Shown piece by piece: positions 1-64,000 of a stretch of DNA of 64,000 bases. Every line of letters begins with the position of its first letter. Within the stretch, counting starts at the first letter, position 1. Under the pieces are notes generated by a model. It ran no database searches. It saw only the letters and a program-made list of their open reading frames with translations, and had not been told where the DNA came from. Position numbers and translations under genes: made by a program. The stretch is from contig NZ_QKZO01000001.1 in the NCBI RefSeq assembly GCF_003254295.1, forward strand, positions 124,001 to 188,000. The letters are read 5' to 3'. The DNA is from Rhodobacter capsulatus. GTDB lineage: Bacteria > Pseudomonadota > Alphaproteobacteria > Rhodobacterales > Rhodobacteraceae.

Positions 1-1284
1 GAGCGGCTTCTGGGCATCGTCACCCAGCGCGATCTGTCGAACAAGGTGCTGGCGGATGGTCTGCCGCCTGATACGGCGGTGGCGGCGGTGATGACGCCCG
101 ATCCGATCAGCCTGCCGCCCACCGCGCTGGGGTCCGACATCCTGCATATCATGCTGGAAAAGCGCATCGGCCATCTGCCGATCACCGAACAGGGCCGCTT
201 CGTCGGCATGATCACCCAGACCGATCTGACGCGGTTTCAGGCGGTCTCGGCGGCGGTGCTCATTCGCGATGTCGTGTCAGCCGAGACGCTGGCCGAAATG
301 GCCGCCGTCACCGCGCGGATCCCGCAGCTTCTGGTGCAGCTGGTGGGCGCGCATCACGCCCATGACGTGGTGACGCGGCTGATCACCGACATTGCCGATG
401 CGGTGACGCGGCGTCTGCTGGTGATGGCCGAACGCGCGCTTGGCCCGCCGCCGGTGCCCTATCTGTGGCTGGCCTGCGGCTCGCAGGGGCGGCAGGAACA
501 GACCGGGGTCTCGGATCAGGACAATTGCCTGATCCTCGATGACCTCGCGACGGCCGAGGACATGGAGTATTTCCGCGCCCTGGCAAAGATCGTCTGCGAC
601 GGGCTCGATGCCTGCGGCTATGTCCATTGCCCGGGCGAGATGATGGCGACGGCCGAGCGCTGGTGCCAGCCCTTGCAGGTCTGGCGGCGCTATTTCCACG
701 GCTGGATCGACGTGCCGAACCCCGAGGCGCAGATGCTCGCCTCGGTGATGTTCGATCTGCGCCCGATCGGCGGCAATGGCGCGGATCTTTTCACCGCGCT
801 GCAGGAGGAAACCCTGCGGCTGGCGTCGCAAAGCCCGATCTTCATCGCGCATCTGCTCTCGAACGCGCTCAAGCACACGCCGCCCTTGGGCCTGTTGCGC
901 GGCTTTGCCACGATCCGCTCGGGCGAGCATCGCAACCACATCGATCTGAAGATGAACGGGGTGGTGCCGGTGATCGATCTGGCGCGGGTGCAGGCGCTGC
1001 GCGGGCGGCTGGGTCTTGCCAATACCCGCGCCCGGCTGAAAGCGGCCGAGGAGGCCGGGATGATCGCCCCCGGCGAGGCGCGCGACCTGATCGAGGCCTA
1101 TGACCTGATCGCGATGACGCGGCTCGAAAATCAGGCGCGGCTGATCAAATCCGGGCGCGCGGCGGAGAATTTCCTCGCGCCCTCGGACCTGAGCGATTTT
1201 GAACGCGCGCATCTGCGTGACGCTTTCGTGGTGGTGCGCACGATGCAATCGGCGATCGGTCACGGCAGGGCCGTGCCCGGCTGA
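1..1284 (+). CDS. CBS-domain / DUF294 nucleotidyltransferase-like signalling protein (5' truncated)
   Basis: The frame is open from the first base, so the gene begins before the window and about 428 residues are visible. The first visible residues (GIVTQRDL) end one CBS repeat, and a second CBS repeat follows (GHLPITEQGRFVGMITQTDL). Next comes a DUF294 nucleotidyltransferase-like domain with GSQGRQEQ and SDQDN, the G-S-x-G-R-x-E and S-D-x-D pattern of that fold, and then its helical C-terminal domain. In the family such proteins are cytoplasmic regulators, often beside a solute symporter and a two-component system. The response regulator 30 bases downstream fits this. Substrate and nucleotide are unknown. 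The inference of an upstream sensor or transporter cannot be tested here. Confidence 0.85.
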   Translation, partial: ERLLGIVTQRDLSNKVLADGLPPDTAVAAVMTPDPISLPPTALGSDILHIMLEKRIGHLPITEQGRFVGMITQTDLTRFQAVSAAVLIRDVVSAETLAEMAAVTARIPQLLVQLVGAHHAHDVVTRLITDIADAVTRRLLVMAERALGPPPVPYLWLACGSQGRQEQTGVSDQDNCLILDDLATAEDMEYFRALAKIVCDGLDACGYVHCPGEMMATAERWCQPLQVWRRYFHGWIDVPNPEAQMLASVMFDLRPIGGNGADLFTALQEETLRLASQSPIFIAHLLSNALKHTPPLGLLRGFATIRSGEHRNHIDLKMNGVVPVIDLARVQALRGRLGLANTRARLKAAEEAGMIAPGEARDLIEAYDLIAMTRLENQARLIKSGRAAENFLAPSDLSDFERAHLRDAFVVVRTMQSAIGHGRAVPG

Positions 1285-1314
1285 GGGGATGTTGGCTGAG
1301 AGGGGGGCGCCGGG

Positions 1315-1710
1315 ATGACCGGGGAAAGCGGTGGCAAGCGCCGCGTGCTGATCGTCGAGGACGAGGACAACATCGCCATCGCGCTCGATTATCTTCTGGG
1401 CCGCGCGGGGCTGGATCATGCGCGGCAGGCCACGGGTCTGGGCGCGGTCGCGCGCATCCGCGCCGAGCGCCCCGATCTGGTGCTCCTTGACGTGATGCTG
1501 CCCGAGGTCTCGGGCTACGAGATCTGCCAGCAGGTCCGGGCCGACGGCGCGCTCGCCGCGGTGCGGATCGTGATGATGACAGCGCGCGGCTCGGCGCTGG
1601 AACGGCGCAAGGCGCTGGCGCTCGGCGCCGACGGCTTCATCGCGAAACCCTTCGAGCTGAAGGAATTGCGCGACGAGCTGCACCGGCTTCTGGATCCGGA
1701 GCGGGCGTGA
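1315..1710 (+). CDS. Single-domain CheY-like response regulator
   Basis: This 131-residue protein is only a receiver domain. The acidic pair is E15/D16 (VEDED), the phospho-acceptor is D59 (LLDVMLP), and the conserved Thr and Lys are T89 and K111 (IAKPFE). There is no output domain, so it probably acts by protein contact or phosphotransfer. A purine-rich stretch (GAGAGGGGGG) lies upstream of the ATG. It follows the CBS/DUF294 gene by 30 bases on the same strand, which suggests one transcript and one pathway. The cognate kinase is not in the window. It converges on pflA, with about 88 bases between the two stops. Confidence 0.9.
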   Translation: MTGESGGKRRVLIVEDEDNIAIALDYLLGRAGLDHARQATGLGAVARIRAERPDLVLLDVMLPEVSGYEICQQVRADGALAAVRIVMMTARGSALERRKALALGADGFIAKPFELKELRDELHRLLDPERA

Positions 1711-1798
1711 TGCGGCGCGCGGCCTGACCACCTTTGGCGCCGTCCTGACCGGGATCCGCAGGCGCGGCCGCCTGATGCGCGAGAGGAACGCCTGACAA

Positions 1799-2587
1799 TC
1801 AGCGCGCCACAAGACCCCGGGCACGAAACACCGCCCGCGCCGCCTCGGTGGCTTCGGGCGTTGGCGGGAGCGTTTCGGCCAGGGCATAGGGGTGGTCAAG
1901 CTGCGCCCATTTCGAGGCGCCAAGCTGATGAAAGGGCAGCACCTCGACCAGCTCGACCGAGGGACCAAGCCCCGCGACGTGATCGGCCATCCGGGCGATG
2001 TCCTCGGGCGCGTCGGTCCAGCCGGGCACCAGAACGTAGCGGATCCGCAGCGTCTTGCCCAGCCGCACCAGCCGCGCGGCGCAGTCCAGCGTCGGTTGCA
2101 GCGGCTGCGCCGTCAGCGCCAGATGCCGCGCCGGGTCGATATGCTTGATGTCGAGCATCACGAGGTCAATCGGCTCGAACCAGTCATCATCGACGCGGTC
2201 GTGCAGATGGCCCTGCGTATCAAGCGCGATGTGCAGCCCGAAGCGGTCCTTCAGCGCCCGCGCCGTGGCGTTGACAAAGGCCGCCTGCATCATCGGCTCG
2301 CCGCCCGAAAAGGTCACCCCACCCGCGAATTTGAGGAAGCTGGCGAGCGGCGCGACCTCGGCCAGCAGATCCTCGACCACGACCGGGCGGCCCGCGTGCA
2401 GCTTCCAGGTGTCGGGGTTGTGGCAATAAAGGCAGCGGAACTGGCAGCCCGAGAGGAAGAACACCACGCGCATTCCCGGCCCGTCGACCGCCGCCCCGGT
2501 GTCGAGCGAATGCAGGAAGCCGTGACAGGCGGCCTCGTGCGGATCGCAGAGAGCGTCAAACCCGGGATGCGGCGTCAGGAGCGTCAT
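1799..2587 (-). CDS. pflA: Pyruvate formate-lyase activating enzyme (radical SAM)
   Basis: The product is 262 residues and makes the glycyl radical on PflB using S-adenosylmethionine and a [4Fe-4S] cluster. The cluster motif CxxxCxxC is visible as C48-C52-C55 (SGCQFRCLYCHNPDTW), followed by a GGE segment (FSGGEPMMQ) that binds SAM in this family. Length is close to E. coli PflA (246) with a short N-terminal extension. It starts six bases after the pflB stop on the same strand, so it is the second gene of a pflB-pflA operon. It is expected to work only without oxygen, because both the cluster and the glycyl radical are oxygen-sensitive. Confidence 0.96.
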   Translation of the reverse strand: MTLLTPHPGFDALCDPHEAACHGFLHSLDTGAAVDGPGMRVVFFLSGCQFRCLYCHNPDTWKLHAGRPVVVEDLLAEVAPLASFLKFAGGVTFSGGEPMMQAAFVNATARALKDRFGLHIALDTQGHLHDRVDDDWFEPIDLVMLDIKHIDPARHLALTAQPLQPTLDCAARLVRLGKTLRIRYVLVPGWTDAPEDIARMADHVAGLGPSVELVEVLPFHQLGASKWAQLDHPYALAETLPPTPEATEAARAVFRARGLVAR

Positions 2588-2593
2588 CGCGGA

Positions 2594-4861
2594 TCACAGG
2601 CTGGCGTGAAAGGTGCGGCTGATCACGTCAAGCTGCTGCGCCCGCGTCAGCTTGACGAAATTCACCGCATAGCCCGAGACGCGCACGGTCAGCTGCGGAT
2701 AGGCCTCGGGGTGGTGCATCGCGTCTTCCAGCATCTCGCGCGTCAGCATGTTGACGTTGACGTGAAAGCCCCCTGCCCCGCAGAACCCGTCCAGACAATT
2801 GGCCAGGTTCGTCACCTGCTCGGCCTCCGTGTGCCCCATCGAGCCGGGGGTGGCCGAGGCGGTCCAGGACACGCCATCGAGCGCGGCATCATAGGGCAGT
2901 TTCGCGACCGAGGCGCCCGCCGCCACGAAGCCCTTCTTGTCGCGCCCGTTCATCGGGTTGGCGCCGGGCGCAAAGGGTTCGCCCGCGCGGCGGCCATCGG
3001 GGGTGTTGCCGGTCTTCTTGCCGTAAACGACATTCGAGGTGATCGTCAGGATCGACTGCGTCGGCATGGCGTTGCGATAGAAATGCGGCTGTGCGGCGAT
3101 CTTGGCCATGAAGGCCTCGGTCACGGCGACGGCGATTTCGTCCACCCGGTCATCGTTGTTGCCGAAGGCCGGATACTCGCCCTCGATCGCGTAATCGACG
3201 GCAAGGCCCGCCTCGTTGCGAATGACCCGCACCTTGGCATGCTTGATCGCCGACAGGCTGTCGGCGACGATCGAGAGCCCCGCAATCCCCGTCGCCATCG
3301 TGCGCAGGATGTCGCGGTCATGCAGCGCCATCTCGATCCGCTCATAGGCGTATTTGTCATGCATGTAGTGGATCGCGTTCAGCGCCTTGACATAGGTCCG
3401 CGCCAGCCAGTCCATCGCCAGATCGAATTTCGCCGCGACCTCGGCATAGTCGAGCACATCGGCGGTGATCGGCGTCAGCCCCCTGGCCACCAGCGCCCCC
3501 GACTTTTCATCGACGCCGCCGTTGATCGCATAAAGCAGCGCCTTGGCCAGATTGGCGCGGGCGCCAAAGAACTGCATCTGCTTGCCGATCCGCATCGCCG
3601 ACACACAGCAGGCGATGCCGTAATCGTCGCCCCATTTCGGCCGCATCAGATCGTCGTTCTCGTATTGGATCGCCGAGGTATCCTTGGACACCTTGGCGCA
3701 GAAGGTCTTGAAGCCGCGCGGCAGGCTGACCGACCAGAGCACGGTCAGGTTCGGCTCGGGCGCGGGGCCAAGGTTGTAAAGCGTCTGCAGCACCCGGAAC
3801 GAGGTCTTCGTGACCAGCGTCCGGCCGTCTTCGCCCATGCCGCCGATGGCCTCGGTGACCCAGGTCGGATCGCCCGAGAAGAGCTCGTCATAGTCGGGGG
3901 TGCGCAGGAAGCGGATGATCCGCAGCTTGATCACCAAATCGTCGATCAGCTCCTGCGCCGTTTCCTCGGTCAGACGGCCCGCCGCCAGATCGCGTTCGAA
4001 ATAGACGTCAAGGAAGGACGACACCCGGCCCAGCGACATCGCCGCGCCGTTTTGTTCCTTCACCGCCGCCAGATAGCCAAGATAGGTCGCCTGCACCGCC
4101 TCGCGCGCGGTGAAGGCCGGGGCGGACAGGTCGATGCCGTATTTGCCCGCCATCTCGCGCAGCTCTTCCAGCGCGCGGAACTGTTCGGAAAGCTCCTCGC
4201 GCAGGCGCAGGGTGTCTTCGTCAAAAATCGCGTCATCCAGCGCCTGGAATTCGGTCCGTTTCGCCGCCTTCAACCGGTCGATGCCATAAAGCGCCACGCG
4301 CCGGTAATCGCCGATGATCCGGCCGCGGCCATAGGCATCGGGCAGGCCGGTGATCACGCCCGATTTCCGCGCCGCCAGAATGTCGGGGGAATAGGTGTCG
4401 AAAATGCCCTGATTGTGGCTTTTGCGGTATTTCGTCCAGATCTCGGCCACGGTCGCATCGGGGGTGAAGCCGTAAGCCTTCAGCCCGGCCTCGACCATGC
4501 GCAGCCCGCCGTTCGGCATGATCGCGCGCTTGAGCGGCGCATCGGTCTGCAGCCCGACGATCAGTTCGCTGTCGCGGTCGATATAGCCCGCCGCATGCGC
4601 GGTGATCGTCGAGGGGCGGTCGGCCGAGACATCGAGCACCCCCCTTTCGCGTTCCAGTTTCAGCAGCGTCGCGACATCGGCCCAAAGCTTGCGCGTCCGC
4701 GCCGTCGGGCCGGTCAGAAAGCCCGCATCGCCGGTGAAGGGGGTGTAGTTTTCCTGAATGAAGCCGCGCAGGTCGATCGTCTCGCGCCAGCCCCCGGCCG
4801 AGAACCCATGCCACGGATCGACGGCGGCAGCAGACAGCGGGGTTTCGGTGAAGGCATTCAT
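2594..4861 (-). CDS. pflB: Formate C-acetyltransferase (pyruvate formate-lyase)
   Basis: The enzyme converts pyruvate and CoA to acetyl-CoA and formate in anaerobic fermentation. The adjacent catalytic cysteines are C418 and C419 ([14 protein letters not shown]), matching the numbering of E. coli PflB. The glycyl-radical residue is about G730 in RVSGYAVNF near the C-terminus. The ATG at 4861 is chosen because AAAGGA precedes it and because the 755-residue product matches the family length of about 760. The frame stays open to 5014, but that upstream part is low-complexity. PFL is known in R. capsulatus, which supports the genus call. Candidate anaerobic regulator sites lie about 170 bases upstream of the start. 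Confidence 0.97.
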
Positions 4862-5025
4862 CGGCGGTCCTTTCCCGCGGGGCGCGCGCGTATGGCGCGA
4901 TTGGCGGCCTGATCGGTCGGAGAGCGGAGGATCGACCCGGATCGGCACAAGCGGCACCGGGAGGGGAGAGGCCGATCCTCCGGTAAGAAGAATTGACCGG
5001 ATTCCGCCGTCCAAAGCAACCGGGA

Positions 5026-5044
5026 TGACCTTGGGTCAATTCAA
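5026..5044. promoter_or_regulatory. Candidate operator(s) upstream of pflB
   Basis: Two overlapping dyads are visible. TGACC-TTG-GGTCA (5026-5038) is a perfect 5-bp inverted repeat. TTGGG-TCAA-TTCAA (5031-5044) has the outer TTG...CAA and four-base spacer of an FNR/FnrL box (TTGAT-N4-ATCAA), with 7 of 10 consensus positions. Anaerobic control of pflB by FNR is established in other bacteria. Use here is an inference. Confidence 0.4.
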
Positions 5045-5235
5045 ATTATGCATGCAATTTCAAAAGCTTGCCGCTCATGCTGGGGCGGGTTTGCAAATTC
5101 GGCATGACAAGAATGTTATCCGGAACCACCCGCGCCCGAAAGAAAACACCCGGTCGCAACAATGTTATGCGAAGCGGCGCCGAAACAACGGATCCTGTCG
5201 GGTCGAAGCGCTTTGAAGGCGGCGCGGGGAACCGC

Positions 5236-6015
5236 TCAGGGCCGGATGAATTTCGCCCCGCCGATGCGGCGCGTCTCGTTCACCGGGGCGGTGCTGTCGG
5301 GCAGCGCCAGTTCCGCCCGCACCGCCTCGACCCGCTCGACCAAAGTGCCCAGCGAAACCTTTTTGCCGCGCAGCTCCGCCTTGGCCGACACGACCGAGAC
5401 GATCTTCGGCTCGAAGCTGCGCATGGCGAAGACCGGCGCGCCCGACGATCCGAAATCGGCGGCGCAATTCATCAACACCACGTCGCTGTCGCGGGTCAGC
5501 ACGTTGCACATGCTTTGCAGCGCCGGCGCCTCGGCGCGGTCATGGGCATAGGAGACGACGCCGACGGTGTCCCCCTCGGCGGGCGAGGTGTCGAGCGCGA
5601 AGGGCTGCACCTGCGGCAGCCGGATCGGCTGATCGAGCTGCACCAGCGCCAGATCATAGCCCACAAGATCGAACTGCCGCGGCCCAAGATATTGATAAGA
5701 CGGATGGGCGACGGCGCGCCGCGCGTTGCGATAGGCGACGGCGCGGCCATTGCGCAGCCCGGCCTGAAACTCGATCGCGCGGGCGTCGATCATCTTTTGC
5801 GTCTTCGGATCATAAAGACAATGCGCCGCCGTCAGCACCAGATCGGGGGCGATCAGCGTGCCGGTGCAGAAACTGCCATGGCCGAGATCGAGCCGCCCGA
5901 CCGCCTCCCAGCCGCGGCTGTCATTGCCGGTCGCCAGCAGCTTCAGCCCGCTTTCGAACGCCGCGGCGGGGGCGGCGCAAAGCGCGATCAGGGCAAGGGC
6001 AAGGCGCAGGCGCAT
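5236..6015 (-). CDS. Exported trypsin-like serine protease
   Basis: This 259-residue protein begins with a signal peptide (MRLRLALALIALCAAPAAA), so it acts in the periplasm or outside the cell. The chymotrypsin-fold triad is visible: H65 in LTAAHC, D121 in DLALVQL, and S191 in GSSGAP, a variant of the usual GDSGGP. The change of the residue before Ser from Asp to Ser may alter activation or specificity. Paired cysteines near H65 and around 170/184 suggest disulfides. It lies 48 bases after the glcF stop on the same strand, so read-through from the glc operon is possible, but no functional link is evident. The substrate is unknown. Confidence 0.88.
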   Translation of the reverse strand: MRLRLALALIALCAAPAAAFESGLKLLATGNDSRGWEAVGRLDLGHGSFCTGTLIAPDLVLTAAHCLYDPKTQKMIDARAIEFQAGLRNGRAVAYRNARRAVAHPSYQYLGPRQFDLVGYDLALVQLDQPIRLPQVQPFALDTSPAEGDTVGVVSYAHDRAEAPALQSMCNVLTRDSDVVLMNCAADFGSSGAPVFAMRSFEPKIVSVVSAKAELRGKKVSLGTLVERVEAVRAELALPDSTAPVNETRRIGGAKFIRP

Positions 6016-6063
6016 GGGTCACTCCGGTCCGGTCCCGCAGCCTAGCCCGCGCCTTGGGCAAGA

Positions 6064-7346
<1,283 letters not shown>

Positions 7347-7347
<1 letters not shown>

Positions 7348-8420
7348 CAGCCCATCTTTCCGGGGTTGAAAAGGCCCTTGGGATCAAAGCGTTCCCGCAA
7401 GCCGCGGCTCAGCGCGGCCACCGGGGCGGCTTCGGGTTCAAAGGCCGCACAGGCGCCGCGCAAGCAGGTGGCATGACCCGCATAGGGCGCCGCCAGCTTG
7501 CGCGCATCGGTGCCGGGCGCCACCCGCGCCCAGACCAGCCCGCCGCCCCAATCCAGCACCGCCCGCCCGCCCAGCCGCGCCGCCACCTGCGGCCCGTCGG
7601 AGGGCTTGACCGAGAACCGCCACAGATCGCCCGGCTGACCATGCAGCGGCGCCACCCCGGCCAGATCGCGCCAGAGCCCCGCGCCCTCTTCGCGCATCAC
7701 CTTCGGCGCCCAGGCCGCGAGGACCTCGGCCAACCGCCCGGCGCGATAGGACACCGATTGCTCCAGCCCCTCGATGCGGACAATCGCCCCCACACCGGGC
7801 AACCAGCCCGCGCCGGAAACGTCAAATTGCGAGCCCAGCGCCGCCGCCAGAACCCTGGCCGCCTCGGACAGCGGCACCTCCATCACCAGGCTCGCCTGCG
7901 CGGGCGCGGCGGGCAGAAGCTTGAAGGCCACCTCGCTCAGCACGCCCAGAGTGCCCCAGGACCCGGCCATCAGCTTCACCAGATCATAGCCGGTGACATT
8001 CTTCATCACCCGCCCGCCGTTCTTCACCGCCGTGCCGGTGCCATCGACAAAACGCACGCCGATCAGACTGTCCCGGCAGGCCCCTGCCTGCACGCGCCGC
8101 GGCCCCGAGACATTGGCCGCCACCACCCCGCCGATCGTGCTTTCCCCGGCGGCCCCCAGCAGCGCCCCCCAGCGCGCGGGCTCGAAGGGCAGCCGCTGGC
8201 CTTCGGCCGCGACGGCCGCCTCGATTTCCGACAGCGGCGTGCCCGCCCCGGCAATCAGCGTCAGCGCCCCCGGCTCGTAAAGCGAAATCCCGGAAATCGC
8301 GACCTGCAGCGGGTCGCCGACCAAAGCCCCAACGGGCCGCGTGCCGCCGCCGACGATCCGCAGGGGCGCCCGCGCCCCGCGCACCGCCTCGACCAGCTGA
8401 CTTTCGCTTTCAACCCTCAT
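7347..8420 (-). CDS. glcE: Glycolate oxidase FAD-binding subunit
   Basis: GlcE carries an FAD_binding_4 (PCMH-type) domain. The pyrophosphate-loop region is APLRIVGGGTRP near the N-terminus, followed by the ANVSGPRR segment. The product is 357 residues, similar to E. coli GlcE (350). An in-frame ATG exists at 8435, but it lies inside the Rhodobacter-type repeat found at 8430-8475 and has no ribosome-binding site. The ATG at 8420 is preceded by AGGG and matches the usual start of the family, so it is preferred. It lies between glcD and glcF and overlaps glcF by one base. Confidence 0.94.
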
Positions 8421-8429
8421 CGGCCCTGC

Positions 8430-8475
8430 TTTCATCTTGCCGTAAATACCTCGGGGTGCGGGGCAGAGCCCCGCG
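8430..8475. repeat. Rhodobacter-type intergenic repeat between glcD and glcE
   Basis: On the minus strand this segment reads CCGAGGTATTTACGGCAAG then ATGAAAGCAG. It closely matches the repeat found twice, inverted, at 14601-14740. It also contains a hairpin GCGGGGC-AGA-GCCCCGC (8458-8474). Its place inside an operon argues against strong termination. It may adjust the amounts of GlcD and GlcE/F or be a passive mobile repeat. Confidence 0.65.
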
Positions 8476-8477
8476 AC

Positions 8478-9908
8478 TTACCCCCGCCGGGATGCACTCG
8501 CCTGCAGCGGAAACACCTTCGCGGCATTCAACAGCCACTTCGGATCGAAGACATCCTTCACCCGCATCTGCGCCTCCAGATCCTCGGGGGCGAATTGCAC
8601 CGCCATCAGATCGCGTTTCTCGATCCCCACGCCATGCTCGCCGGTCAGACAGCCGCCCGCCTCGACACAGAGCTTCAGGATCTCCGCCCCCATCCGCTCG
8701 CACAGCTCCTGTTGCCCGGGCTGATTGGCGTTGTAGATGATCAAGGGATGCATGTTGCCATCGCCCGCGTGAAAGACATTGCCGACCTCCAGCCCGAAGT
8801 CGCGCGAAATCTCGCCGATCCGGCGCAGCACCATCGGCAGGGCGGAGACCGGAATCGTCCCGTCCAGACACATGTAATCGCCCTTCTGCCCCATCGCGCC
8901 AAAGGCCGATTTGCGGCCCAGCCAGATCCGCTTCGCCTCCTCGGGCGATTGCGCCTCGCGGAACTCGACCGGGTCATGGGCGGTGGCGATCCGCCGGATC
9001 AGGTCCAGCTGCTCGGCGATCTCGGCTTGCGACCCCTCGCATTCGACGATCAGAAGCGCCTCGCAATCGGGGTAGCCCGCGTGGCAAAAGGCCTCGGTCG
9101 CCTCGATGCAGGGGCGGTCCATGAATTCGATGGCGACGGGCAGGATGCCTGCGCGGATGATGTCGGCGACGCAGGCGCCCGCGACCTCGTTTGACGAAAA
9201 CCCGATCAGCACCGGCCGCGCGCCCTCGGGCTGGCGCAGGATGCGCAAGCTCGCCTCGGTCACCACGCCCAACTGCCCCTCGGAGCCGCAGATGACGCCC
9301 AAAAGGTCCAGCCCGCCCGCGTCACAATAAGGCCCGCCGATCTCGACCACTTCGCCCTGCATCGTCACCAGCCTGACGCCCAGCAGGTTGTTGGTGGTGA
9401 CGCCGTATTTGAGACAATGCGCGCCGCCCGAATTCATCCCGATATTGCCCGCGATGGCGCAGGCAAGCTGGCTCGACGGGTCGGGGGCGTAAAACCAGCC
9501 CTCCCCCTCGATCGCGCCGGTGACGGACAGGTTGGTGCGCCCGGCCTCGACCCGGATGAAGCGGTTCGCGTAATCGACCTCCAGCACCCGGTTCATCCGC
9601 GCCAGCCCCAGCACGACGGCATCGGCGGAGGGCATCGAGCCCCCGGCAAGCGAGGTCCCCGCGCCGCGCGGCACCACCGGCACACTCAGCTCGTGGCAAA
9701 GCTTCAGGCAGGCCGCGACTTCTTCGGTGGTGCGCGGCAGCACCACGGCCAAGGGCGCGCAGCGATAGGCCGAAAGCGCGTCGCATTCATAGGCCCGGGT
9801 TTCCGCCGGATCGTCGATCACCGAATCGCGCGGCAGGATCGCCCGCAAGCGCTTGACGATCAAAGCCTTTTCGGCCAGCACCCTGGCGCTGGGAAGGGGC
9901 ATCTGCAT
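8478..9908 (-). CDS. glcD: Glycolate oxidase subunit GlcD (FAD-linked)
   Basis: The 476-residue catalytic flavoprotein oxidises glycolate (or D-lactate in close relatives). It has the FAD_binding_4 domain (PVVPRGAGTSLAGG about residue 70 and GNIGMNSGGAHCLKYGVT about 140) and the C-terminal FAD-oxidase domain with the metal-ligand-type segment VFHAGDGNMHP and GEHGVG. The ATG at 9908 is chosen over the ATG at 9932 because GGAGGAG lies directly before it. It is the first gene of glcDEF. A 17-bp dyad lies just upstream, so transcription probably starts within 9909-9960. Confidence 0.96.
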   Translation of the reverse strand: MQMPLPSARVLAEKALIVKRLRAILPRDSVIDDPAETRAYECDALSAYRCAPLAVVLPRTTEEVAACLKLCHELSVPVVPRGAGTSLAGGSMPSADAVVLGLARMNRVLEVDYANRFIRVEAGRTNLSVTGAIEGEGWFYAPDPSSQLACAIAGNIGMNSGGAHCLKYGVTTNNLLGVRLVTMQGEVVEIGGPYCDAGGLDLLGVICGSEGQLGVVTEASLRILRQPEGARPVLIGFSSNEVAGACVADIIRAGILPVAIEFMDRPCIEATEAFCHAGYPDCEALLIVECEGSQAEIAEQLDLIRRIATAHDPVEFREAQSPEEAKRIWLGRKSAFGAMGQKGDYMCLDGTIPVSALPMVLRRIGEISRDFGLEVGNVFHAGDGNMHPLIIYNANQPGQQELCERMGAEILKLCVEAGGCLTGEHGVGIEKRDLMAVQFAPEDLEAQMRVKDVFDPKWLLNAAKVFPLQASASRRG

Positions 9909-9926
9909 GGCGTTCTCCTCCGCTCC

Positions 9927-9943
9927 GGTCAAAAGTTATGACC
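9927..9943. promoter_or_regulatory. Inverted repeat upstream of glcD, candidate operator
   Basis: GGTCA-N7-TGACC is a perfect 5-bp inverted repeat 19 bases upstream of the glcD start. On the minus strand it reads TTGGTCATAACTTTTGACC. The GGTC...GACC core resembles sites of FadR-subfamily GntR regulators (GlcC, LldR, PdhR), and GlcC controls glc genes in E. coli. No such regulator gene is in the window, so the assignment is an inference. Confidence 0.4.
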
Positions 9944-10099
9944 AATTTTGCGGATTCGCGCAACCCAAACGATGGTGCCCCGTTTCGGGCGGATCAGGAA
10001 AGGCACCGCCTTTCCCCGCCCGTCAGCGCCCCCGCGTCACGGGACCGGCTACCCCGGACACGACAGAGGCCGACGCCCGCCGGGGGCGGGGCGGCGCTG

Positions 10100-10123
10100 G
10101 CCGAGGGCCTTTGGGCCCTCGGC
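10100..10123. terminator. Perfect hairpin between glcD and the SseB-domain gene
   Basis: GCCGAGGGCC and GGCCCTCGGC form a perfect 10-bp stem with a TTTG loop. It lies downstream of the SseB-domain gene stop on the minus strand. No T-run follows on either strand, so it would be a weak intrinsic terminator or an RNA 3'-end stabiliser. Apart from this and the glcD upstream dyad, nothing else is seen in 9944-10191. Confidence 0.45.
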
Positions 10124-10191
10124 GTCACCAAGCCCCCCTGTCTTGCATGGCCGCGTCGAAGGCCGCGGCCAAAACCGCCCGAAATCCCGCC

Positions 10192-11004
10192 TCAGCGCAG
10201 GATCGGCGGCTTGTCCGGGTCCATGCCGGGGGCGGTCAGCTTCAGCTCCTGCACCTCTTCCACCACCCGCTCGGGCAGGGGCAGCACCAGCCCCCTGTCG
10301 AGCAGTTCCCGCGCCGCCGGGTCCTCGGCGTCGAGGAAGGTCACATCCAGTTCCCCGGCTTCAAGGCCCGAAAACAGCAGCGCCTCGCCCATCGCCTTGG
10401 CAATGCCCGCCCGCGCCGGGTCGGGGGCGCCCAGAAAGGCCAGCACATGACCGCGCCGCCCGTCGTCATAGCGGACGCCGCCCAGCACCGCCTCGGTCGC
10501 AAGCCCGGCAAGCTGCTCGAACTTCGCCTGAAAGGCCGGCAGCAGCAGCGCCAGCACGCCAGGCGAGAGCGACGGGGCAGAGAAATCCACCGGCCGCGCC
10601 GCCGTGGCCTCGGGCGCATGGGTCAGCGTGTGCGAGAGCCACTCGAGCGCCTCGGGCGGCAGCAGCATCGCGCTTTCGGCCACGCCAAGGTTCACCCCCA
10701 GACCGACCCCCTCGCCCGCCAGAACCTGCGCGATCACCCGGCCGGGCAGCGCCACATAGGGCAGGGGTTCGTCGGAAAAGGACGCCAGCCGCTCCTCGGT
10801 GTCGAAGGCCAGCACGAAATCGCCCTCCTCGGTCTCGAAGACCTGCGGGACGATGTCATCCTCGGCGTCGGGCTCGCGTTCGAGCAGCACGAACAGCTCG
10901 GCATCGGCCAGACGGTCATAGACGGCCAGCCGCAGCGCCTCGTTCTCGGGCGCGGCCTCCATCGCGGCATGGGCGCGGTCGTAGGCGGTCGGATCGGATG
11001 TCAT
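10192..11004 (-). CDS. SseB-domain protein
   Basis: This 270-residue acidic, soluble protein has the SseB-like pattern DRLADAELFVLLERE near residue 30 and then EGDFVLAFDTEERLASF, and no signal peptide or membrane segment. SseB-domain proteins are poorly understood; some are secretion chaperones or regulators, so no function is claimed. The ATG at 11004 is supported by AAGGAGAG upstream, and the frame continues far beyond only because it runs antisense to the ABC gene. It is divergent from the polysaccharide-export operon, and the shared 250-bp region carries repeated GCGTCTTT motifs. Confidence 0.75.
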   Translation of the reverse strand: MTSDPTAYDRAHAAMEAAPENEALRLAVYDRLADAELFVLLEREPDAEDDIVPQVFETEEGDFVLAFDTEERLASFSDEPLPYVALPGRVIAQVLAGEGVGLGVNLGVAESAMLLPPEALEWLSHTLTHAPEATAARPVDFSAPSLSPGVLALLLPAFQAKFEQLAGLATEAVLGGVRYDDGRRGHVLAFLGAPDPARAGIAKAMGEALLFSGLEAGELDVTFLDAEDPAARELLDRGLVLPLPERVVEEVQELKLTAPGMDPDKPPILR

Positions 11005-11108
11005 CGCGGGCTCTCCTTCCCCCGGGCGCGGGGCGGGCGGCGCCGCCCCGGCCATCCCGGATTGCGTTTCAGCCCCCCCGTATTGCGCCAGACCGCAGGG
11101 AGCAAGGA

Positions 11109-11172
11109 AAAGACGCGCGGCGCGTGTGGACGCATGCGTCTTTCCGACATATTCTCGCCCCAATGCGTCTTT
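11109..11172. promoter_or_regulatory. Repeated GCGTCTTT motifs in a divergent promoter region
   Basis: Three copies of one octamer are present: inverted as AAAGACGC (11109-11116), then GCGTCTTT (11136-11143) and GCGTCTTT (11165-11172). The middle copy overlaps a perfect 12-bp palindrome, GACGCATGCGTC (11129-11140). The last two copies are part of a 10-bp direct repeat (ATGCGTCTTT) with 29-bp spacing, close to three helical turns. This suggests a regulator site between the SseB gene and the exporter operon. The regulator is unknown. Confidence 0.4.
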
Positions 11173-11256
11173 AGCAAAGGGGCCCGCGGCGATGTGCCCC
11201 CGATCGGGACGGATGCACCGACCGGGGCAAGAGGCGGCACGGCAGGCCGGGAAGCG

Positions 11257-11910
11257 ATGCTCGAATTCGACAATGTCAGCAAGTCGTTCTGGACGGGCAA
11301 GCGGCGCAAGGTGATCCTTGACCGGGCCTCGTTCCGGGTCGAGCTGGGCAATTCGCTCGGCATCCTTGCCCCCAACGGCACCGGCAAGACGACGATCATC
11401 AACATGATGGCGGGGCTGGAAAAACCCGACGAGGGCGAGATCCGCAAAAACTGCCGGGTGTCGTTTCCGCTCGGCTTCATGGGCGGCGTCGTGCCGCGTC
11501 ATTCCGGGCGCGAGAACACCCGCTTCATCGCCCGCCTTTACGGGCTCGACCCCGATTACGTCGAAGCCTTCTGCCGCTGGCTGTGCGGGCTCGAGGAATA
11601 TTTCGACATGCCGGTGGGCACCTACAGCCAGGGCATGCGGGCGCGGCTGACCTTCGCGCTGCTGCTGGCGCTGGAATTTGACATCTATCTGATCGACGAG
11701 GGGATGCCCTCGACCACCGATGTCGAATTCAACCGCAAGGCCGGGGCGATCCTGCGCGACCGGCTGAAGGAGGCGACGGTGATCGTCGTCTCGCATCAGG
11801 CGAGCACCCTTGAAAAGTTCTGCCGCACCGCCGCCGTGCTGCGCGACGGGCAGCTTTACATGTTCGACACTCTGGAAGAAGCGAAACGGATGTATGACTA
11901 CCATTCCTAA
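11257..11910 (+). CDS. Polysaccharide ABC exporter ATPase (KpsT/CtrD-like)
   Basis: The product is 217 residues, the size of KpsT. Walker A is APNGTGKTT (about residue 38), the signature loop is the KpsT-type YSQGMRARLTFAL, and Walker B is FDIYLIDEG. Proteins of this type energise export of capsular polysaccharide through the inner membrane together with a KpsM permease, which is not in the window. The start at 11257 is preceded only by a weak GGGAAG, but it matches the family N-terminus (MLEFDNVSKSF). It overlaps the next gene by 17 bases, implying coupling. An upstream start at about 11134 would add low-complexity sequence and is not favoured. Confidence 0.88.
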   Translation: MLEFDNVSKSFWTGKRRKVILDRASFRVELGNSLGILAPNGTGKTTIINMMAGLEKPDEGEIRKNCRVSFPLGFMGGVVPRHSGRENTRFIARLYGLDPDYVEAFCRWLCGLEEYFDMPVGTYSQGMRARLTFALLLALEFDIYLIDEGMPSTTDVEFNRKAGAILRDRLKEATVIVVSHQASTLEKFCRTAAVLRDGQLYMFDTLEEAKRMYDYHS

Positions 11911-13747
11911 GGCGATCCGGTATCACATCCGCCCCGAAACGCCGGTCCCGGCGGGCAGGCCCGGCCTTTCGGCCGATCTGACCCCGGTCGAAGATCTGCT
12001 GCGCCGCCGGGCCGAACGGCTGGGCACCGAAACGGCCGCGCCCGCCGCCCCGCCCCCCCCCGTCCTGCCGCCCGCCGCGCAGCCCGAGACCCGGGCCGAA
12101 CCGCTTTCGGGCGAGGGCAGCGATCTGTTCCAGCCGCAGGAAGACGGGTTCGGCGAGGTGCCCTATCCGACCGCCGCCCCCCGCAAGGCGGCACAGGGGG
12201 GGGCGCCCGCCGAGATCACCAGCGACGCCGACATCGCCAGCATCCGCGGCGAGGGGCTGACCGGGCGGCAGCTGCGGCTGGCACGGCGGACGGCGCAAAA
12301 GCACGGCATCGAGGCGAGTTCGGATTTCGAGGCGGTGCTGCTGTTGCGCCGCCGCGGCATCGACCCGTTCGACCGCAATGCGCTGATGGCGCTGGAACGC
12401 GCCGATGCCGAGACGGCGGCGCAGGCGGCCGCGATCCCGATGCCGGGCACCGCCCGGGGCGGCTCGGCCACCACCAAGGCGCTGGCGCGGATCGACGGCG
12501 CGGGCGCCGACACCCGGGTGCAGCTGCCGCAAACGATCACCCCCGCGCAGGTGCCCGCCCCGCCGCGCGGCGCCCCGGCGCTGGACGAAGGCACCCGCGC
12601 GCGCGAAATCATCAAGATCCAGCGCGACATCGCCCGGCGCAGGCGGCGGCGCATCGGGCTTTTGCTGGCGCGGCTGAGCTTTTTCGTCTTCCTGCCGACG
12701 CTGCTTGCGGGCTGGTATTTTTTCGTCGTCGCCACGCCGATGTATGCGACAAAGACCGAATTCGTGATCCAGAAGGCCGACAGCATGGGCGGCGGCGGCT
12801 CCGGTCTGGGCAGCCTGTTCTCGGGCACGCAGCTGGCGACGAACCAGGATTCGGTGACGGTGCAAAGCTTCCTGCAGTCGCGCGATGCGATGCTGCGGCT
12901 CGAGGCGGACAAGGGCTTCAAGGCGCATTTCTCGCAGCCCGGGATCGACCCGATCCAGCGGCTCGAACCCGGCGCGACGAACGAGGCCGCCTACAAGCTT
13001 TACAAGCGCAACGTGAAGATCGGCTACGACCCCTCCGAGGGGCTGATCCGCATGGAGGTGATCGCCGCAGATCCGCTGGTCTCGAAGGCGTTTTCCGAGG
13101 CGCTGATCTCCTATGCCGAGGGACAGGTGGACAGGCTGACCGGGCGGCTGCGCGAAGACCAGATGCGCGGCGCCCGCGAAAGCTATGAGGACGCCGAGCG
13201 CAAGGTCTTTGCCGCCCAGGCCAAGGTTCTGGAATTGCAGGAAAAGGTGGGCATTCTGGACCCGGCGGCAGAGGGCGCGGGCAAGATGAGCCAGGTCACC
13301 GGCTTCGAGACCGAGCTGCAGAAGAAACGTCTGGAGCTGGGGCAGCTGCTCGACAACCCGAGCCCGTCGCCCGCGCGGGTGGCGGGGGTGCGCGGCGACA
13401 TCTCGCGGCTTGAGACGATGATCGCGGAATTGCGGCGGCAGCTGACCGAAAAGACCGGCAGCACCGAATCGCTGGCCTCGGTCACCGGCCAGCTGCGTAT
13501 CGCCGAGGCGGAACTGGAAACCCGGCAGGGGCTTCTGGCGGCGGCGGCGCAGCAGATGGAAGTGGCGCGGATCGAGGCGAACAAGCAGGTGCGCTATCTG
13601 GAAATGGGGGTGCGGCCGGTGGCGCCGGACGAGCCCACCTATCCGCGCGCCTTCGAAGACACGCTGCTGGCCTTCCTCGTGTTTTCGGGTATCTACCTGA
13701 TGCTGTCGCTGACGGCCTCGATCCTGCGCGAACAGGTCTCGAGCTGA
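11894..13747 (+). CDS. Capsule export / chain-length protein (KpsE/Wzz-like) with long N-terminal extension
   Basis: This 617-residue protein has one membrane segment near 255-280 (SFFVFLPTLLAGWYFFVVA), a periplasmic region rich in coiled coil, and a second membrane segment near 590-612 (LLAFLVFSGIYLMLSL). That is the KpsE/BexC/CtrB topology, which links the ABC exporter to the outer-membrane channel. Typical KpsE is about 380 residues. The extra 250 residues lie before the first membrane segment, are rich in Pro and Ala, and should be cytoplasmic. Starting at 11894 it overlaps the ATPase gene and is followed 14 bases later by kdsA. The function of the extension is unknown. Confidence 0.85.
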   Translation: MTTIPKAIRYHIRPETPVPAGRPGLSADLTPVEDLLRRRAERLGTETAAPAAPPPPVLPPAAQPETRAEPLSGEGSDLFQPQEDGFGEVPYPTAAPRKAAQGGAPAEITSDADIASIRGEGLTGRQLRLARRTAQKHGIEASSDFEAVLLLRRRGIDPFDRNALMALERADAETAAQAAAIPMPGTARGGSATTKALARIDGAGADTRVQLPQTITPAQVPAPPRGAPALDEGTRAREIIKIQRDIARRRRRRIGLLLARLSFFVFLPTLLAGWYFFVVATPMYATKTEFVIQKADSMGGGGSGLGSLFSGTQLATNQDSVTVQSFLQSRDAMLRLEADKGFKAHFSQPGIDPIQRLEPGATNEAAYKLYKRNVKIGYDPSEGLIRMEVIAADPLVSKAFSEALISYAEGQVDRLTGRLREDQMRGARESYEDAERKVFAAQAKVLELQEKVGILDPAAEGAGKMSQVTGFETELQKKRLELGQLLDNPSPSPARVAGVRGDISRLETMIAELRRQLTEKTGSTESLASVTGQLRIAEAELETRQGLLAAAAQQMEVARIEANKQVRYLEMGVRPVAPDEPTYPRAFEDTLLAFLVFSGIYLMLSLTASILREQVSS

Positions 13748-13761
13748 TCCCGGAGGAAAGC

Positions 13762-14595
13762 ATGAAGACTGTCACCATCGGCCGCCTGACGGTGGCCAAC
13801 GACCTGCCGCTGACGGTGATCGCGGGGCCCTGCCAGCTGGAAAGCCTGCCACATGCGCTGATGATCGCCGAGGTGATGGCCGAGGCCTGCGCCGCCGCGG
13901 GGGCGCAATTCGTCTTCAAGGGCAGTTTCGACAAGGCGAACCGCACCAGTCTGAAGGGCAAGCGCGGGGTGGGCCTTGATGCCGGTCTGGCGATCCTCGA
14001 CACGGTGCGCGCGAAGCTCGGCTGCCCGGTCTTGACCGACATCCACGACGCCGAGCAGGCGCGGATCGCGGCGCAGGTGGTGGATGTGATCCAGATCCCG
14101 GCATTTCTGTGCCGCCAGACAGATCTTTTGATCGCGGCGGGGGAAACCGGGCGCGTGGTGAACATCAAGAAGGGGCAATTCCTGGCGCCCTGGGACATGC
14201 CGAATGTCGCCGAAAAGGTCGCCTCGACCGGCAACGAGAAAATCCTGCTGACCGAGCGCGGCACGTCGTTCGGCTACAACACGCTCGTGGCCGACATGCG
14301 CGGCCTGCCGGTGATGGCGAAGACCGGCTATCCGGTGATCATGGATGCGACGCATTCGGTGCAGCAGCCGGGCGGGCTTGGCGGCGCCTCGGGCGGGCAG
14401 CGCGAGATGGCGCCGGTGATGGCGCGCGCGGCGGTCAGCCTCGGCATCGCCGGGGTCTTCATCGAGACGCACGAAGCGCCCGACACCGCGCCCTCGGACG
14501 GGCCGAACATGATCCCGCTTGACCAGATGCCGAAGCTGATCGCGACGCTGATGGCCTTTGACCGGCTGGCCAAGGCCGATCCGATCCGGCTGTAA
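13762..14595 (+). CDS. kdsA: 3-deoxy-8-phosphooctulonate synthase (Kdo-8-P synthase)
   Basis: The 277-residue enzyme condenses phosphoenolpyruvate with arabinose-5-phosphate to give Kdo-8-phosphate, the precursor of lipid A core Kdo and of the poly-Kdo linker of group 2 capsules. Motifs seen are AGPCQLES at the N-terminus, FKGSFDKANRTS, and the C-terminal FIETHEAPDTAPSDGPNM. Length matches E. coli KdsA (284). GGAGGAAAGC stands before the ATG. Its place directly after KpsT- and KpsE-like genes fits a Kdo-linked capsule. It may also be the cell's only kdsA for lipopolysaccharide, which cannot be judged here. Confidence 0.96.
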   Translation: MKTVTIGRLTVANDLPLTVIAGPCQLESLPHALMIAEVMAEACAAAGAQFVFKGSFDKANRTSLKGKRGVGLDAGLAILDTVRAKLGCPVLTDIHDAEQARIAAQVVDVIQIPAFLCRQTDLLIAAGETGRVVNIKKGQFLAPWDMPNVAEKVASTGNEKILLTERGTSFGYNTLVADMRGLPVMAKTGYPVIMDATHSVQQPGGLGGASGGQREMAPVMARAAVSLGIAGVFIETHEAPDTAPSDGPNMIPLDQMPKLIATLMAFDRLAKADPIRL

Positions 14596-14600
14596 GAAAG

Positions 14601-14740
14601 GGGGCGCTGCCCCCCGTCCGCAAGCGGACTCCCCCCGGGATATTTGCGGCAAGGTGAAAGCAGATCCGGGTTGCCTTTCACCTTGGGCCAAATATCCCGG
14701 GGGGTGAATTGGCCAAAGGCCAAGAGGGGGGCAGCGCCCC
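14601..14740. repeat. Large compound inverted repeat after kdsA (REP-like, bidirectional terminator-like)
   Basis: Two arms face each other. The outer arms are GGGGCGCTGCCCCCC (14601-14615) and its exact reverse complement (14726-14740). The inner arms, 14631-14660 and 14675-14704, match at 27 of 30 positions and contain CCCCCCGGGATATTT and GGTGAAAG. Each arm resembles the repeat at 8430-8475. It lies between convergent kdsA and the flavoprotein gene, where a two-way terminator would be useful. Such elements recur between Rhodobacter genes. Confidence 0.75.
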
Positions 14741-14751
14741 CCCTGCCCCGC

Positions 14752-15939
14752 TCACAGAACCTGCGCCGCCGCCCAGGCCGAGGACCAGGCCCACTGGAAG
14801 TTGTAACCGCCCAGCCAGCCGGTCACATCGACGACCTCGCCGATGAAATGCAGCCCCGGCACGGCTTTCGCCTCCAGCGTCTTCGCATCAAGCGCCTCGG
14901 TCGCGACGCCGCCCACCGTCACCTCGGCGGTGCGATAGCCCTCCGACCCCACGGGGCGGACCTGCCAGGCCTGCACCTGCGCCGCCAGCTGCGCCAGCGC
15001 GCGGTTGCCGTGATCGGCCAGCCGCCCCGACAACCCCGATTGCGCCACCGCCAGCGCCGCCAGCTTGTCGGGCAAAAGCCGGCCAAGCGCGGTGTGCAGC
15101 GCGATCCGCCCGGTTTCGGCACGGATCGCGGCCAGCTCCCCGGCGATGTCGCGCCCCGGCGCCAGATCGATCACCAGCGCCTCGCCCTCGCGCCAGTAGC
15201 TGGAAATCTGCAGGATCGCCGGGCCCGAGAGGCCGCGATGGGTGAACAGCAGGTCTTCCTCCAGGCGGCGCTTGCCCAGGCTCACCCGCGCGGGCAGGCC
15301 GATCCCCGCCAAGGGCGCGGTGCGCACCAGATCCTGTTCGGCAAAGGTCAGCGGCACCAGCCCGGGGCGGGTCTCGGTCAGCCGCAGCCCGAAGCTTTCG
15401 GCAAGGCGATAGCCCAGCCCGGAGGCGCCCAGCTTCGGGATCGACTTGCCGCCCGTCGCCACCACCACGCGCGGCGCGCAAAGCACGCCCTCGGAGGTGA
15501 CCACCTCGAATCCCCGCGCCCCCTGCCGCACCGTCTCGATGGCGCAGCCCAGCCGGATCTCGCCGCCCGCGCGCAGATCGGCGAGCAGCAGATCGACCAG
15601 CTGCCAGGCCTTGCCGTCGAAGAACAGCTGGCCGCGGTGCTTTTCGCGCCAGGCGATGCCCGCGGCCTCGATGCGGGCGATCATGTCGGCGGGGGTGAAG
15701 CGGCTGAGCGCCGACAGCGCGAAGCGGGGGTTTTCCGACAGGAACCGCTCGGGCGCGTTTTGCCGGGTCAGCTCGCGGTTGGTGAAGTTGCACCGCCCGC
15801 CGCCCGAGATCCGGATCTTTTCGCCGGGGCGCTGCGCATGATCCAGCACGATCACGCGGCGGCCGCGGCGGGTGGCTTCGGCGGCACAGAAGAGCCCGGC
15901 GGCCCCCGCACCAAGGATGATGGCATCAAATTGGGTCAT
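14752..15939 (-). CDS. BaiN/HI0933 (YhiN) family flavoprotein
   Basis: The 395-residue protein begins with a dinucleotide-binding motif (AIILGAGAAGLFCA) and the family signature EKIRISGGGRCNFTN. Near the C-terminus it has GGVATEALDAKTLEAK and then LHFIGEVVDVTGWLGGYNFQWAWSSG-like sequence that closes the FAD site. Members bind FAD and probably NAD(P)H. Some (BaiN) reduce bile-acid intermediates, but the role in Proteobacteria is not known. It is a single gene, convergent with kdsA across the inverted repeat. Its start is about 100 bases upstream of the divergent tRNA-Gln. Confidence 0.92.
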   Translation of the reverse strand: MTQFDAIILGAGAAGLFCAAEATRRGRRVIVLDHAQRPGEKIRISGGGRCNFTNRELTRQNAPERFLSENPRFALSALSRFTPADMIARIEAAGIAWREKHRGQLFFDGKAWQLVDLLLADLRAGGEIRLGCAIETVRQGARGFEVVTSEGVLCAPRVVVATGGKSIPKLGASGLGYRLAESFGLRLTETRPGLVPLTFAEQDLVRTAPLAGIGLPARVSLGKRRLEEDLLFTHRGLSGPAILQISSYWREGEALVIDLAPGRDIAGELAAIRAETGRIALHTALGRLLPDKLAALAVAQSGLSGRLADHGNRALAQLAAQVQAWQVRPVGSEGYRTAEVTVGGVATEALDAKTLEAKAVPGLHFIGEVVDVTGWLGGYNFQWAWSSAWAAAQVL

Positions 15940-15995
15940 ACGAGGGCTTTGCCTGCGGCGGAAAAAAAGCGCAACGGATTTCGTGATTTTTCCTC

Positions 15996-16024
15996 TTGCG
16001 CCCCCCCGCAGCCTTGGCTAAACA
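15996..16024 (+). promoter_or_regulatory. Promoter of tRNA-Gln
   Basis: TTGCGC (15996-16001), a 17-base spacer, and TAAACA (16019-16024) lie 15 bases before the tRNA 5' end. The spacing is ideal for a housekeeping sigma factor, and the -35 matches the usual Rhodobacter TTG-rich form. Confidence 0.5.
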
Positions 16025-16038
16025 CCGCCGCACAGCGT

Positions 16039-16113
16039 TGGGGTATCGCCAAGCGGTAAGGCAGCGGTTTTTGGTACCGCCATTCCTAGGTTCGAATCCT
16101 AGTACCCCAGCCA
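16039..16113 (+). tRNA. tRNA-Gln (anticodon TTG)
   Basis: The acceptor stem TGGGGTA pairs with TACCCCA (16103-16109), and the discriminator G is at 16110. CCA is encoded at 16111-16113. The anticodon loop reads TTTTGGT with anticodon TTG, and the T arm contains GGTTCGAATCC. The mature body is 16039-16110. The DNA just downstream holds insertion-sequence scraps, so this tRNA may have served as an integration site. Confidence 0.97.
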
Positions 16114-16588
16114 TTCCACCGAATAAGTCTTGAAAAACAGAGAACGAGCCCTCGCGGCTTGGACATTCTGGGGACGGGCACCACAAACGGTTGCACACCG
16201 GGCACCACAAACACCCGATGCAACCCTGCGGAACCCGACGCGCCGAAGACCTTGCCAGCGACTTTGAAAAGAGGTCGTCATGAGGGGCCGCCCTGTCTTT
16301 GCCAGCGTTTAGGAGGCTTTCATTTCGCCGCCGCATCCCGGGGTTTCCCCCAAAATACGACCGGTGATGGTTTCGGCTCGGGACGACAGACAGCTTGGAC
16401 AGCGTTTAAATGATGTGTGCAGCTCTCTGCGTGCCAATCTGCGTCGACTGGTGCCCCCGATCGGCGTCCGAGAGGGCCGCCCCCGGCGAGCGGGTGGGCA
16501 GGCCCGTGGCGGCGCAGCTTTCCAGCTTGCGCAGCCGACGCGGGCCCGCGTTTCCGTGGGCCTTCAGGCTCGGGGGGCGTTCAGGCTC
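16114..16588. other. Non-coding accessory strip after tRNA-Gln with a 13-bp direct repeat
   Basis: No convincing gene is seen; open frames here have frame-shadow composition. The 13-mer GGGCACCACAAAC occurs twice, at 16176-16188 and 16200-16212, with a 24-bp period. Its origin is unknown. Remnants of an element integrated at the tRNA are one possibility. Confidence 0.5.
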
Positions 16589-16744
16589 GGGTTTGAGGCG
16601 CCGGCTGTCGTTGCCGGTTTCAACGATGTCGCAGTGGCGGGCGAGACGGTCGCGCAAGGCGGTGGTCCTCTTCGCCTTCCCGCATATGGTCGGCCACGCG
16701 CCGAATGCCAGGTTGGCGCTGACGAGCACGGAGTTCCGCTCATG
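16589..16744 (-). pseudogene. IS21-family IstB ATPase remnant (C-terminal part)
   Basis: The translation contains VSANLAFGAWP, TTALRDRLARHC and DIVETGND in order. This is the conserved C-terminal block of IstB helper ATPases (family form: TTNLAFGEWP...TTALLDRLTHHCDIVETGN). Only about 52 residues remain. Neither the Walker A region of IstB nor IstA is seen on either side, so it is an old fragment and cannot function. The 259 bases between it and the DUF6481 gene show no recognisable gene. Confidence 0.75.
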
Positions 16745-17003
16745 GAGCCAGGCGCGACAGAGGGAACGGCACCTGGCCACCGGACGGTGCGGAAGGCAGA
16801 TATCCGAGTTCTTCGGGGCATGAGGCGGATCAGGCAACGGTCCGGGCGGCCGTTGCGCCGCGGAACGACGTCGAGGCGCATGAGAGGGTCTGCAAGCCGC
16901 CCCGCCTTCCGGCACGGGCCGCAAAAGCGGGGGCTTGGGCGGCGATCCTTGGCGCGGCGCAATTGCGACGGGATCCAACCGCGCGCCCCGCCAGTGGTCG
17001 GGA

Positions 17004-17387
17004 TCAGGCGACCCGTTGCGCGCCCTTGCGTTTTGCGTAACGAAGGTCCCGGGCAGTCTTGCGCGCGGCTTCATCGGAAAGCACAAGCGCAATGCGTCGC
17101 GCTTTTGCCAATTTCTCCGCCTCGAGGGTTGCAACTTCGGCGGCTTGTCGCTGCCTCTCCGCCTCGGCAACCGCGGCAGTTTCGGCCTCTGCGATCTGTT
17201 GCGCTTTCAGCTTTTCCGCTGCCCGCGCGGCGTGCCGTGCGTCGCGCAGCCGTGCCACCTCGGCACGTGCCGCGAGCTTCCGGGCCAGATCCGGCGCGGC
17301 CGTAGCACTTTTGAATTTCTCCAGCAGGGCCGCTTTGGCACTGACGGCGTCGCTTCTGCGATCAAAGTGTTCCTTGGTTTTCAACAT
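17004..17387 (-). CDS. DUF6481-type small alanine-rich coiled-coil protein
   Basis: This 127-residue protein is very rich in Ala, Lys, Arg and Glu and is predicted to be one long helix (KLKAQQIAEAETAAVAEAER region). It ends in a basic tail with RDLRYAKRKGAQ. The shape and the conserved start (LLEKFKS) fit the DUF6481 family, whose function is unknown. AAGGA stands six bases before the ATG. It is the last of four short minus-strand genes that begin with a cold-shock gene, so cold or stress induction is plausible. The composition suggests nucleic-acid or ribosome binding, but that is only inference. Confidence 0.75.
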   Translation of the reverse strand: MLKTKEHFDRRSDAVSAKAALLEKFKSATAAPDLARKLAARAEVARLRDARHAARAAEKLKAQQIAEAETAAVAEAERQRQAAEVATLEAEKLAKARRIALVLSDEAARKTARDLRYAKRKGAQRVA

Positions 17388-17439
17388 GCGATGTCCTTAA
17401 TGCGTGGGATGAAGCCGATCCGGATCTGTCCGACTGGAT

Positions 17440-17652
17440 TCAGGCGTTGTTTTTGGTCCGCAGAACTGCAATTGCCGTTCCGGCCTGTTCTCTTTCAAGA
17501 CGTGCCGTTCTCAGCCGAAGGGTTTTGGCGGCACGTTCGGATGTTTCCGTATCCTGTTCCTGCACCGCGCGCCTGCGCTCCAGAAATTGCGATTGCGTCT
17601 TGTTGAAGGCGATTTCCGCAATTTGCCGCGCCTTGCTCATTTGACCAGACAT
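17440..17652 (-). CDS. 70-residue charged helical protein of unknown function
   Basis: The ATG at 17652 has a strong GGAGGT five bases upstream, which marks it as the start even though the frame is open further. The product (MSGQMSKARQIAEIAF...) is short, highly charged, and almost wholly helical with a repeated ERxxR pattern, ending in RTKNNA. I do not recognise the family. It lies between the DUF982 and DUF6481 genes on the same strand, 52 bases before the latter. Similar composition to its DUF6481 neighbour hints at a related role. Confidence 0.65.
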   Translation of the reverse strand: MSGQMSKARQIAEIAFNKTQSQFLERRRAVQEQDTETSERAAKTLRLRTARLEREQAGTAIAVLRTKNNA

Positions 17653-17820
17653 GAAGACCTCCGATGTCGAGAAAGGGTCAATTCGGCCCGGAGGGATTAT
17701 TTCTCCCACCGGCACCACATTATTCGAGCGCTGAAAAACGAAGCTGTGCCGCGCGGGTTTCTCACGCTTGACCGGGACCAGTTCATGAGCGGCCCCGCCA
17801 TTCCCCGCTCGACGCAAAGG

Positions 17821-18141
17821 TTACGCGCATCCGACGGGGTGTTCGACCGCGCGCCGGGCCGTGTAACCGACAAGGTCTTCCGGGATGAAACCGGCCGATC
17901 GCGCCGCAGCGGTAAAGGCACGCCGCGCCACCCCCACAGGAACCAGACAGTCCATCGCGGCCTCGACCTGCTTCAGAGCGGTCATACGCGCCTCGTCGGC
18001 AATCGGCCATCTTTTCAGCAACCAGTACTTGACTTGTTCGATCGTGCTGAATTTTTGCACGTCCCCCTCTGGAGACATGACAAAGGAAAGGGGTTTCCCC
18101 CAGGTAATTTCTATCAACCGCAGGTCTTTCTTGAACGGCAA
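17821..18141 (-). CDS. DUF982 family protein
   Basis: The 106-residue protein has the DUF982 pattern: an N-terminal beta-strand region (IEITWGKPLSFVMSPEGDVQKFST), then VKYWLLKRWP and a helical half with ALKQVEAAMDCLVP and ARRAFTAAARSAGF. DUF982 proteins are short, common in Alphaproteobacteria, and of unknown function. It lies 87 bases after the cold-shock gene on the same strand. The 168 bases between it and the 70-aa gene could hold a separate promoter. Confidence 0.8.
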   Translation of the reverse strand: MPFKKDLRLIEITWGKPLSFVMSPEGDVQKFSTIEQVKYWLLKRWPIADEARMTALKQVEAAMDCLVPVGVARRAFTAAARSAGFIPEDLVGYTARRAVEHPVGCA

Positions 18142-18228
18142 ACGGAAGATGCGGATCGCATCTCCAACGCTTCCGGAAAAGCGGGTCCAGCGCCTGGCCG
18201 ATCCCGCTTTCTATTGTTTGCCTGAGCC

Positions 18229-18435
18229 TCAGGCGAGGACGAGATTTGTGGCCGACTCGCGGCCATTGCGATCCCGCTCGAGATCAAACGAGACAGCCTG
18301 GCCATCATCGAGGCCGCGGATGCCCGCGCGCTCCAGGGCGGTCACATGAACGAAAACGTCCTTCGTGCCGCTCGCCGGGGCGATAAAGCCAAAACCTTTG
18401 GTTGCGTTGAACCATTTCACGGTGCCATTGGCCAT
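18229..18435 (-). CDS. Cold-shock protein (CspA family)
   Basis: This 68-residue single cold-shock domain binds single-stranded RNA or DNA. RNP1 is KGFGFIAP and RNP2 is DVFVHVT; the start GTVKWFNATKGFGF is canonical. The ATG at 18435 is chosen because GAAGGAG lies eight bases upstream; a GTG at 18444 overlaps that site and cannot use it. It leads a group of four small same-strand genes. About 200 bases of upstream sequence up to the IS110 remnant could carry the long leader typical of cold-shock genes, but I cannot identify a cold box. Confidence 0.95.
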   Translation of the reverse strand: MANGTVKWFNATKGFGFIAPASGTKDVFVHVTALERAGIRGLDDGQAVSFDLERDRNGRESATNLVLA

Positions 18436-18634
18436 CGTGTTCACTCCTTCAGGGGAATGCTGCCCACAATATGCGACAGCTCGGCTTGGTCAGACGAGAG
18501 AGCAGACTGAAGCCGATGAAGGAGACAGGGTGCGGTCGAGAAAAACTTCGCTCATGTCTGAGTAGCAGGTTTTGCAGATTTTGCAACGAGTCTCTTGCGG
18601 TTTTCAAAACAATCCATTTGCGAGGGGAGCGGTC

Positions 18635-18850
18635 ATGAAGGGTATTATCACGGTCGGGCCCGACCTGGCGAAGAATGTGTTTCAGGCGCATGGGGCCGAT
18701 GCCGAGGCAATCTGCGAAACGTCCCTGCGTCCGGGGTCAAGCGGGTCCGCGCCAGCGGATTGAACGATCCGGGGATCGTTTGCAGGGCGCAGAACGCGCT
18801 TCGTGCCCGTGAAACGTGAGGAGATCCAAGGAGCCGCGCCGCGCCATAAC
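18635..18850 (+). pseudogene. IS110-family transposase remnant, internally deleted
   Basis: The ATG at 18635 (preceded by GAGGGGAG) starts MKGIITVGPDLAKNVFQAHG, the IS110 N-terminus; the usual catalytic VGLDLAK is VGPDLAK here. It then joins directly to DAEAICET, which in intact IS110 proteins lies about 80 residues later, and stops at 18763. After a further rearrangement RFVPVKREE, the next IS110 block, appears in another frame near 18798-18824. The copy is clearly dead. Confidence 0.75.
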
Positions 18851-18939
18851 GCTGTCGCTCGGCGCCTCGCGGCTTCGTCCCTGGGGGCGACGCGGGCCGA
18901 ACACCAGACGCCACCCGCGCGCCCCGGCCCAGTCGCGCG

Positions 18940-20202
18940 CTAGTCCGCGGCAGATGGCATGTCTTGCGACAGGTCCGCCCGGCGGCCGCGCTTGCGCAGC
19001 AGTTCTGACAGGCGGCTTCTGGTGATCACGAGGGCGATCAGACCGGCGACCAGACCCCAGAACCCGGATCCGATCCCCCAGACCACAATCCCCGAAGCCG
19101 TCACGAGGAAGGTGATCATCGCCGCCTCGCGGTGCTCTGCATTGGTCAGCGAACCGGTCAGTCCGTTGGTCAATGCCGACAGCAAGGCAAGCCCGGCCGT
19201 GGCCGAGATGAACGCGGCGGGCAGAGACTGGATCAGACTGGCGACCGAGGGGCCGAGCAGGCCGAAGACGATGTAGAAAATGCCGCAAAAGACACCGGCG
19301 ACATAGCGTTTGGCCGGGTCCTTGTGGGCCTCGGGGCCGGTGCAGATGGCCGCCGTCAGGGCCGCAAGCGTGATCCCGTGCGAGCCAAACGGCGCAAGCC
19401 CCACCGAGACGGCGCCCGTGGTCTGCAAGATCCCCGTGACGGGCGGCCGGGAATACCCCGCCGCCTCAAGCACGGCCAGCCCGGGGATGTTCTGCGAGGC
19501 CATGGCCACAACGAAAAGCGGAATCGCGATCCCGACAATCGCCTCGATCGACACGGCGGGCCAGGTCATGACAGGATGGACGATCGCAAGCTGCACGGTA
19601 TCGGTGTCCACCTCGCCCCCGATCAGGCTGATCGCCAGACCGGTCAGCAAGGCGCCGATCACCGCATAGGTCGGATAGAACCGCCGCCCCAGCAGAAAGA
19701 CCGCCGCCATCGGAATGACAAGCTGCGGGGTTTCGCGCATCGACCCGATCAGCTGCAAGCCGAACTGCAGCAAGATCCCCGCCAGCATCGCCGCCGCGAT
19801 CTGCGGGGGCATCTTCAACACCATCCGCTGAAACCCCGCCGAAAATCCCAAAGCGAGGATGAGCGCGCCGGTGACCAGAAAGGCGAAGATCGCCTCCTGA
19901 TAGGAATAGATGCCCAGAGCGCCGATCAGCAGAGCCGCCCCCGGTGTCGAGAAGGCCGTGATGATCGGAAGCTTGTAGCGCAGGCTCAGCACCAGCCCGG
20001 CAATGCCGCTGCCAAGCGAGATCGACCAGATCCACGTGGCCAGCTGCATATCGCTGAGACCCGCCGTCTTGGCGGCTTGAAACACGATGACCAGGGGCCC
20101 GGCATAGGAGACGATCACCGCCACCAGTCCGGCGGTGATCGCACTGAGAGATGTATCTTCCAGGAGTTTCTGAAACACGGGACGCTGACCTTCTGAACTC
20201 AT
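18940..20202 (-). CDS. BenE-type (benzoate/H+ symporter family) membrane transporter
   Basis: This 420-residue integral membrane protein has about 11-12 hydrophobic segments and the BenE-family features STPGAALLIGALG and APFGSHGITLAALTAAICTG. The family includes benzoate/H+ symporters, but few members are characterised. The start at 20202 overlaps the stop of the upstream PLP-enzyme gene (ATGA), so it is the last gene of the MocR-headed operon. That context suggests an amino acid or its degradation product rather than benzoate. Both import of substrate and export of product are possible. No aromatic-degradation genes are nearby. Confidence 0.88.
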   Translation of the reverse strand: MSSEGQRPVFQKLLEDTSLSAITAGLVAVIVSYAGPLVIVFQAAKTAGLSDMQLATWIWSISLGSGIAGLVLSLRYKLPIITAFSTPGAALLIGALGIYSYQEAIFAFLVTGALILALGFSAGFQRMVLKMPPQIAAAMLAGILLQFGLQLIGSMRETPQLVIPMAAVFLLGRRFYPTYAVIGALLTGLAISLIGGEVDTDTVQLAIVHPVMTWPAVSIEAIVGIAIPLFVVAMASQNIPGLAVLEAAGYSRPPVTGILQTTGAVSVGLAPFGSHGITLAALTAAICTGPEAHKDPAKRYVAGVFCGIFYIVFGLLGPSVASLIQSLPAAFISATAGLALLSALTNGLTGSLTNAEHREAAMITFLVTASGIVVWGIGSGFWGLVAGLIALVITRSRLSELLRKRGRRADLSQDMPSAAD

Positions 20203-21413
20203 TTCGGGATGGATGGCATGGCGATCATGCGGCGCAGGCTGGAGATGTCCTTGAGGCCGTTGCCGGTGCTGAGGATCACGGCCTCGGACCGCCCCCCCAG
20301 CAGATCCTGTTCGCGCGCGCGGATCACCCCGGCGCAGGCGGCCCCGGCCGCGGGTTCGACCAGATAGCCACAACGCGCCATGAGGCGCATGGCCTCCAGC
20401 ACCTGGTCATCGGACACTTCGACATAGGCCCCCGCGGTTTTTGTGACCGCATCAAGCGCCTTGAACCGGTCTTGCGGCACTTCCGCCTGAAGGCTGTCGG
20501 CAATGCTGCAAGCGCTGCGCCGTTCGACCTGATCGAGCGGGATCTGCTGCCCCCAGGCGCGATAGAGAAAATTGCTTCCCGCGACCTGAACCCCGAAAAT
20601 CCGTGGCATCGCGCCAATCCAGCCGAGCGCCAGCAGATCCGAGAAGCCCTTGTGCAGACCACCTATGATCGACCCGTCTCCGACACCGACGAAGACGGCC
20701 TCCGGTGCCCGCCAGGCCAATTGCTCGCAGATCTCGTAGGCGGCGGTCTTCTTGCCCTCGGTCATCAGCGGATTGATCGCCGTGCTGCGCAGATACCAGC
20801 CGCGTTCCCGGGCCTCGTGCAGGCAGGTGGCGAACGCCATGTCGTAGCTGCCCGCGACCAGGATGACCTCGGCCCCATAGGCCCGAATGGAGAGAAGCTT
20901 TTCCGCCGGGGTCGTTTCGGGCACATAGACGACGGCGTGCAGCCCGGCATTTGCCGCCAGACAGGCCAGAGCCGCCGCCGCATTGCCCGTGCTTGCGGTG
21001 GCGATGGTCCGAAACCCCGCCTCCCGCGCATGGGCGACGGCCATCGCGCTTGCACGATCCTTGAGCGATCCCGACGGCTGGCGCCCCTCATCCTTGATCA
21101 GAACCGCCCCGACCCCGACCTGCCTTGCGAGCGTCGCATTCGGGCTGAGCGGGGTCGCCCCGACGCTGATTTCGGGCAAGATCGCGTCGGGCCCGATCGG
21201 CAGAAGCGCCCGATAGCGCCACATGTCCTGACGCGCGCCGAGGTCGAGATCCTCGCGCCGCAGGCCTTGCCAATCATAGACCACGTCCAGCACGGCTCCC
21301 TCGGCCGCGCAATCACACAGATAGCGGAACGGCGCGAAGGGATGAAGCTTGTCGCAGCGCACGCAGCGCAACGCCTGCGCCCGTGACGGCAGGTTCCCGG
21401 AATGAAGGGTCAT
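20199..21413 (-). CDS. Threonine synthase-like PLP enzyme
   Basis: The 404-residue fold-type II PLP enzyme has its Schiff-base lysine at K118 (SGSLKDRAS) and a phosphate-binding Ser/Gly loop in ASTGNAAAAL. Four cysteines near the N-terminus (C17, C20, C33, C35) form a possible zinc ribbon, as in class II threonine synthases. True threonine synthase acts on O-phosphohomoserine. With RidA two positions upstream, an elimination reaction that releases an unstable enamine is an alternative, as with diaminopropionate ammonia-lyase or threonine dehydratase. It overlaps the transporter gene by four bases. The substrate is not known. Confidence 0.85.
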   Translation of the reverse strand: MTLHSGNLPSRAQALRCVRCDKLHPFAPFRYLCDCAAEGAVLDVVYDWQGLRREDLDLGARQDMWRYRALLPIGPDAILPEISVGATPLSPNATLARQVGVGAVLIKDEGRQPSGSLKDRASAMAVAHAREAGFRTIATASTGNAAAALACLAANAGLHAVVYVPETTPAEKLLSIRAYGAEVILVAGSYDMAFATCLHEARERGWYLRSTAINPLMTEGKKTAAYEICEQLAWRAPEAVFVGVGDGSIIGGLHKGFSDLLALGWIGAMPRIFGVQVAGSNFLYRAWGQQIPLDQVERRSACSIADSLQAEVPQDRFKALDAVTKTAGAYVEVSDDQVLEAMRLMARCGYLVEPAAGAACAGVIRAREQDLLGGRSEAVILSTGNGLKDISSLRRMIAMPSIPK

Positions 21414-21456
21414 GATCTGCTGCCGGGTTCGGACATCTTGAGACCCGCGAGCACCT

Positions 21457-21846
21457 TCAGCACGTCTCGAGCATCATGATCGCTTCGATCGCGACCGCGC
21501 CACCCGCCGGAAGGGCCACCGCGCCGACGGCGGATCGCGCCGGATAGGGTTCGGAGAAAAACTCGGCCATGCACCGGTTCACGATCGGGAAATCGCCGAA
21601 ATCGGTCAGGAACACGGTGACCTTGACGACGTCATCGAGGCTGCCGCCCGCTTGCCGGGCCACGGCAGCCAGGTTCTTGAGGCACTGGCGGATCTGAACC
21701 TCCGGCGTGCAGGCCGCCAAAGACCCTTCCACCGGGTCGATCGGCGCCTGCCCCGACAGAAAGATCATGTTGCCGGCCTTGCGCGCCTGCGTGTAGGTGC
21801 CGAGCGGAAGGGGGGCCTCCGGGCTTTCGATCACTTCATGATACAT
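21457..21846 (-). CDS. RidA family enamine/imine deaminase
   Basis: The 129-residue YjgF/RidA protein has the family's PLGTYTQARKAGNMIFLSGQ start and the catalytic-type Arg in YPARSAVGAVALPAGGAV. RidA hydrolyses reactive enamines or imines made by PLP enzymes and amine oxidases. The start at 21846 has AAGGAG upstream. It overlaps the end of the flavin oxidase gene by 11 bases and lies 43 bases before the threonine synthase-like gene. Both neighbours could release an imine or enamine, so its function here is probably dedicated to this pathway. Confidence 0.93.
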   Translation of the reverse strand: MYHEVIESPEAPLPLGTYTQARKAGNMIFLSGQAPIDPVEGSLAACTPEVQIRQCLKNLAAVARQAGGSLDDVVKVTVFLTDFGDFPIVNRCMAEFFSEPYPARSAVGAVALPAGGAVAIEAIMMLETC

Positions 21847-23005
21847 GGCACAACTCCTTGGCCGAATTGGCGCCGCACAGGCGCGTTGGGGAAATTTCTT
21901 CGAGACCGATTTCATTTCGGTCCATAAAGGCGGGCAACCGGGCCTGCCGCAGGAGCGCCGCGGCCAGTTCGGCCATCGCCGGGGCGGTCTGGATGCCGTA
22001 CCCACCCTGCCCGGCGAGCCAGAAGAACCCGTCGCAGCGCGGATCGAAGCCGATCACGGGGTTGCGGTCGGGGGCAAAGCTGCGCAGCCCTGCCCAGCGG
22101 GCCTGCACCGAGATCACCTTGCCGCGCAACGCGGTCTCGAAACGGTCCGCGGCGATGGCCACGTCCATCTCGTCCGCGGTCACATCCGACGCCGGTTCCG
22201 GCGTTTCGTCGCAAGGCGAGATCAGCAGCCCCTGCTTGCTGGGCTTGAAATAGAAGCTTTCCTCGACGTCGCCGATATAGGGCCATGCCGCCATTTCAAG
22301 ATCGACACGGGCCAGAATGGCACTGCGCTTCAAGGGCGTGATCCCCAACGGGGTCAACCCGGCCAGACAGGCAATCTCATCCGCCCAGGCCCCGGCGCAA
22401 TTGACCAGCGTCTTTGCGCGATAAACGCCCTGCGGTGTTTGCACGACCCAGATATCCGCTTCGCGACGCAGCGCCAGCACGGGGCTGCTGCACACGACAT
22501 GCCCGCCGCCGCGCCGAAAACGACGCAGATAGGACTGATGGAGGGCATGGACATCGATATCCTTGGCATCCGGCTCCAGCGCCCCCGCGACCCAATCCTC
22601 CCTGAGAGCGGGAAACTCCCGGCGCAGGTCCTCGGCGGAAAGCCAGCGCACGCTGTCGGTCAGCTGCGCCACCTCGTCATGCAATTTGCGCAGCTTGGCC
22701 AGCCCGCTGTCGCGCGCCACGAAAATCGCGCCGCGCGGCGCAATCAGCGGCGGATCGTCGCGCAACGAATTCAGATAGAAGTCCCTGCTGTAATGGGTGA
22801 GGAGACGAAAGATCCGGCTGCCATAGGTCTCGAGAAAGATCGCGGCGGATCGCCCGGTCGTGTGATAGGCGAGCTGACTTTCCTGCTCGAGAAGAACCGT
22901 GCTTTCCCCGGCTGCGGCCAGTTCCGCCGCGACGGAAACGCCCGCGATTCCCCCCCCGATCACCAGATAGGTGAAATTTTTCGGTGTACCGGCCGTGCTC
23001 ACCAT
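21836..23005 (-). CDS. FAD-dependent amino-acid oxidase/dehydrogenase (DAO/ThiO family)
   Basis: This 389-residue flavoprotein opens with the dinucleotide motif YLVIGGGIAGVSVAAELA at residue 13-30. A DAO-type C-terminal region follows with WAGLRSFAPDRNPVIGFDP and WLAGQGGYGIQTAPAM. The family oxidises glycine, sarcosine, proline and D-amino acids to imines. A RidA gene directly downstream, overlapping by 11 bases, would hydrolyse such an imine. The start overlaps the stop of the SbnB-like gene. No signal peptide is present, so it acts in the cytoplasm or at the inner membrane face. The true substrate is open. Confidence 0.88.
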   Translation of the reverse strand: MVSTAGTPKNFTYLVIGGGIAGVSVAAELAAAGESTVLLEQESQLAYHTTGRSAAIFLETYGSRIFRLLTHYSRDFYLNSLRDDPPLIAPRGAIFVARDSGLAKLRKLHDEVAQLTDSVRWLSAEDLRREFPALREDWVAGALEPDAKDIDVHALHQSYLRRFRRGGGHVVCSSPVLALRREADIWVVQTPQGVYRAKTLVNCAGAWADEIACLAGLTPLGITPLKRSAILARVDLEMAAWPYIGDVEESFYFKPSKQGLLISPCDETPEPASDVTADEMDVAIAADRFETALRGKVISVQARWAGLRSFAPDRNPVIGFDPRCDGFFWLAGQGGYGIQTAPAMAELAAALLRQARLPAFMDRNEIGLEEISPTRLCGANSAKELCHVS

Positions 23006-24042
23006 CTGGAAAACTCCGGCAAAAGCCCGTCGATGCGGCGCAACAGCCCGCGTTCCTGCGCGGCGTTCAGCACGACATGCGCGACGGCCAGATCAAGGAT
23101 GCCCATGCCGAAGGCCGAGACGACGACGGGGCCTTCCGGGCGTGGCGCACCCGGCGCGATGGCCGCGTAATTCGCGACGTTTTCGACACGGCCCTGCCTC
23201 TGCTGCAACAGGTGCAAAGAGGTATTGGCTTTCAATGCGTGGCTGACGTCATCCACCACATTGAAGACCGGCGCCTTCAATCGCTCGGGCACGATGTCGC
23301 GCAGCGACATGTGAAGCACAGTCTGATCGGCTTGAAACGGATGGTCATACCACGGCGCCAGCGCCGAGGTCGCGAAGGAGATCAGCCCGCTGTCGCAGCG
23401 CCGTGATGTGTCTCCGACATGCGCCGAAAGCCCGCGAGCCGCGCAATGTTGCGTGAACGCCTCGGCGCTGGCGGAAACAGGATCGCAGATCGTGACATGA
23501 TCGAACCGCCAGCCATCGGCCTGCAAATAGGCCAGAAGATCGCGATTGATGACCCCTGCCCCATAGAGGGTGAACGCGTCCGTTTCACGGCCGGGGACAA
23601 GACACCTCGCCGCAAGCGCCGCACTTGCCGCGGTGCGCGCGGAACTGATCAGCGTCCCGTCGAGCACCGCGAGGGGATAGCCGGTCTCGAAGGAGTTCAC
23701 AACGATCAGCGCCGACGCCCGTTGCCGGTTTCGCGCCACGTTGTCCGGAAAAGAGGCCACCCATTTCAGCCCGGCCAGATCGACGTCGCGACCGATATAA
23801 GCGGGCAGCGCATTGATGCGGCTGTTGGATTTCTGCGGGAAGCGCAACGAATAGGTGTCGGGATTGATCGCCTCCTGATGATAGAAGGCGTCATAGGCTT
23901 TCGCCACCACCTCGATGATTTGGGTGCGCGCGCTGGCCAGAATCGAGGCGATATCCCTGGCTCGGACATAGCTCGGCTCATCGGCCTCGCGCCAGGATGT
24001 GCCGTCTTTCGCTTCGGCACGACGCAGATCTTCGACAATCAT
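22999..24042 (-). CDS. SbnB-like / ornithine cyclodeaminase family dehydrogenase
   Basis: The 347-residue protein has the ornithine cyclodeaminase fold. GLKWVASFPDN is the substrate-loop segment, and the NAD-binding turn is LYGAGVINRDLL at 159-170. It resembles SbnB, which oxidatively cleaves N-(2-amino-2-carboxyethyl)-glutamate to 2,3-diaminopropionate and 2-oxoglutarate. The start at 24042 follows AGGA with good spacing; an in-frame ATG at 24069 has none. SbnB-type identity is favoured because an SbnA-type gene lies 88 bases upstream. Alternatives in the same fold are ornithine cyclodeaminase, EutC-like and imine reductases. Confidence 0.82.
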   Translation of the reverse strand: MIVEDLRRAEAKDGTSWREADEPSYVRARDIASILASARTQIIEVVAKAYDAFYHQEAINPDTYSLRFPQKSNSRINALPAYIGRDVDLAGLKWVASFPDNVARNRQRASALIVVNSFETGYPLAVLDGTLISSARTAASAALAARCLVPGRETDAFTLYGAGVINRDLLAYLQADGWRFDHVTICDPVSASAEAFTQHCAARGLSAHVGDTSRRCDSGLISFATSALAPWYDHPFQADQTVLHMSLRDIVPERLKAPVFNVVDDVSHALKANTSLHLLQQRQGRVENVANYAAIAPGAPRPEGPVVVSAFGMGILDLAVAHVVLNAAQERGLLRRIDGLLPEFSRW

Positions 24043-24130
24043 GTTTGATCCTGCAGATAAAATGTCCATCGACCCCGGGGAAACGGACCGGGTGTGCGCC
24101 CGCTCGGGCGACGATTGCGACCGGGGCGCC

Positions 24131-25129
24131 TCAGTTCCGGGCGAGAAGCCCGGGGTAGTGCTGGGCAACCCAGGCGTCGCTGTAGATCGTGTCGACATAT
24201 TTGTCGCCGCGATCAGGACTGATCGTCACCACGAGCGCCCCGGCCGGAAGACGGTGTTGCAGGGTGCGAATACCGGCCAGGACGGACCCGGACGAGCCGC
24301 CCAGAAGCACGCCATGGTGGCGCGCGAAGCGTCGGCATTCGAGGATCGTCTGAGCCTCGTCGACCATGATGACCTCGTCGGGCCGGTGCGCCTCGCTGAT
24401 CGGCGGGCGTCGGCTTGTGCCCAGCCCCGGGATACGCCGTGTCCCGGAGGGGCCCCCGAAGGTCACCGAGCCGACGACATCGACCGCGATGATCCTGGCT
24501 GGATGTCCCACCTCGCGGAACCGCGACAGGCATCCCATCAAGGTGCCCGTCGTGCCCGCCCCGACGATCAGGTAATCGACCTCCGGATAGGTCATCAGGA
24601 TCTCGTTGGCGGTGGTGCGTGCGTGAATATCGGGATTGGCGGGATTGGCGTATTGGTTGGTCCAGACGAGTTCGGGATCCTGCGCCAGCGCCGCCTCGAT
24701 ATGGGCGATCCGGCTCCCCAGATAGCCGCCGTTCGCGTCCTTCTCGGACACGACGACGAGATTGCCGCCAAGCGCTCGGATCAGGGCGAGGCTGTCTTTC
24801 GCGGCGTTCGGGTCGACCACGCAGGTGAATTTGTAACCGCGGTTGGCACAGACCATCGCCAAAGCGATGCCCAGATTGCCCGACGAGGATTCAATCACAT
24901 GTCCGTTGGGGCGCAACCGGCCTGCCGCTTCGCAATTGGCCACCAGCGCCAGCGCCGTCTTGAGCTTGATCGACCCGCCCGGATTTGAGCCCTCGAACTT
25001 CACAACGACATTCAGATCCGGCCCGAAATCGATCTCGGCAAATTGCATCGGGCTGATCAGGTTCCACAGGAACCCCGTTTCGCCGGTTTGCCGATCCCGT
25101 GACAGCGCGCGCGTCGCAATCTCTAGCAT
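24131..25129 (-). CDS. SbnA-like PLP synthase (cysteine synthase superfamily)
   Basis: The 332-residue fold-type II PLP enzyme has VVVKFEGSNPGGSIKLKTAL, with the Schiff-base lysine at K55, and the phosphate-site loop SSSGNLGIALAM. The SIKLK form, rather than SVKDR of cysteine synthase, is typical of SbnA proteins. SbnA joins O-phosphoserine and glutamate to N-(2-amino-2-carboxyethyl)-glutamate, and the length fits S. aureus SbnA (326). The start at 25129 is the first ATG after a 100-base gap from the regulator gene. True cysteine synthase is at 57415 in this window, which makes a second CysK role less likely. Confidence 0.85.
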   Translation of the reverse strand: MLEIATRALSRDRQTGETGFLWNLISPMQFAEIDFGPDLNVVVKFEGSNPGGSIKLKTALALVANCEAAGRLRPNGHVIESSSGNLGIALAMVCANRGYKFTCVVDPNAAKDSLALIRALGGNLVVVSEKDANGGYLGSRIAHIEAALAQDPELVWTNQYANPANPDIHARTTANEILMTYPEVDYLIVGAGTTGTLMGCLSRFREVGHPARIIAVDVVGSVTFGGPSGTRRIPGLGTSRRPPISEAHRPDEVIMVDEAQTILECRRFARHHGVLLGGSSGSVLAGIRTLQHRLPAGALVVTISPDRGDKYVDTIYSDAWVAQHYPGLLARN

Positions 25130-25152
25130 AGCCACCTCGTAGCCTGAAATTT

Positions 25153-25195
25153 GGCACAGCCTATGCGTGCATCCGCGCCGCCAGAAGGGGCACAG
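25153..25195. promoter_or_regulatory. Direct repeat GGCACAG upstream of the sbnA-like gene
   Basis: GGCACAG occurs at 25153-25159 and 25189-25195, 36 bases apart in the same orientation, between the regulator and the SbnA-like gene. MocR regulators often bind spaced direct or mixed repeats in such positions. The match is short, so it is only a candidate. Confidence 0.3.
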
Positions 25196-25229
25196 AGGCC
25201 GGTTTCGAGGAGACACAGATCCGAGGCGT

Positions 25230-26636
25230 TCAGCCCCTCGCGGCGATTTCGCCGATCTCGATCAGCACCGCGCGCGTGGCGGCACAGAGCCTGCGCGTCA
25301 TGCAGAGCCGAAAGCTTGCAGGGGTCTGCGGCGCCCCGAAGATCGTCCCGCGCGAAACCTCGATCCCGCCTGCCTCCAACGCGGCAAAAAACCTGTCGGC
25401 ATCGACATTGTCCGGCAGCGTGATCCAGTAGACCCCTCCGGCCAGCGGGCGGGAAATCTGCGTTCCGGCGGGGAAATGGGTCGCGATCAGGCCAAGGATC
25501 TCCTGCCTTTGGCGGGCGAAGATCTGGCGCACGCCCTTCAGATGGTCTTCAAGCATCTGCGAGCCGATCAGTCGTTCGGCGATCCGCTGTCCGGGCGTGG
25601 AGATGCAGCGGTTTTCCGACAACAGCTTGCCCGTCAGATCCGCGTGGAAACGCCCCGGCAGGCACCATCCGACCCGCAGCCCGGGCGCCAGAACCTTGGA
25701 GAGCGACCCGAGATAAAGAACACATCCGGTCTCATCGAAGGCCTTCAAGGGAGGGGGGCTGTCCTTTGCCTCGAGAAGCCCGTCGAACACGTCATCCTCG
25801 ATGATGACGCAGTCCCGCGCCTGCGCCGCCCTCACCAGCCGTCGCCGATCCTCGAGGGGCAAGGTGTAGCCCAACGGGTTGCTCAGCGTCGGATTGAGGA
25901 ACAGCATCCCGATCCTGCCCGCTTCGATCAGCGCGATCGCGCGCTCGGTATCAAAGCCCCGCACACTGTCGGACTCCAGCTTGTGCACCGACAGGGTCAA
26001 CCCTTCGACGGCCCTCAGACAGCCGAAATAACAGATCCGGTCATGCGCGATCGCGCCGAACCGCTTCGACAGAAACTGCAGCAGGAGGCGCAGGAATGTG
26101 TTGTCCCCCTCGGTGATGAGGACATCCTCCGCCGAGCACGTGACCCCGCGGCGCCTCAAAGCCTGTGCGATCAGTCGCCTCAGGCGGACGCTGCCCGGCG
26201 GCAATTCCAGCGTCACGAAATCGTCCCAGGAGTGCCCGATCGCCTGCTTGGCCAAGGTCGCGATCCGCGCCGCGGGGATCAGCTCCGTCTCGAGCACCGC
26301 CGACGAAAAGGACCGCGCGCGGTCCTGCCCGCCCAGGATCAGCCGCGCGACCATCGCCTCTTCCGTTTGCCCGGCCTCGAAGCCCTCCAGCCAGGTGTTG
26401 CGCATCGACCCGGTGTCGGCCACGAAATGCCCGATGCGATCGCGCGTGTAGATGACCCCCCGGCGCCGCAGCTCGTCGATCGCCTTCTCCACGGTCTTGC
26501 GGCTGACCCCTGCATCGCGCATCAACACCCGAACGGAGGGGATCTTGTCGCCGGGACACAGCACCTTTCGGGCAATCTTGTCCTCGATCGCCCGGGCAAC
26601 CTGCAGATAGATGTATTTTTCGGACAGCTTTCTCAT
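25230..26636 (-). CDS. MocR-type transcriptional regulator (GntR HTH + aminotransferase domain)
   Basis: This 468-residue regulator has an N-terminal GntR winged helix (residues 1-75: KIPSVRVLMRDAGVSRKTVE then RRRGVIYTR). The rest is a fold-type I aminotransferase-like domain with its PLP lysine in GSLSKVLAPGLRVGW (about residue 310) and the NPLGYTLP segment. MocR proteins sense an amino acid or amine through PLP chemistry; EnuR, GabR and PdxR are examples. It is first in line before the SbnA-like gene on the same strand, so it probably controls the downstream genes and may be co-transcribed. A 7-bp inverted repeat lies upstream at 26718-26741. Confidence 0.92.
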   Translation of the reverse strand: MRKLSEKYIYLQVARAIEDKIARKVLCPGDKIPSVRVLMRDAGVSRKTVEKAIDELRRRGVIYTRDRIGHFVADTGSMRNTWLEGFEAGQTEEAMVARLILGGQDRARSFSSAVLETELIPAARIATLAKQAIGHSWDDFVTLELPPGSVRLRRLIAQALRRRGVTCSAEDVLITEGDNTFLRLLLQFLSKRFGAIAHDRICYFGCLRAVEGLTLSVHKLESDSVRGFDTERAIALIEAGRIGMLFLNPTLSNPLGYTLPLEDRRRLVRAAQARDCVIIEDDVFDGLLEAKDSPPPLKAFDETGCVLYLGSLSKVLAPGLRVGWCLPGRFHADLTGKLLSENRCISTPGQRIAERLIGSQMLEDHLKGVRQIFARQRQEILGLIATHFPAGTQISRPLAGGVYWITLPDNVDADRFFAALEAGGIEVSRGTIFGAPQTPASFRLCMTRRLCAATRAVLIEIGEIAARG

Positions 26637-27228
26637 CGCGTCTCAAAAACCTTTGCGCGTCATTGGCAACAACGTCGGGAGAGCCCCTGAAATCGCTCGG
26701 CATCCTGATGCTGGATCGTCGGAGTATTGCTCGCCTCCGACACGAATGGAAAGCACGCGCCGCGCGGTGCGCCGATACCCGTCGACGGCGACCGGAAGCT
26801 CATGAACCTGCGAGGCCATGGGTGGCGCAGCCCCGGGCCGAGCCGCCCGGGGGTTACCGGAGGGTGATTTGTGCAACGATCAGGCGACCATATCGAGGGC
26901 GCTCAGGTTTGCATATATAGAGAAGACAGAGGTTGGTTGCGGAAATCCGAACAGCCGGGATAAGTGGATTTTCCGCGCAACAGCAGCATGATGCAACGAG
27001 CGGGGAGAAGATCCCGGGACCCGGCTGAAACCACGATACCGCATGTCGCGGAGGTGGGATCGCCGCCGGGTGGGCGGCGATCCGGGCGCGTTGCCATCCG
27101 TGGCGGGGTGTCGCAGCCCCAACAGCTTGACGCAGTGCCTCTTGCTCCTTGCGCGGCTTCGGCGGTGACACTGGCGGTCTCCTGCTCCGGCGGGATCTGG
27201 TCGCAGCGCCATCCCGAACAGGCCTTGA
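26637..27228. other. Gene-poor region upstream of the MocR gene, with two dyads
   Basis: No gene is recognised; the open frames look like shadows. Two dyads stand out. GTCGGAG-N10-CTCCGAC (26718-26724 and 26735-26741) lies about 80 bases upstream of the MocR start and could be its operator. GGATCGCCGCC-GGGTG-GGCGGCGATCC (27057-27083) is a perfect 11-bp hairpin downstream of the exonuclease stop, without a T-run. Confidence 0.45.
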
Positions 27229-27852
27229 TCATTGGACAGGCCGGACCGCGGCCCGGCTGTCGTCCGCCTGCCCCTGTCGCGGTGCGGCAACACGGGGCCG
27301 GCGCGCGGGGCCGATCAACTCCTCCAGCCGCAGCCCGGTCTGCACCTCGGCGCGCAGAACCACCATCGCGGCGGCCTTCGCATCCTCGCCCGCGTCGTGA
27401 TGCACAAAGTCGAGGGCCAGCGCCTGTTTGAGATGGGCAAGCCCGTGCCCGCCTTTGCCGGAAAATTCGGGCCAGGCGCGGCGGGCGATCTGCACGCTGT
27501 CGGCCCAGTGCCAGACCGGCTCGGGCAGGTCGTGGGCGTTGCAGGCCCGATGGATCGCCCCCCGGTCGAAGGGGCTGTGCTGAATGACGATCTGCGGTTC
27601 AAGCAGGGGCGCGATCAGGGCCAGGACCTCGGGGAAGGTCGGCGCCCCGCGCACCTGCGCCGGGCCGATGCCGTGCAGCGCCAGATTGAAGGGCGCAAAG
27701 GGCTGGCGCGGGTCGATCAGCGTGCTGAACACCTCGATTGCGCCGTCGTGCCGGACACAAGCCAGCCCGATCTGGCACAGGCTCGCAGCATCGGCATTGG
27801 CGGTCTCGACATCGAGCGCGATGAAGCGGAACGGGCCTGCGGGAAGGGACAT
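27229..27852 (-). CDS. DEDDh 3'-5' exonuclease (DnaQ-like)
   Basis: The 207-residue protein has exonuclease motif I as FIALDVETANAD (D and E ligands), motif II with HSPFDRGAIHRA, and motif III with HHDAGEDAKAAA (H and D). This is the DNA polymerase III epsilon/RNase T superfamily. It is a free-standing exonuclease, not a polymerase-linked epsilon, since it lacks the long C-terminal extension. The ATG at 27852 is preceded by AAGGAG; the frame is open for 24 codons upstream without a better site. The C-terminal 30 residues are basic and disordered. Substrate (DNA or RNA) is unknown. Confidence 0.9.
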   Translation of the reverse strand: MSLPAGPFRFIALDVETANADAASLCQIGLACVRHDGAIEVFSTLIDPRQPFAPFNLALHGIGPAQVRGAPTFPEVLALIAPLLEPQIVIQHSPFDRGAIHRACNAHDLPEPVWHWADSVQIARRAWPEFSGKGGHGLAHLKQALALDFVHHDAGEDAKAAAMVVLRAEVQTGLRLEELIGPARRPRVAAPRQGQADDSRAAVRPVQ

Positions 27853-28001
27853 GCGTTTCTCCTTGATCGGTGCGCCGTGTGGGGGGCTGCCCGACACGCC
27901 CGTGATATCTGCGCATCTGCGCACAGGGAATGCCGGATCTTCGCCAGTTCCAATTTCCCGAGTCCGAGCCAGATTAAGCGCATCGACCCAGGGAGCCGCC
28001 G

Positions 28002-28910
28002 ATGACCTTCAGACCCGTTCTTGCCACCAGCACCGCAGCGCCCGCCATCGAAGGCGCAGGCGTGCATCTGCAACGCGTTTTCGGCTTTGGCGACCCGGCG
28101 CTGACCGATCCCTTCCTGATGATGGACGATTTTCGCAACGACGATCCGCGGCTTTATTCCAAGGGGTTTCCGTGGCATCCGCACCGCGGCATCGAGACGA
28201 TCACCTATGTGCTCGAGGGTCAGGTGGAACACGCGGATTCGCTGGGCAACCGGGGGCTGCTTGGCGCGGGCGGGGTGCAATGGATGACGGCGGGCTCGGG
28301 GCTCGTGCATCAGGAAATGCCCTTCGGCAATGCCGAGGGACAGATGCACGGCTTTCAGCTTTGGGCCAACCTGCCTGCCGCGCTGAAGATGACCGCGCCG
28401 CGCTATCAGGACGTTTCGGCGGGCGACATCCCCGTAGAGGGGGATGACGATGGCACCACCGTCAAGGTGATCATCGGCACGTTCTGGGGCAAGACCGGCC
28501 CGGTCGACGGGATCGCGGCGAACCCGATGCTGCTTGACGTCTCGGTCCCGCCGGGGCGGCGCAAGGTGCTGCCGGTGGACACGCGGGCGAATGCGCTGGC
28601 CTATGTCTTTGCCGGATCGGGAACGTTCCGGGATGCAGCCGATCCGGTCGGTATCAAGGTCGAGAAGGAGTTTCGCGGGCAGGAGTTGACCCTGCGCGAC
28701 CGCACCGGCAATCGCACCCTCGTGCGCTTCGGCACGGGAGAGGCGATCACGGTGCAGGCAGGCGACGAGGGGATCCGGTTTCTGCTGATGACCGGCCGCC
28801 CGATCCAGGAACCCGTCGCCTGGCACGGGCCGATCGTGATGAACACGCAAGAGGAACTGCGTCAGGCCCTGCGCGAATTGAACAACGGCACCTTCATCAA
28901 GCACGGCTGA
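28002..28910 (+). CDS. Pirin family protein (first of two)
   Basis: The 302-residue bicupin has the pirin metal site in PWHPHRGIETITYVLEG (two His) and the matching His/Glu in SGLVHQEMP, then the pirin C-terminal cupin. The start is followed by FRPVLATSTAAPAIEGAGV, which is usual for this group. Pirins bind Fe(II); some have quercetinase activity and others act as redox-sensing cofactors. It is divergent from the exonuclease gene by 149 bases. A second pirin gene lies 1.8 kb further on. The two are not recent duplicates; their lengths and metal-site neighbours differ. Confidence 0.93.
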   Translation: MTFRPVLATSTAAPAIEGAGVHLQRVFGFGDPALTDPFLMMDDFRNDDPRLYSKGFPWHPHRGIETITYVLEGQVEHADSLGNRGLLGAGGVQWMTAGSGLVHQEMPFGNAEGQMHGFQLWANLPAALKMTAPRYQDVSAGDIPVEGDDDGTTVKVIIGTFWGKTGPVDGIAANPMLLDVSVPPGRRKVLPVDTRANALAYVFAGSGTFRDAADPVGIKVEKEFRGQELTLRDRTGNRTLVRFGTGEAITVQAGDEGIRFLLMTGRPIQEPVAWHGPIVMNTQEELRQALRELNNGTFIKHG

Positions 28911-28965
28911 GGGGACGTGACTGCGGCGGCAGACAGGCGTCCGGCCTGGAGGCGAGGCGGCCCGG

Positions 28966-29424
28966 TCAGACAGCGGCTGTCAACCGCGCCTTCAGCACGG
29001 CCAGCAGCCGGTTTGCCGCCGCGATCTCTCCGGGCGAAAGGCCCTCGGCCAGGGCATTCACCTGCGGATCGTAAAGCCCCAGCGCCGAGGCCGCGGCCGC
29101 CGCCCCCTTGTCGGTCAGCACGACCAGCTGCGCGCGCTTGTGATGCGGGTTGGGGGCAAAGGTCACCAGCCCCTCCTGCGCCAGATCGTTGACGATGCGC
29201 TGCACATTCTGCCGACTGGCGCCCAGATCGCGGGCCAGCCAGGCGACCGGCTGCGGATGCGCCGCCACCACCACCGCGCCCAGCACCTGCCAGCGCGCCG
29301 AGGTCAGCCCCAAAGGCGCCACCAGCCGGTCCCCCCAGGCCAGCAGCAGGTTGTTGACCCGGAAAAGCTCCAGCACCAGCGCCGTCAGCGCCTCGCCTGC
29401 TTCACTGCGCAGCTCCCTGTGCAT
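28966..29424 (-). CDS. MarR family transcriptional regulator
   Basis: The 152-residue winged-helix repressor has the MarR recognition segment VAWLARDLGASRQNVQRIVN and the wing VTFAPNPHHKRAQLVVLT. It is divergent from a four-helix membrane protein gene at 29521. A perfect palindrome, TGACAAT-CT-ATTGTCA, lies between them at 29445-29460, 20 bases upstream of its own start. MarR proteins usually repress themselves and the divergent gene by binding such a site, so the pair is probably one regulatory unit. Ligand unknown. Confidence 0.92.
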   Translation of the reverse strand: MHRELRSEAGEALTALVLELFRVNNLLLAWGDRLVAPLGLTSARWQVLGAVVVAAHPQPVAWLARDLGASRQNVQRIVNDLAQEGLVTFAPNPHHKRAQLVVLTDKGAAAAASALGLYDPQVNALAEGLSPGEIAAANRLLAVLKARLTAAV

Positions 29425-29444
29425 TCGTCAACAGTCCCTCATTT

Positions 29445-29460
29445 TGACAATCTATTGTCA
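29445..29460. promoter_or_regulatory. MarR operator (perfect palindrome)
   Basis: TGACAAT-CT-ATTGTCA has perfect 7-bp arms with a two-base spacer, the size and form of MarR-family operators. It lies in the 96-bp divergent region between the MarR gene and the membrane protein gene, so binding would cover both promoters. Confidence 0.7.
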
Positions 29461-29520
29461 TTTATGCAACCTCGTGACGATACCGCGGCCCCGCGGCGCG
29501 CGCAACCCAAGGAGAGTACC

Positions 29521-29958
29521 ATGACAAAGACCCTTCACCCGCTTGCCGGTCTCATCGCCCTTGCCACCATCGCCAGTTTCTGGAGCGCGACGGTGCTGGC
29601 CGAACTCTTCGGCTCCGCCGCCACCATTGCCACGGTCAAGACCGCCATTCTTTGGGGCTTTCTGCTCCTGATCCCGGCGCTGGCGGCGACCGGGGCCAGC
29701 GGTTTGGCGCTGGCGCGCGGCGCCACCGGCGGGGGGATCGGGGTCAAGCGCAAACGGATGCAGACCATCGCCGCCAATGGGCTGTTCCTTCTGGTGCCCT
29801 CCGCGCTTTTTCTCGCCATGCGGGCGCGGGCCGGGGCGTTCGGGCTTGATTTCGCGCTGGTGCAGGCGATCGAGTTGATCGCGGGGGCGGTCAATCTGCG
29901 GTTGCTGTGGCTGAACCTGCGCGACGGACGCCGGATGACGGCCGCGCGGCGCGGGTAG
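29521..29958 (+). CDS. Small membrane protein, four transmembrane segments
   Basis: The 145-residue protein has four hydrophobic stretches (about 7-27, 38-60, 84-103 and 110-130) and a basic loop GVKRKRMQTIAANG between the second and third. AAGGAGAG precedes the ATG at 29521. I do not recognise a named family. It is divergent from the MarR gene across a shared operator, so it is probably induced by the MarR ligand, as with small efflux or detoxification proteins. Its 3' end overlaps the broken AraC gene on the other strand by 68 bases. Confidence 0.75.
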   Translation: MTKTLHPLAGLIALATIASFWSATVLAELFGSAATIATVKTAILWGFLLLIPALAATGASGLALARGATGGGIGVKRKRMQTIAANGLFLLVPSALFLAMRARAGAFGLDFALVQAIELIAGAVNLRLLWLNLRDGRRMTAARRG

Positions 29959-30564
29959 CCGCGCGCCAGGCCTGCGGGGGCAACCCGGTTTCGGCCTTGA
30001 AGGCGCGGGTGAAATGGCTTTGGCTGGAAAACCCGCAGCCCAGCGCGATTTCAATGAGCGGGGTCTCGGTGGCCAAAAGCCGCTTCGCCCGCGCGATCCG
30101 CGCCGCCCGGACCCAGCCCTGCAGCGGCACGCCGCGCGCGGCGTGAAACATCCGGTGCAGGTGGAATTCGGAAAGCCCGACCAGATCGGCCAGAGCGCCA
30201 AGCCGGATCGGGCCGTCCAGATGCGCGGCGATCCAGTCGTCGATCCGGCGCAACAGATGCGGCGCCAGCCCGCCCTTGAGCCGCAGCGGCCCGGCGCCCA
30301 GATCGGCGATCAGATCCGCCCGCGCCGCCTCGGCCGTCAGCAGACGGCCCCCGGCCGACCGTGGCCGAACCTTCCGTCGGTGCGCCGGGTGCCGGTGCCG
30401 CCCTCGAGATAAAGGCTGAAGACATGGCCGCTGTGCCCGCCGTAGCGCACCCGGTCATCGCGGTTTTCCCAGATCGCCACCGACCCCGCCGCGCCAAGGC
30501 TCAGCGCGGCGGTGGCGCGCGCACTGGCAGAAGTTTCAAGCCTGTCGCGGATGGTGCGGCTCAT
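29891..30564 (-). pseudogene. AraC-family regulator with internal deletion and frame break
   Basis: The N-terminal half starts at 30564 (MSRTIRDRLETSASARA) and shows the cupin-like sensor start, YGGHSGHVFSLYLEGG. It stops at 30337 just after GRPGAVC. The C-terminal half is in another frame and has an intact AraC DNA-binding domain: LADLVGLSEFHLHRMFHAA and ALGCGFSSQSHFTRAFKAETG. In relatives about 100 residues of sensor domain separate these blocks; here only about 20 do. A deletion that changed frame near 30335 explains this. Restart at the TTG at 30253 could still make a free DNA-binding domain of about 120 residues. Confidence 0.75.
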
Positions 30565-30671
30565 GCGCCACCCTCCGGTGCGTCCCCGCACAGATCCCGC
30601 GCAGGAAACGGCCGGGACGCAGGCGAAATGCGCCCTATATTCCTCTCATCCCCGCGACAGAGGAGGCAAGG

Positions 30672-31622
30672 ATGAGCTGGAACCCGACGCAGGCGCATGA
30701 CGCCCCCGGCCCCGGGGCCGTTGAGACCCTGATCATCCCGCGCGCCCGCGACATCGGCGGCTTCGAGGTGCGACGCGCCCTGCCCGCCCCCGCGCGGCAG
30801 ATGGTCGGCCCCTTCATCTTCTTCGATCAGGTCGGCCCGGCCGAATTCCTGACCGGCGGCGGCATCGACATCCGGCCGCATCCGCATATCGGCCTTGCCA
30901 CGGTCACCTATCTTTACAAGGGCGCGTTCGAGCACCGCGACAGCACCGGCGCGCATCAGATCGTGCATCCGGGCGCGGTGAACTGGATGATCGCGGGGAG
31001 TGGCGTGACCCATTCCGAACGCACGAGCCATGAGATGCGCACCCGTCGCGGATCGCTTTTCGGCATCCAGACCTGGGTGGCGCTGCCCGAGGCCGAGGAG
31101 GACCGCGCCGCCAGTTTCGAGCATCACAGCAAGACGGCGCTGCCCTTTCTGGAAGCCGAGGGCAAACAGGTGCGGCTGATCCTGGGTCAGGCCTGGGGGG
31201 CGCGGGCGCCGGTGAAAACCTTTTCCGAGACCTTTTACGCCGATGTCGTTCTGGCGCCCGGCGCCCGGTTGCCCCTGCCCGACGAGCACGAGGATCGCGG
31301 CGTCTATGTCGTCGAAGGCGCGGTCACGGTGGCCGGAGACATGTTCGAGGCCGGGCGGATGATGGTCTTTCGCCCCGGCGACCGGATCAGCCTGAGCGCC
31401 GGGCCGCAGGGCGCGCGGCTGATGGCCCTGGGCGGGGCGACGCTGAACGGGCCGCGCTACATCTCGTGGAATTTCGTCGCCTCCTCGCGCGAGAAGATCG
31501 AGGCCGCGCAACAGGCCTGGGCGCAGGGCGACTGGGACCACGGCCGGTTCCGGCTTCCGCCCGGCGACAGTGCCGAATTCATCCCGCTGCCCGAGGCATT
31601 GCAGCGCAATCCCGCGCCCTGA
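30672..31622 (+). CDS. Pirin family protein (second of two)
   Basis: The 316-residue bicupin has the metal-site sequence DIRPHPHIGLATVTYLY and GSGVTHSERTSHE, the pirin His/Glu ligands, and a C-terminal pirin domain ending in RYISWNFVASS. GGAGGCAAGG precedes the ATG. It belongs to the YhhW-type group, one of whose members degrades quercetin in E. coli. It is transcribed away from the broken AraC gene, whose lost product may once have controlled it. It converges on the large flavoenzyme gene with 27 bases between stops. Confidence 0.92.
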   Translation: MSWNPTQAHDAPGPGAVETLIIPRARDIGGFEVRRALPAPARQMVGPFIFFDQVGPAEFLTGGGIDIRPHPHIGLATVTYLYKGAFEHRDSTGAHQIVHPGAVNWMIAGSGVTHSERTSHEMRTRRGSLFGIQTWVALPEAEEDRAASFEHHSKTALPFLEAEGKQVRLILGQAWGARAPVKTFSETFYADVVLAPGARLPLPDEHEDRGVYVVEGAVTVAGDMFEAGRMMVFRPGDRISLSAGPQGARLMALGGATLNGPRYISWNFVASSREKIEAAQQAWAQGDWDHGRFRLPPGDSAEFIPLPEALQRNPAP

Positions 31623-31649
31623 CGGCGGGGGCTTGCGGGGGCGATCGGC

Positions 31650-34145
31650 TCAGAGGCCTTGCGCCGGACCGGAGACCGCCGGATCGGCCTGCGGGCGGAG
31701 GGATTTCGGGTCGTAAAGCGGCGCGAGGCTCGCCTCGGCCGCGAAGATCCGGCCCGCCACATCGATCGTGTAACGCGCCGACAGAAGCTCCGCCGCCGTC
31801 TCGTCGGCGCGGCAGGGCACATAGCCCAGCCCGATCGCACCGCCCAGCGCATGGCCGTAATTGCCCGAGGTGAGCTGCCCCACGATCACGCCGTCGCGCA
31901 GGATCGGCTCGTTGTGAAACAGCAGCGGCTCGGGGTCGGTCAGGCGGAACTGCACCAGCCGCCGCGTCAGACCGCTGTCGCGCTTGCGCAGCACCGCCTC
32001 GCGGCCGATGAAATCGCCCTTTTCCGGCTTCACCGCGAACCCCAGCCCGGCTTCCAGCACGTGATCCTCGTCGGTGATGTCATGGCCGAAGTGCCGATAG
32101 CCCTTTTCGATCCGGCAACTGTCCATCGCATGCAGCCCGCACAGCCTCAGCCCGACCTCGGCGCCCGCCTCGATCAGGGTCTCGAACACATGCGCGGCCT
32201 GATCGGTCGAGATGTAAAGCTCCCAGCCCAGCTCGCCCACATAGCTGACCCGATGCGCCCGCGCGAGGCCCATGCCGATCTCGATCTCCCGCGCCGTGCC
32301 AAAGGGATGCGCGGCGTTGGAAAAATCGTCGGGCGAGACGCGGCGCAAAAGATCGCGCGCGCGGGGCCCCATGATCGGCAGCACGGCTTCGGCGGCGGTG
32401 ACATCGGTGATCGTGACCCAATCCGCGCCCAGATGCCGCCGCAGCCAGACCAGATCGCGCTGCAGCGTCGCCCCCGGCACGACAAGGAAGAAGGCGGTTT
32501 CCGAAAGCCGGGTGACGGTCAGGTCGGCCTCGATGCCGCCGCGGGGGTTCAGCATCTGCGTATAGACGATGCGGCCGACGGGCACGTCGATCTGATTGGC
32601 GCAGAGCCGCTGCAGGAAGGCCGCCGCATCGCGCCCCTCGACCCGGATCTTGCCGAAGGAGGTCATGTCGAGAAGCCCCACGCCCGCGCGCAGCGCCATG
32701 TGTTCGGCGCGCTGATTTTCGAACCAGTTCTGCCGCTTCCAGCTGTAGCGATAGCCCCGCTCCTGCCCCTCCTGCGCAAACCAGTTCGCGCGTTCCCAGC
32801 CCGCCACCTCGCCAAAGACCGCGCCGCGCGCCTTGAGCGCCTCATGCAGCGGCGAGCGGCGGATGCCCCGCGCGCTCGCCATCTGCCGGAACGGGAAATG
32901 ATCGGCGTAAAGCAGGCCCAGCGTCTCGCTGACCCGGTCGCGCAGATAGCGGCGGTTGCGCTGGAACGGCTGCGCGCGGCGGATGTCGACCTCCCACAGA
33001 TCGAAGGGCGGCGCGTCGTCATGCATCCATTGCGCCAGCGCCATCCCCGCGCCCCCCGAGGACACGATGCCGATCGAATTGTACCCCGCCGCCACCCAGT
33101 AGCCGCGCAGCTCCGCCGCCTCGCCCAGATAATAGCGGTCATCGGGGGTGAAGCTTTCGGGGCCGTTGAAGAAGGTGTGGATGCCCGCCCTGGCCAGCAT
33201 CGGCATCCGCGCCACCGCCTGTTCGAGGATCGGCTCGAAATGGTCGAAATCCTCGGGCAGCTGGTCGAAGCAGAAGTCTTCGGAAATGCCGTTCATACCC
33301 CAGGGCTTGGCCTTCGGCTCAAAGGCGCCAAGCAGGATTTTCCCTGCGTCTTCCTTGTAATAGGCGCATTCGTCGGGCACCCGCAGCACCGGCAATCGCG
33401 CCAGATCGGGGAGGGTCTCGGTGACGATGTAGAAATGCTCGCAGGCATGCAGCGGCAGGGTGACGCCGTTTTGCGCCGCCAGATCGCGCCCCCACATGCC
33501 GCCGCAATTGACCACGTGATCGGCGGCGATAAGGCCCCGCGCCCCCGCCGCCTGCCATTCCACGCCGGTTACCCGGCCCGCGGCAGAGGTGACCCGCGTC
33601 ACCTTCACCTGCTCGACAATCCGCGCGCCCGCCATCCGCGCCCCCTTCGCCAGCGCCAGCGCGATATTGCCCGGATCGGCCTGGCCGTCGCCGGGCAGAT
33701 GCACCCCGGCTACCACGCCGTCGATGTTCAGATGCGGGTAAAGCCGCAGCACTTCGGCCGGGGAAAGTTCGTCGACCGCGACGCCGAAGGCCCGCGCCAG
33801 CGCCGCCTGACGAAAGATCTCCTCGCGCCGCTCCGCGCTCAGCGCCACGGTGATCGAGCCGCAGCGCCGGAACCCGGTGGCAAGGCCGGTTTCCGCCTCG
33901 AGCCTGCCGTAAAGATCGGCGGAATATTTGGCGAGCCGGGTCATGTTCTGGCTGGCGCGCAATTGCCCGATCAGCCCGGCCGCATGCCATGTGGTGCCCG
34001 AGGTGAGCTGCTTGCGCTCCAGAAGCACGATGTCGGTCCAGCCCAGTTTCGCCAGATGATAGGCGACCGAGCAGCCCGAGATGCCGCCGCCGATGATCAC
34101 GACGCGGGCTTTTGCGGGAAGGTCGGGGGGGGCAAGATCGGGCAT
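31650..34145 (-). CDS. Sarcosine/dimethylglycine dehydrogenase-like flavoenzyme (DAO + FAO_M + GcvT)
   Basis: The 831-residue protein has an N-terminal FAD domain (VVIIGGGISGCSVAYHLAKLG at 15-36, of which the GGGISG turn binds FAD). A histidine-type flavin attachment region follows (LTSGTTWHAAGLIGQ). The second half is a folate-binding GcvT domain with GLLDMTSFGKIRVEG and SYVGELGWELYI. This architecture oxidatively demethylates N-methylglycines and passes the C1 unit to tetrahydrofolate. The start at 34145 gives the usual family start (MPDLAPPDLPAKARVV). A divergent XRE-cupin regulator and a 27-bp palindrome suggest substrate-induced expression. The exact substrate is not resolved. Confidence 0.9.
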   Translation of the reverse strand: MPDLAPPDLPAKARVVIIGGGISGCSVAYHLAKLGWTDIVLLERKQLTSGTTWHAAGLIGQLRASQNMTRLAKYSADLYGRLEAETGLATGFRRCGSITVALSAERREEIFRQAALARAFGVAVDELSPAEVLRLYPHLNIDGVVAGVHLPGDGQADPGNIALALAKGARMAGARIVEQVKVTRVTSAAGRVTGVEWQAAGARGLIAADHVVNCGGMWGRDLAAQNGVTLPLHACEHFYIVTETLPDLARLPVLRVPDECAYYKEDAGKILLGAFEPKAKPWGMNGISEDFCFDQLPEDFDHFEPILEQAVARMPMLARAGIHTFFNGPESFTPDDRYYLGEAAELRGYWVAAGYNSIGIVSSGGAGMALAQWMHDDAPPFDLWEVDIRRAQPFQRNRRYLRDRVSETLGLLYADHFPFRQMASARGIRRSPLHEALKARGAVFGEVAGWERANWFAQEGQERGYRYSWKRQNWFENQRAEHMALRAGVGLLDMTSFGKIRVEGRDAAAFLQRLCANQIDVPVGRIVYTQMLNPRGGIEADLTVTRLSETAFFLVVPGATLQRDLVWLRRHLGADWVTITDVTAAEAVLPIMGPRARDLLRRVSPDDFSNAAHPFGTAREIEIGMGLARAHRVSYVGELGWELYISTDQAAHVFETLIEAGAEVGLRLCGLHAMDSCRIEKGYRHFGHDITDEDHVLEAGLGFAVKPEKGDFIGREAVLRKRDSGLTRRLVQFRLTDPEPLLFHNEPILRDGVIVGQLTSGNYGHALGGAIGLGYVPCRADETAAELLSARYTIDVAGRIFAAEASLAPLYDPKSLRPQADPAVSGPAQGL

Positions 34146-34210
34146 GGGGGTATCCGGGGCTGAGGGGCATGGCGGGACCGCCGCCCGCCCCTTCAACTAG
34201 CCCTTGCATG

Positions 34211-34237
34211 AATGAAATTTCAACACGAAATTTCATT
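34211..34237. promoter_or_regulatory. Long palindrome between flavoenzyme and XRE-cupin regulator
   Basis: AATGAAATTTC-AACAC-GAAATTTCATT has perfect 11-bp arms and a five-base spacer. A third, degenerate half-site (GAATTTTCAT) follows at 34255-34264. It sits 66 bases from the flavoenzyme start and about 100 bases from the regulator start. This is the expected place and form for an XRE-cupin regulator operator. Confidence 0.7.
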
Positions 34238-34333
34238 TTTGCGTATTTTTGGCGAGAATTTTCATACCGCACCGCCGCATGGCTTGAGGTTTTCAGCCGC
34301 TTTCGGCAGGATGCGGCAAAAAAGGGGCCTTTG

Positions 34334-34888
34334 ATGCAGCATCATGTCGGCGACGATATCCGCGCGCTGCGCAAGACGCGGGGGCTGACGCTCAAGCAGC
34401 TCGCCGCCGATATCGGGCGCTCGCTCGGCTGGCTCAGCCAGATCGAACGCGGCCAGACCACCCCTTCGGTGCGCGACCTCGGGCTGCTGGCCGAGCGGCT
34501 GGGGGTCACGCTCAGCTTCTTCTTCCGCTCCTCGGGCCGCGCGCCGCAAGAACAGGGGCTGGTGCTGCGCGCCGCCGACCGCCCCAGCATCGGCTCGGCC
34601 GAAACCGGGCTGACCGAGGAGCTTCTCTCGCCCACGCTCGGCGGTTCATTCGAGATGATCCGCTCGGTCTTCGCGCCGGGGGCCTCAAGCGGCGGCCCGC
34701 GCAAGGCCCGCCCGGCCGAGGATGGCGGGGTGCTGCTGTCGGGTCGGCTGACGCTGATCCTCGGCGAAACCGAGGTCGCGCTTTCCCCCGGCGACAGTTT
34801 CCAGTTTGCCGGGGCCGATTACGCCTGGCGCAACGCAGGCCCCGAACCGGCCGTGGTGATCTGGGTGGTGTCGCCCCCGATCTACTGA
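34334..34888 (+). CDS. XRE-cupin transcriptional regulator
   Basis: The 184-residue protein joins an N-terminal HTH_3 domain (LTLKQLAADIGRSLGWLSQI, residues 19-38) to a C-terminal cupin (LSGRLTLILGETEVALSPGD). Such regulators (PuuR type) sense small amines or carboxylates with the cupin. The ATG at 34334 follows AGGGG; the frame is open upstream to 34208 through AT-rich promoter sequence, so the longer start is unlikely. It is divergent from the sarcosine-dehydrogenase-like gene with a large palindrome between, so it probably controls that gene and itself. Confidence 0.92.
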   Translation: MQHHVGDDIRALRKTRGLTLKQLAADIGRSLGWLSQIERGQTTPSVRDLGLLAERLGVTLSFFFRSSGRAPQEQGLVLRAADRPSIGSAETGLTEELLSPTLGGSFEMIRSVFAPGASSGGPRKARPAEDGGVLLSGRLTLILGETEVALSPGDSFQFAGADYAWRNAGPEPAVVIWVVSPPIY

Positions 34889-34921
34889 TCCGGCGGGCGA
34901 AATCACCGCCCCGGGACACAG

Positions 34922-34944
34922 GGCCCTCCCTCCCTCAGAGGGCC
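34922..34944. terminator. Possible hairpin after the XRE-cupin gene
   Basis: GGCCCTC and GAGGGCC form a 7-bp stem with a nine-base loop, 33 bases after the regulator stop and before the chemoreceptor gene. No T-run follows, so it is weak evidence for termination. Confidence 0.3.
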
Positions 34945-35041
34945 GCGACGGCGCCGCGTCCCCGCAACGCCATTCGCAGCATTTTAAGCTTTTCGCCTTA
35001 CGCTGCGGAATCGGTGCTGTGATCAAGTTCGAAGGCCTGGC

Positions 35042-37420
35042 ATGTTTTCATGGATGAATGCGTTGGATCTCTCTCGGCGTCTGCCGGTGATGATGACGCT
35101 TGTCGCGCTGATGGCGGGGCTTTGCGCCGCCCTGCCCGCCTATCTGATCACCCGTCAGGCCCTGCTTGAAAGCTCCGAGGCGACGCTGACCACGCTGGCC
35201 CGCGGACCGGCGCAGACGCTGGAGCTTTTGCTGAACGGAACCCGGGCCGATCTGCTGTCGATGGCGCAGGATCGTGCGCTTCAACGCGCGCTGGTGGCGA
35301 TGACAGAGGCCTATGGCACGCTTCCCGCGGCCCGGGAGTCGCTGCAAAAGACCTATATCGACGACAATCCGAACCCGCTGGGCGAGAAGAACCGGCTGGT
35401 TTCGGCGCAGGACGGCAGCCCCTACGACGCGCTGCATGCCGACCTGCATCCTGGCCTCGCGACGCGCCTGGCCGAGCGCGGATTTTACGACATCTTCCTG
35501 ATCGATCCGCAGGGCAATGTCGTCTACACCGTCTTCAAGGAACGCGATTTCGCGACGAACCTGCAGACCGGCGAAGGCAAGGAAACCGACCTTGCCGCGG
35601 TCTTTCGCGAATCGATGGCGCTGCCCCGCGGCGGCGCCGCCTTTCGCGATTTCGCCCGCTACGCGCCCAGTGCCGATCTGCCCGCAGCCTTCGTCGCCGC
35701 GCCCGTTATGGACGACGCCGGCAACCGGCTTGGCGTGATCGCGATCCAGCTGCCGATCGGGGCGATGAATGCCGCCGTGCAGAATGTCACCGACGGCAGC
35801 GACAGCAAGGCGGCTTATCTTGTGGGGGCGGACGGGCTTCTGCGTTCGGACCTGACGGCGACGCCCACGGATGACATCTTGACCACGCGCGAGGAAAACG
35901 CCGCGACCCGGGCCGCGCTGGCGGGCGAAACCGGTGTGATGCGGGTGGAAGATGCGCGGGGCGATCGCTTCATCGCCTACCGGCCGCTGACGTTTCTGAG
36001 CACCCGATGGGCCTTGCTGACCAGTCAGGCGGCGCCCGAGCTGTTGTCTCCGCTCTTCCGGATGAGCCTTGCGGTGCTGGGCATCGGTCTGCTGGTGATC
36101 GCGGCGGCGGCGCTGCTGGCGGTGCGGCTGTCCGGCGCGATCAGCCTGCCGCTGACCCGGCTCACTTTCGCAATGGACGAGGTCGGACAGGGGCGTCTGG
36201 ACAACGACGTGCCGCATCGCGACCGGCCCGACGAGATCGGGCGCATGGCGCGGACGCTGGAGCGGTTTCGGCTGGCCCTGGTGCAGGCGCGCGAGACCGA
36301 AACCCGCCTTGCCGCCGAGCGCGCCGCCAATGCAGAGCTGGAACGGGACCGCGCCCGGCAGGAAATCGAGCGCGAGCGTCTGGACCAAAGCCGCGCCCGC
36401 GAGGCCGAGGATGCCCGCCGCGCCGCGGAAGATGCGCGCCGTGCCGCCATCGACGCCGAACGCGCCACTGCCGACGCAGCCCTGCAACGCGTCGTGACAT
36501 CGCTGAGCGCGTCGCTTCGGGCGATGGCCGAAGGGCGGCTCGATGTGACGATCGATCAGTTCTCCGGCGAATCCTTCAAGACTTTGCGCAACGATTTCAA
36601 CGCCGCCGCCGACAGCCTGCGCCAGATCGTGAGCGAGATTTCAACCGCCGCGCGCAGCATCGGCACCGACAGCGACGAGATCGCGAATGCCGCCGTCAGC
36701 CTGTCGCGGCGGACCGAATCCTCGGCCGCGGCGCTGGACGAGACCGCCTCGGCCATGCATCAGATGCTGGCCGCGGTGGGCCAGACCAGTTCCGGGATCA
36801 ACAGCGTGCGCAATCTGGCGCAGGACGCCTGTGATCGGGCGGGCCGGTCGCAGGTGACGATGCAGGCGGCGGTCGAGGCGATGCAGCGGATCGAAGCCTC
36901 CTCGCAGGCGATCACCCGGATCATCAACGTGATCGACGACATTGCCTTCCAGACCAATCTTCTGGCGCTGAATGCCGGGGTCGAGGCCGCGCGCGCCGGA
37001 GAGGCCGGGCGCGGCTTTGCCGTCGTCGCCTCCGAGGTCCGGGCGCTGGCGCAACGGGCGGCCGAATCCGCGGCGCAGATCGGCACGCTGATTGCCGACA
37101 GCGGCGCCCAGGTGAGCGAGGGGGTGGCGCTGGTGCGCGATTGCGGCACGGCGCTTGAGACGATTTCAAGCGCGGTTTCCGACATTTCCGGACGCGTCAT
37201 CGAGATCGCCGCAAGTGCCACGGAGCAGGAGCAGGGGATCTCGGAAGTCACCCGTGCGCTGGGCCAGCTCGACACCGCGACGCAGGAAAACGCCGCGATG
37301 TTCGAAGAAACCACCGCGGCGACCACCTCGCTTGCGGCGGCGGTCGCGGATCTGGGCAAGCTGATCGCGCATTTCCAGGGCTGGGAAGAGACGCCGCAGG
37401 CAGAGCGGCTGCGCGCCTGA
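35042..37420 (+). CDS. Methyl-accepting chemotaxis protein
   Basis: The 792-residue receptor has a membrane segment near 14-36, a periplasmic sensor of about 300 residues with dCACHE-like features ([18 protein letters not shown]), and a second membrane segment near 338-365. A HAMP domain, a charged coiled coil ([19 protein letters not shown]) and a signalling hairpin follow. The hairpin tip is [20 protein letters not shown], nearly invariant in receptors. No CheR-docking pentapeptide is present at the C-terminus (RLRA). dCACHE sensors often bind amino acids. It is a single gene at the left border of the genomic island. Confidence 0.95.
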
Positions 37421-37513
37421 GGGACGGGCATTCCCTGCCCCGAAAGAGAGGCTGCGCATGGAACGCGCCGCCGCGGGCGCCTGGCCACCTTCACCGACCG
37501 CGGCATTGAATGC

Positions 37514-37633
37514 ATGCAAGAACTCCTCGCCGACATTCGAACCTGGAAAGGCGGGATCCTCGGGTTCCTGCGCGCCGAAAAGTGCGACCCCGACGTCATC
37601 GAGCGCATCATGGCCGACGAGAAAAACCGGTAA
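37514..37633 (+). CDS. Possible 39-residue protein, unknown
   Basis: The short frame MQELLADIRTWKGGILGF... to DEKNR, then TAA, has plausible amphipathic composition and codon use. No clear ribosome-binding site precedes it. It could be the tail of a broken gene, because the same frame stays open upstream past 37470 (GRLATFTDRGIEC). I do not recognise the family. It lies at the island's left edge beside a methylase scrap. Confidence 0.3.
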   Translation: MQELLADIRTWKGGILGFLRAEKCDPDVIERIMADEKNR

Positions 37634-37659
37634 GTCCAGACGGCCCTCGGCGGAGGTTT

Positions 37660-37790
37660 ACGGGCGACCTTGTGCTGGACCCGTTTGTGGCAGCGGTTCG
37701 ACCCTGGTGGCCGCGCAGCGGACCGGGCGTGGCTGGACCGGGATCGAGCTGCACAACGGCCAACGGCTCATACAGGCGTCAGGGGTGTGA
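37660..37790 (+). pseudogene. DNA methyltransferase C-terminal scrap, frameshifted
   Basis: TGDLVLDPF (37660-37686) is followed, in a different frame, by GSGSTLVAAQRTGRGWTGIEL. Together they rebuild the SAM-binding block DPF(C/V)GSGSTLVAA...WxGIEL of N6/N4 DNA methylases. A one-base deletion near 37687 explains the break. No target-recognition or catalytic DPPY-type part is seen, so it is a remnant marking the start of the island. Confidence 0.65.
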
Positions 37791-37802
37791 GCGCCTGCCA
37801 AT

Positions 37803-38114
37803 TCAGTCGCGAAAATCTTCCCTGAGCCTGTCGATCTGATGCATGCGCTCATGCAGGATCGCGACGATACCGATATCGCCGTCGGACAGTCGGCGCCAAT
37901 AGACGACGTGATGCTCGTAGCGAAAGAAGAATCCTTCGACGCCGAACTCTGCCGGGATAGGCTTCGAGGCAACGCCATGGGCCTCGATCCGTTCGAACGC
38001 TTCAAACATGCCGGTGATGTCGCAATCAGCTTGGACTTCGCCCCATCGGTCGCGCGTATAGCGGTAGATGTCATCGAGGCAGAGTGAGGCCGCCTCCTGA
38101 ACCCGGATCGCCAT
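37803..38114 (-). CDS. ParE/RelE-family toxin
   Basis: The 103-residue protein fits the RelE/ParE fold: IYRYTRDRWGEVQADCDITGMF in the helical hairpin and FRYEHHVVYWRRL in the beta sheet, ending in HERMHQIDRLREDF. ParE toxins poison gyrase and RelE toxins cut mRNA; ParE type is favoured by the antitoxin partner and this C-terminus. It starts four bases after the stop of the antitoxin gene, the usual antitoxin-first order. It probably stabilises the island. Confidence 0.87.
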   Translation of the reverse strand: MAIRVQEAASLCLDDIYRYTRDRWGEVQADCDITGMFEAFERIEAHGVASKPIPAEFGVEGFFFRYEHHVVYWRRLSDGDIGIVAILHERMHQIDRLREDFRD

Positions 38115-38118
38115 TTGG

Positions 38119-38373
38119 TCAGGCCCGGTTGCGAGCGATGACTTCGGCGGCCGTCAGCGGCTTGTAGCTGGTCTCGGGCGCGGCGAAGGCGCGGGTCAAT
38201 TCGGCTTTCAACCGGTCGAAAGCCTCCTGCTCGGCCCGCTCCTTGTCTCGCCGGATCAGGTCGCGCACGTATTCGCTGATGTTCTCGTAGGAGCCGTTTT
38301 CGCCGACGTTGGCCGCAACGAAGTCGCTGAGCGCGCCGCTGAGGCGGACGGTCATGGTCGTGGTGCGGGACAT
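38119..38373 (-). CDS. ParD-like ribbon-helix-helix antitoxin
   Basis: The 84-residue protein begins with a ribbon-helix-helix domain (MTVRLSGALSDFVAANVGE) and continues with YENISEYVRDLIRRDKERAE, the ParD hallmark. The C-terminal half should wrap the toxin. It is the first gene of the pair and probably represses the operon. The AT-rich region upstream (38395-38425) contains GTGTA...TACAC, a likely operator. Confidence 0.88.
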   Translation of the reverse strand: MSRTTTMTVRLSGALSDFVAANVGENGSYENISEYVRDLIRRDKERAEQEAFDRLKAELTRAFAAPETSYKPLTAAEVIARNRA

Positions 38374-38394
38374 GGCAGGCTCCTGCGGCGTGGC

Positions 38395-38425
38395 GTGTAT
38401 TCAATATAACCAAAAAATACTACAC
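38395..38425. promoter_or_regulatory. AT-rich promoter/operator of the toxin-antitoxin pair
   Basis: GTGTA (38395-38399) and TACAC (38421-38425) flank an A/T-rich core just upstream of the antitoxin ATG. This is the only strongly AT-rich stretch nearby. The size suits a ribbon-helix-helix operator overlapping the -10 region. Confidence 0.45.
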
Positions 38426-38485
38426 ATCAAGTCTGGCGGCGGTGGACCAATTTGGACTCCCCGCCGCCTCTGTGGCGGCTTGACC

Positions 38486-38788
38486 TTACTCGGCATCCGC
38501 GTCGTCGTGCCGATCAGCCAGCAGCAGGACCATGTGGAACACGATATCCGAGTGCCTGGCCAGTGCGATCAGATGCTCGCCGCTCGGCCCACGCTCGCCC
38601 GCGATCCAGTACTTCACGGTCCGCTCGCTGGCACCCGTCCACCGCATCGCCGTCTTGACGGCTCGATGCGTCAGACCGAGTTCGTCCCGAAGCGCAGCGG
38701 CAATGGCGGCCCGGTAGTTGGCTAGATCGGCTTCAAGGTGCACATTTGTGCCCGTTTTCGGCACAAATGTGCCCGTCTTGATCCGCAT
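38486..38788 (-). CDS. Small helix-turn-helix DNA-binding protein
   Basis: The 100-residue protein has an HTH-like core: GLTHRAVKTAMRWTGASERT and then VKYWIAGERGPSGEHLIALA, the pattern of phage or island regulators that bind in tandem. AAGGAGG precedes the ATG. The first codons of the gene carry two mirrored GCACA..TGTGC dyads, a likely autoregulatory operator. It is divergent from the recombinase operon, so it may control excision or integration. Family name not certain. Confidence 0.75.
   Translation of the reverse strand: MRIKTGTFVPKTGTNVHLEADLANYRAAIAAALRDELGLTHRAVKTAMRWTGASERTVKYWIAGERGPSGEHLIALARHSDIVFHMVLLLADRHDDADAE
38740..38772. promoter_or_regulatory. Twin inverted repeat within the start of the HTH gene
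   Basis: GCACATTTGTGCC (38740-38752) and GGCACAAATGTGC (38760-38772) are exact reverse complements, and each is itself a near-palindrome (GCACA-TTTGTGC type). They lie in codons 6-17 of the HTH gene and about 140 bases upstream of the divergent recombinase start. Confidence 0.55.
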
Positions 38789-38912
38789 CTCTGCGTCCTC
38801 CTTCGATAATACTCCGGGAAGGACATGAAAAGCGGCAGTTCGTATTTGCGCCCAACCTGCGGCAGAGGGCCATTAGCTCGAAGCAGCCCACATGATTTCT
38901 TGGGAGGCGAGC

Positions 38913-40490
38913 GTGGCTCGAGGAAAAGCACCATTATCCGAAGGAGAAACCGAGCCGTCCAAGCAATTGCCGGCTGCGGAGTACGTCCGGATGTCGACCG
39001 AGCATCAACAGTATTCAACCCAAAACCAGGCGCAGACTATCCGCGAATACGCCGAACACCGCGGCATCAGGATTGTCAAAACCTATTCGGATGAGGCAAA
39101 AAGTGGCCTGATCATCGGCGGCAGGATGGCATTGCAGCAGATGATCGCCGATGTCGAATCCGGCGAAGCCGAATTCAGCGTGATTCTGGTCTATGACGTC
39201 ACCCGCTGGGGGCGCTTTCAAGACACGGACGAATCAGCCTATTACGAGTATCGCTGCCGGAAGGCGGGAATGCAGGTCGCCTATTGCGCGGAACAGTTCG
39301 AGAACGATGGTTCTCCGACTTCCACCATCGTGAAAAGTGTCAAGCGCGCGATGGCGGGCGAATACAGCCGTGAGCTTTCCGTGAAAGTCTTCGCGGGCCA
39401 ATGCCGTCTTATTGAGCTCGGCTATCGTCAGGGCGGCCCGGCGGGCTTTGGATTGCGTCGTGCCCTGCTCAATGAACGGGGCGAAGTGAAAACCGAACTG
39501 AAGCGCGGTGAACACAAGAGCCTTCAGACTGATCGCGTCGTCCTGGTTCCCGGACCAGACGGGGAGGTCCGGACGGTGCGCTGGATCTACAGCCAATTTC
39601 TGAAGAAGGGCCTGTCGGAAAGCGAAATTGCGGCAGAACTGAATGAACGCAGCATCCTCACCGATCTTGGGCGGACCTGGACCCGCGCGACCGTCCATCA
39701 GATCCTGACCAATGAGAAATACATCGGCAACAACGTCTACAACCGGCGCTCATTCAAACTGAAGCGCAAGCGGGTCGCCAACGGCCCGGAGATGTGGATC
39801 CGTTCGGACGGCGCCTTCGATGCCATCGTCGAGCCGAAACAGTTTCAGAAGGCCCAGGCCATCATCGCGGCGCGCAACCGTCGCTTCTCGGATGAAGAGA
39901 TGCTGGAGCGCCTTATCCGGTTGCTCCAGCGTCATGGTTACATTTCCGGGCTGGTGATCGACGAAGCAGATGGGATGCCGTCCAGCGGCGCCTATGCCCA
40001 TCGCTTCGGCAGCCTGCTCAGGGCTTACTCCCTTGTCGGGTTCACCCCGGATCGCGACTATCGCTACATCGAAGCCAACCGCCTGTTGCGGCAATTTCAC
40101 GGCGACGAGATTGAGCGCGTGATCCACGACATCACCCGGCTTGGCGGTGCTGTGATCAGGAACCCTGCGACGGACATGCTGACCATCAACAGCGAATTCA
40201 CGGCATCCGTCGTCGTCGCCCGCTGTCGCGAAACGTCCTCAGGCGGCTTGCGCTGGAAGATCCGCTTCGACACCGGCCTCGCGCCCGATATCACCATCGC
40301 CATCAGGATGAATCGCACGAACACTGATGCGCTCGATTACTACCTGCTGCCCCAATTCGAGATGCGGAGCAAACCTCTGGGGCTTGCAGAGGAGAATGGC
40401 CTGATGCTGGACGCCTTCCGTTTTGAAACGTTGGACTTCTTCTTCGACATGGCCCGGCGCGTTACCGTTTCCGAGGTGACACCATGGTGA
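38913..40490 (+). CDS. Large serine recombinase
   Basis: The 525-residue protein has the catalytic serine at S28 in EYVRMSTEHQQ, the active-site arginine region VYDVTRWGR, and the recombinase domain (GYRQGGPAGFGLRR, then HQILTNEKYIGNNVYNR). A C-terminal part of about 200 residues follows that lacks an obvious zinc-ribbon cysteine set. A GTG at 38913 is preceded by GGGAGG; the ATG at 38892 has no such site, so GTG is preferred. Its last seven bases overlap the next gene. It probably integrates or excises the element that carries it. The att sites are not identified. Confidence 0.9.
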   Translation: MARGKAPLSEGETEPSKQLPAAEYVRMSTEHQQYSTQNQAQTIREYAEHRGIRIVKTYSDEAKSGLIIGGRMALQQMIADVESGEAEFSVILVYDVTRWGRFQDTDESAYYEYRCRKAGMQVAYCAEQFENDGSPTSTIVKSVKRAMAGEYSRELSVKVFAGQCRLIELGYRQGGPAGFGLRRALLNERGEVKTELKRGEHKSLQTDRVVLVPGPDGEVRTVRWIYSQFLKKGLSESEIAAELNERSILTDLGRTWTRATVHQILTNEKYIGNNVYNRRSFKLKRKRVANGPEMWIRSDGAFDAIVEPKQFQKAQAIIAARNRRFSDEEMLERLIRLLQRHGYISGLVIDEADGMPSSGAYAHRFGSLLRAYSLVGFTPDRDYRYIEANRLLRQFHGDEIERVIHDITRLGGAVIRNPATDMLTINSEFTASVVVARCRETSSGGLRWKIRFDTGLAPDITIAIRMNRTNTDALDYYLLPQFEMRSKPLGLAEENGLMLDAFRFETLDFFFDMARRVTVSEVTPW

Positions 40491-41377
40491 GCGATATCGA
40501 AACCCACGACAAGGTGCAGATTATCCCAATTGCGGCCATCACCATTGAAAATCCACGCGAACGATCTGAAAAGACCTTCCGTGCACTGGTGGACAGTATC
40601 GGCAAGGTGGGGCTGAAGAAGCCGATCACCGTCGCGCGGGATGACACGGCGCCAGGGGATGCCTATCGGCTGGTCTGCGGTCAGGGGCGGATGGAGGCCT
40701 ATGTTGCACTTGGCGAAACCCACATCCCGGCCGTCGTCGTGGACGCGAACGAGGTCGAACGACTTCTGCGTAGCGTGATCGAGAACATCGCCCGTCGTCA
40801 GCAGCGACCTCTCGAGTTGCTGCAGGATATCGCCATCCTGCGGGACCGAGGATATTCGGACCACGACATCGCCGAGAAAACCGGATTGTCATGGTCGTAC
40901 GTTCACGAAATTGGCGAGTTGATCGCCAACGGCGAGGAACGACTGCTGATCGCGGTCGAGACCGGTCAGATGCCCCTCAGTGTCGCACTGTATATCACCC
41001 GGGCGGAAGAGAAGGATGTGCAGAAGGCGCTGGAGGCAGCCTATGCTTCCGGTGAGTTGCGGGGCAAGAAGCTTCTGGAAGCTCGGCGGCTGGTGGAACT
41101 GCGCCACCGGCATGGCAAGAGAAAAGGTGCCACGCGCACAAAGCGATCTGGGGGGCGGATGACATCGGCGGCGCTCGTCCGGGCCTATCGTATCGAGGCG
41201 GAACGCCAGCAGGACATGATCCGCAGGGCCCAGTCGACGCGCGGCAACCTGCTGTTTCTCGACGCGGCGTTTCAGTCCCTGCTCAAGGATGAGAACTTCC
41301 TCACCTTGCTCCGTGCCGAGGGGCTGGATTCTCTGCCGAGCATGGTGGTCGAAGGTCTCAAGGAACCTCGGACATGA
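40484..41377 (+). CDS. ParB/RepB-like protein 1
   Basis: The 297-residue protein opens with a ParB N-terminal fold: IPIAAITIENPRER, LVDSIGKVGLKKPITV, then the phosphate-binding LVCGQGRMEAYVALGE and the ENIARRQQRPLE block. An HTH follows (YSDHDIAEKTGLSWSYVHEI). ParB proteins bind DNA and use CTP. Here there is no ParA or replication gene nearby. It overlaps the recombinase by seven bases and the next ParB-like gene by four, so the three are translated as one unit. A regulatory or recombination-accessory role is more likely than plasmid partition. Confidence 0.87.
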   Translation: MVSDIETHDKVQIIPIAAITIENPRERSEKTFRALVDSIGKVGLKKPITVARDDTAPGDAYRLVCGQGRMEAYVALGETHIPAVVVDANEVERLLRSVIENIARRQQRPLELLQDIAILRDRGYSDHDIAEKTGLSWSYVHEIGELIANGEERLLIAVETGQMPLSVALYITRAEEKDVQKALEAAYASGELRGKKLLEARRLVELRHRHGKRKGATRTKRSGGRMTSAALVRAYRIEAERQQDMIRRAQSTRGNLLFLDAAFQSLLKDENFLTLLRAEGLDSLPSMVVEGLKEPRT

Positions 41378-42309
41378 CACAGATGCGCAAAACGCCCCCT
41401 CCCAGGGGGCCGGGCTTCGAGCCAACCCTGCGTCATATCCCAATCGCCGCCATTCTGCCGGTGAAGCAACTGCCGACCGCGGTTGCCAAGGGCCGGAAAT
41501 ATGCGCAGATCGCCGCATCGATCCGCGAGGCCGGCTTGATCGAACCGCTCGTGGTCGCACGTGCTCCTGGCTTGGAAGGAACGTTCATCCTGCTCGATGG
41601 TCATGTCCGTCTGCATGTCTTGAAGGAGATGGGCACCGACGCCATCACCTGCCTGGTCGCGACCGACGACGAGTCCTTCACCTACAACAAACGCATCAGT
41701 CGCCTTGCAACGATCCAAGAACACAAGATGATCTTGCGCGCCATTGATCGTGGCGTTCCAGAGGCCCGTATCGCTGCGGCGTTGAATGTGGATGTGGCGC
41801 TGATCCGGCGAAAGCGAACATTGTTGAACGGCATCTGCCCCGAGGCAGCCGAACTCCTGAAGGACAAGCATTGCCCGGTCAATAGTTTCCGGTCCCTGCG
41901 CAAGATGAAGCCCTTGCGGCAGATTCAAGCGGCCGAACTTATGATCGCAGCGAAGAATTACACGGTGGCCTATGCCGAGGCCATCCTCGCCGCGACGGAT
42001 GCCGAAGACCTTGTCGATCCGGCAATGAGGAAAGAGACTCCGGGTGTCACGCGAGAACAGGCTGAGCGGATGAAGACCGAGATGGCCAGCTTGCAAAAGA
42101 ACATCAAGCTGATCGAGGGGACGCTTGGCCCCGATCATCTACGTTTGGTTGTCGCAGGCCGCTACGTCGAACGCCTGCTCACGAATGACCGGATCAATCG
42201 CTATCTCGAAAAGAACCACGGAGACATCCTCGACGAATTTAGTCGAATCGTGGCGGGCCTGTCTCGACCGGCGCCGTCTTCGGACGGGCCAGACGAGGTG
42301 GAAGAATAA
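41374..42309 (+). CDS. ParB/RepB-like protein 2 (RepB C-terminal domain)
   Basis: The 311-residue protein has a ParB-type N-terminus (HIPIAAILPVKQLPTA, IAASIREAGLIEPLVVA, LLDGHVRLHVLKEMG) and an HTH near 130 (RGVPEARIAAALNVDVALIR). A RepB-plasmid-partition-type C-terminal half follows, with YTVAYAEAILAATDAEDLV. It differs strongly in sequence from its neighbour, so they are not recent copies. It overlaps that gene by ATGA. The recombinase-ParB-ParB order has been seen in Alphaproteobacteria, but I know of no defined function. Confidence 0.87.
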   Translation: MTQMRKTPPPRGPGFEPTLRHIPIAAILPVKQLPTAVAKGRKYAQIAASIREAGLIEPLVVARAPGLEGTFILLDGHVRLHVLKEMGTDAITCLVATDDESFTYNKRISRLATIQEHKMILRAIDRGVPEARIAAALNVDVALIRRKRTLLNGICPEAAELLKDKHCPVNSFRSLRKMKPLRQIQAAELMIAAKNYTVAYAEAILAATDAEDLVDPAMRKETPGVTREQAERMKTEMASLQKNIKLIEGTLGPDHLRLVVAGRYVERLLTNDRINRYLEKNHGDILDEFSRIVAGLSRPAPSSDGPDEVEE

Positions 42310-42829
42310 CGAATTCAGAAACTTGCTGACGATGGGGACCCGGACCCAGATCAAGCGCGGGGACCGCGGGAGACGCCGGACTGTGGGCCGGATCAAGCCC
42401 GGCGGTGGGGATGGCGGCGAACCCGCTCGGAGCCCACCAAGGTCGGCGGACATAACGTCGGCCACGCAGGTATTCTTTGCGATGACTATCTGCGATGTTT
42501 GACGGGCGCGCTGCATTCAGCCGGCCATTGGGGGCCGGTTGGATTGCCAGCGCGCCCGCGCGTGATTTCTTATTGGTTTGCGCAAACATGGTTGCGGCTC
42601 ATGGTGGCGACGGCGAATTGTACTCTGCAATGATAAACAATGCGTTAGCGTCACAGGTTCCCATTGCCGTTTCGCGGCATAGGGCCAAGGCTGCGTGACG
42701 CCCCCGCCGAGACTACCGGACGGATGTGCGTGCAGGTGGATATCGTCGCAGCGGGTCATCGCAGAGAGCTTTTCGATGCCCGTACCATCCGGATCGAAGT
42801 ACGGCGACGCCACCGTGAGGAGCGGCGCG
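42310..42829. other. Region without recognisable genes behind the ParB pair
   Basis: Open frames here are short and of mixed composition. One minus-strand stretch near 42700-42830 (VASPYFDPDGTGIEKLSAMT) looks protein-like but matches nothing I know and has no start. It may be debris between the recombinase unit and the prophage scraps. It could also hold the attachment site. Confidence 0.4.
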
Positions 42830-42988
42830 TCATGTATGGCCCAGCAGTTCCGAGGCGATCAGCGGCTGTTCGGAGCCGAGCGTGGCGCTGGCAAACGGCA
42901 CCGTGCGGTAGCCGGTGGCGGGCGCGGTGCCATAAACGGATTCGAACGCAAGCGCCATCTGCGCCCGCGCCCCATGGGCTCGTGCCAT
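42830..42988 (-). pseudogene. Phage tail tube protein, N-terminal 52 residues
   Basis: The ATG at 42988 has TAGGAGA upstream and opens MARAHGARAQMALAFESVYG, then PFASATLGSEQPLIASELLG, the start of a tail tube protein known from Rhodobacter-type prophages. It ends with TGA at 42830, where relatives continue for over 200 residues. The rest is missing, so it is broken. Confidence 0.6.
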
Positions 42989-43011
42989 CTTGTTCTCCTA
43001 AGTGGGTAGGG

Positions 43012-43431
43012 TCAGGCCAGCGGATCGGCCGTGGAATAGTGCAGAATGACCGGGATCACCGCCGCCTTCAGGCTGGCAGCACCCTCGACCGGCAGATCGA
43101 CGGGCCGTGGCGCTTCCGCCTCGACCCAGTCGCAGAGGCCGCCCAGCGTGCGGTCAGCGGCAAGCGCCGCGCCGATGCTGGCGCAGAGAGTGTCGAAGGC
43201 GGCATCACGCGTGGCGCCCTGCAAGACAGCCTCGATCTCGGCCCGGTGTTGGTAGTGGTAACGCAGGGGCGAGAGCGTCACCTCGGGCTCGCCCGGCTCG
43301 CCGTCGCGCAGGATCAGGAGGCCAGCGGCAGGCACTCGTTCGGGAAGCACGTCACCGCGCAGGGTGGTGGCGGGCAACGCCGAAAGCCGCGTGTACAGCG
43401 CGATGAGGATTGTTTCTCGGGGGGTGGGCAT
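43012..43431 (-). CDS. Phage tail-associated protein (minor, unknown role)
   Basis: The 139-residue protein (MPTPRETILIALYTRL...) resembles small genes just upstream of tail tube genes in Mu-like and GTA-like prophages, sometimes mislabelled acyl-CoA transferase. The segment TLSPLRYHYQHRAEIEAVLQ is typical. It lies 23 bases before the truncated tail-tube gene, in the normal phage order. It is intact, but probably useless without the rest of the tail module. The name is tentative. Confidence 0.6.
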   Translation of the reverse strand: MPTPRETILIALYTRLSALPATTLRGDVLPERVPAAGLLILRDGEPGEPEVTLSPLRYHYQHRAEIEAVLQGATRDAAFDTLCASIGAALAADRTLGGLCDWVEAEAPRPVDLPVEGAASLKAAVIPVILHYSTADPLA

Positions 43432-43501
43432 GGCTGTACTCGGGCCGTTCTTGCAAAATTAGTGCTTTGCGGCTATATAGCTTCCAAGACATGATGATCG
43501 C

Positions 43502-43846
43502 ATGCCGTGGGCGGTTTCGTTTGCCGAGGAGTTCGAACCGGAGTTCGACGCACTCCCACCGGAGGTTCAAGACGCGATTCTGGCCCGCGCACTCCTTCTG
43601 GAACGCGAGGGGCCGACACTCGGACGACCGCATGCCGACACCCTGACCGGGTCGAAGCATGCGAACATGAAGGAACTGCGCCGTAACGCTGCTGACGGCG
43701 TATGGCGCATCGCATTCGATCCCGACCGGCAGGCGATCCTGCTTATCGGCGGGGACAAGTCGGGCGTGAGCGAGAAGCGCTTCTACAAGCAGCTGATCGC
43801 GCGGGCCGATGAGCGGTTCGACCGCCATCTGGCGGAACGGAAAGGA
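43502..43846 (+). pseudogene. HigB/Gp49-type toxin domain, partner and stop lost
   Basis: MPWAVSFAEEFEPEFDALPP, then LTGSKHANMKELRRNAADGV and AFDPDRQAILLIGGDKSGVS, ending in EKRFYKQLIARADERFDRHLAE, is a full HigB-type (RelE superfamily, Gp49-like) toxin of about 115 residues. Normally the antitoxin gene follows within a few bases. Here the frame runs on through reversed prophage DNA to 44755, giving a 417-residue chimeric frame with no antitoxin. Whether the fused product is toxic is unclear. Confidence 0.65.
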
Positions 43847-44362
43847 TGTAGGCGACTTCGCCGCGACCTGGTCGAGGATCAGGCGGCGGGATTCATCGAC
43901 GCTGACCCCACGCTTCACCAGGTCCTCGGCGAAGCTGCGCTCGAGGTTCAGACGGCCCGCCAGATCGTAGATGGTCGAGACGCGGTCGCGTTCAGCCTCG
44001 CGGGCGCGGGTGGCGATGGCCTCGCTGTCGGGTGCGCCGGTCGGTTCGGTGTTCGCCGGAGCCGCGACGGGCGGCTGACGGGTCTCGGTGCTGGCGGGGA
44101 CATCCCCGGCCACGATGGTCGTGTTCTCAGGCATGGATGCCTCCTTTTGCATGCGGGTGTCGACGATCTCGACGGGATAGCTGGCCTGATCCGCGGCGCG
44201 GACCTGCGCGCGGGGATCGGCGGGGACGGTCACGAAGCTGACCTCGAGCGGGGTCCAGCGTTCGACGATGCGCTGCTCGACCTCGCCCTTCGCGGCGGGC
44301 TCGACCATCCGCCGCGAAGGTGTCGCGGGCGTCATCCGCGAAATGATCGCACCGCGCGACAT
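43835..44362 (-). pseudogene. Prophage head maturation protease fragment (ClpP-like C-terminal part)
   Basis: The minus-strand translation has ERWTPLEVSFVTVPADPRAQ, then a low-complexity Pro/Thr region and YDLAGRLNLERSFAEDLVKR and GVSVDESRRLILDQVAA. This is the C-terminal region of phage Clp-type head proteases. The N-terminal protease domain is absent and the end is cut by the toxin gene. About 175 residues remain. Confidence 0.55.
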
Positions 44363-44374
44363 GGAGGCCGCCGC

Positions 44375-44755
44375 ATGACCCGAAGCAATGACACGATCCG
44401 CGTTCTGATCCCCCTGAAGCTGCGCAAGAAGAACGGGCGACCCAAGATCATGCCGCCCGCCGATTACAGCCCGAGCGAGGATCAGACGCAGGACCCGCAC
44501 ATCCTGCGCGCCATCGGCAGGGCATGGGGATGGCGGCGGCGCATGGAGGCAGGCGAGTTCGCCACAATCCAGGAACTGGCCGAGGCCGTCGGTCTGGCCG
44601 AACGCCATGTCAGCCGCCAGCTACGCCTCGCTTATTTGGCGCCGGAGGTGCTGAAGCGCCTGACCTGCGGCCGCGAGGCATCGGCGGTCAGTCTTTACGA
44701 CCTGTGCTTTCTGGCCGGGGAGACATGGCAAGAGCAGGCTGCGAGGGTCTTCTAG
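44375..44755 (+). CDS. Phage-associated small HTH-like protein
   Basis: The 126-residue product (MTRSNDTIRVLIPLKLRKKN...) carries TIQELAEAVGLAERHVSRQL and then RLAYLAPEVLKRLTCGRE, an HTH followed by the conserved tail seen in small proteins that accompany recombinases in alphaproteobacterial prophages. It starts at the ATG at 44375. Its TAG stop lies in the CTAG target duplication of the insertion sequence. It shares a frame with the toxin domain upstream, so a long fusion is formally possible, but a separate start is more likely. The function may be regulatory. Confidence 0.65.
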   Translation: MTRSNDTIRVLIPLKLRKKNGRPKIMPPADYSPSEDQTQDPHILRAIGRAWGWRRRMEAGEFATIQELAEAVGLAERHVSRQLRLAYLAPEVLKRLTCGREASAVSLYDLCFLAGETWQEQAARVF

Positions 44756-45594
44756 GTTCCAGACTCATTGAGTTTCACAGCCAGAACAAGACGGTTGCGG
44801 CGAGCATTATTGCAGAGAAGAAGGTTTCCGGGCAGCGGTCGTATCGGGTGGCGACGCGCCGCCAATCCTTCAGGCGGCCGAACATGATCTCGATGCGGTT
44901 GCGCCGTTTGTAGCGCCGCTTGTCGTATTTGACGGCTTTCTTGCGGGACTTCCGGCCGGGGATGCAAACCTTTATCCCCTTGTCTTTCAACGCTTCTCTG
45001 AACCAGTCAGCGTCGTAGCCCCTGTCGGCCAAAAGCCACCCTGCCTTTGGCAGGCTGCCCAGCAGCGCCGCGGCGCCAGTGTAATCGCTCACTGGACCGG
45101 CCGACATGAAGAACCCGATCGGGCGCCCTTTCGCATCGGCAACGGCGTGCAGTTTGGTGTTCATGCCACCTTTGGTGCGCCCGATCTGGCGCCCGCGCCC
45201 CCCTTTTTCACCCCAAGGCTTGATGCCGTGCGGTGTGCCTTGAGATAGGTTGCGTCGATCATGATCGTCTTGTGTTCGGCGCGCTCAGTGGCCAAGCCGA
45301 CCATGATCCGGGCGAAGACACCGTTGTCGCTCCAGCGCTTCCAACGGTTGTAGAGGGTCTTCGCCGGGCCGTATTCCTTTGGCGCGTCGCACCAGCGCAA
45401 CCCATTGCGATTGATGAAAATTATGCCACTGAGGACGCGACGATCATCGACTCGAGGTTTGCCATGGCTCTTGGGAAAGAACGGCTTCAGGCGCTCCATC
45501 TGCGCCTCGGTCAGCCAGTAAAGATTGCTCATCGATCAGGTCTCCTTGCGGTCCCTGAATCACGCCAAACGAACGAAATCAATGGGTCTGGACC
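44756..45594. mobile_element. IS5-family (IS427-group-like) insertion sequence, complete
   Basis: The element is 839 bp. Its ends are inverted repeats: GTTCCAGACTCATTGAG at 44756, and GGTCCAGACCCATTGA read inward from 45594. CTAG is present on both sides (44752-44755 and 45595-45598) as a target duplication. Size, ends and duplication fit the IS427 group. It carries a two-frame transposase and seems intact and recent. Confidence 0.9.
44775..45532 (-). CDS. IS5-family transposase in two frames
   Basis: The first frame (45532 to 45161) gives 123 residues (MSNLYWLTEAQMERLKPFFP), including the DDE aspartate in IMIDATYLKAH. The second (45164 to 44775) gives NTKLHAVADAKGRPIGFF, the second Asp in LLADRGYDADWF, and the glutamate region RRYKRRNRIEIMFGRLKDWR. 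Both together make one DDE transposase of about 250 residues. They are joined by a likely -1 frameshift at the run GAAAAAGGGGGG in the minus strand, normal for this IS group. All three acidic residues are present, so it may be active. Confidence 0.9.
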
Positions 45595-46426
45595 CTAGGG
45601 TGGCGGCCGCAGGGGAAAGCAGCGGCAAGGCCAAGACGGATGCAAATCCGCGGGTTTCGAGATCGTCGACCACAGGGCTGCGCAGTGACTGCGGCCAAGG
45701 CAAGAGGTAGGGCGAAAGGTAACCAATCTCTTCGCGCAACCAGTCCGAGGTCGAATTCGCGCTTTGCGCTTGGCGGCGTTTTGCGCCGGTGTGCAAACGC
45801 TCGCAAAGGCTTGGGTCTTCACCGATAATCTCGGCAAACCATTCCTGTTCGATCGAAAGCGGTCGACCCTCAAGGATGGCAAGTGCGGGGTCGTAGATTG
45901 ACTTGGTAAATTCGGGGTCGAAGCCAAAGCAATAGCCATCGAATTCCGGGCTGGCTTCCTGTCGCCGAGACCAGATGCGGGGCTTTTGGCTGATCTCGAG
46001 CACGCTGCGAAATCCGATCCCTTTGTTGCCTACAGAGGTTGCCGGATCCTTGTCGCTCTGGCCAAGCCGAGAAACGCTTTCAAAATTACTGTGCGAAAAT
46101 TGTGCGCCGTCATTGGCAACGTAAAGCGTTCCGAACCCACCATCCATCTCCAGTTGCATCTCGATCCGGCATTGCGAGGCTTTGCGGTCCGCGGCCCGAC
46201 TGACGGCGTCATAAGCGTTCTGGATCAATTCGATGGCAAAACGGCCGTGGTACTGGTGCCTGACCTGCTCGGTCAGGCTATGGATGGACCGGTAATCCGT
46301 AACCCCTTCTGAGAGCTGGTAAAGAAAGCTGCGTATCTTGCTGCCAGTCTCCGCGCGGATCACCGCCTCGAGCGTGCTGGGGCGCGTGGACTTACGGCTG
46401 CCATCTAATGAAGTTTCATAGGGCAT
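45595..46426 (-). pseudogene. Sacsin/NOV-type HATPase fragment (3' truncated)
   Basis: The N-terminal 277 residues are present. GRFAIELIQNAYDAVSR has the Bergerat N-box E66/N70/D73, LYVANDGAQFS the G1 box, and SVGNKGIGFRSVLEIS the G2 loop. This matches the sacsin N-terminal ATP-binding fold found in large defence-associated proteins of 1000 or more residues. The frame ends 11 codons inside the insertion sequence. Removing the IS does not restore the gene, because the far side is the prophage HTH gene, so the truncation came first. It lies 15 bases after the large helicase gene, in the same direction. Confidence 0.75.
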
Positions 46427-46441
46427 TAAAGATCTCTGTAA

Positions 46442-49400
46442 TCAGGCTTTGTTTGCTTTCAAGGTCGCAAGGAGCGCGGGAGGTATAGCGTCACTGGGTA
46501 CTGTGGGTGGTGAACAAGGCGTATTCAAAGCACACAGCGTGTTCACCAATCGCATCTGCTCAACTGTTTCACACTTCGCCTCGCGCAGACGCGGGGCGCC
46601 AAAGACCAGCGCGAGACCCTTGGCGCGCGACACCGCCACGTTGATGCGGTTGAGCGAAAACAGGAACTCCATCCCTCGCGATGTTTCCTCAGCTGATGAG
46701 GCGGTCATAGAGACGAGGCAGACCGGGGCTTCCTGTCCCTGAAACTTGTCCACTGTGCCCACGCGGATGGCGTCCGGCAGCGCGTCGCGCAGGGCGTTCA
46801 CTTGTGCGTTGTAGGGGGCGACGACGATGATGTCGCTGGCCCGCATCGGGCGGGTGGTGCTGTCCTTGTCGGTCCAGGTGCCTTTCAGCAGGTCCGCCAC
46901 GGCCGCGCGGATCGCTTCGACCTCCTCGGCTGCGATCTGCGCGTTGCCCTCGTGCGGGACCGGCACCCAGAAGGCCCCCGCCTCGGGGAAGCGGGTGCCA
47001 CGCACGGCCTGGCGCGCGGTGTCGGGGTGGCTGGTCAGTCGCCCCTCGTAGACCTGATCCGAGATGAAGCGGCAGACATCGGGATGCATCCGCCGCGAGA
47101 CTGGCAGAAAGATGCCGCGATCCGGTGGCACGGTCGCATGCTCGCCCAGCATCCAGTCGAGACACGACAGATTCGCAGGCTCCGGATGCGCCCCTTGGAT
47201 CACCTGAGGCAACTGGCGCGGGTCGCCGACAAGAACAATGTTGCGTGCGGCCCGGCCCATGGCCACCATGTTGGCCAGACCCACTTGCCCCGCCTCGTCC
47301 ACGAAAAGCCAGTCGAAGGCCTGCACATTCTCGTCGCGAGAAAAGAACCACGCTGTCGCGCCGACAACATGCCGGCCGCCAGCCGCCTCGTCATTGCTGT
47401 TGGTACGGCGCACCGGGCAAGCGTCGGGGTAGCCGTCATCCTCGCCGCTGGTCTTGTGAACCAGATCCAGCGCGATTGGCAGATCCTCCTCCTCAAGCGC
47501 CCTCAGACACCCCATCAGGACGTTGCGGATCGCTTCGTGGCTGTTCGAGGTGACCCCCACCCGCGCGCCTTTCCGCACCAGCGACAGGATCGCCCGGGCG
47601 GTTACATGGGTCTTGCCGGTGCCGGGCGGTCCCTGGATCGGCAGCACGGTTTCGTCCATCGCACCCACAGCCGCGATCGTTCCGGAAACAGGGTCGGCCA
47701 CAGACTTCAGTGGATCGGTTTTCAGACGGGGGGCTGCGCGCGACAGCAGATCATCGACCGCCCGCCAGGCGCGCGGGCCGCGCTGGTCCGCGATCACGTC
47801 CCGCAACGCGGCGGGGATGGGTTTGGGGTCAAGCGGCCAGTCGGGGTGCAGGTTCATCCGGTTGCCGAGAAGATGGTCCTTCCCCGGCCCGGCCTTCACC
47901 GTGACCTGCCGCGCCCTGCGGTCCAAGGCCGTGATGCCGACCGAGATCGGCGGGCCATCGAACACCGGCACCGTCGCGCCCTTGCCGGGGCGGAGCTTCG
48001 TCTCTTGCAGGGGAAAGCGATAGCTTCGGGCGAAGGACCGCTTCACCTGCTCGATCGGGCCAATCGCTTCCAGCCCCGCCAGTGCATCCAGATCATCGAG
48101 CAGGTCGTCCTCGTCCTTCGATGCGGAATCGAACACCGCCCATTGCGCGGGCTTGGCCTCGCGCTTGTGAAAGAGGCCAAGGTTGAACAGCAGCGCCTGC
48201 CGGTCCTCGGGCAGGGCCGATGCGACAAGAGCCGCGTGAAGGGCCTGCGCGTCGGCGTCTTCCTCGGCCTCTTTCAGTCCGGCATCGGGGGCCAGCGTCG
48301 GCCACGGACCCGCAGGCCGGATGCCCACCAGCCAGTCGCGCAATTCCTCGGTCGAGATGCAGTCGATGCGGTTGTAATCCTCGATCTCGTCAAGGATCTG
48401 GTGCTCGCCTGTCTCGCGCCAGCGCTCATAGGCCACGACAGAGCCGCCCGCAGTCTTGACCTCGCCCTCGCGCACACGGCCATAGAAGGCCTCCATCGAC
48501 TTGATGGAATAGTTGCGTTCCGACCCGATCAGCCCGCCGCGCACCACGGCGAACAGATCGACAAAGCGCCGTTCGCGCAGCAGGCGGTCAAGGAAAGCCT
48601 CGCCGATGCCGTATTTCGTGCTTAGCCGACGCAGCGCGGTGATCTCGTAGGCCGCGTAGTGGTAGATGCGCGCCGCAGGGAAGGCCTCCAGCCGCGCGCG
48701 GAAGAAGGCAAGAAGCGCCGCGAGTGCCTTGGCCTCGGACGCGTGGTCATGCGCCCAGAAGGCGCGGAACTGCCCGTCACACCAGACACCATGCAGATAT
48801 TCGAGGCCCCCCTCGTAATGCGGATCGCCCTCGATATCGTAGAACAGATCGCCCGGCTGCGGCGCGGGCAGCAGGTCAAAGCCCTTGCCGGGCTCGGGTG
48901 CGCGCAACTCGAAGGACGGGGCGCCGGTCGTGCGGGCATGTTGCAACCGGGCCTGCGTCACCAGTCGCGCGAGGGTGCGCTCGGCCATGCCCCGCACCGG
49001 ACGATCCACTTCCGCAAGGGCCGCCATCGTGTTGATCCCTGCCACCTCCAGCTTCTTGACCTGCCCGCGGCTTATGTTCGCCACGTTGAACAGGCTGTCC
49101 TCGGCCTGCCAGAGGCTTTCGCAGTGATCTGCCCAACGACACAGGCCGCAATCGGCGCAAGGCACGGGGCGCGTGGGCATTGGGGCTGCCACGAAGGACT
49201 CCAGCCGCCCCCGCGCCGCCCGCGCGTAATGGACATAGCCCGCCAGCCGCAACGTCGCTCGTTCACCGGTGCCCAGTTCGACATGGGTGAACTCGGGCGC
49301 GAAACCCTGCACTTCGGTCAGCAAGTCGGAATAAAGCACGAGTTGCAGCACATGCTTGGGATGCGGGCTGCGTTTCAGTTTGGTATCGGCCACCTCATAG

Positions 49401-49780
49401 CTGAACGGGCCAAGGGCCGAGGGGCGATCCACCCGCAAAAGGAAATCCGACCAGCCGCCCCAGTTGCCCGACAGGAAGGCGCCCTGAAACACGACCTCGG
49501 CCCCCTGCGCAAGCGCCGCTCGGGTCGCCTGCGCATCGGCGAGCAGATCGCCGCGGGGAATCTCCACCACTACTTTTCCAGCGGCCTTGAGCTTCGCCAG
49601 ATGCGCCGCCTCATGCGCGTCGCCCTGTTTCTGCAACAAGGCGGCATCCTCGCTCTCCTCGCCCGGTTCCGGCCCCTCGCCGCGCAGGTGCATCAGATCG
49701 AGTGTGGTGGCATGGGCACAACCCATGAACCGCATCAGATCGGTTGCCGAGAACAGGATGCTGTCGCCGAGGTTCCGCAT
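46442..49780 (-). CDS. TM0106-type RecB-like nuclease fused to SF1 (DNA2/UPF1-like) helicase
   Basis: The 1112-residue protein has three parts. First is a RecB-like nuclease region (FSYEVADTKLKRSPHPKHVL near 115 and a Cys cluster PCADCGLCRWADHC near 215). Second is an RNase H-like segment (LFYDIEGDPHYEGGLEYLHG near 310). Third is an SF1 helicase with Walker A IQGPPGTGKT near 713, Walker B WLFVDEAGQ near 827, GDPRQLPQV, DKFQGQE near 1010 and NVAVSRAKG. It acts on nucleic acids and is typical of defence islands. ATG 49780 is preferred to the TTG at 49849 because AAGG precedes it. It is intact, unlike its neighbours. Confidence 0.9.
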   Translation of the reverse strand: MRNLGDSILFSATDLMRFMGCAHATTLDLMHLRGEGPEPGEESEDAALLQKQGDAHEAAHLAKLKAAGKVVVEIPRGDLLADAQATRAALAQGAEVVFQGAFLSGNWGGWSDFLLRVDRPSALGPFSYEVADTKLKRSPHPKHVLQLVLYSDLLTEVQGFAPEFTHVELGTGERATLRLAGYVHYARAARGRLESFVAAPMPTRPVPCADCGLCRWADHCESLWQAEDSLFNVANISRGQVKKLEVAGINTMAALAEVDRPVRGMAERTLARLVTQARLQHARTTGAPSFELRAPEPGKGFDLLPAPQPGDLFYDIEGDPHYEGGLEYLHGVWCDGQFRAFWAHDHASEAKALAALLAFFRARLEAFPAARIYHYAAYEITALRRLSTKYGIGEAFLDRLLRERRFVDLFAVVRGGLIGSERNYSIKSMEAFYGRVREGEVKTAGGSVVAYERWRETGEHQILDEIEDYNRIDCISTEELRDWLVGIRPAGPWPTLAPDAGLKEAEEDADAQALHAALVASALPEDRQALLFNLGLFHKREAKPAQWAVFDSASKDEDDLLDDLDALAGLEAIGPIEQVKRSFARSYRFPLQETKLRPGKGATVPVFDGPPISVGITALDRRARQVTVKAGPGKDHLLGNRMNLHPDWPLDPKPIPAALRDVIADQRGPRAWRAVDDLLSRAAPRLKTDPLKSVADPVSGTIAAVGAMDETVLPIQGPPGTGKTHVTARAILSLVRKGARVGVTSNSHEAIRNVLMGCLRALEEEDLPIALDLVHKTSGEDDGYPDACPVRRTNSNDEAAGGRHVVGATAWFFSRDENVQAFDWLFVDEAGQVGLANMVAMGRAARNIVLVGDPRQLPQVIQGAHPEPANLSCLDWMLGEHATVPPDRGIFLPVSRRMHPDVCRFISDQVYEGRLTSHPDTARQAVRGTRFPEAGAFWVPVPHEGNAQIAAEEVEAIRAAVADLLKGTWTDKDSTTRPMRASDIIVVAPYNAQVNALRDALPDAIRVGTVDKFQGQEAPVCLVSMTASSAEETSRGMEFLFSLNRINVAVSRAKGLALVFGAPRLREAKCETVEQMRLVNTLCALNTPCSPPTVPSDAIPPALLATLKANKA

Positions 49781-50140
49781 GGTCGCCTTGCAGTCGAGAA
49801 TGAGCACAACCCGAGGCTTGACTGTCTCGACGGGTCGCAGGGTCGTCAATAGCAGTCTTGGGTGTCAGTTCCTGACAGATATGGCACGCCGATGACGTTG
49901 CACGTCCATGACTGCACCCACGACCGAGTTGATCGCAGGCGCAGCCATTTGGCGCGTCGTCCTCGCCGGTGATGCGAGGGTGTCTTGCCGCGCGCATCGA
50001 TGCAGGCCTGCCTTTCGCATCCATCCGCGCCGCGAAACACATCTGGCCCCGGTTGCGCCGCCGGATTTTTGGCTGTGCGCGGTGCCCCGATCTGCCTCTT
50101 GACATGCGCCCTCCCCAAAATTTTCGGCCATCCGATCGCC
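49781..50140. other. Gap upstream of the nuclease-helicase gene
   Basis: No gene is recognised; frames on both strands are short or of shadow composition. It should contain the promoter of the minus-strand nuclease-helicase gene. No clear -35/-10 pair or operator was found. Confidence 0.4.
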
Positions 50141-50355
50141 TCAAACCCCGATCTGGTGGATCTGCACGCGCTCGGCGCAGACCTCGCGGGCGATATCGAC
50201 GACATGACGATGATGGGTCAGGTAAATCGCCTGTCCGCGCCGGCCGAGCCTTTCCATCACGCGACAGGCCGAACGGGTCCGATCTTCGTCGAAAGTTTCG
50301 AAGATGTCGTCGCAGAAGAACGGCAGCGACGTTCCCTGATGCGCAAGCTGTTCAA
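50141..50355 (-). pseudogene. C-terminal fragment of an SMC/YhaN-like ATPase
   Basis: The translation FVEQLAHQGTSLPFFCDDIF, then ETFDEDRTRSACRVMERLG and QAIYLTHHRHVVDIAREVC, ending HQIGV and TGA, is the Walker B, D-loop and H-loop end of AAA ATPases of the YhaN/RecF type (SLPFxxDD and TFDxxRT and LTHHRH). Only about 70 residues remain. The upstream sequence changes frame and family at about 50355. Confidence 0.7.
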
Positions 50356-50845
50356 CGAACCGCGGCTCTGGCTTGCGGCGGCATCGCGCAGACGCGCCAG
50401 AAAATCCTGCGCCTCCAGACCGATGCCATCCGCCTGCGCGAAAATCGCTTCAAGATCGGCGGCCTTCCAGCCCGCGCTGCGGGCGGCGCCGCGCAGCCAG
50501 GCCGGGTTCACCAGCACATCGTCGGCGGCAATCTCGATCTCAAGGAACCCCTCGGTTCGGCGCCATTCGGCGGCGATCAGCCCGATCGGCCAGATCGTAG
50601 GCACCCCCGTGCGACGCCCGATCGCCAAAGGCCAACCGATCGCCAGCGCATTCTCGTTGGCCTCTCGCCGGATCAAGGCCGCGCGGAAATCGTCGGCGAG
50701 CGCATCGAGTGCGATGCGGAGCCGCACAACCTGTCCATCGTCGGGCACGAGCCCGCCTTTGCCCGAAATCAGGTGCCAGACCGCGCCATGCCGATCAAAG
50801 GCTTCGGTGATCGTGCCACGCGGATCGAGCCAGCGCCGCAGCCGC
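50356..50845 (-). pseudogene. Fragment of a large helicase-type protein (N-terminal region?)
   Basis: A protein-like frame without start or stop reads RRWLDPRGTITEAFDRHGAV, RIALDALADDFRAALIRREA, ENALAIGWPLAIGRRTGVPT, then IWPIGLIAAEW and ADDVLVNPAWLRGAARSAGW. The GWP...P-x-G-L pattern resembles the region before the helicase core in large SF1-type defence proteins. The name is tentative. It is cut on both sides by other fragments, so it cannot be functional. Confidence 0.5.
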
Positions 50846-51327
50846 TTGGCGCTTTGGCTCTGCCCGATGTCACGCGCTGGCTGGGGGTTCGGCTGAGCGA
50901 TGTCGAAACCGGGCTGAACCTCGACTTCTCGCTTGGCACGCGGCTTGAGGACCTGCCCGAAGGCCGCGATGCGGCGATCTTGCGGGCGATGATCGCGGAT
51001 CGGGGCGCTTTCCTGCGTTATCTGCAGCTTTTGCTCTCCGATCCCGAGACCGCCGCACAAGCCTTTCTCAACGCCTCCCGCGCGGGCGCTGCGCGCGCTG
51101 CATTCGGGTCATTCGGCGAAGTGCCGCTCCTTGAGGCGATGGTCCGCGCGCTCTCGGGCGAGGGAAGCGCCCTTGCCGATGTCGAGCGGCTGGTCACAAG
51201 GCTCGAAGGCGCATGCGACGATACGGGCGCAGCGCTGATACCGCCCGAATTCCTGACGCTCTGGGCAAGCTTTCGCAGCCTGCGCCCGACCTCGACCCGC
51301 CCCAACCGCAAGGCTGCAAGACGATGA
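50846..51327 (+). pseudogene. C-terminal part of an unidentified protein, coupled to the next helicase
   Basis: The plus-strand frame is protein-like only from here on: ALPDVTRWLGVRLSDVETGL, RDAAILRAMIADRGAFLRYL and VPLLEAMVRALSGEGSALAD, ending in TRPNRKAARR. The stop overlaps the next ATG (ATGA), as expected for the last part of a gene upstream in an operon. In related operons a phospholipase-D-like protein precedes such a helicase, so this could be its C-terminus. The 5' part is missing, cut at about 50846 where a minus-strand fragment begins. Confidence 0.5.
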
Positions 51328-54300
51328 CCGAAAAGCTGACAAACCGTTTCGACGCCGAGGCCGCACTGCGCCCCCTCAAGGCCTTTCAGCGCGCCACGGT
51401 CGAACACGTCGCGGCGCGTTTGCTGACCGATGCTGATCGGGTGACGCAGTTTCTGGTGGCTGACGAAGTGGGGCTTGGCAAGACGATGGTGGCGCGCGGC
51501 GTGATTGCGCGCACGATCGAGGCGTTGCAGGACAGGGTCGCGCGGATCGATATCGTCTACATCTGCTCGAATGCCGCGATTGCGCGGCAGAATGTGAAGA
51601 AACTCAACGTTCTGGGCGATGGTCGTGCGAATGTGCTGCCGACGCGACTGACGATGCTGGCGCTGGAACTGGCCCGTGCGGGTGGCATTCGGCCGCGTGG
51701 GGTGAATTTCTTCTCGCTCACGCCGGGCACATCGCTCGATCTCAAGGAAGGCGGCGGCCAAAAGGAAGAGCGCGCGCTGATCCTGCGGATGCTGCGCCCG
51801 ATCTTGAGCGATGAGGCGGCGGCGAGTGCCTTCCTTCAAAGCTGGGCGGGGACGCAGGGATGGGAGACGACCCGCGCCATGATCGAGCGCGCGCCGATGG
51901 AAGAGCTGATAGCCACGCGGTTTCGATCTGCGGTGCAAGGTGATCCCGATCTGTTGGTCGCGTTCGAAAAGCTTGCTGCGAAGGCAACGGGGCTTGGCAC
52001 GTCCGATAGCGCTTTCAACCGTCAACGCGAGGCGACCCTTGGGCGGTTGCGCACGCTGCTCGCTCGGGAAAGTGCTCATGCACTCGAGCCCGACCTGATC
52101 GTGCTCGACGAATTCCAGCGGTTTCAAGCTGTTCTGACAGGCAACGACGAAGCCGCAGATCTGGCCCGCAGGCTTTTCGGCTTCATCGACGAGGAGGGCA
52201 ACAATGCCCGGACCTTGCTCTTGTCGGCCACACCCTACCGGATGCTCACGCTTGAGGGGGACAGCCAGCTGGGTGAGGAGGAACAGGACAGCGGCGAGCA
52301 TTACCGCGAGTTTCTTTCGGTCTTGGGGTTTCTGTTCGGGCTCGAGCGCGCGCCCGAGTTGCTGGCGGACCTTGAGGCGGAAATGCGGCGCTATCGGGCG
52401 GCACTGGGGCAATTGCCTCAGTCTCAGCCCGAGGCGCTGGGGGCCGCGCGAAAGATCGAGACGCGGCTGCGGCAAGTGATCGCTCGGACCGAGCGGGTGC
52501 AAGAAACCAAGGCACGCGACGCCATGGTGAAAGAGGTGGTGCCCGCGTTGCGCGTGTTGCCCGACGATTTGCGCGATGCGAAAGCCATGAACGCCCTGGC
52601 GCAGGCCTTCGACGCCGCCGATGTGACCGGCTTCTGGAAGTCGGCGCCTTATTTGTTGAGTTTCATGCGCGATTACGATCTGGCACGGCGGATCGAACTG
52701 GCGAAGGACCAGCCCACGCAGGCGCAGCGCAAGGCGCTCAAGGCCGCGCTGCGCTGTCAGCTTTCGCACCAGGAACTCGAGGCCTATGCCCCGGTGGAAC
52801 CGGGCAATGCACGGATGCGGGCGCTGATCGATCTGGCCTTTGGCGATGATCTGGAGCGTCGGTTGTGGATGCCCCCGAGCCTGCCCAGTTTTGGCGTCAC
52901 CGTGCCCGCAAGCAAAGTGCTGGTCTTCTCCGACTGGCAGATGGTGCCCGATGCGATCGCGGCGCTTCTGTCCTATGAGGCCGAGCGGCGGATGGGCATG
53001 GGGCAGGCGCGCGGCAATGCCCGGGCGCATGTCTATTCCGAGCAGCCCACCGCGCGACCGTTGCGCTTCACCGCAACCGAGGAGCGCCTCGGGGGACTTC
53101 GGCTCCTTCCCCTGATGCTGCCCTCGCCGCATCTTGCCCGCGCCGTCGATCCTTTGATGCTCTCGCATGGGGCGCCGCTGCCCGATTATGCCGCCTTGCG
53201 GGCCGCAGCTTGCGCGCGCCTCGAACCGCTTGCCAAGCAGATTGCGGTCAATTGCGCGCAGGCCGAGCGCGAGGTCACTTGGGACTGGGCCGGGGTCGCT
53301 GCACGCGATTTGACACAGGCTGGCTTCGCCGCCTGGCTTGCGCCCGGCGGCGCGGCCGAGCGCGAGGGCGAGCGCGAGGGCGACAAGACCGGCTGGCGCG
53401 AGCACTTGAGTGCGCTGCGCGCTGCGGGCGGGGCCGAGCTTCTTGGCCGGCCTGGGTACGCTGTGCTTCTCGATCATTTGGTCGATCTGGCGCTGGGCAG
53501 CCCTGCCACCTGTGCCCTGCGCGCTCTGGCTCGACAAGCGCCCGACCTGTCACTCGACGATCCCGCGCTGCTCTCGGCGGCGACGAAGATCGCGATGGGG
53601 TTCCGTCGTCTTTTCAATCAACACGAAGTACAGGCGCTGTTGCGGGCCGACAGCGACGAGGCTTACTGGCGCGCGGTGCTGGACCATTGTGCGCGAAACG
53701 ATCTCTCTGCCGTGCTCGACGAATATCTGCATGTCCTGCGTGAGGCGGAAGGGCTGACCGACATCGTCGAACGGTTGCGCAACTCGAAGCACAAAGTCGT
53801 CGATTTCAATCGCACATATGACCACGAGGCGGACTGGATAGACAACGCCCTGCGCGAACATGCCAATCGACCCTTCAAGGCGATCATATGCGACGCTGGC
53901 AGGACGGCCTGCGCCGAGGCCATGCAGCCAGACGATTGCTCAGATGGGCATCCGCTCTTTGGGGCAGTGACCAGTTGTGACGTGATCAGGACGGCAGATG
54001 AAATTGCCGACGCCCTTTACACCATTACTGCGGTGTCCAAGGAGGTCGATATCGTCGACCCGTTTTTCGACCTTCGGCCAACGGAGGGCAATTATCTCGC
54101 TCCACTGGTCTGCCTGCTTGCTCGGCTTGCCGGTGGTTTTGGGTCGTCCAAAGCGATCAGAATCCACTTCCGTGATCACAATTCTCGTCCCCCGCCTGCG
54201 CTCCTCGCCCGAGACGGAGCCGCTCAAGTTAAAGGACTGCTACCACCCGGCTATTGTTTGGAGCTCTATGCTTGGTCGCAGATACGAGGAGGTGAAGACT

Positions 54301-54512
54301 TCCACGACCGTTTCGTTCTGACAGACCTTGGCGGGATCATGATCGGCGCAGGCTTATCGGCGGATGGTCCCACGGAGTCCGCTGCATTCACCCTGCTGAA
54401 TTTCGAACACTCTCAGGGGATCCGGAGGCGGTTTGCAGACGGATCAACGGCTTATGCTCGTGCTGGATCGGCTGTGCGCATCCGCGACGACGGAAGTACC
54501 GAACTGTTCTGA
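51324..54512 (+). CDS. Chimeric SNF2-type helicase with a foreign C-terminal domain
   Basis: The 1062-residue frame starts as a DEAD/SNF2 helicase: FLVADEVGLGKTMVARGVI (motif I, about 47), LIVLDEFQRF (motif II, about 259), LLLSATPYRM (motif III, about 302), and KVLVFSDWQMVPDAIAALL, the start of the second RecA domain. Motifs V and VI (the Q-EGR-HR type) are not found. At about residue 820 (near base 53780) the sequence changes to a lower-GC part with ICDAGRTACAEA, VDIVDPFFD and DFHDRFVLTDLGGIMIGAG. Its HDR segment recalls a phospholipase-D-like fold. The helicase probably cannot unwind. Whether this is a real fusion or a deletion scar is open. Confidence 0.75.
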   Translation: MTEKLTNRFDAEAALRPLKAFQRATVEHVAARLLTDADRVTQFLVADEVGLGKTMVARGVIARTIEALQDRVARIDIVYICSNAAIARQNVKKLNVLGDGRANVLPTRLTMLALELARAGGIRPRGVNFFSLTPGTSLDLKEGGGQKEERALILRMLRPILSDEAAASAFLQSWAGTQGWETTRAMIERAPMEELIATRFRSAVQGDPDLLVAFEKLAAKATGLGTSDSAFNRQREATLGRLRTLLARESAHALEPDLIVLDEFQRFQAVLTGNDEAADLARRLFGFIDEEGNNARTLLLSATPYRMLTLEGDSQLGEEEQDSGEHYREFLSVLGFLFGLERAPELLADLEAEMRRYRAALGQLPQSQPEALGAARKIETRLRQVIARTERVQETKARDAMVKEVVPALRVLPDDLRDAKAMNALAQAFDAADVTGFWKSAPYLLSFMRDYDLARRIELAKDQPTQAQRKALKAALRCQLSHQELEAYAPVEPGNARMRALIDLAFGDDLERRLWMPPSLPSFGVTVPASKVLVFSDWQMVPDAIAALLSYEAERRMGMGQARGNARAHVYSEQPTARPLRFTATEERLGGLRLLPLMLPSPHLARAVDPLMLSHGAPLPDYAALRAAACARLEPLAKQIAVNCAQAEREVTWDWAGVAARDLTQAGFAAWLAPGGAAEREGEREGDKTGWREHLSALRAAGGAELLGRPGYAVLLDHLVDLALGSPATCALRALARQAPDLSLDDPALLSAATKIAMGFRRLFNQHEVQALLRADSDEAYWRAVLDHCARNDLSAVLDEYLHVLREAEGLTDIVERLRNSKHKVVDFNRTYDHEADWIDNALREHANRPFKAIICDAGRTACAEAMQPDDCSDGHPLFGAVTSCDVIRTADEIADALYTITAVSKEVDIVDPFFDLRPTEGNYLAPLVCLLARLAGGFGSSKAIRIHFRDHNSRPPPALLARDGAAQVKGLLPPGYCLELYAWSQIRGGEDFHDRFVLTDLGGIMIGAGLSADGPTESAAFTLLNFEHSQGIRRRFADGSTAYARAGSAVRIRDDGSTELF

Positions 54513-54782
54513 TGGTACCAGTTCGATTTATGTTCCATCTTACTAATGCCACCGGCGTCGAAGTGTCCAGCACTGGTCTCGGAAAAACTTCGCTATTCCA
54601 GAGGCTTGAAAGCTATTCACCAAATCGGCGCAGTCATGAGGTCCGGAGAATTTCGACCCTGAGAGACGGCTTACGGGCCACCTGGTGTCGGCACCGGTGC
54701 TCAGCCCCTCCCGCATAACCCTCGAAAACAACGGAAAAATCCGGCCACGGCCGGATCCGGAGAACGCTTTCGCAAGGGCAAG

Positions 54783-54872
54783 TGGCGGACGGGATGGGAT
54801 TCGAACCCACGAGACGGTTCCCCGCCTACACACTTTCCAGGCGTGCGCCTTCGACCACTCGGCCACCCGTCC
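54783..54872 (-). tRNA. tRNA-Ser (anticodon GGA)
   Basis: On the minus strand the acceptor stem GGACGGG pairs with CCCGTCC, followed by discriminator G (54786) and encoded CCA (54783-54785). The anticodon loop reads CTGGAAA with anticodon GGA. A long variable arm is present, and the T arm has GGTTCGAATCC. The 3' end faces the island, which is the usual orientation for an integration site. Confidence 0.97.
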
Positions 54873-54892
54873 GCGGCCGGGTTTAGCGGCAA

Positions 54893-54918
54893 ATCTCCCC
54901 CCTCGCAAGGGGGGAGAT
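54893..54918 (-). terminator. Terminator hairpin after the MscS-type gene
   Basis: ATCTCCCCCC and GGGGGGAGAT form a perfect 10-bp stem around a six-base loop, 17 bases after the channel gene stop. It is followed on the minus strand by TTGCC. It separates the channel/cysK unit from the tRNA-Ser gene. Confidence 0.7.
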
Positions 54919-54934
54919 CACCCGGAACACAGTC

Positions 54935-57418
54935 TCAGCGATCGTCGCCTTCCTCGGCGCCGTCGTTGTCCGAAAGCACCGAGATCCCCTCGCCCGGCTC
55001 GGGGCGCGCGGGCGCGGGCGCCGCCGCGATCGTGCCGTGGCCCACCACCATCTTCTCGACGGGCGGCACGTAATCCGACCGCAGCATCTCGGGGTTGCGG
55101 ATCCAGACATCGCGCTGCGGGAAGGGAATCTCGATCCCCTCACGCGCAAACCGTTCCGCGATCTGGTGGTTCATCTCGGAATGCACCCGCAGCTTGAAGT
55201 TCACATCCGACAGGATCGCCCGGATCTCGAAATTCAGACTGTCCGCCCCGAAACCGGTAAAGACCGCAAACGGCGGCGGAGTCATCATCACCAGCGGATG
55301 CGCCTGGGCGATTTCCGCCAGCATCGCCTCGATCCGGCGGGTATCATTGCCGTAAGCCACCCCCACCGGCACGATCAGCCGACCCGTCTTGTTGCCCCGC
55401 GTCCAGTTCGTCACCGCGCCCGAAATCAGATCCGCATTCGGCACGATCACATCGGTGCGGTCGAAAGTCTCGATGATCGTCGCGCGCACCGAGATGTTCT
55501 TGACGATGCCCTGACGGCCGCCGACCTCGATCCAGTCGCCTTCGGAAATCGGCCGCTCGACCAGCAGGATGATGCCCGAGACGAAGTTCTGCACGATCGT
55601 CTGCAGACCGAAACCGATGCCGACCGAGAGCGCCCCGGCAACGATCGCCAGCGACGAGAGGTCGATCCCGGCGGTCGAAATCGCGATCAGCGCAGCGAGC
55701 AGGATGCCGACATAGCCCAGCCCCGAGACGATGGCGTTCTGGCCGCCCTTGTCGATCGTCGTGCGCGGCAGGATCGAGGCCTTGAGCGCGCCCTGAAAGA
55801 TCCGCGTCAGCGTATAGCCGATGGTGAAGACGACGGCGAAGGTGATGAAAGAGGTCGGCGAAATCCGCACGCCGCCCACCGCGATCCCGGCCTGGAACGA
55901 GGTCCAGAGCTCGACCAGATCCTCGACCCGCGCGCCCCAGATCAGCGCCAGAACCGGGATCGAGGCCAGCGAGAGCAGGAACCCGCCCAGCACCGGCAAG
56001 AGCGCGTCGCGCCGCGCCTCGGGGCCGGAAACGGTGACGTAAAGCTCGGCCAGGAAACTTTGCAGCGTGATCACCAGCGCCAGCAGCCCAAGCGTCTGCA
56101 CGGCGGGCCAGATCAGCGCATTGGCGGCGCTGACATAGCCCACCACGCCAAGCACCGGCCCCGCCACCGCGATCAGCAAAAGCGCATTGCCCAGCCAGCG
56201 CAGCAGGCCCAGCCGGAAGGCGCCGTCCTCTTCCTCGGCCAGGATCGCGCCATTGCCCTGACGGCGCAACAGCTGCCCCATGCGGAACAAGGCCAGCGCG
56301 GCGAAGACCTGCAGCGGCACCTGCAACACCGAAAGCGCCGCATCGGCCCGGGCCGCCACATCCGCCGCGCGTTCGGATCCAAGCTCGCCCGCACCGCCCA
56401 GAAAATCCTCGGCCCGGGGCGCGACCCACATTTCGATCAGCCGGTAAGCCATGAAGGCCAGACCCAGCATCAGCGCATAGACCCGCCCCTCGGCGCCCGG
56501 GGTGATCACCCCCTCGCCCGCTTGCGGCGGAAAGACCCGCGTGCCAAGCCAGCGCGCCGACAGCACGACGAACAGCATCCCCGGCGCCAGCAGGTAAAGC
56601 GAGGACAGGATCGGCCCGAAGAGCGCGGTCTTGTCGAGCGCCGTCGTCGCCATCACCGCCCCCGCCGTGGGCAGAAGCACCTGCCCGAAGCTGACGATGC
56701 CGGAAATCAGATTGCGCCCGCGCATCGCGGTTTTCGTCAAAAGCCAGCGCGTCAGCCGCGTCATCCAGGCCCCGCCCCGCGCCAAGAGCAAAAGCGCGCC
56801 AAGGATCAGACCGATGATCAGGGGGGCATTGTCGCGCGCCGTCTCGTAATTCACCGGCTGGGTGAAGCGCCAATGGGTTTCCTCATAGATCCACTCGCCC
56901 ATCCAGCGCAGAAGCGAGGCCCCCGCAGGCCAGTTCACCGGATTGGCCACCGAGGGCGAAAGGCGCAGCAGCTTGTCCGCCTGCCGTTCGCGGATCAGCT
57001 TGTCGATGGCCCGGATGATCGCATCCGAGCGGCTTGCGGCCTCGGCCGCCGAAATCCCCGGCGTCTGCAGTTTCGACAGTTTCGCGGTCAGATCCTCGCG
57101 GCGCTTGGCGATCAGCGGATCTTCGGACGTGCCCTCGGCGGGCAGCGGCCCGAGCGCGGCGATCTGGCTTTTCAGCGTCTCGATCTGGCTGGCGTTGGTA
57201 TCCTGCGCCGCGGTGAAGGTGGTGCGCCATTTCACCATCTCGGCGCGCATGTCCGAAAGTCGCGCGTCGGAAATCTCGCCCTTGGCGACGGCTTCCTCGA
57301 CCTGCGAGGAAGCCTTGCCGAAGGCCTTGTAATTCGGTTCGGCATCGTCCTGCGCCGCGACGGGCAGCGCAAGGAGCAGCGTCAGCAGCAGGACGCGCAG
57401 CAAGACGCGGGCGATCAT
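54935..57418 (-). CDS. MscS-family mechanosensitive channel with large N-terminal region (DUF3772-type)
   Basis: The 827-residue protein has a signal peptide (MIARVLLRVLLLTLLLALPVAAQ) and a periplasmic coiled-coil region to about 190. It then has about ten membrane segments and the MscS core, with the pore-lining ALSVGIGFGLQTIVQNFVSG and then the beta domain VGGRQGIVKNISVRATIIET. This is the MscK/DUF3772 architecture, which releases solutes on osmotic downshift. The start overlaps the cysK stop (ATGA), so it is co-translated with cysK. That pairing is odd in function, but makes the gene part of the trg/cysK block. The C-terminal 30 residues are Pro/Ala-rich and acidic. Confidence 0.93.
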   Translation of the reverse strand: MIARVLLRVLLLTLLLALPVAAQDDAEPNYKAFGKASSQVEEAVAKGEISDARLSDMRAEMVKWRTTFTAAQDTNASQIETLKSQIAALGPLPAEGTSEDPLIAKRREDLTAKLSKLQTPGISAAEAASRSDAIIRAIDKLIRERQADKLLRLSPSVANPVNWPAGASLLRWMGEWIYEETHWRFTQPVNYETARDNAPLIIGLILGALLLLARGGAWMTRLTRWLLTKTAMRGRNLISGIVSFGQVLLPTAGAVMATTALDKTALFGPILSSLYLLAPGMLFVVLSARWLGTRVFPPQAGEGVITPGAEGRVYALMLGLAFMAYRLIEMWVAPRAEDFLGGAGELGSERAADVAARADAALSVLQVPLQVFAALALFRMGQLLRRQGNGAILAEEEDGAFRLGLLRWLGNALLLIAVAGPVLGVVGYVSAANALIWPAVQTLGLLALVITLQSFLAELYVTVSGPEARRDALLPVLGGFLLSLASIPVLALIWGARVEDLVELWTSFQAGIAVGGVRISPTSFITFAVVFTIGYTLTRIFQGALKASILPRTTIDKGGQNAIVSGLGYVGILLAALIAISTAGIDLSSLAIVAGALSVGIGFGLQTIVQNFVSGIILLVERPISEGDWIEVGGRQGIVKNISVRATIIETFDRTDVIVPNADLISGAVTNWTRGNKTGRLIVPVGVAYGNDTRRIEAMLAEIAQAHPLVMMTPPPFAVFTGFGADSLNFEIRAILSDVNFKLRVHSEMNHQIAERFAREGIEIPFPQRDVWIRNPEMLRSDYVPPVEKMVVGHGTIAAAPAPARPEPGEGISVLSDNDGAEEGDDR

Positions 57419-58443
57419 CCCTCGAACACCTCCGGCACGGTCTGGCCGCGGCCATCCAGCCAGGCCGGCACCGGCAGGCCCTTGGCATGCAGGAACTCCG
57501 GGTTGAACAGCTTCGACATGTAGCGGGTGCCGTAGTCGCACAGCACGGTGACGATGGTGTGACCCGGCCCCATCGCGCGGGCCATGCGGATCGCCCCCGC
57601 GACATTGACCCCCGCAGAGCCGCCGACGCAGATGCCCTCTTCCGACAAAAGGTCAAAGACCACCGGCAGCGCCTCGGCATCGGGGATGTTGAAGCTCATG
57701 TCCGGGGTGAAGCCCTCGAGATTGGCGGTGATCCGGCCCTGCCCGATGCCCTCGGTGATCGAGCTGCCTTCGGATTTCAGCACCCCCGTGGTGTAGAAAC
57801 TGTGCAGCGCCGCGCCGTCGGGGTCGGCGAGCGCGATCTTCACGCCCTTCGGCTGCAGCGCCAGACCCACCCCCGCCAGGGTTCCGCCCGAGCCCACGGC
57901 GCAGACGAAGCCGTCGACCTTGCCGCCGGTCTGGTCCCAGATCTCCGGGCCGGTGGTTTCCAGATGCGCCTGCCGGTTGGCGGTGTTGTCGAACTGGTTC
58001 GCCCAGACGACGCCATTCGGCTCGGTCTCGGCCAGAGCCGCGGCCAGACGGCCCGAGTAGCGGACATAGTTGTTCGGATTGGAATAGGGCGCCGCGGGCA
58101 CCTGCACCAGTTCGGCGCCTGCCAGCCGCAGCATGTCCTTTTTCTCCTGGCTTTGGGTTTCCGGGATCACGATGACGGTGCGAAAGCCCATCGCCGCGCC
58201 GACCAGCGCCAGCCCGATGCCGGTATTGCCCGCCGTGCCCTCGACGATGGTGCCGCCCGGTTTCAGCGCGCCGCGCGCGATCGCGTCGCGGATGATGTAC
58301 AGCGCCGCCCGGTCCTTGACCGACTGGCCCGGGTTCATGAATTCGGCCTTGGCGAGGATCTCGCAGCCGGTCAGTTCGGACGCCTTCTTCAGGCGGATCA
58401 GCGGCGTGTTGCCGATGGCGGCGGCCAGGTCCTTGCAGATCAT
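57415..58443 (-). CDS. cysK: Cysteine synthase A
   Basis: The 342-residue PLP enzyme makes L-cysteine from O-acetylserine and sulfide. The Schiff-base lysine is K43 in NPGQSVKDRAALYI, the phosphate loop is VEGTAGNTGIGLAL, and the second loop is VGSGGTLAG. It is slightly longer than E. coli CysK (323). In R. sphaeroides, cysK lies with trgA and trgB at a locus giving high tellurite resistance, and the same group occurs here. It follows trgB by 64 bases and overlaps the channel gene by four. Confidence 0.95.
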   Translation of the reverse strand: MICKDLAAAIGNTPLIRLKKASELTGCEILAKAEFMNPGQSVKDRAALYIIRDAIARGALKPGGTIVEGTAGNTGIGLALVGAAMGFRTVIVIPETQSQEKKDMLRLAGAELVQVPAAPYSNPNNYVRYSGRLAAALAETEPNGVVWANQFDNTANRQAHLETTGPEIWDQTGGKVDGFVCAVGSGGTLAGVGLALQPKGVKIALADPDGAALHSFYTTGVLKSEGSSITEGIGQGRITANLEGFTPDMSFNIPDAEALPVVFDLLSEEGICVGGSAGVNVAGAIRMARAMGPGHTIVTVLCDYGTRYMSKLFNPEFLHAKGLPVPAWLDGRGQTVPEVFEG

Positions 58444-58507
58444 GTCTCTCCCTCGTCCCGGGGCGTTGGGCCCGGTCGGGCAAGACTAAAGGGCAAGCGG
58501 GGGCGCC

Positions 58508-59650
58508 TCAAGCCCCGAGGGCGGTTTTGCGCAGCTCCTCGCGCAGACGTGCCAGCCAGAGCGCCAGGATCACAAGCGGCCCGGTCTCGATCTCGCCGCT
58601 GTCGATCAGCGCCATCATCGCGTCGAAAGGAATGCGGTGGCTGCGGATATCCTCGCCCTCCTCCTCCAGCCCGCCAAGGCCGGGGCCGGTCTCGGGCAGG
58701 TCGCACAGGCCGATGAAGCAATAGATATATTCGCTTTTCGCCCCCGGAGAGGGGTAATGCGCGGGCGCCGGGATCAGGCGGCCAAGGGTGATCCCCGCCT
58801 CCTCCCCGGCCTCGCGGCGGGCGGCCTCTTCGGGGGTCTCGCCCGCATCGACGCGGCCCGCGACGGTTTCCAGCGCCCAGGGGTTGGCATCGCCGCGCGC
58901 CAGGGGCCCGGTGCGGAACTGCTCGACCAGAAGCACGGTGTCGCGCACCGGATCATAGGGCAGCACCACCGTCGCATCGCCCGAAACGAAGGCGGCGCGG
59001 TCAAGCCTCTGGCTCATCCCCCCGTCGAAGCGGCGATGGCGCAGCCGATACTCCTCGAGGGCGAAGAATTTCGCATAGGGCGTGGTCAGGCTGTCGATCA
59101 CCACATCGCCCGCGGCCGGGGTCCGGCGCAGGCTGGCCGGGCGCGGCTGCGCGGCCCGAAGCCGCGAGGCGGCGCGAACGCGGATCATCGGATAGCGGGC
59201 AAGCGCGGCCTCCGCCGGGATCTGCCCGCGCAAAGCCATCACCTCGGCCACGGCCAGCGTCGCCAGATCGCCCTTTTGCGCCGCCCAGTCGTCCAGCCGC
59301 CACAGCCGCCCCGGCGTCCAGCGCCGATCCTCGGGCAGATAGGCCAGCGCCGCGACCGGCCGCCCCGCGGCGTCGGTCACCGTCAGCAGCGCCTTGCGGT
59401 AGCCGATCTCGTACCAGTCAAGCACCTCTTCCTCGGCCGGGGTGATCTCTGCCAGCACGCCTTCGACCCCCGCGGGGCCGGGCACCAGCAGCGGATAGCC
59501 CAGTTCCGCGCCCGCCGCGTCGCAGGCATGGCGGACTTCGTAGCCCGCGGCCCGGGCCGGATGCAGCGCGGCAGACCGCCCCAGCACCGCCGCCAGAAGC
59601 GGCGGATGACCCAAGGTGCCGTAAAAGAAATAAATTTTGCTCAATGACAT
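58508..59650 (-). CDS. trgB: TrgB: gamma-glutamylcyclotransferase-like domain fused to NUDIX hydrolase
   Basis: The 380-residue fusion starts with a GGCT/AIG2-like domain (KIYFFYGTLGHPPLLAAVLG, with the substrate loop YGTL) and continues with WYEIGYRKALLTV. The second half is an ADP-ribose-pyrophosphatase-type NUDIX domain with ETVAGRVDAGETPEEAARRE and AGEEAGI, the complete GX5EX7REUXEEXGU box. TrgB is known from the R. sphaeroides tellurite locus. It stands 27 bases after trgA. The biochemical role in tellurite resistance is not defined; hydrolysis of ADP-ribose-type nucleotides is likely from the motif. Confidence 0.92.
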   Translation of the reverse strand: MSLSKIYFFYGTLGHPPLLAAVLGRSAALHPARAAGYEVRHACDAAGAELGYPLLVPGPAGVEGVLAEITPAEEEVLDWYEIGYRKALLTVTDAAGRPVAALAYLPEDRRWTPGRLWRLDDWAAQKGDLATLAVAEVMALRGQIPAEAALARYPMIRVRAASRLRAAQPRPASLRRTPAAGDVVIDSLTTPYAKFFALEEYRLRHRRFDGGMSQRLDRAAFVSGDATVVLPYDPVRDTVLLVEQFRTGPLARGDANPWALETVAGRVDAGETPEEAARREAGEEAGITLGRLIPAPAHYPSPGAKSEYIYCFIGLCDLPETGPGLGGLEEEGEDIRSHRIPFDAMMALIDSGEIETGPLVILALWLARLREELRKTALGA

Positions 59651-59677
59651 GCGCCCCGTCCGCGGTTGGGGCGCGGC

Positions 59678-60154
59678 CTAGTGCCAGCGTTTCCACGCCC
59701 ATTCGGCCAGCATAGCGGAAAGCACCGCGCCGCAAAAGAGCGTGCCCAGCACATCAAGCCGCAGCGCCTCGGCGCCCAGCCGCATCCCCTGCGCCAGCAC
59801 GTCCAGCAGCGCCTCGCTCGGGCTGTCATAGCGGCCGCGCGCCATTTCGCGCATCATCTGCAAGGCGCCCAGAAACACCATCGTCCAGAGCAAAAGATAG
59901 ATCGCCGCATGCAGCCCGCGCTCGATCACCTTGATCCGGCCCCGGCCCGGGTTGCGCCCGATCACCCGCCAGCCCAGCAGCAGCCCGAACGAGGCCGCCA
60001 TCAGCGCCAGCCCATGAACCGCCGTCCCCGGGGGCAGATTGCCGGGGATCAGCTCTGCGGTGAGGAAGCCCGTGGCCGCAAGACCAAGCGCCCCGAACAG
60101 CTTCGCCGTCGTGGGCAAGCTCATCTGGGTGTCACGAACGACGACTTTCTGCAT
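59678..60154 (-). CDS. trgA: TrgA: small membrane protein of the tellurite-resistance locus
   Basis: The 158-residue protein has four hydrophobic stretches (for example LFGALGLAATGFLTAELIPG and GLALMAASFGLLLGWRVIG), as in TrgA of R. sphaeroides. ATG 60154 has a strong GGAGGT five bases upstream; an upstream frame to 60205 and the internal ATG at 60124 have none. It precedes trgB by 27 bases, so the two form an operon, probably with cysK. How TrgA protects from tellurite is not known. It lies 99 bases after the photolyase stop. Confidence 0.87.
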   Translation of the reverse strand: MQKVVVRDTQMSLPTTAKLFGALGLAATGFLTAELIPGNLPPGTAVHGLALMAASFGLLLGWRVIGRNPGRGRIKVIERGLHAAIYLLLWTMVFLGALQMMREMARGRYDSPSEALLDVLAQGMRLGAEALRLDVLGTLFCGAVLSAMLAEWAWKRWH

Positions 60155-60253
60155 CTCGCACCTCCGACCGACAGGCTTAACACTACCGGTTGATTGGTAT
60201 CGCAAAGAAATATGGCCAAATCGGGATGCAATCGTGGCAGGGCCGGAGCCGGT

Positions 60254-61672
60254 CTAGCCCGTCTTCGGCCGCGCCGCATAGGCCGCCAGCGCCCGGTCCC
60301 GCCCCGCAGCCAGATCGATCAGCGGCACCGGCAAGGCGGCCCCCGGCGCCAGCGCCCAAGCTTTCGGCACGGCGGCAAAGAAATCCAGCGCGGTCTGCGG
60401 CGCGTGGCGGTTGCCCTCGGCCAGCCAGGCCCGGCGATAGGCGCCCTGGGCGTCGAATTTCTCCGCCTGAGACGCCGGATTGAAGACGCGGAAATACGGC
60501 GCGGCATCCGGGCCGCAGCCCGCAACCCATTGCCAGCCCATCGCATTCGCCGCCGGGTCATGATCGATCAGGCAGTCTTCGAACCAGCGCAGCCCGATGC
60601 GCCAATCGGTGAGCAGATGCTTGGTCAGATAGGACGCGACGATCATCCGCGCCCGGTTGTGCATCCGCCCGGTCACATACATCTCGCGCATCGCGGCATC
60701 GACGATCGGCTCGCCGGTCTGGCCGCGCCGCCAGCGTTCGGCCGCGGCACTGTCACCCGCCCAGGGAAAGGCGTCCCAATCCGGCCGCCAGTTCTCCGTG
60801 GCCAGGCGCGGGTAGTGGAACATCAGATGCCAGGCAAACTCGCGCCAGACCAGTTCCTTGAGGAAGGTCTCGGCCCCCGCCCGGCCTTCCGCCATCGCGC
60901 GGGCCCCGGCGTGCCAGATCACCCGGGGCGAGATTTCCCCCCAGGCCAGGTTTTCCGACAGCTCCGAGGTGGCCTGCTCGGCCAGAAAGTCCCGCCGCGC
61001 CTGATAGGTCTCGATGCCGTCGCGCAGGAACCGCTGCAGCCGGGCCTGTGCTGCCGCCTCGCCCACCCGGGCATATTTCGCCACGATCGCGCCGCCGCGC
61101 CGCATCGCCAGGCCCAGCCCCAGCGCCGACAGGCTTTCGCCGCGCAGGACCGGCCCGGGGCGCAGCGCGGTGACGGCGGGCAGCGGCGGCGCCACCGCCA
61201 GGCCCCGCACCGCGCGCCAGAACGGCGTGTAGACGCGATAGGGACCGCCCTGCCCGGTCTTCACCGCCCAGGGCGCAAACAGCAGCTGCCCGTCAAAAGA
61301 GCACAGCTCGCGCCCCTCGGCGCGCAGCGCGGCCTTGATGTCCGTGTCGCGCGCAATCGCCGCCGGGTCCAGATCGCGGCTCCACCAGACCGCCCCGGCG
61401 CCGCTTTCGGCCAGAACCGAGCGCAGCACCGAAAGCGCCGGGCCGCGGCGCAGCAAAAGCGGCACGCCACAGGCCGCAAGCGCCGGGGCAAAGGCCGCAA
61501 GCGCCTGTTCCAGCCGCCATTTCGGCGCCGCGCCATAGGCTTCGGCCAGCGGGTCGAGGATGAAAAGCGCCAGCACCGGCCGCCCCGAGGCAGCGGCGGC
61601 CGAGAGCATCGGATGGTCGCTCAGCCGGAAATCGCGGCGCAACCAGAGCAGGATCGGGGTTTCATCACGCAT
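60254..61672 (-). CDS. phr: Deoxyribodipyrimidine photolyase (class I CPD photolyase/cryptochrome family)
   Basis: The 472-residue flavoprotein repairs UV pyrimidine dimers with blue light. The antenna domain starts with ILLWLRRDFRLSDHPML. The FAD domain contains ELVWREFAWHLMFHYPRL, AMREMYVTGRMHNRARMIVA (the M-H-N-R-x-R-M core) and GWQWVAGCGPDAAPYFRVFN. All FAD- and lesion-contact tryptophans of this last block are present. The ATG at 61672 gives the standard start; upstream codons to 61753 are not favoured. In R. sphaeroides a photolyase gene lies near the trg/cysK genes, as here. Confidence 0.95.
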   Translation of the reverse strand: MRDETPILLWLRRDFRLSDHPMLSAAAASGRPVLALFILDPLAEAYGAAPKWRLEQALAAFAPALAACGVPLLLRRGPALSVLRSVLAESGAGAVWWSRDLDPAAIARDTDIKAALRAEGRELCSFDGQLLFAPWAVKTGQGGPYRVYTPFWRAVRGLAVAPPLPAVTALRPGPVLRGESLSALGLGLAMRRGGAIVAKYARVGEAAAQARLQRFLRDGIETYQARRDFLAEQATSELSENLAWGEISPRVIWHAGARAMAEGRAGAETFLKELVWREFAWHLMFHYPRLATENWRPDWDAFPWAGDSAAAERWRRGQTGEPIVDAAMREMYVTGRMHNRARMIVASYLTKHLLTDWRIGLRWFEDCLIDHDPAANAMGWQWVAGCGPDAAPYFRVFNPASQAEKFDAQGAYRRAWLAEGNRHAPQTALDFFAAVPKAWALAPGAALPVPLIDLAAGRDRALAAYAARPKTG

Positions 61673-61806
61673 TCCCCCCAACTGGGGCCGCGGGGCCGGT
61701 TCGGCAAGGGGACACCGGGCCGCAAGGGCGGCGAAAGTTTCACTTGTTCGCACGCGGCACGCGGACTAGCGTTTCGGCAAATTCAATCTCAACGGGGAAC
61801 GCCACC

Positions 61807-62859
61807 ATGAAGAAATCATCGCTTCTGCTTGCCTCCGCCGCGGCTGCGCTTGCGCTGTCGCTGCCCGCGAAGGCGGGCGAGTCCAGCCTGCTGGTCTTTG
61901 ACTGGGCCGGCTTCGAGGTCGAGGGCCTGTATCAGGCCTACAAGGACAAATACGGCGACGCGCCGACCTATTCCTTCTATGGCGATGACGACGAGGCCTA
62001 TCAAAAGGTTGCTTCGGGCTTCAAGGCGGACGTCGCCCACCCCTGTTCGCAGATGGTGTCGAAATACCGCGATGCCGGGCTGATCGAACCCTGGGACCCG
62101 GCGAAAATCCCGGCGCTGGCCGACATCGACCCGAAATACCTCGATTCGCCGATCTTCAAGGATGACAAGGGCGTCTGGTTCATCCCGACCGACTGGGGCG
62201 CCGCCGCCATCGCCTACAACCCCGAGGAAGTCCCGGCCGAAGACGTCGCCTCGCTGCAGGTCTTCGTGAACCCGAAATATCAGGGCCGGATCTCGCTGCC
62301 GAATTCGTCCGATGACGTCTGGTCGCTGGCCTATCTGGCCACCGGCGTCACCGACTGGACCAAGGTCACCGACGCACAATTCGCCGCCGCTGCCGCCTGG
62401 CTGCGCGAGGCGCACAAGAACGTGCTCAGCTACTGGGCCGATCCGGCCGAACAGGCGCAGACCATGGCCTCGGGCGAGGTGCTGATCTCCTGGTCCTGGA
62501 ACGACGGCGTCACCGCGCTGCGCAACGAAAACTATCCCGTCGCCTTCCAGCGCGAGGCCAAGGAAGGCTCGGCGACCTTCTTCTGCGGCTATGTGAACCT
62601 CAAGGACGGCCCCGGCGACGAGGCCCGCGCCTATGATTTCATCAATTCCTGGCTGCGCCCCGAATCCGCCCGCGCGCTTCTGGACAATATCGGTTACGGC
62701 CATTCCAGCCTGAAGGCGATGGAGACGATCCCGCTGGAAGAACAGGTCACCGCGGGCATCGGCCCGGTCAAGGCGCCGATCCTGCCGCAAGTGCCGAACG
62801 ATCCGCAGCAGCGCGAAAAGCAGCTGGCCGAGTTCGAAAAGATCAAGGCCGGGTTCTGA
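61807..62859 (+). CDS. Periplasmic polyamine-type binding protein (PotD/SBP_bac family), orphan
   Basis: The 350-residue protein has a signal peptide (MKKSSLLLASAAAALALSLP ending at AKA). The extracellular solute-binding fold is visible in LLVFDWAGFEVEGLYQAYKD, YGDDDEAYQKVASG, WFIPTDWGAAAIAYNPEEVP and SWSWNDGVTALRNENYPV. These match the PotD/PotF family for spermidine and putrescine, though the ligand may be another amine or amino acid. GGGGA precedes the ATG. No ABC permease or ATPase is adjacent, since a terminator and neuB follow. Divergent from phr. Confidence 0.9.
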   Translation: MKKSSLLLASAAAALALSLPAKAGESSLLVFDWAGFEVEGLYQAYKDKYGDAPTYSFYGDDDEAYQKVASGFKADVAHPCSQMVSKYRDAGLIEPWDPAKIPALADIDPKYLDSPIFKDDKGVWFIPTDWGAAAIAYNPEEVPAEDVASLQVFVNPKYQGRISLPNSSDDVWSLAYLATGVTDWTKVTDAQFAAAAAWLREAHKNVLSYWADPAEQAQTMASGEVLISWSWNDGVTALRNENYPVAFQREAKEGSATFFCGYVNLKDGPGDEARAYDFINSWLRPESARALLDNIGYGHSSLKAMETIPLEEQVTAGIGPVKAPILPQVPNDPQQREKQLAEFEKIKAGF

Positions 62860-62868
62860 GATCACGGC

Positions 62869-62890
62869 AAGGGCGCCTTCGGGCGCCCTT
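62869..62890 (+). terminator. Terminator after the binding-protein gene
   Basis: AAGGGCGCC-TTCG-GGCGCCCTT is a perfect 9-bp stem with a stable TTCG tetraloop, ten bases after the stop. The trailing sequence is CGCCTTGG, so the T-run is short. It separates the binding protein from neuB. Confidence 0.75.
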
Positions 62891-62967
62891 CGCCTTGGCC
62901 CCGCGGCTTGACGGTTGCGGCCCGGGGTTCTATCGCCAAGGGGCGACATCAGCGAAGGGGACAGGCC

Positions 62968-63996
62968 ATGCAGATCGGAACGCGCAAGATCGGGCCGGAG
63001 CATCCGCCGCTGGTGATCGCGGAAATCGGCATCAACCATGGCGGCTCGCTGGCCGTGGCGAAGGAAATGGTGCGTCTGGCCGCAGCCTCGGGCTGCGAAT
63101 GCGTCAAACATCAGACCCATATCCTCGAAGACGAGATGACCGACGAGGCGAAGCAGATCTTTCCGCCCAATGCCGATGTCTCGATCTGGGAGGTGATGGC
63201 GCGCTGTGCTTTGTCGCAAGACGACGAGATCGAGCTGAAGCGCTACACCGAAAGCCTTGGGATGATTTATCTGTCGACGCCGTTTTCGCGCGCGGCGGCG
63301 GAGTTTCTCGAAAGCATCGGCGTTTTGGCCTACAAGATCGGCTCGGGCGAGGCGGACAACCTGCCGCTCATTCGCCACATCGCGCGCTTTGGCAAGCCGG
63401 TGATCCTGTCGACGGGCATGCAGACGATCGAGAGCATCCGCGCGAGTGTCGAGATTTTGCAGGCCGCGGGGGTCGAGTTCGCGCTGCTGGAATGCACCAA
63501 CCTCTATCCCAGCCCGCCCGAAATCGTGTCGCTGCGCGGGGTCAGGGATCTGCAGGACGCCTTCCCGGGCGTGCCGGTGGGTTTTTCCGACCACTCGATC
63601 GGGCCGGAAATGGCGCTGGCCTCGGTCGCGCTGGGCGCCTGCATCCTGGAGCGGCACTACACCGACACGCGCTATCGCGTGGGCCCCGACATCATCAATT
63701 CGATGGACCCGTCGGAGCTGCGCCATCTGGTTGATCGGTCAAAGGAAATCTGGATCGCCTCGCGCAACCCCAAGGAACGCACCGCGGCCGAGGAGCCGGT
63801 CTATCGCTTCGCCCGGGCGTCTGTCGTGGCGGATCGCGACCTGCCCGCAGGCCATCTGATCACCGAAGCCGACATCTGGGCCCGCCGCCCGGGCTCGGGC
63901 GAGATCGCGGGTTATGACTTCGACAAGGTGGTGGGCAAGCGCACCACCCGCGCCCTGCCCCGCAACACCCAGCTGAAATGGAGCGATCTGGCGTGA
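62968..63996 (+). CDS. neuB: NeuB-type nonulosonate (sialic acid family) synthase
   Basis: The 342-residue enzyme condenses phosphoenolpyruvate with an N-acyl-mannosamine-type sugar. The barrel shows VIAEIGINHGGSLAVAKEMV, KHQTHILEDEM, YLSTPFSRAAAEFLE, YKIGSGEADNLPLI and GFSDHSIGPEMALASVALGA. A C-terminal SAF (antifreeze-like) domain follows with VVADRDLPAGHLITEADIWA and GKRTTRALPRNTQLKW. It could make neuraminic, legionaminic or pseudaminic acid; the sequence alone does not decide. A GTG overlaps its stop (63993-63995) and probably starts the next gene of a surface-glycan operon that runs out of the window. Confidence 0.92.
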   Translation: MQIGTRKIGPEHPPLVIAEIGINHGGSLAVAKEMVRLAAASGCECVKHQTHILEDEMTDEAKQIFPPNADVSIWEVMARCALSQDDEIELKRYTESLGMIYLSTPFSRAAAEFLESIGVLAYKIGSGEADNLPLIRHIARFGKPVILSTGMQTIESIRASVEILQAAGVEFALLECTNLYPSPPEIVSLRGVRDLQDAFPGVPVGFSDHSIGPEMALASVALGACILERHYTDTRYRVGPDIINSMDPSELRHLVDRSKEIWIASRNPKERTAAEEPVYRFARASVVADRDLPAGHLITEADIWARRPGSGEIAGYDFDKVVGKRTTRALPRNTQLKWSDLA

Positions 63997-64000
63997 TCCC

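Follow-up and report, generated by a model that had tools for sequence, protein, structure and literature searches.

SbnA and SbnB are known as a source of L-2,3-diaminopropionate (Dap) for siderophores and peptide antibiotics, and genes of the two families lie adjacent in the staphyloferrin B locus, where the sbnA–sbnB module serves L-Dap synthesis. Related enzyme families are brought together in two other systems. In the dauBAR operon of Pseudomonas aeruginosa, which inverts D-arginine to L-arginine, the FAD-dependent dehydrogenase DauA is encoded beside DauB, which we take to be a member of the ornithine cyclodeaminase (OCD) superfamily, and in ectoine catabolism operons (EnuR/EhuR, EutB, EutC) a MocR regulator occurs together with two enzymes, one of the OCD family and one a fold-type-II pyridoxal phosphate (PLP) enzyme. 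Among the members of MocR regulons described elsewhere are BenE, threonine synthase and redox enzymes (PMC5320631), and EnuR, itself a MocR regulator, responds to diaminobutyrates in acetylated form and less strongly to diaminobutyrate (PMC8739950). The chemistry of SbnA and SbnB themselves is described in published work (PMC9485241).

In the window, that is the whole stretch of 64,000 nucleotides of Rhodobacter capsulatus DNA that was analysed, seven minus-strand genes, mocR–sbnA–sbnB–DAO–ridA–TS–benE, run from 26636 down to 18940. Their features and that of a neighbouring tRNA gene are as follows.

mocR, 25230–26636, minus strand: GntR helix-turn-helix and an aminotransferase-like domain; predicted to bind PLP and to regulate the operon
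sbnA, 24131–25129, minus strand: ATG start; SbnA family (TIGR03945)
sbnB-like, 22999–24069, minus strand: diverged NAD-dependent dehydrogenase, OCD superfamily
DAO, 21836–23005, minus strand: FAD-dependent amino-acid dehydrogenase/oxidase of the DauA (D-arginine dehydrogenase) type
ridA, 21457–21846, minus strand: enamine/imine deaminase
threonine-synthase-like (TS) gene, 20199–21413, minus strand: fold-type-II PLP enzyme with N-terminal Cys motif
benE, 18940–20202, minus strand: BenE-family secondary transporter
tRNA-Gln, 16039–16113, plus strand: predicted by ARAGORN

The sequence-only reading had described seven same-strand genes with three overlaps, all of which are present in the ORF calls: TS and benE share an ATGA (20199–20202), DAO and ridA 11 nt (21836–21846) and sbnB and DAO 7 bases (22999–23005), and the remaining gaps measure about 100 nt (mocR–sbnA), 61 nt (sbnA–sbnB) and 43 nt (ridA–TS). 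According to the ORF calls the sbnA frame is extendable to 25216, and the sbnB frame to 24198, but since this would give a 68-nt overlap with sbnA, 24069 or 24042 is the likelier start of sbnB. Direct repeats as operator candidates were not found upstream of mocR or sbnA, and promoter-like and terminator-like sites lie within about 1 sd of shuffled sequence. The gene-family identities proposed in that reading were borne out by NCBIfam and Pfam, and its statement that NRPS, siderophore synthetase and iron-uptake genes are missing holds, by Pfam, for the operon and for 30 further ORFs of the window (13.7–54.5 kb).

Measured against the staphyloferrin B module, SbnA is conserved and SbnB has diverged. 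By family score the window protein is a true SbnA (TIGR03945, 386.6 bits, cut-off 349.95; NCBIfam), for which ACEGA synthase activity is predicted; Staphylococcus aureus SbnA 5d87 is its best PDB match, and 45 of 45 near-invariant columns, defined by a conservation of 93% or higher among 77 relatives, are kept, which upholds the earlier SbnA-like assignment. The cysK and cysKM models score 186 (cut-off 351) and 207 (cut-off 344), and these family scores, together with separate cysK genes in the genome, rule out an ordinary cysteine synthase. The earlier SbnB-like assignment stands in that TIGR03944 is by far the best NCBIfam family, but with 296.2 bits the protein remains under the cut-off of 326.9, and to judge from its sequence it is diverged from the family, as 13 of 81 near-invariant columns are changed, the highest value among 58 rows (next 9, median 1), from which the divergent rows L032, L035, L076 and L094 and short matches had been dropped beforehand; its best PDB match is 4m54 (E 2.8e-22). 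Since so many conserved sites are lost, the reaction of staphyloferrin B SbnB should not be assumed unchanged here. The operon further differs from the staphyloferrin B locus in being without a siderophore synthetase and in adding DAO, RidA, the TS-like enzyme, BenE and MocR.

In the sample SbnA occurs most often in an NRPS context, with an NRPS match within the stretch examined at 51 of the 79 loci, and in this light the operon could provide Dap for a siderophore or peptide synthetase encoded at another place in the genome, with the other enzymes recycling side products. As NRPS genes are absent from the operon and the 30 further ORFs, and as DAO, the TS-like enzyme and BenE would be left unexplained, we consider such a supply function quite unlikely. 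Clusters with SbnAB followed by a CreE-like flavoenzyme occur in Rhizobium sp. CB3171 and Deefgea piscis, with no NRPS match in the stretch examined; they differ from the window in their transporters (EamA, lactate permease), and the Rhizobium cluster adds a DcsG-like ATP-grasp protein.

The exact seven-gene set was found at 0 of the 79 SbnA loci, and a search of genome contigs with SbnA led through 22 pattern stretches to 15 loci, whose identities reach no more than 52% and none of which has the full set; SbnA relatives were not found in viral contigs. The sequence-only reading had held that confinement of the set to this strain would speak against it, and in the samples searched such confinement applies to the exact seven genes but not to the wider layout. 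Four of the 79 loci (L038, L102, L103 and L105), all from actinomycetes, carry sbnA, sbnB, a flavoenzyme, a PLP enzyme and benE in the same order on one strand, an order that the window shares, with ridA placed between flavoenzyme and PLP enzyme. The exact gene set is new among the samples searched, and its layout matches a separate cluster in several actinomycetes. At these four loci the succession is sbnA–sbnB–CreE-like N-hydroxylase–Cys/Met PLP enzyme–benE, and the flavoenzyme of L038, which lies on a Streptomyces nigrescens plasmid, is related to aspartate N-hydroxylase 8cp2 (E 2.8e-60). The window, in contrast, is without an NAD_binding_9 N-hydroxylase or a Cys/Met-type PLP enzyme and has the DAO and the threonine-synthase-like PALP families instead, whereas RidA and mocR, the latter searched with three MocR queries, have no match at the four actinomycete loci. 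As three of the four are close relatives and the sbnA match of the fourth, L105, contains an in-frame TGA, they amount to at most two independent cases. Among the matches listed, there was no published description of the seven-gene set, of BenE in such a cluster or of the actinomycete sbnA–sbnB–CreE-like–Cys/Met PLP–benE cluster.

As a control, any BenE at all is present in only 1 of the 14 genomes behind the genome-contig SbnA loci, on a contig of 31,389 bases, with sbnA on another of 41,041 bases. The SbnA tree groups the window with the benE clusters inside a wider group (support only 81/81), and holding the five benE-linked SbnAs together gives a p-AU of 0.357, compared with 0.355 for a rival placement, neither arrangement being rejected. 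In the BenE tree, the window stands beside the four cluster BenEs with weak support (87/66), and its identity of 47–49% to these is hardly different from that of 46–48% to several others. The phylogeny of SbnB gives no support to common descent with the benE clusters, as the window is not grouped with them in the SbnB tree.

The transporter itself scores well above its cut-off (TIGR00843, 358.1 bits, cut-off 203.4; Pfam BenE, 424.7 bits), and benzoate genes are absent from the operon. BenE proteins carry annotation as H(+) symporters. The window BenE may work as an importer, and pyridoxine is a possible substrate; as a MocR-controlled vitamin B6 importer it would feed the PLP enzymes and be connected with Dap through cofactor demand only, which agrees with the description of BenE in MocR regulons as a putative transporter of pyridoxine (PMC5320631). 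At 2 of 38 BenE loci, most of them examined with flanks of only about 1.5 kb, benE is paired with a divergent mocR, and one of the two lies near a YggS-family PLP protein. With no MocR match at the four actinomycete sbnAB–benE loci, and with B6 uptake genes, to our knowledge, not being usual members of such clusters, B6 import is regarded as improbable. The window MocR carries GntR and Aminotran_1_2 domains, both over the Pfam gathering cut-offs, and falls outside every named MocR equivalog (PdxR, EhuR, GabR and rhizopine MocR), because its scores are under the cut-offs, the best NCBIfam model, PdxR, giving 229 bits (cut-off 320); relatives on plasmids reach at most 31% identity in 30 records. 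With the ectoine operons the window shares the combination of a MocR regulator, an OCD-family and a fold-type-II PLP enzyme, but the EutB, EutC and EhuR models remain far under their cut-offs.

The DAO gene product (Pfam DAO, 208.8 bits) has DauA 3nyc (E 7.8e-79) and 6p9d as its best PDB matches. R222, Y249, R305, Y53, G303 and Q336, which we take to be carboxylate-binding and core residues of DauA, are all identical, and H48, T50, E87, M240 and V242, presumably residues of the side-chain pocket, with E87 binding the basic side chain of D-Arg, are replaced by I, L, A, Y and G, positions 48 and 87 being variable in the three other homologues too. By alignment, the enzyme is thus DauA-like with retained carboxylate-binding residues and an altered side-chain pocket. 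RidA exceeds its cut-off (TIGR00004, 127.8 bits, cut-off 106.25, with a query that carried one extra codon).

As in dauBAR, where dauB directly precedes dauA on a P. aeruginosa plasmid, a DauA-type enzyme is encoded beside an OCD-type dehydrogenase, and the operon could be catabolic or stereo-inverting. An unusual D-amino acid would enter through BenE and be turned by the DauA-like enzyme and RidA to a keto acid; re-amination or reduction would fall to the SbnB-like enzyme, as it does to DauB beside DauA, and degradation to the two PLP enzymes. The retained carboxylate-binding residues and the divergence of SbnB are consistent with such a function, as is a Rhodomicrobium SbnA relative (52% identity) without an SbnB match in its stretch of 20.9 kb. 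Two of its neighbours are enzymes, an M24 hydrolase and a TS-like protein, and IclR and a tripartite tricarboxylate uptake system also occur there, so that the locus looks catabolic. The window differs from dauBAR in that its oxidase is without E87 and H48, its neighbour is SbnB and not DauB, and further enzymes are present. On the other hand, SbnA, for which a clear catabolic role is not apparent, keeps every conserved site of an anabolic family; with BenE recurring behind sbnAB in actinomycetes, a degradative or inverting operon appears rather unlikely.

The second PLP enzyme (Pfam PALP, 245.8 bits) is probably not a threonine synthase, as suggested by scores under the respective cut-offs (PRK08197, 259 vs 303; TIGR00260, 166.8 vs 167.1). 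The ThrC loop NPYRIEGQ, which we take to be the phosphate-binding loop, reads NPLMTEGK and is without its arginine, which is also absent from several unproven TS-like relatives, and a separate thrC is present in the host genome. Relatives are 32–39% identical among the matches listed, and on plasmids at most 38% in 30 of 70 records listed, identities so low that they provide no informative neighbour set; none were found in viral contigs.

Of the two options offered by the sequence-only reading, synthesis of a Dap-derived molecule is favoured over use of the enzymes in reverse, since the sites conserved in its family are retained in SbnA and since BenE recurs behind SbnAB at the four actinomycete loci. 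We give an even chance to the view that the operon forms a small unit, probably gained by horizontal transfer, which makes and moves a Dap-derived amino or keto acid. What is observed is the genes present, their families, their conserved residues and their layout, and the reactions given here are predictions. In such a pathway, the fully conserved SbnA would condense O-phosphoserine and glutamate, and the SbnB-like enzyme, although diverged, would oxidatively split the resulting conjugate, giving Dap or a closely similar compound. Judging from their families, the DauA-like flavoenzyme may dehydrogenate Dap, or the product formed from it, at an α-amino group, and RidA would hydrolyse the resulting imine, and the TS-like enzyme could carry out elimination, replacement or racemisation on a non-phosphorylated amino acid. 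BenE would carry the product, a small carboxylate, through the membrane, in or out, the export proposed earlier being conjectural for a family annotated as H(+) symporters, and MocR, by analogy with EnuR, might control the operon by sensing a Dap-like amine through its aldimine with PLP.

More tentatively, SbnA–SbnB and BenE could be the fixed core of a cluster family without NRPS, shared by actinomycetes and this host and undescribed as far as searched, which would convert free Dap to small amino acids in oxidised form, by N-oxygenation in actinomycetes and by dehydrogenation and PLP-dependent rearrangement here, while BenE would transport the product rather than act as a benzoate symporter. 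If so, stand-alone SbnAB with an oxidase, a PLP enzyme and a transporter would suggest that free non-protein amino acids are made without assembly lines, and the poorly understood BenE family would gain a second job. The aspartate-N-hydroxylase-like enzyme behind SbnAB in the actinomycete clusters suggests N-oxygenated Dap products, which are directly searchable.

Similarity in blastn to five congeneric genomes (L192–L196) ends at 16113–16319 in all five, at the tRNA-Gln; as synteny stops there, the operon region looks acquired, and the tRNA-Gln is probably the edge of an acquired, variable region. Together with the occurrence of the operon in this genome only, among the samples searched, and with the diverged SbnB, this boundary would also suit a recently acquired, decaying patchwork without a single pathway, which seven open frames out of seven, three overlapping junctions and a fully conserved SbnA render highly improbable. 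As the host has its own cysK, ilvA, trpB and thrC, SbnA and the TS-like enzyme are extras in this genome.

The sequence-only reading had described seven genes in the same orientation, mocR-sbnA-sbnB-DAO-ridA-TS-benE (DAO, a DauA-type FAD oxidase; TS, a threonine-synthase-like PLP enzyme). All are present in an ORF reading of the window, and the three overlapping junctions were found exactly as claimed.

26636 down to 18940, minus strand, seven-gene operon

Translation likely begins at 25129 in sbnA, at 24069 (or 24042) in sbnB and at 21846 in ridA. In the published pathway, as outlined in PMC9485241, O-phosphoserine and glutamate are converted to ACEGA, the product of SbnA and substrate of SbnB, and then to L-2,3-diaminopropionate (Dap) and 2-oxoglutarate. 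The SbnA of the window exceeds the curated TIGR03945 cut-off (386.6 versus 349.95), stays far under the profile cut-offs of cysteine synthases, has S. aureus SbnA as its closest solved structure and keeps 45 of 45 columns at least 93% conserved among 77 relatives. SbnB is nearest to model TIGR03944, yet under its cut-off (296 versus 327), and its branch in the SbnB tree is long (2.06). By leave-one-out count it changes 13 of 81 near-invariant columns, the highest among 58 rows (next 9, median 1), a rank valid for the remaining family only, since the set had been cleared of four strongly diverged rows (L032, L035, L076, L094) and of matches shorter than 290 residues.

The nearest solved relative of the oxidase is DauA, of which A46, Y53, R222, Y249, G303, R305 and Q336 are unchanged, while H48, T50, E87, M240 and V242 are replaced by I, L, A, Y and G. 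The unchanged positions include carboxylate-binding and core residues of DauA, and the replaced ones belong to its side-chain pocket; the oxidase should thus bind an amino-acid carboxylate, but without the side-chain pocket for D-arginine. RidA and BenE both exceed their family cut-offs, and in MocR both domains were found, with no named equivalog cut-off reached in the profile scores. The threonine-synthase-like protein is under the ThrC cut-offs shown, one narrowly (166.8 versus 167.1), with the loop NPLMTEGK where two aligned ThrC chains have NPYRIEGQ and NPYRLEGQ. Since the 3.67 Mb genome encodes separate thrC, cysK, ilvA and trpB, this enzyme and SbnA are extras. RidA beside the oxidase and a PLP enzyme fits, judging by published abstracts, imine/enamine release.

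Neighbourhoods were compared in 79 SbnA-bearing stretches (mean 19 kb, a few of them shortened by contig ends), namely 7 from plasmid records plus 15 and 57 from two genome-set searches, the 57 taking in all 51 SbnA sites that 40 of the 394 actinomycete genomes contain; a small number of duplicates is included (L027 and L069 are one place), and L015-L018, identical in place to L096-L099, were omitted. By tblastn (E <=1e-10, at least 100 residues), 51 of the 79 have an NRPS match, eight a CreE-like flavoenzyme and four a BenE. The threonine-synthase-like gene occurs once, in Rhodomicrobium (L024), DAO once and remotely (23%, about 8 kb off), MocR once and remotely (27%), and RidA and the exact gene set of the window in 0/79. 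As a control, any BenE was present in only 1/14 genomes underlying the 15-locus subset, and there it does not share a contig with sbnA. At L024:10001-17625, SbnA (52% to the window) has no SbnB match, and an M24 hydrolase, the threonine-synthase-like enzyme, a tripartite tricarboxylate transporter and IclR adjoin; an Agrobacterium pusense plasmid carries an IclR-M24-PLP enzyme-TctCBA unit. On a Rhizobium sp. CB3171 plasmid (L019:10955-17274), sbnA-sbnB-CreE-like flavoenzyme are followed by an ORF resembling D-cycloserine synthetase DcsG (113.7 bits, under the cut-off of 360) and an EamA transporter.

All four BenE loci (L038, L102, L103, L105) are actinomycete clusters with sbnA-sbnB-NAD_binding_9 flavoenzyme-Cys/Met PLP enzyme-benE on one strand, the Pfam domains being assigned on L038.

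L038, 8064-14566, Streptomyces nigrescens plasmid, benE cluster

L038, L102 and L103 are closely related (SbnA 83-90%); L105 is distant (53%) and may be broken at sbnA, as its SbnA match contains one in-frame TGA. The L038 flavoenzyme matches aspartate N-hydroxylase 8cp2 (E 2.8e-60), described in PMC10404684 as making nitrosuccinate, which suggests an N-oxygenated Dap as product. The operon in the window has the same gene order, with DAO, RidA and the threonine-synthase-like enzyme in its middle; the actinomycete cluster is the more general lead.

In the SbnA tree the window falls in an 8-row group including all four BenE-linked SbnAs (support 81/81); forcing the window's SbnA and these four together (p-AU 0.357) and a rival placement (0.355) were both not rejected, both groups being named post hoc. 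The BenE of the window groups with the four cluster BenEs and one from Rhodococcus (87/66), and a 100/98 branch splits this wider set, with L153, L163 and the Gemmobacter plasmid BenE L181 on its side, from 24 of the 26 other same-family BenEs; identity varies little, being 47-49% to the cluster BenEs versus 46-48% to several others. In the SbnB tree the window was not grouped with the four benE clusters. Given these trees, shared descent of the sbnAB-benE module is possible.

Because SbnA is conserved and BenE recurs, we favour a route that makes and transports a putative Dap-derived small acid, in partial support of the sequence-only reading; the diverged SbnB, the unique gene set and the few independent benE cases count against it. 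So does dauB-dauA, a dehydrogenase-DAO pair working in catabolism, on whose model the operon would have a catabolic role, which we consider unlikely beside the SbnA and BenE evidence. On this reading the operon would belong to the Dap-based small-molecule clusters, a known kind. According to PMC5320631, MocR regulons elsewhere include threonine synthase, redox enzymes and BenE, the last as a putative transporter of pyridoxine, and PMC8739950 describes a MocR regulator, EnuR, with acetylated diaminobutyrates as inducers and diaminobutyrate as a weaker one; by analogy, MocR might sense Dap or a derivative. At L181:1259-4152 and L184:1348-4179, benE is divergent from a mocR (64% alike between the two loci), one pair near a YggS-family PLP protein, an arrangement consistent with MocR-controlled transport of B6 or an amino acid by BenE.

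SbnA (E <=1e-40) was found in 4/295 same-family genomes, the three besides the window's own being 35-36% identical, and the TIGR03945 cut-off was exceeded in 3/398 phylum genomes and SbnB (E <=1e-30) matched in 5/385 class genomes, the own counted in both. The oxidase was matched in 11/18 genus genomes (own counted), at most 46% outside the operon. In 20-kb stretches from 5 of 15 other congeners with the flanking HI0933-like gene, DNA similarity crosses tRNA-Gln (16039-16113) and ends at 16113-16319 in 5/5, the single exception being a 451-base match at 36877 to L195; the other edge was not found in these five. As similarity stops at tRNA-Gln, the operon was probably acquired at a variable site. 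Its GC (62-66% versus 65-69% over 1-16 kb, 2-kb steps) is a weak sign of acquisition, because 38-56 kb is equally low (60-65%). The flank at 14700-16200 has about 70% DNA identity to Paracoccus and Thioclava plasmids among its five best matches, which makes a host related to these genera probable.

Past the mocR end of the operon, region 27229-31622 holds

27229-27924, exonuclease-like (RNase_T) ORF, preceding the pirin genes
28002-28910, pirin gene
30672-31622, second pirin gene, close to the first

An island at 38892-54512 adjoins tRNA-Ser and carries a large serine recombinase, two RepB/ParB-type proteins, IS4/5-type transposase pieces, and defence-like genes, among them matches to ZacC (726 bits) and MkoA (166 bits) and a short TmtA-like piece adjoining the transposase.
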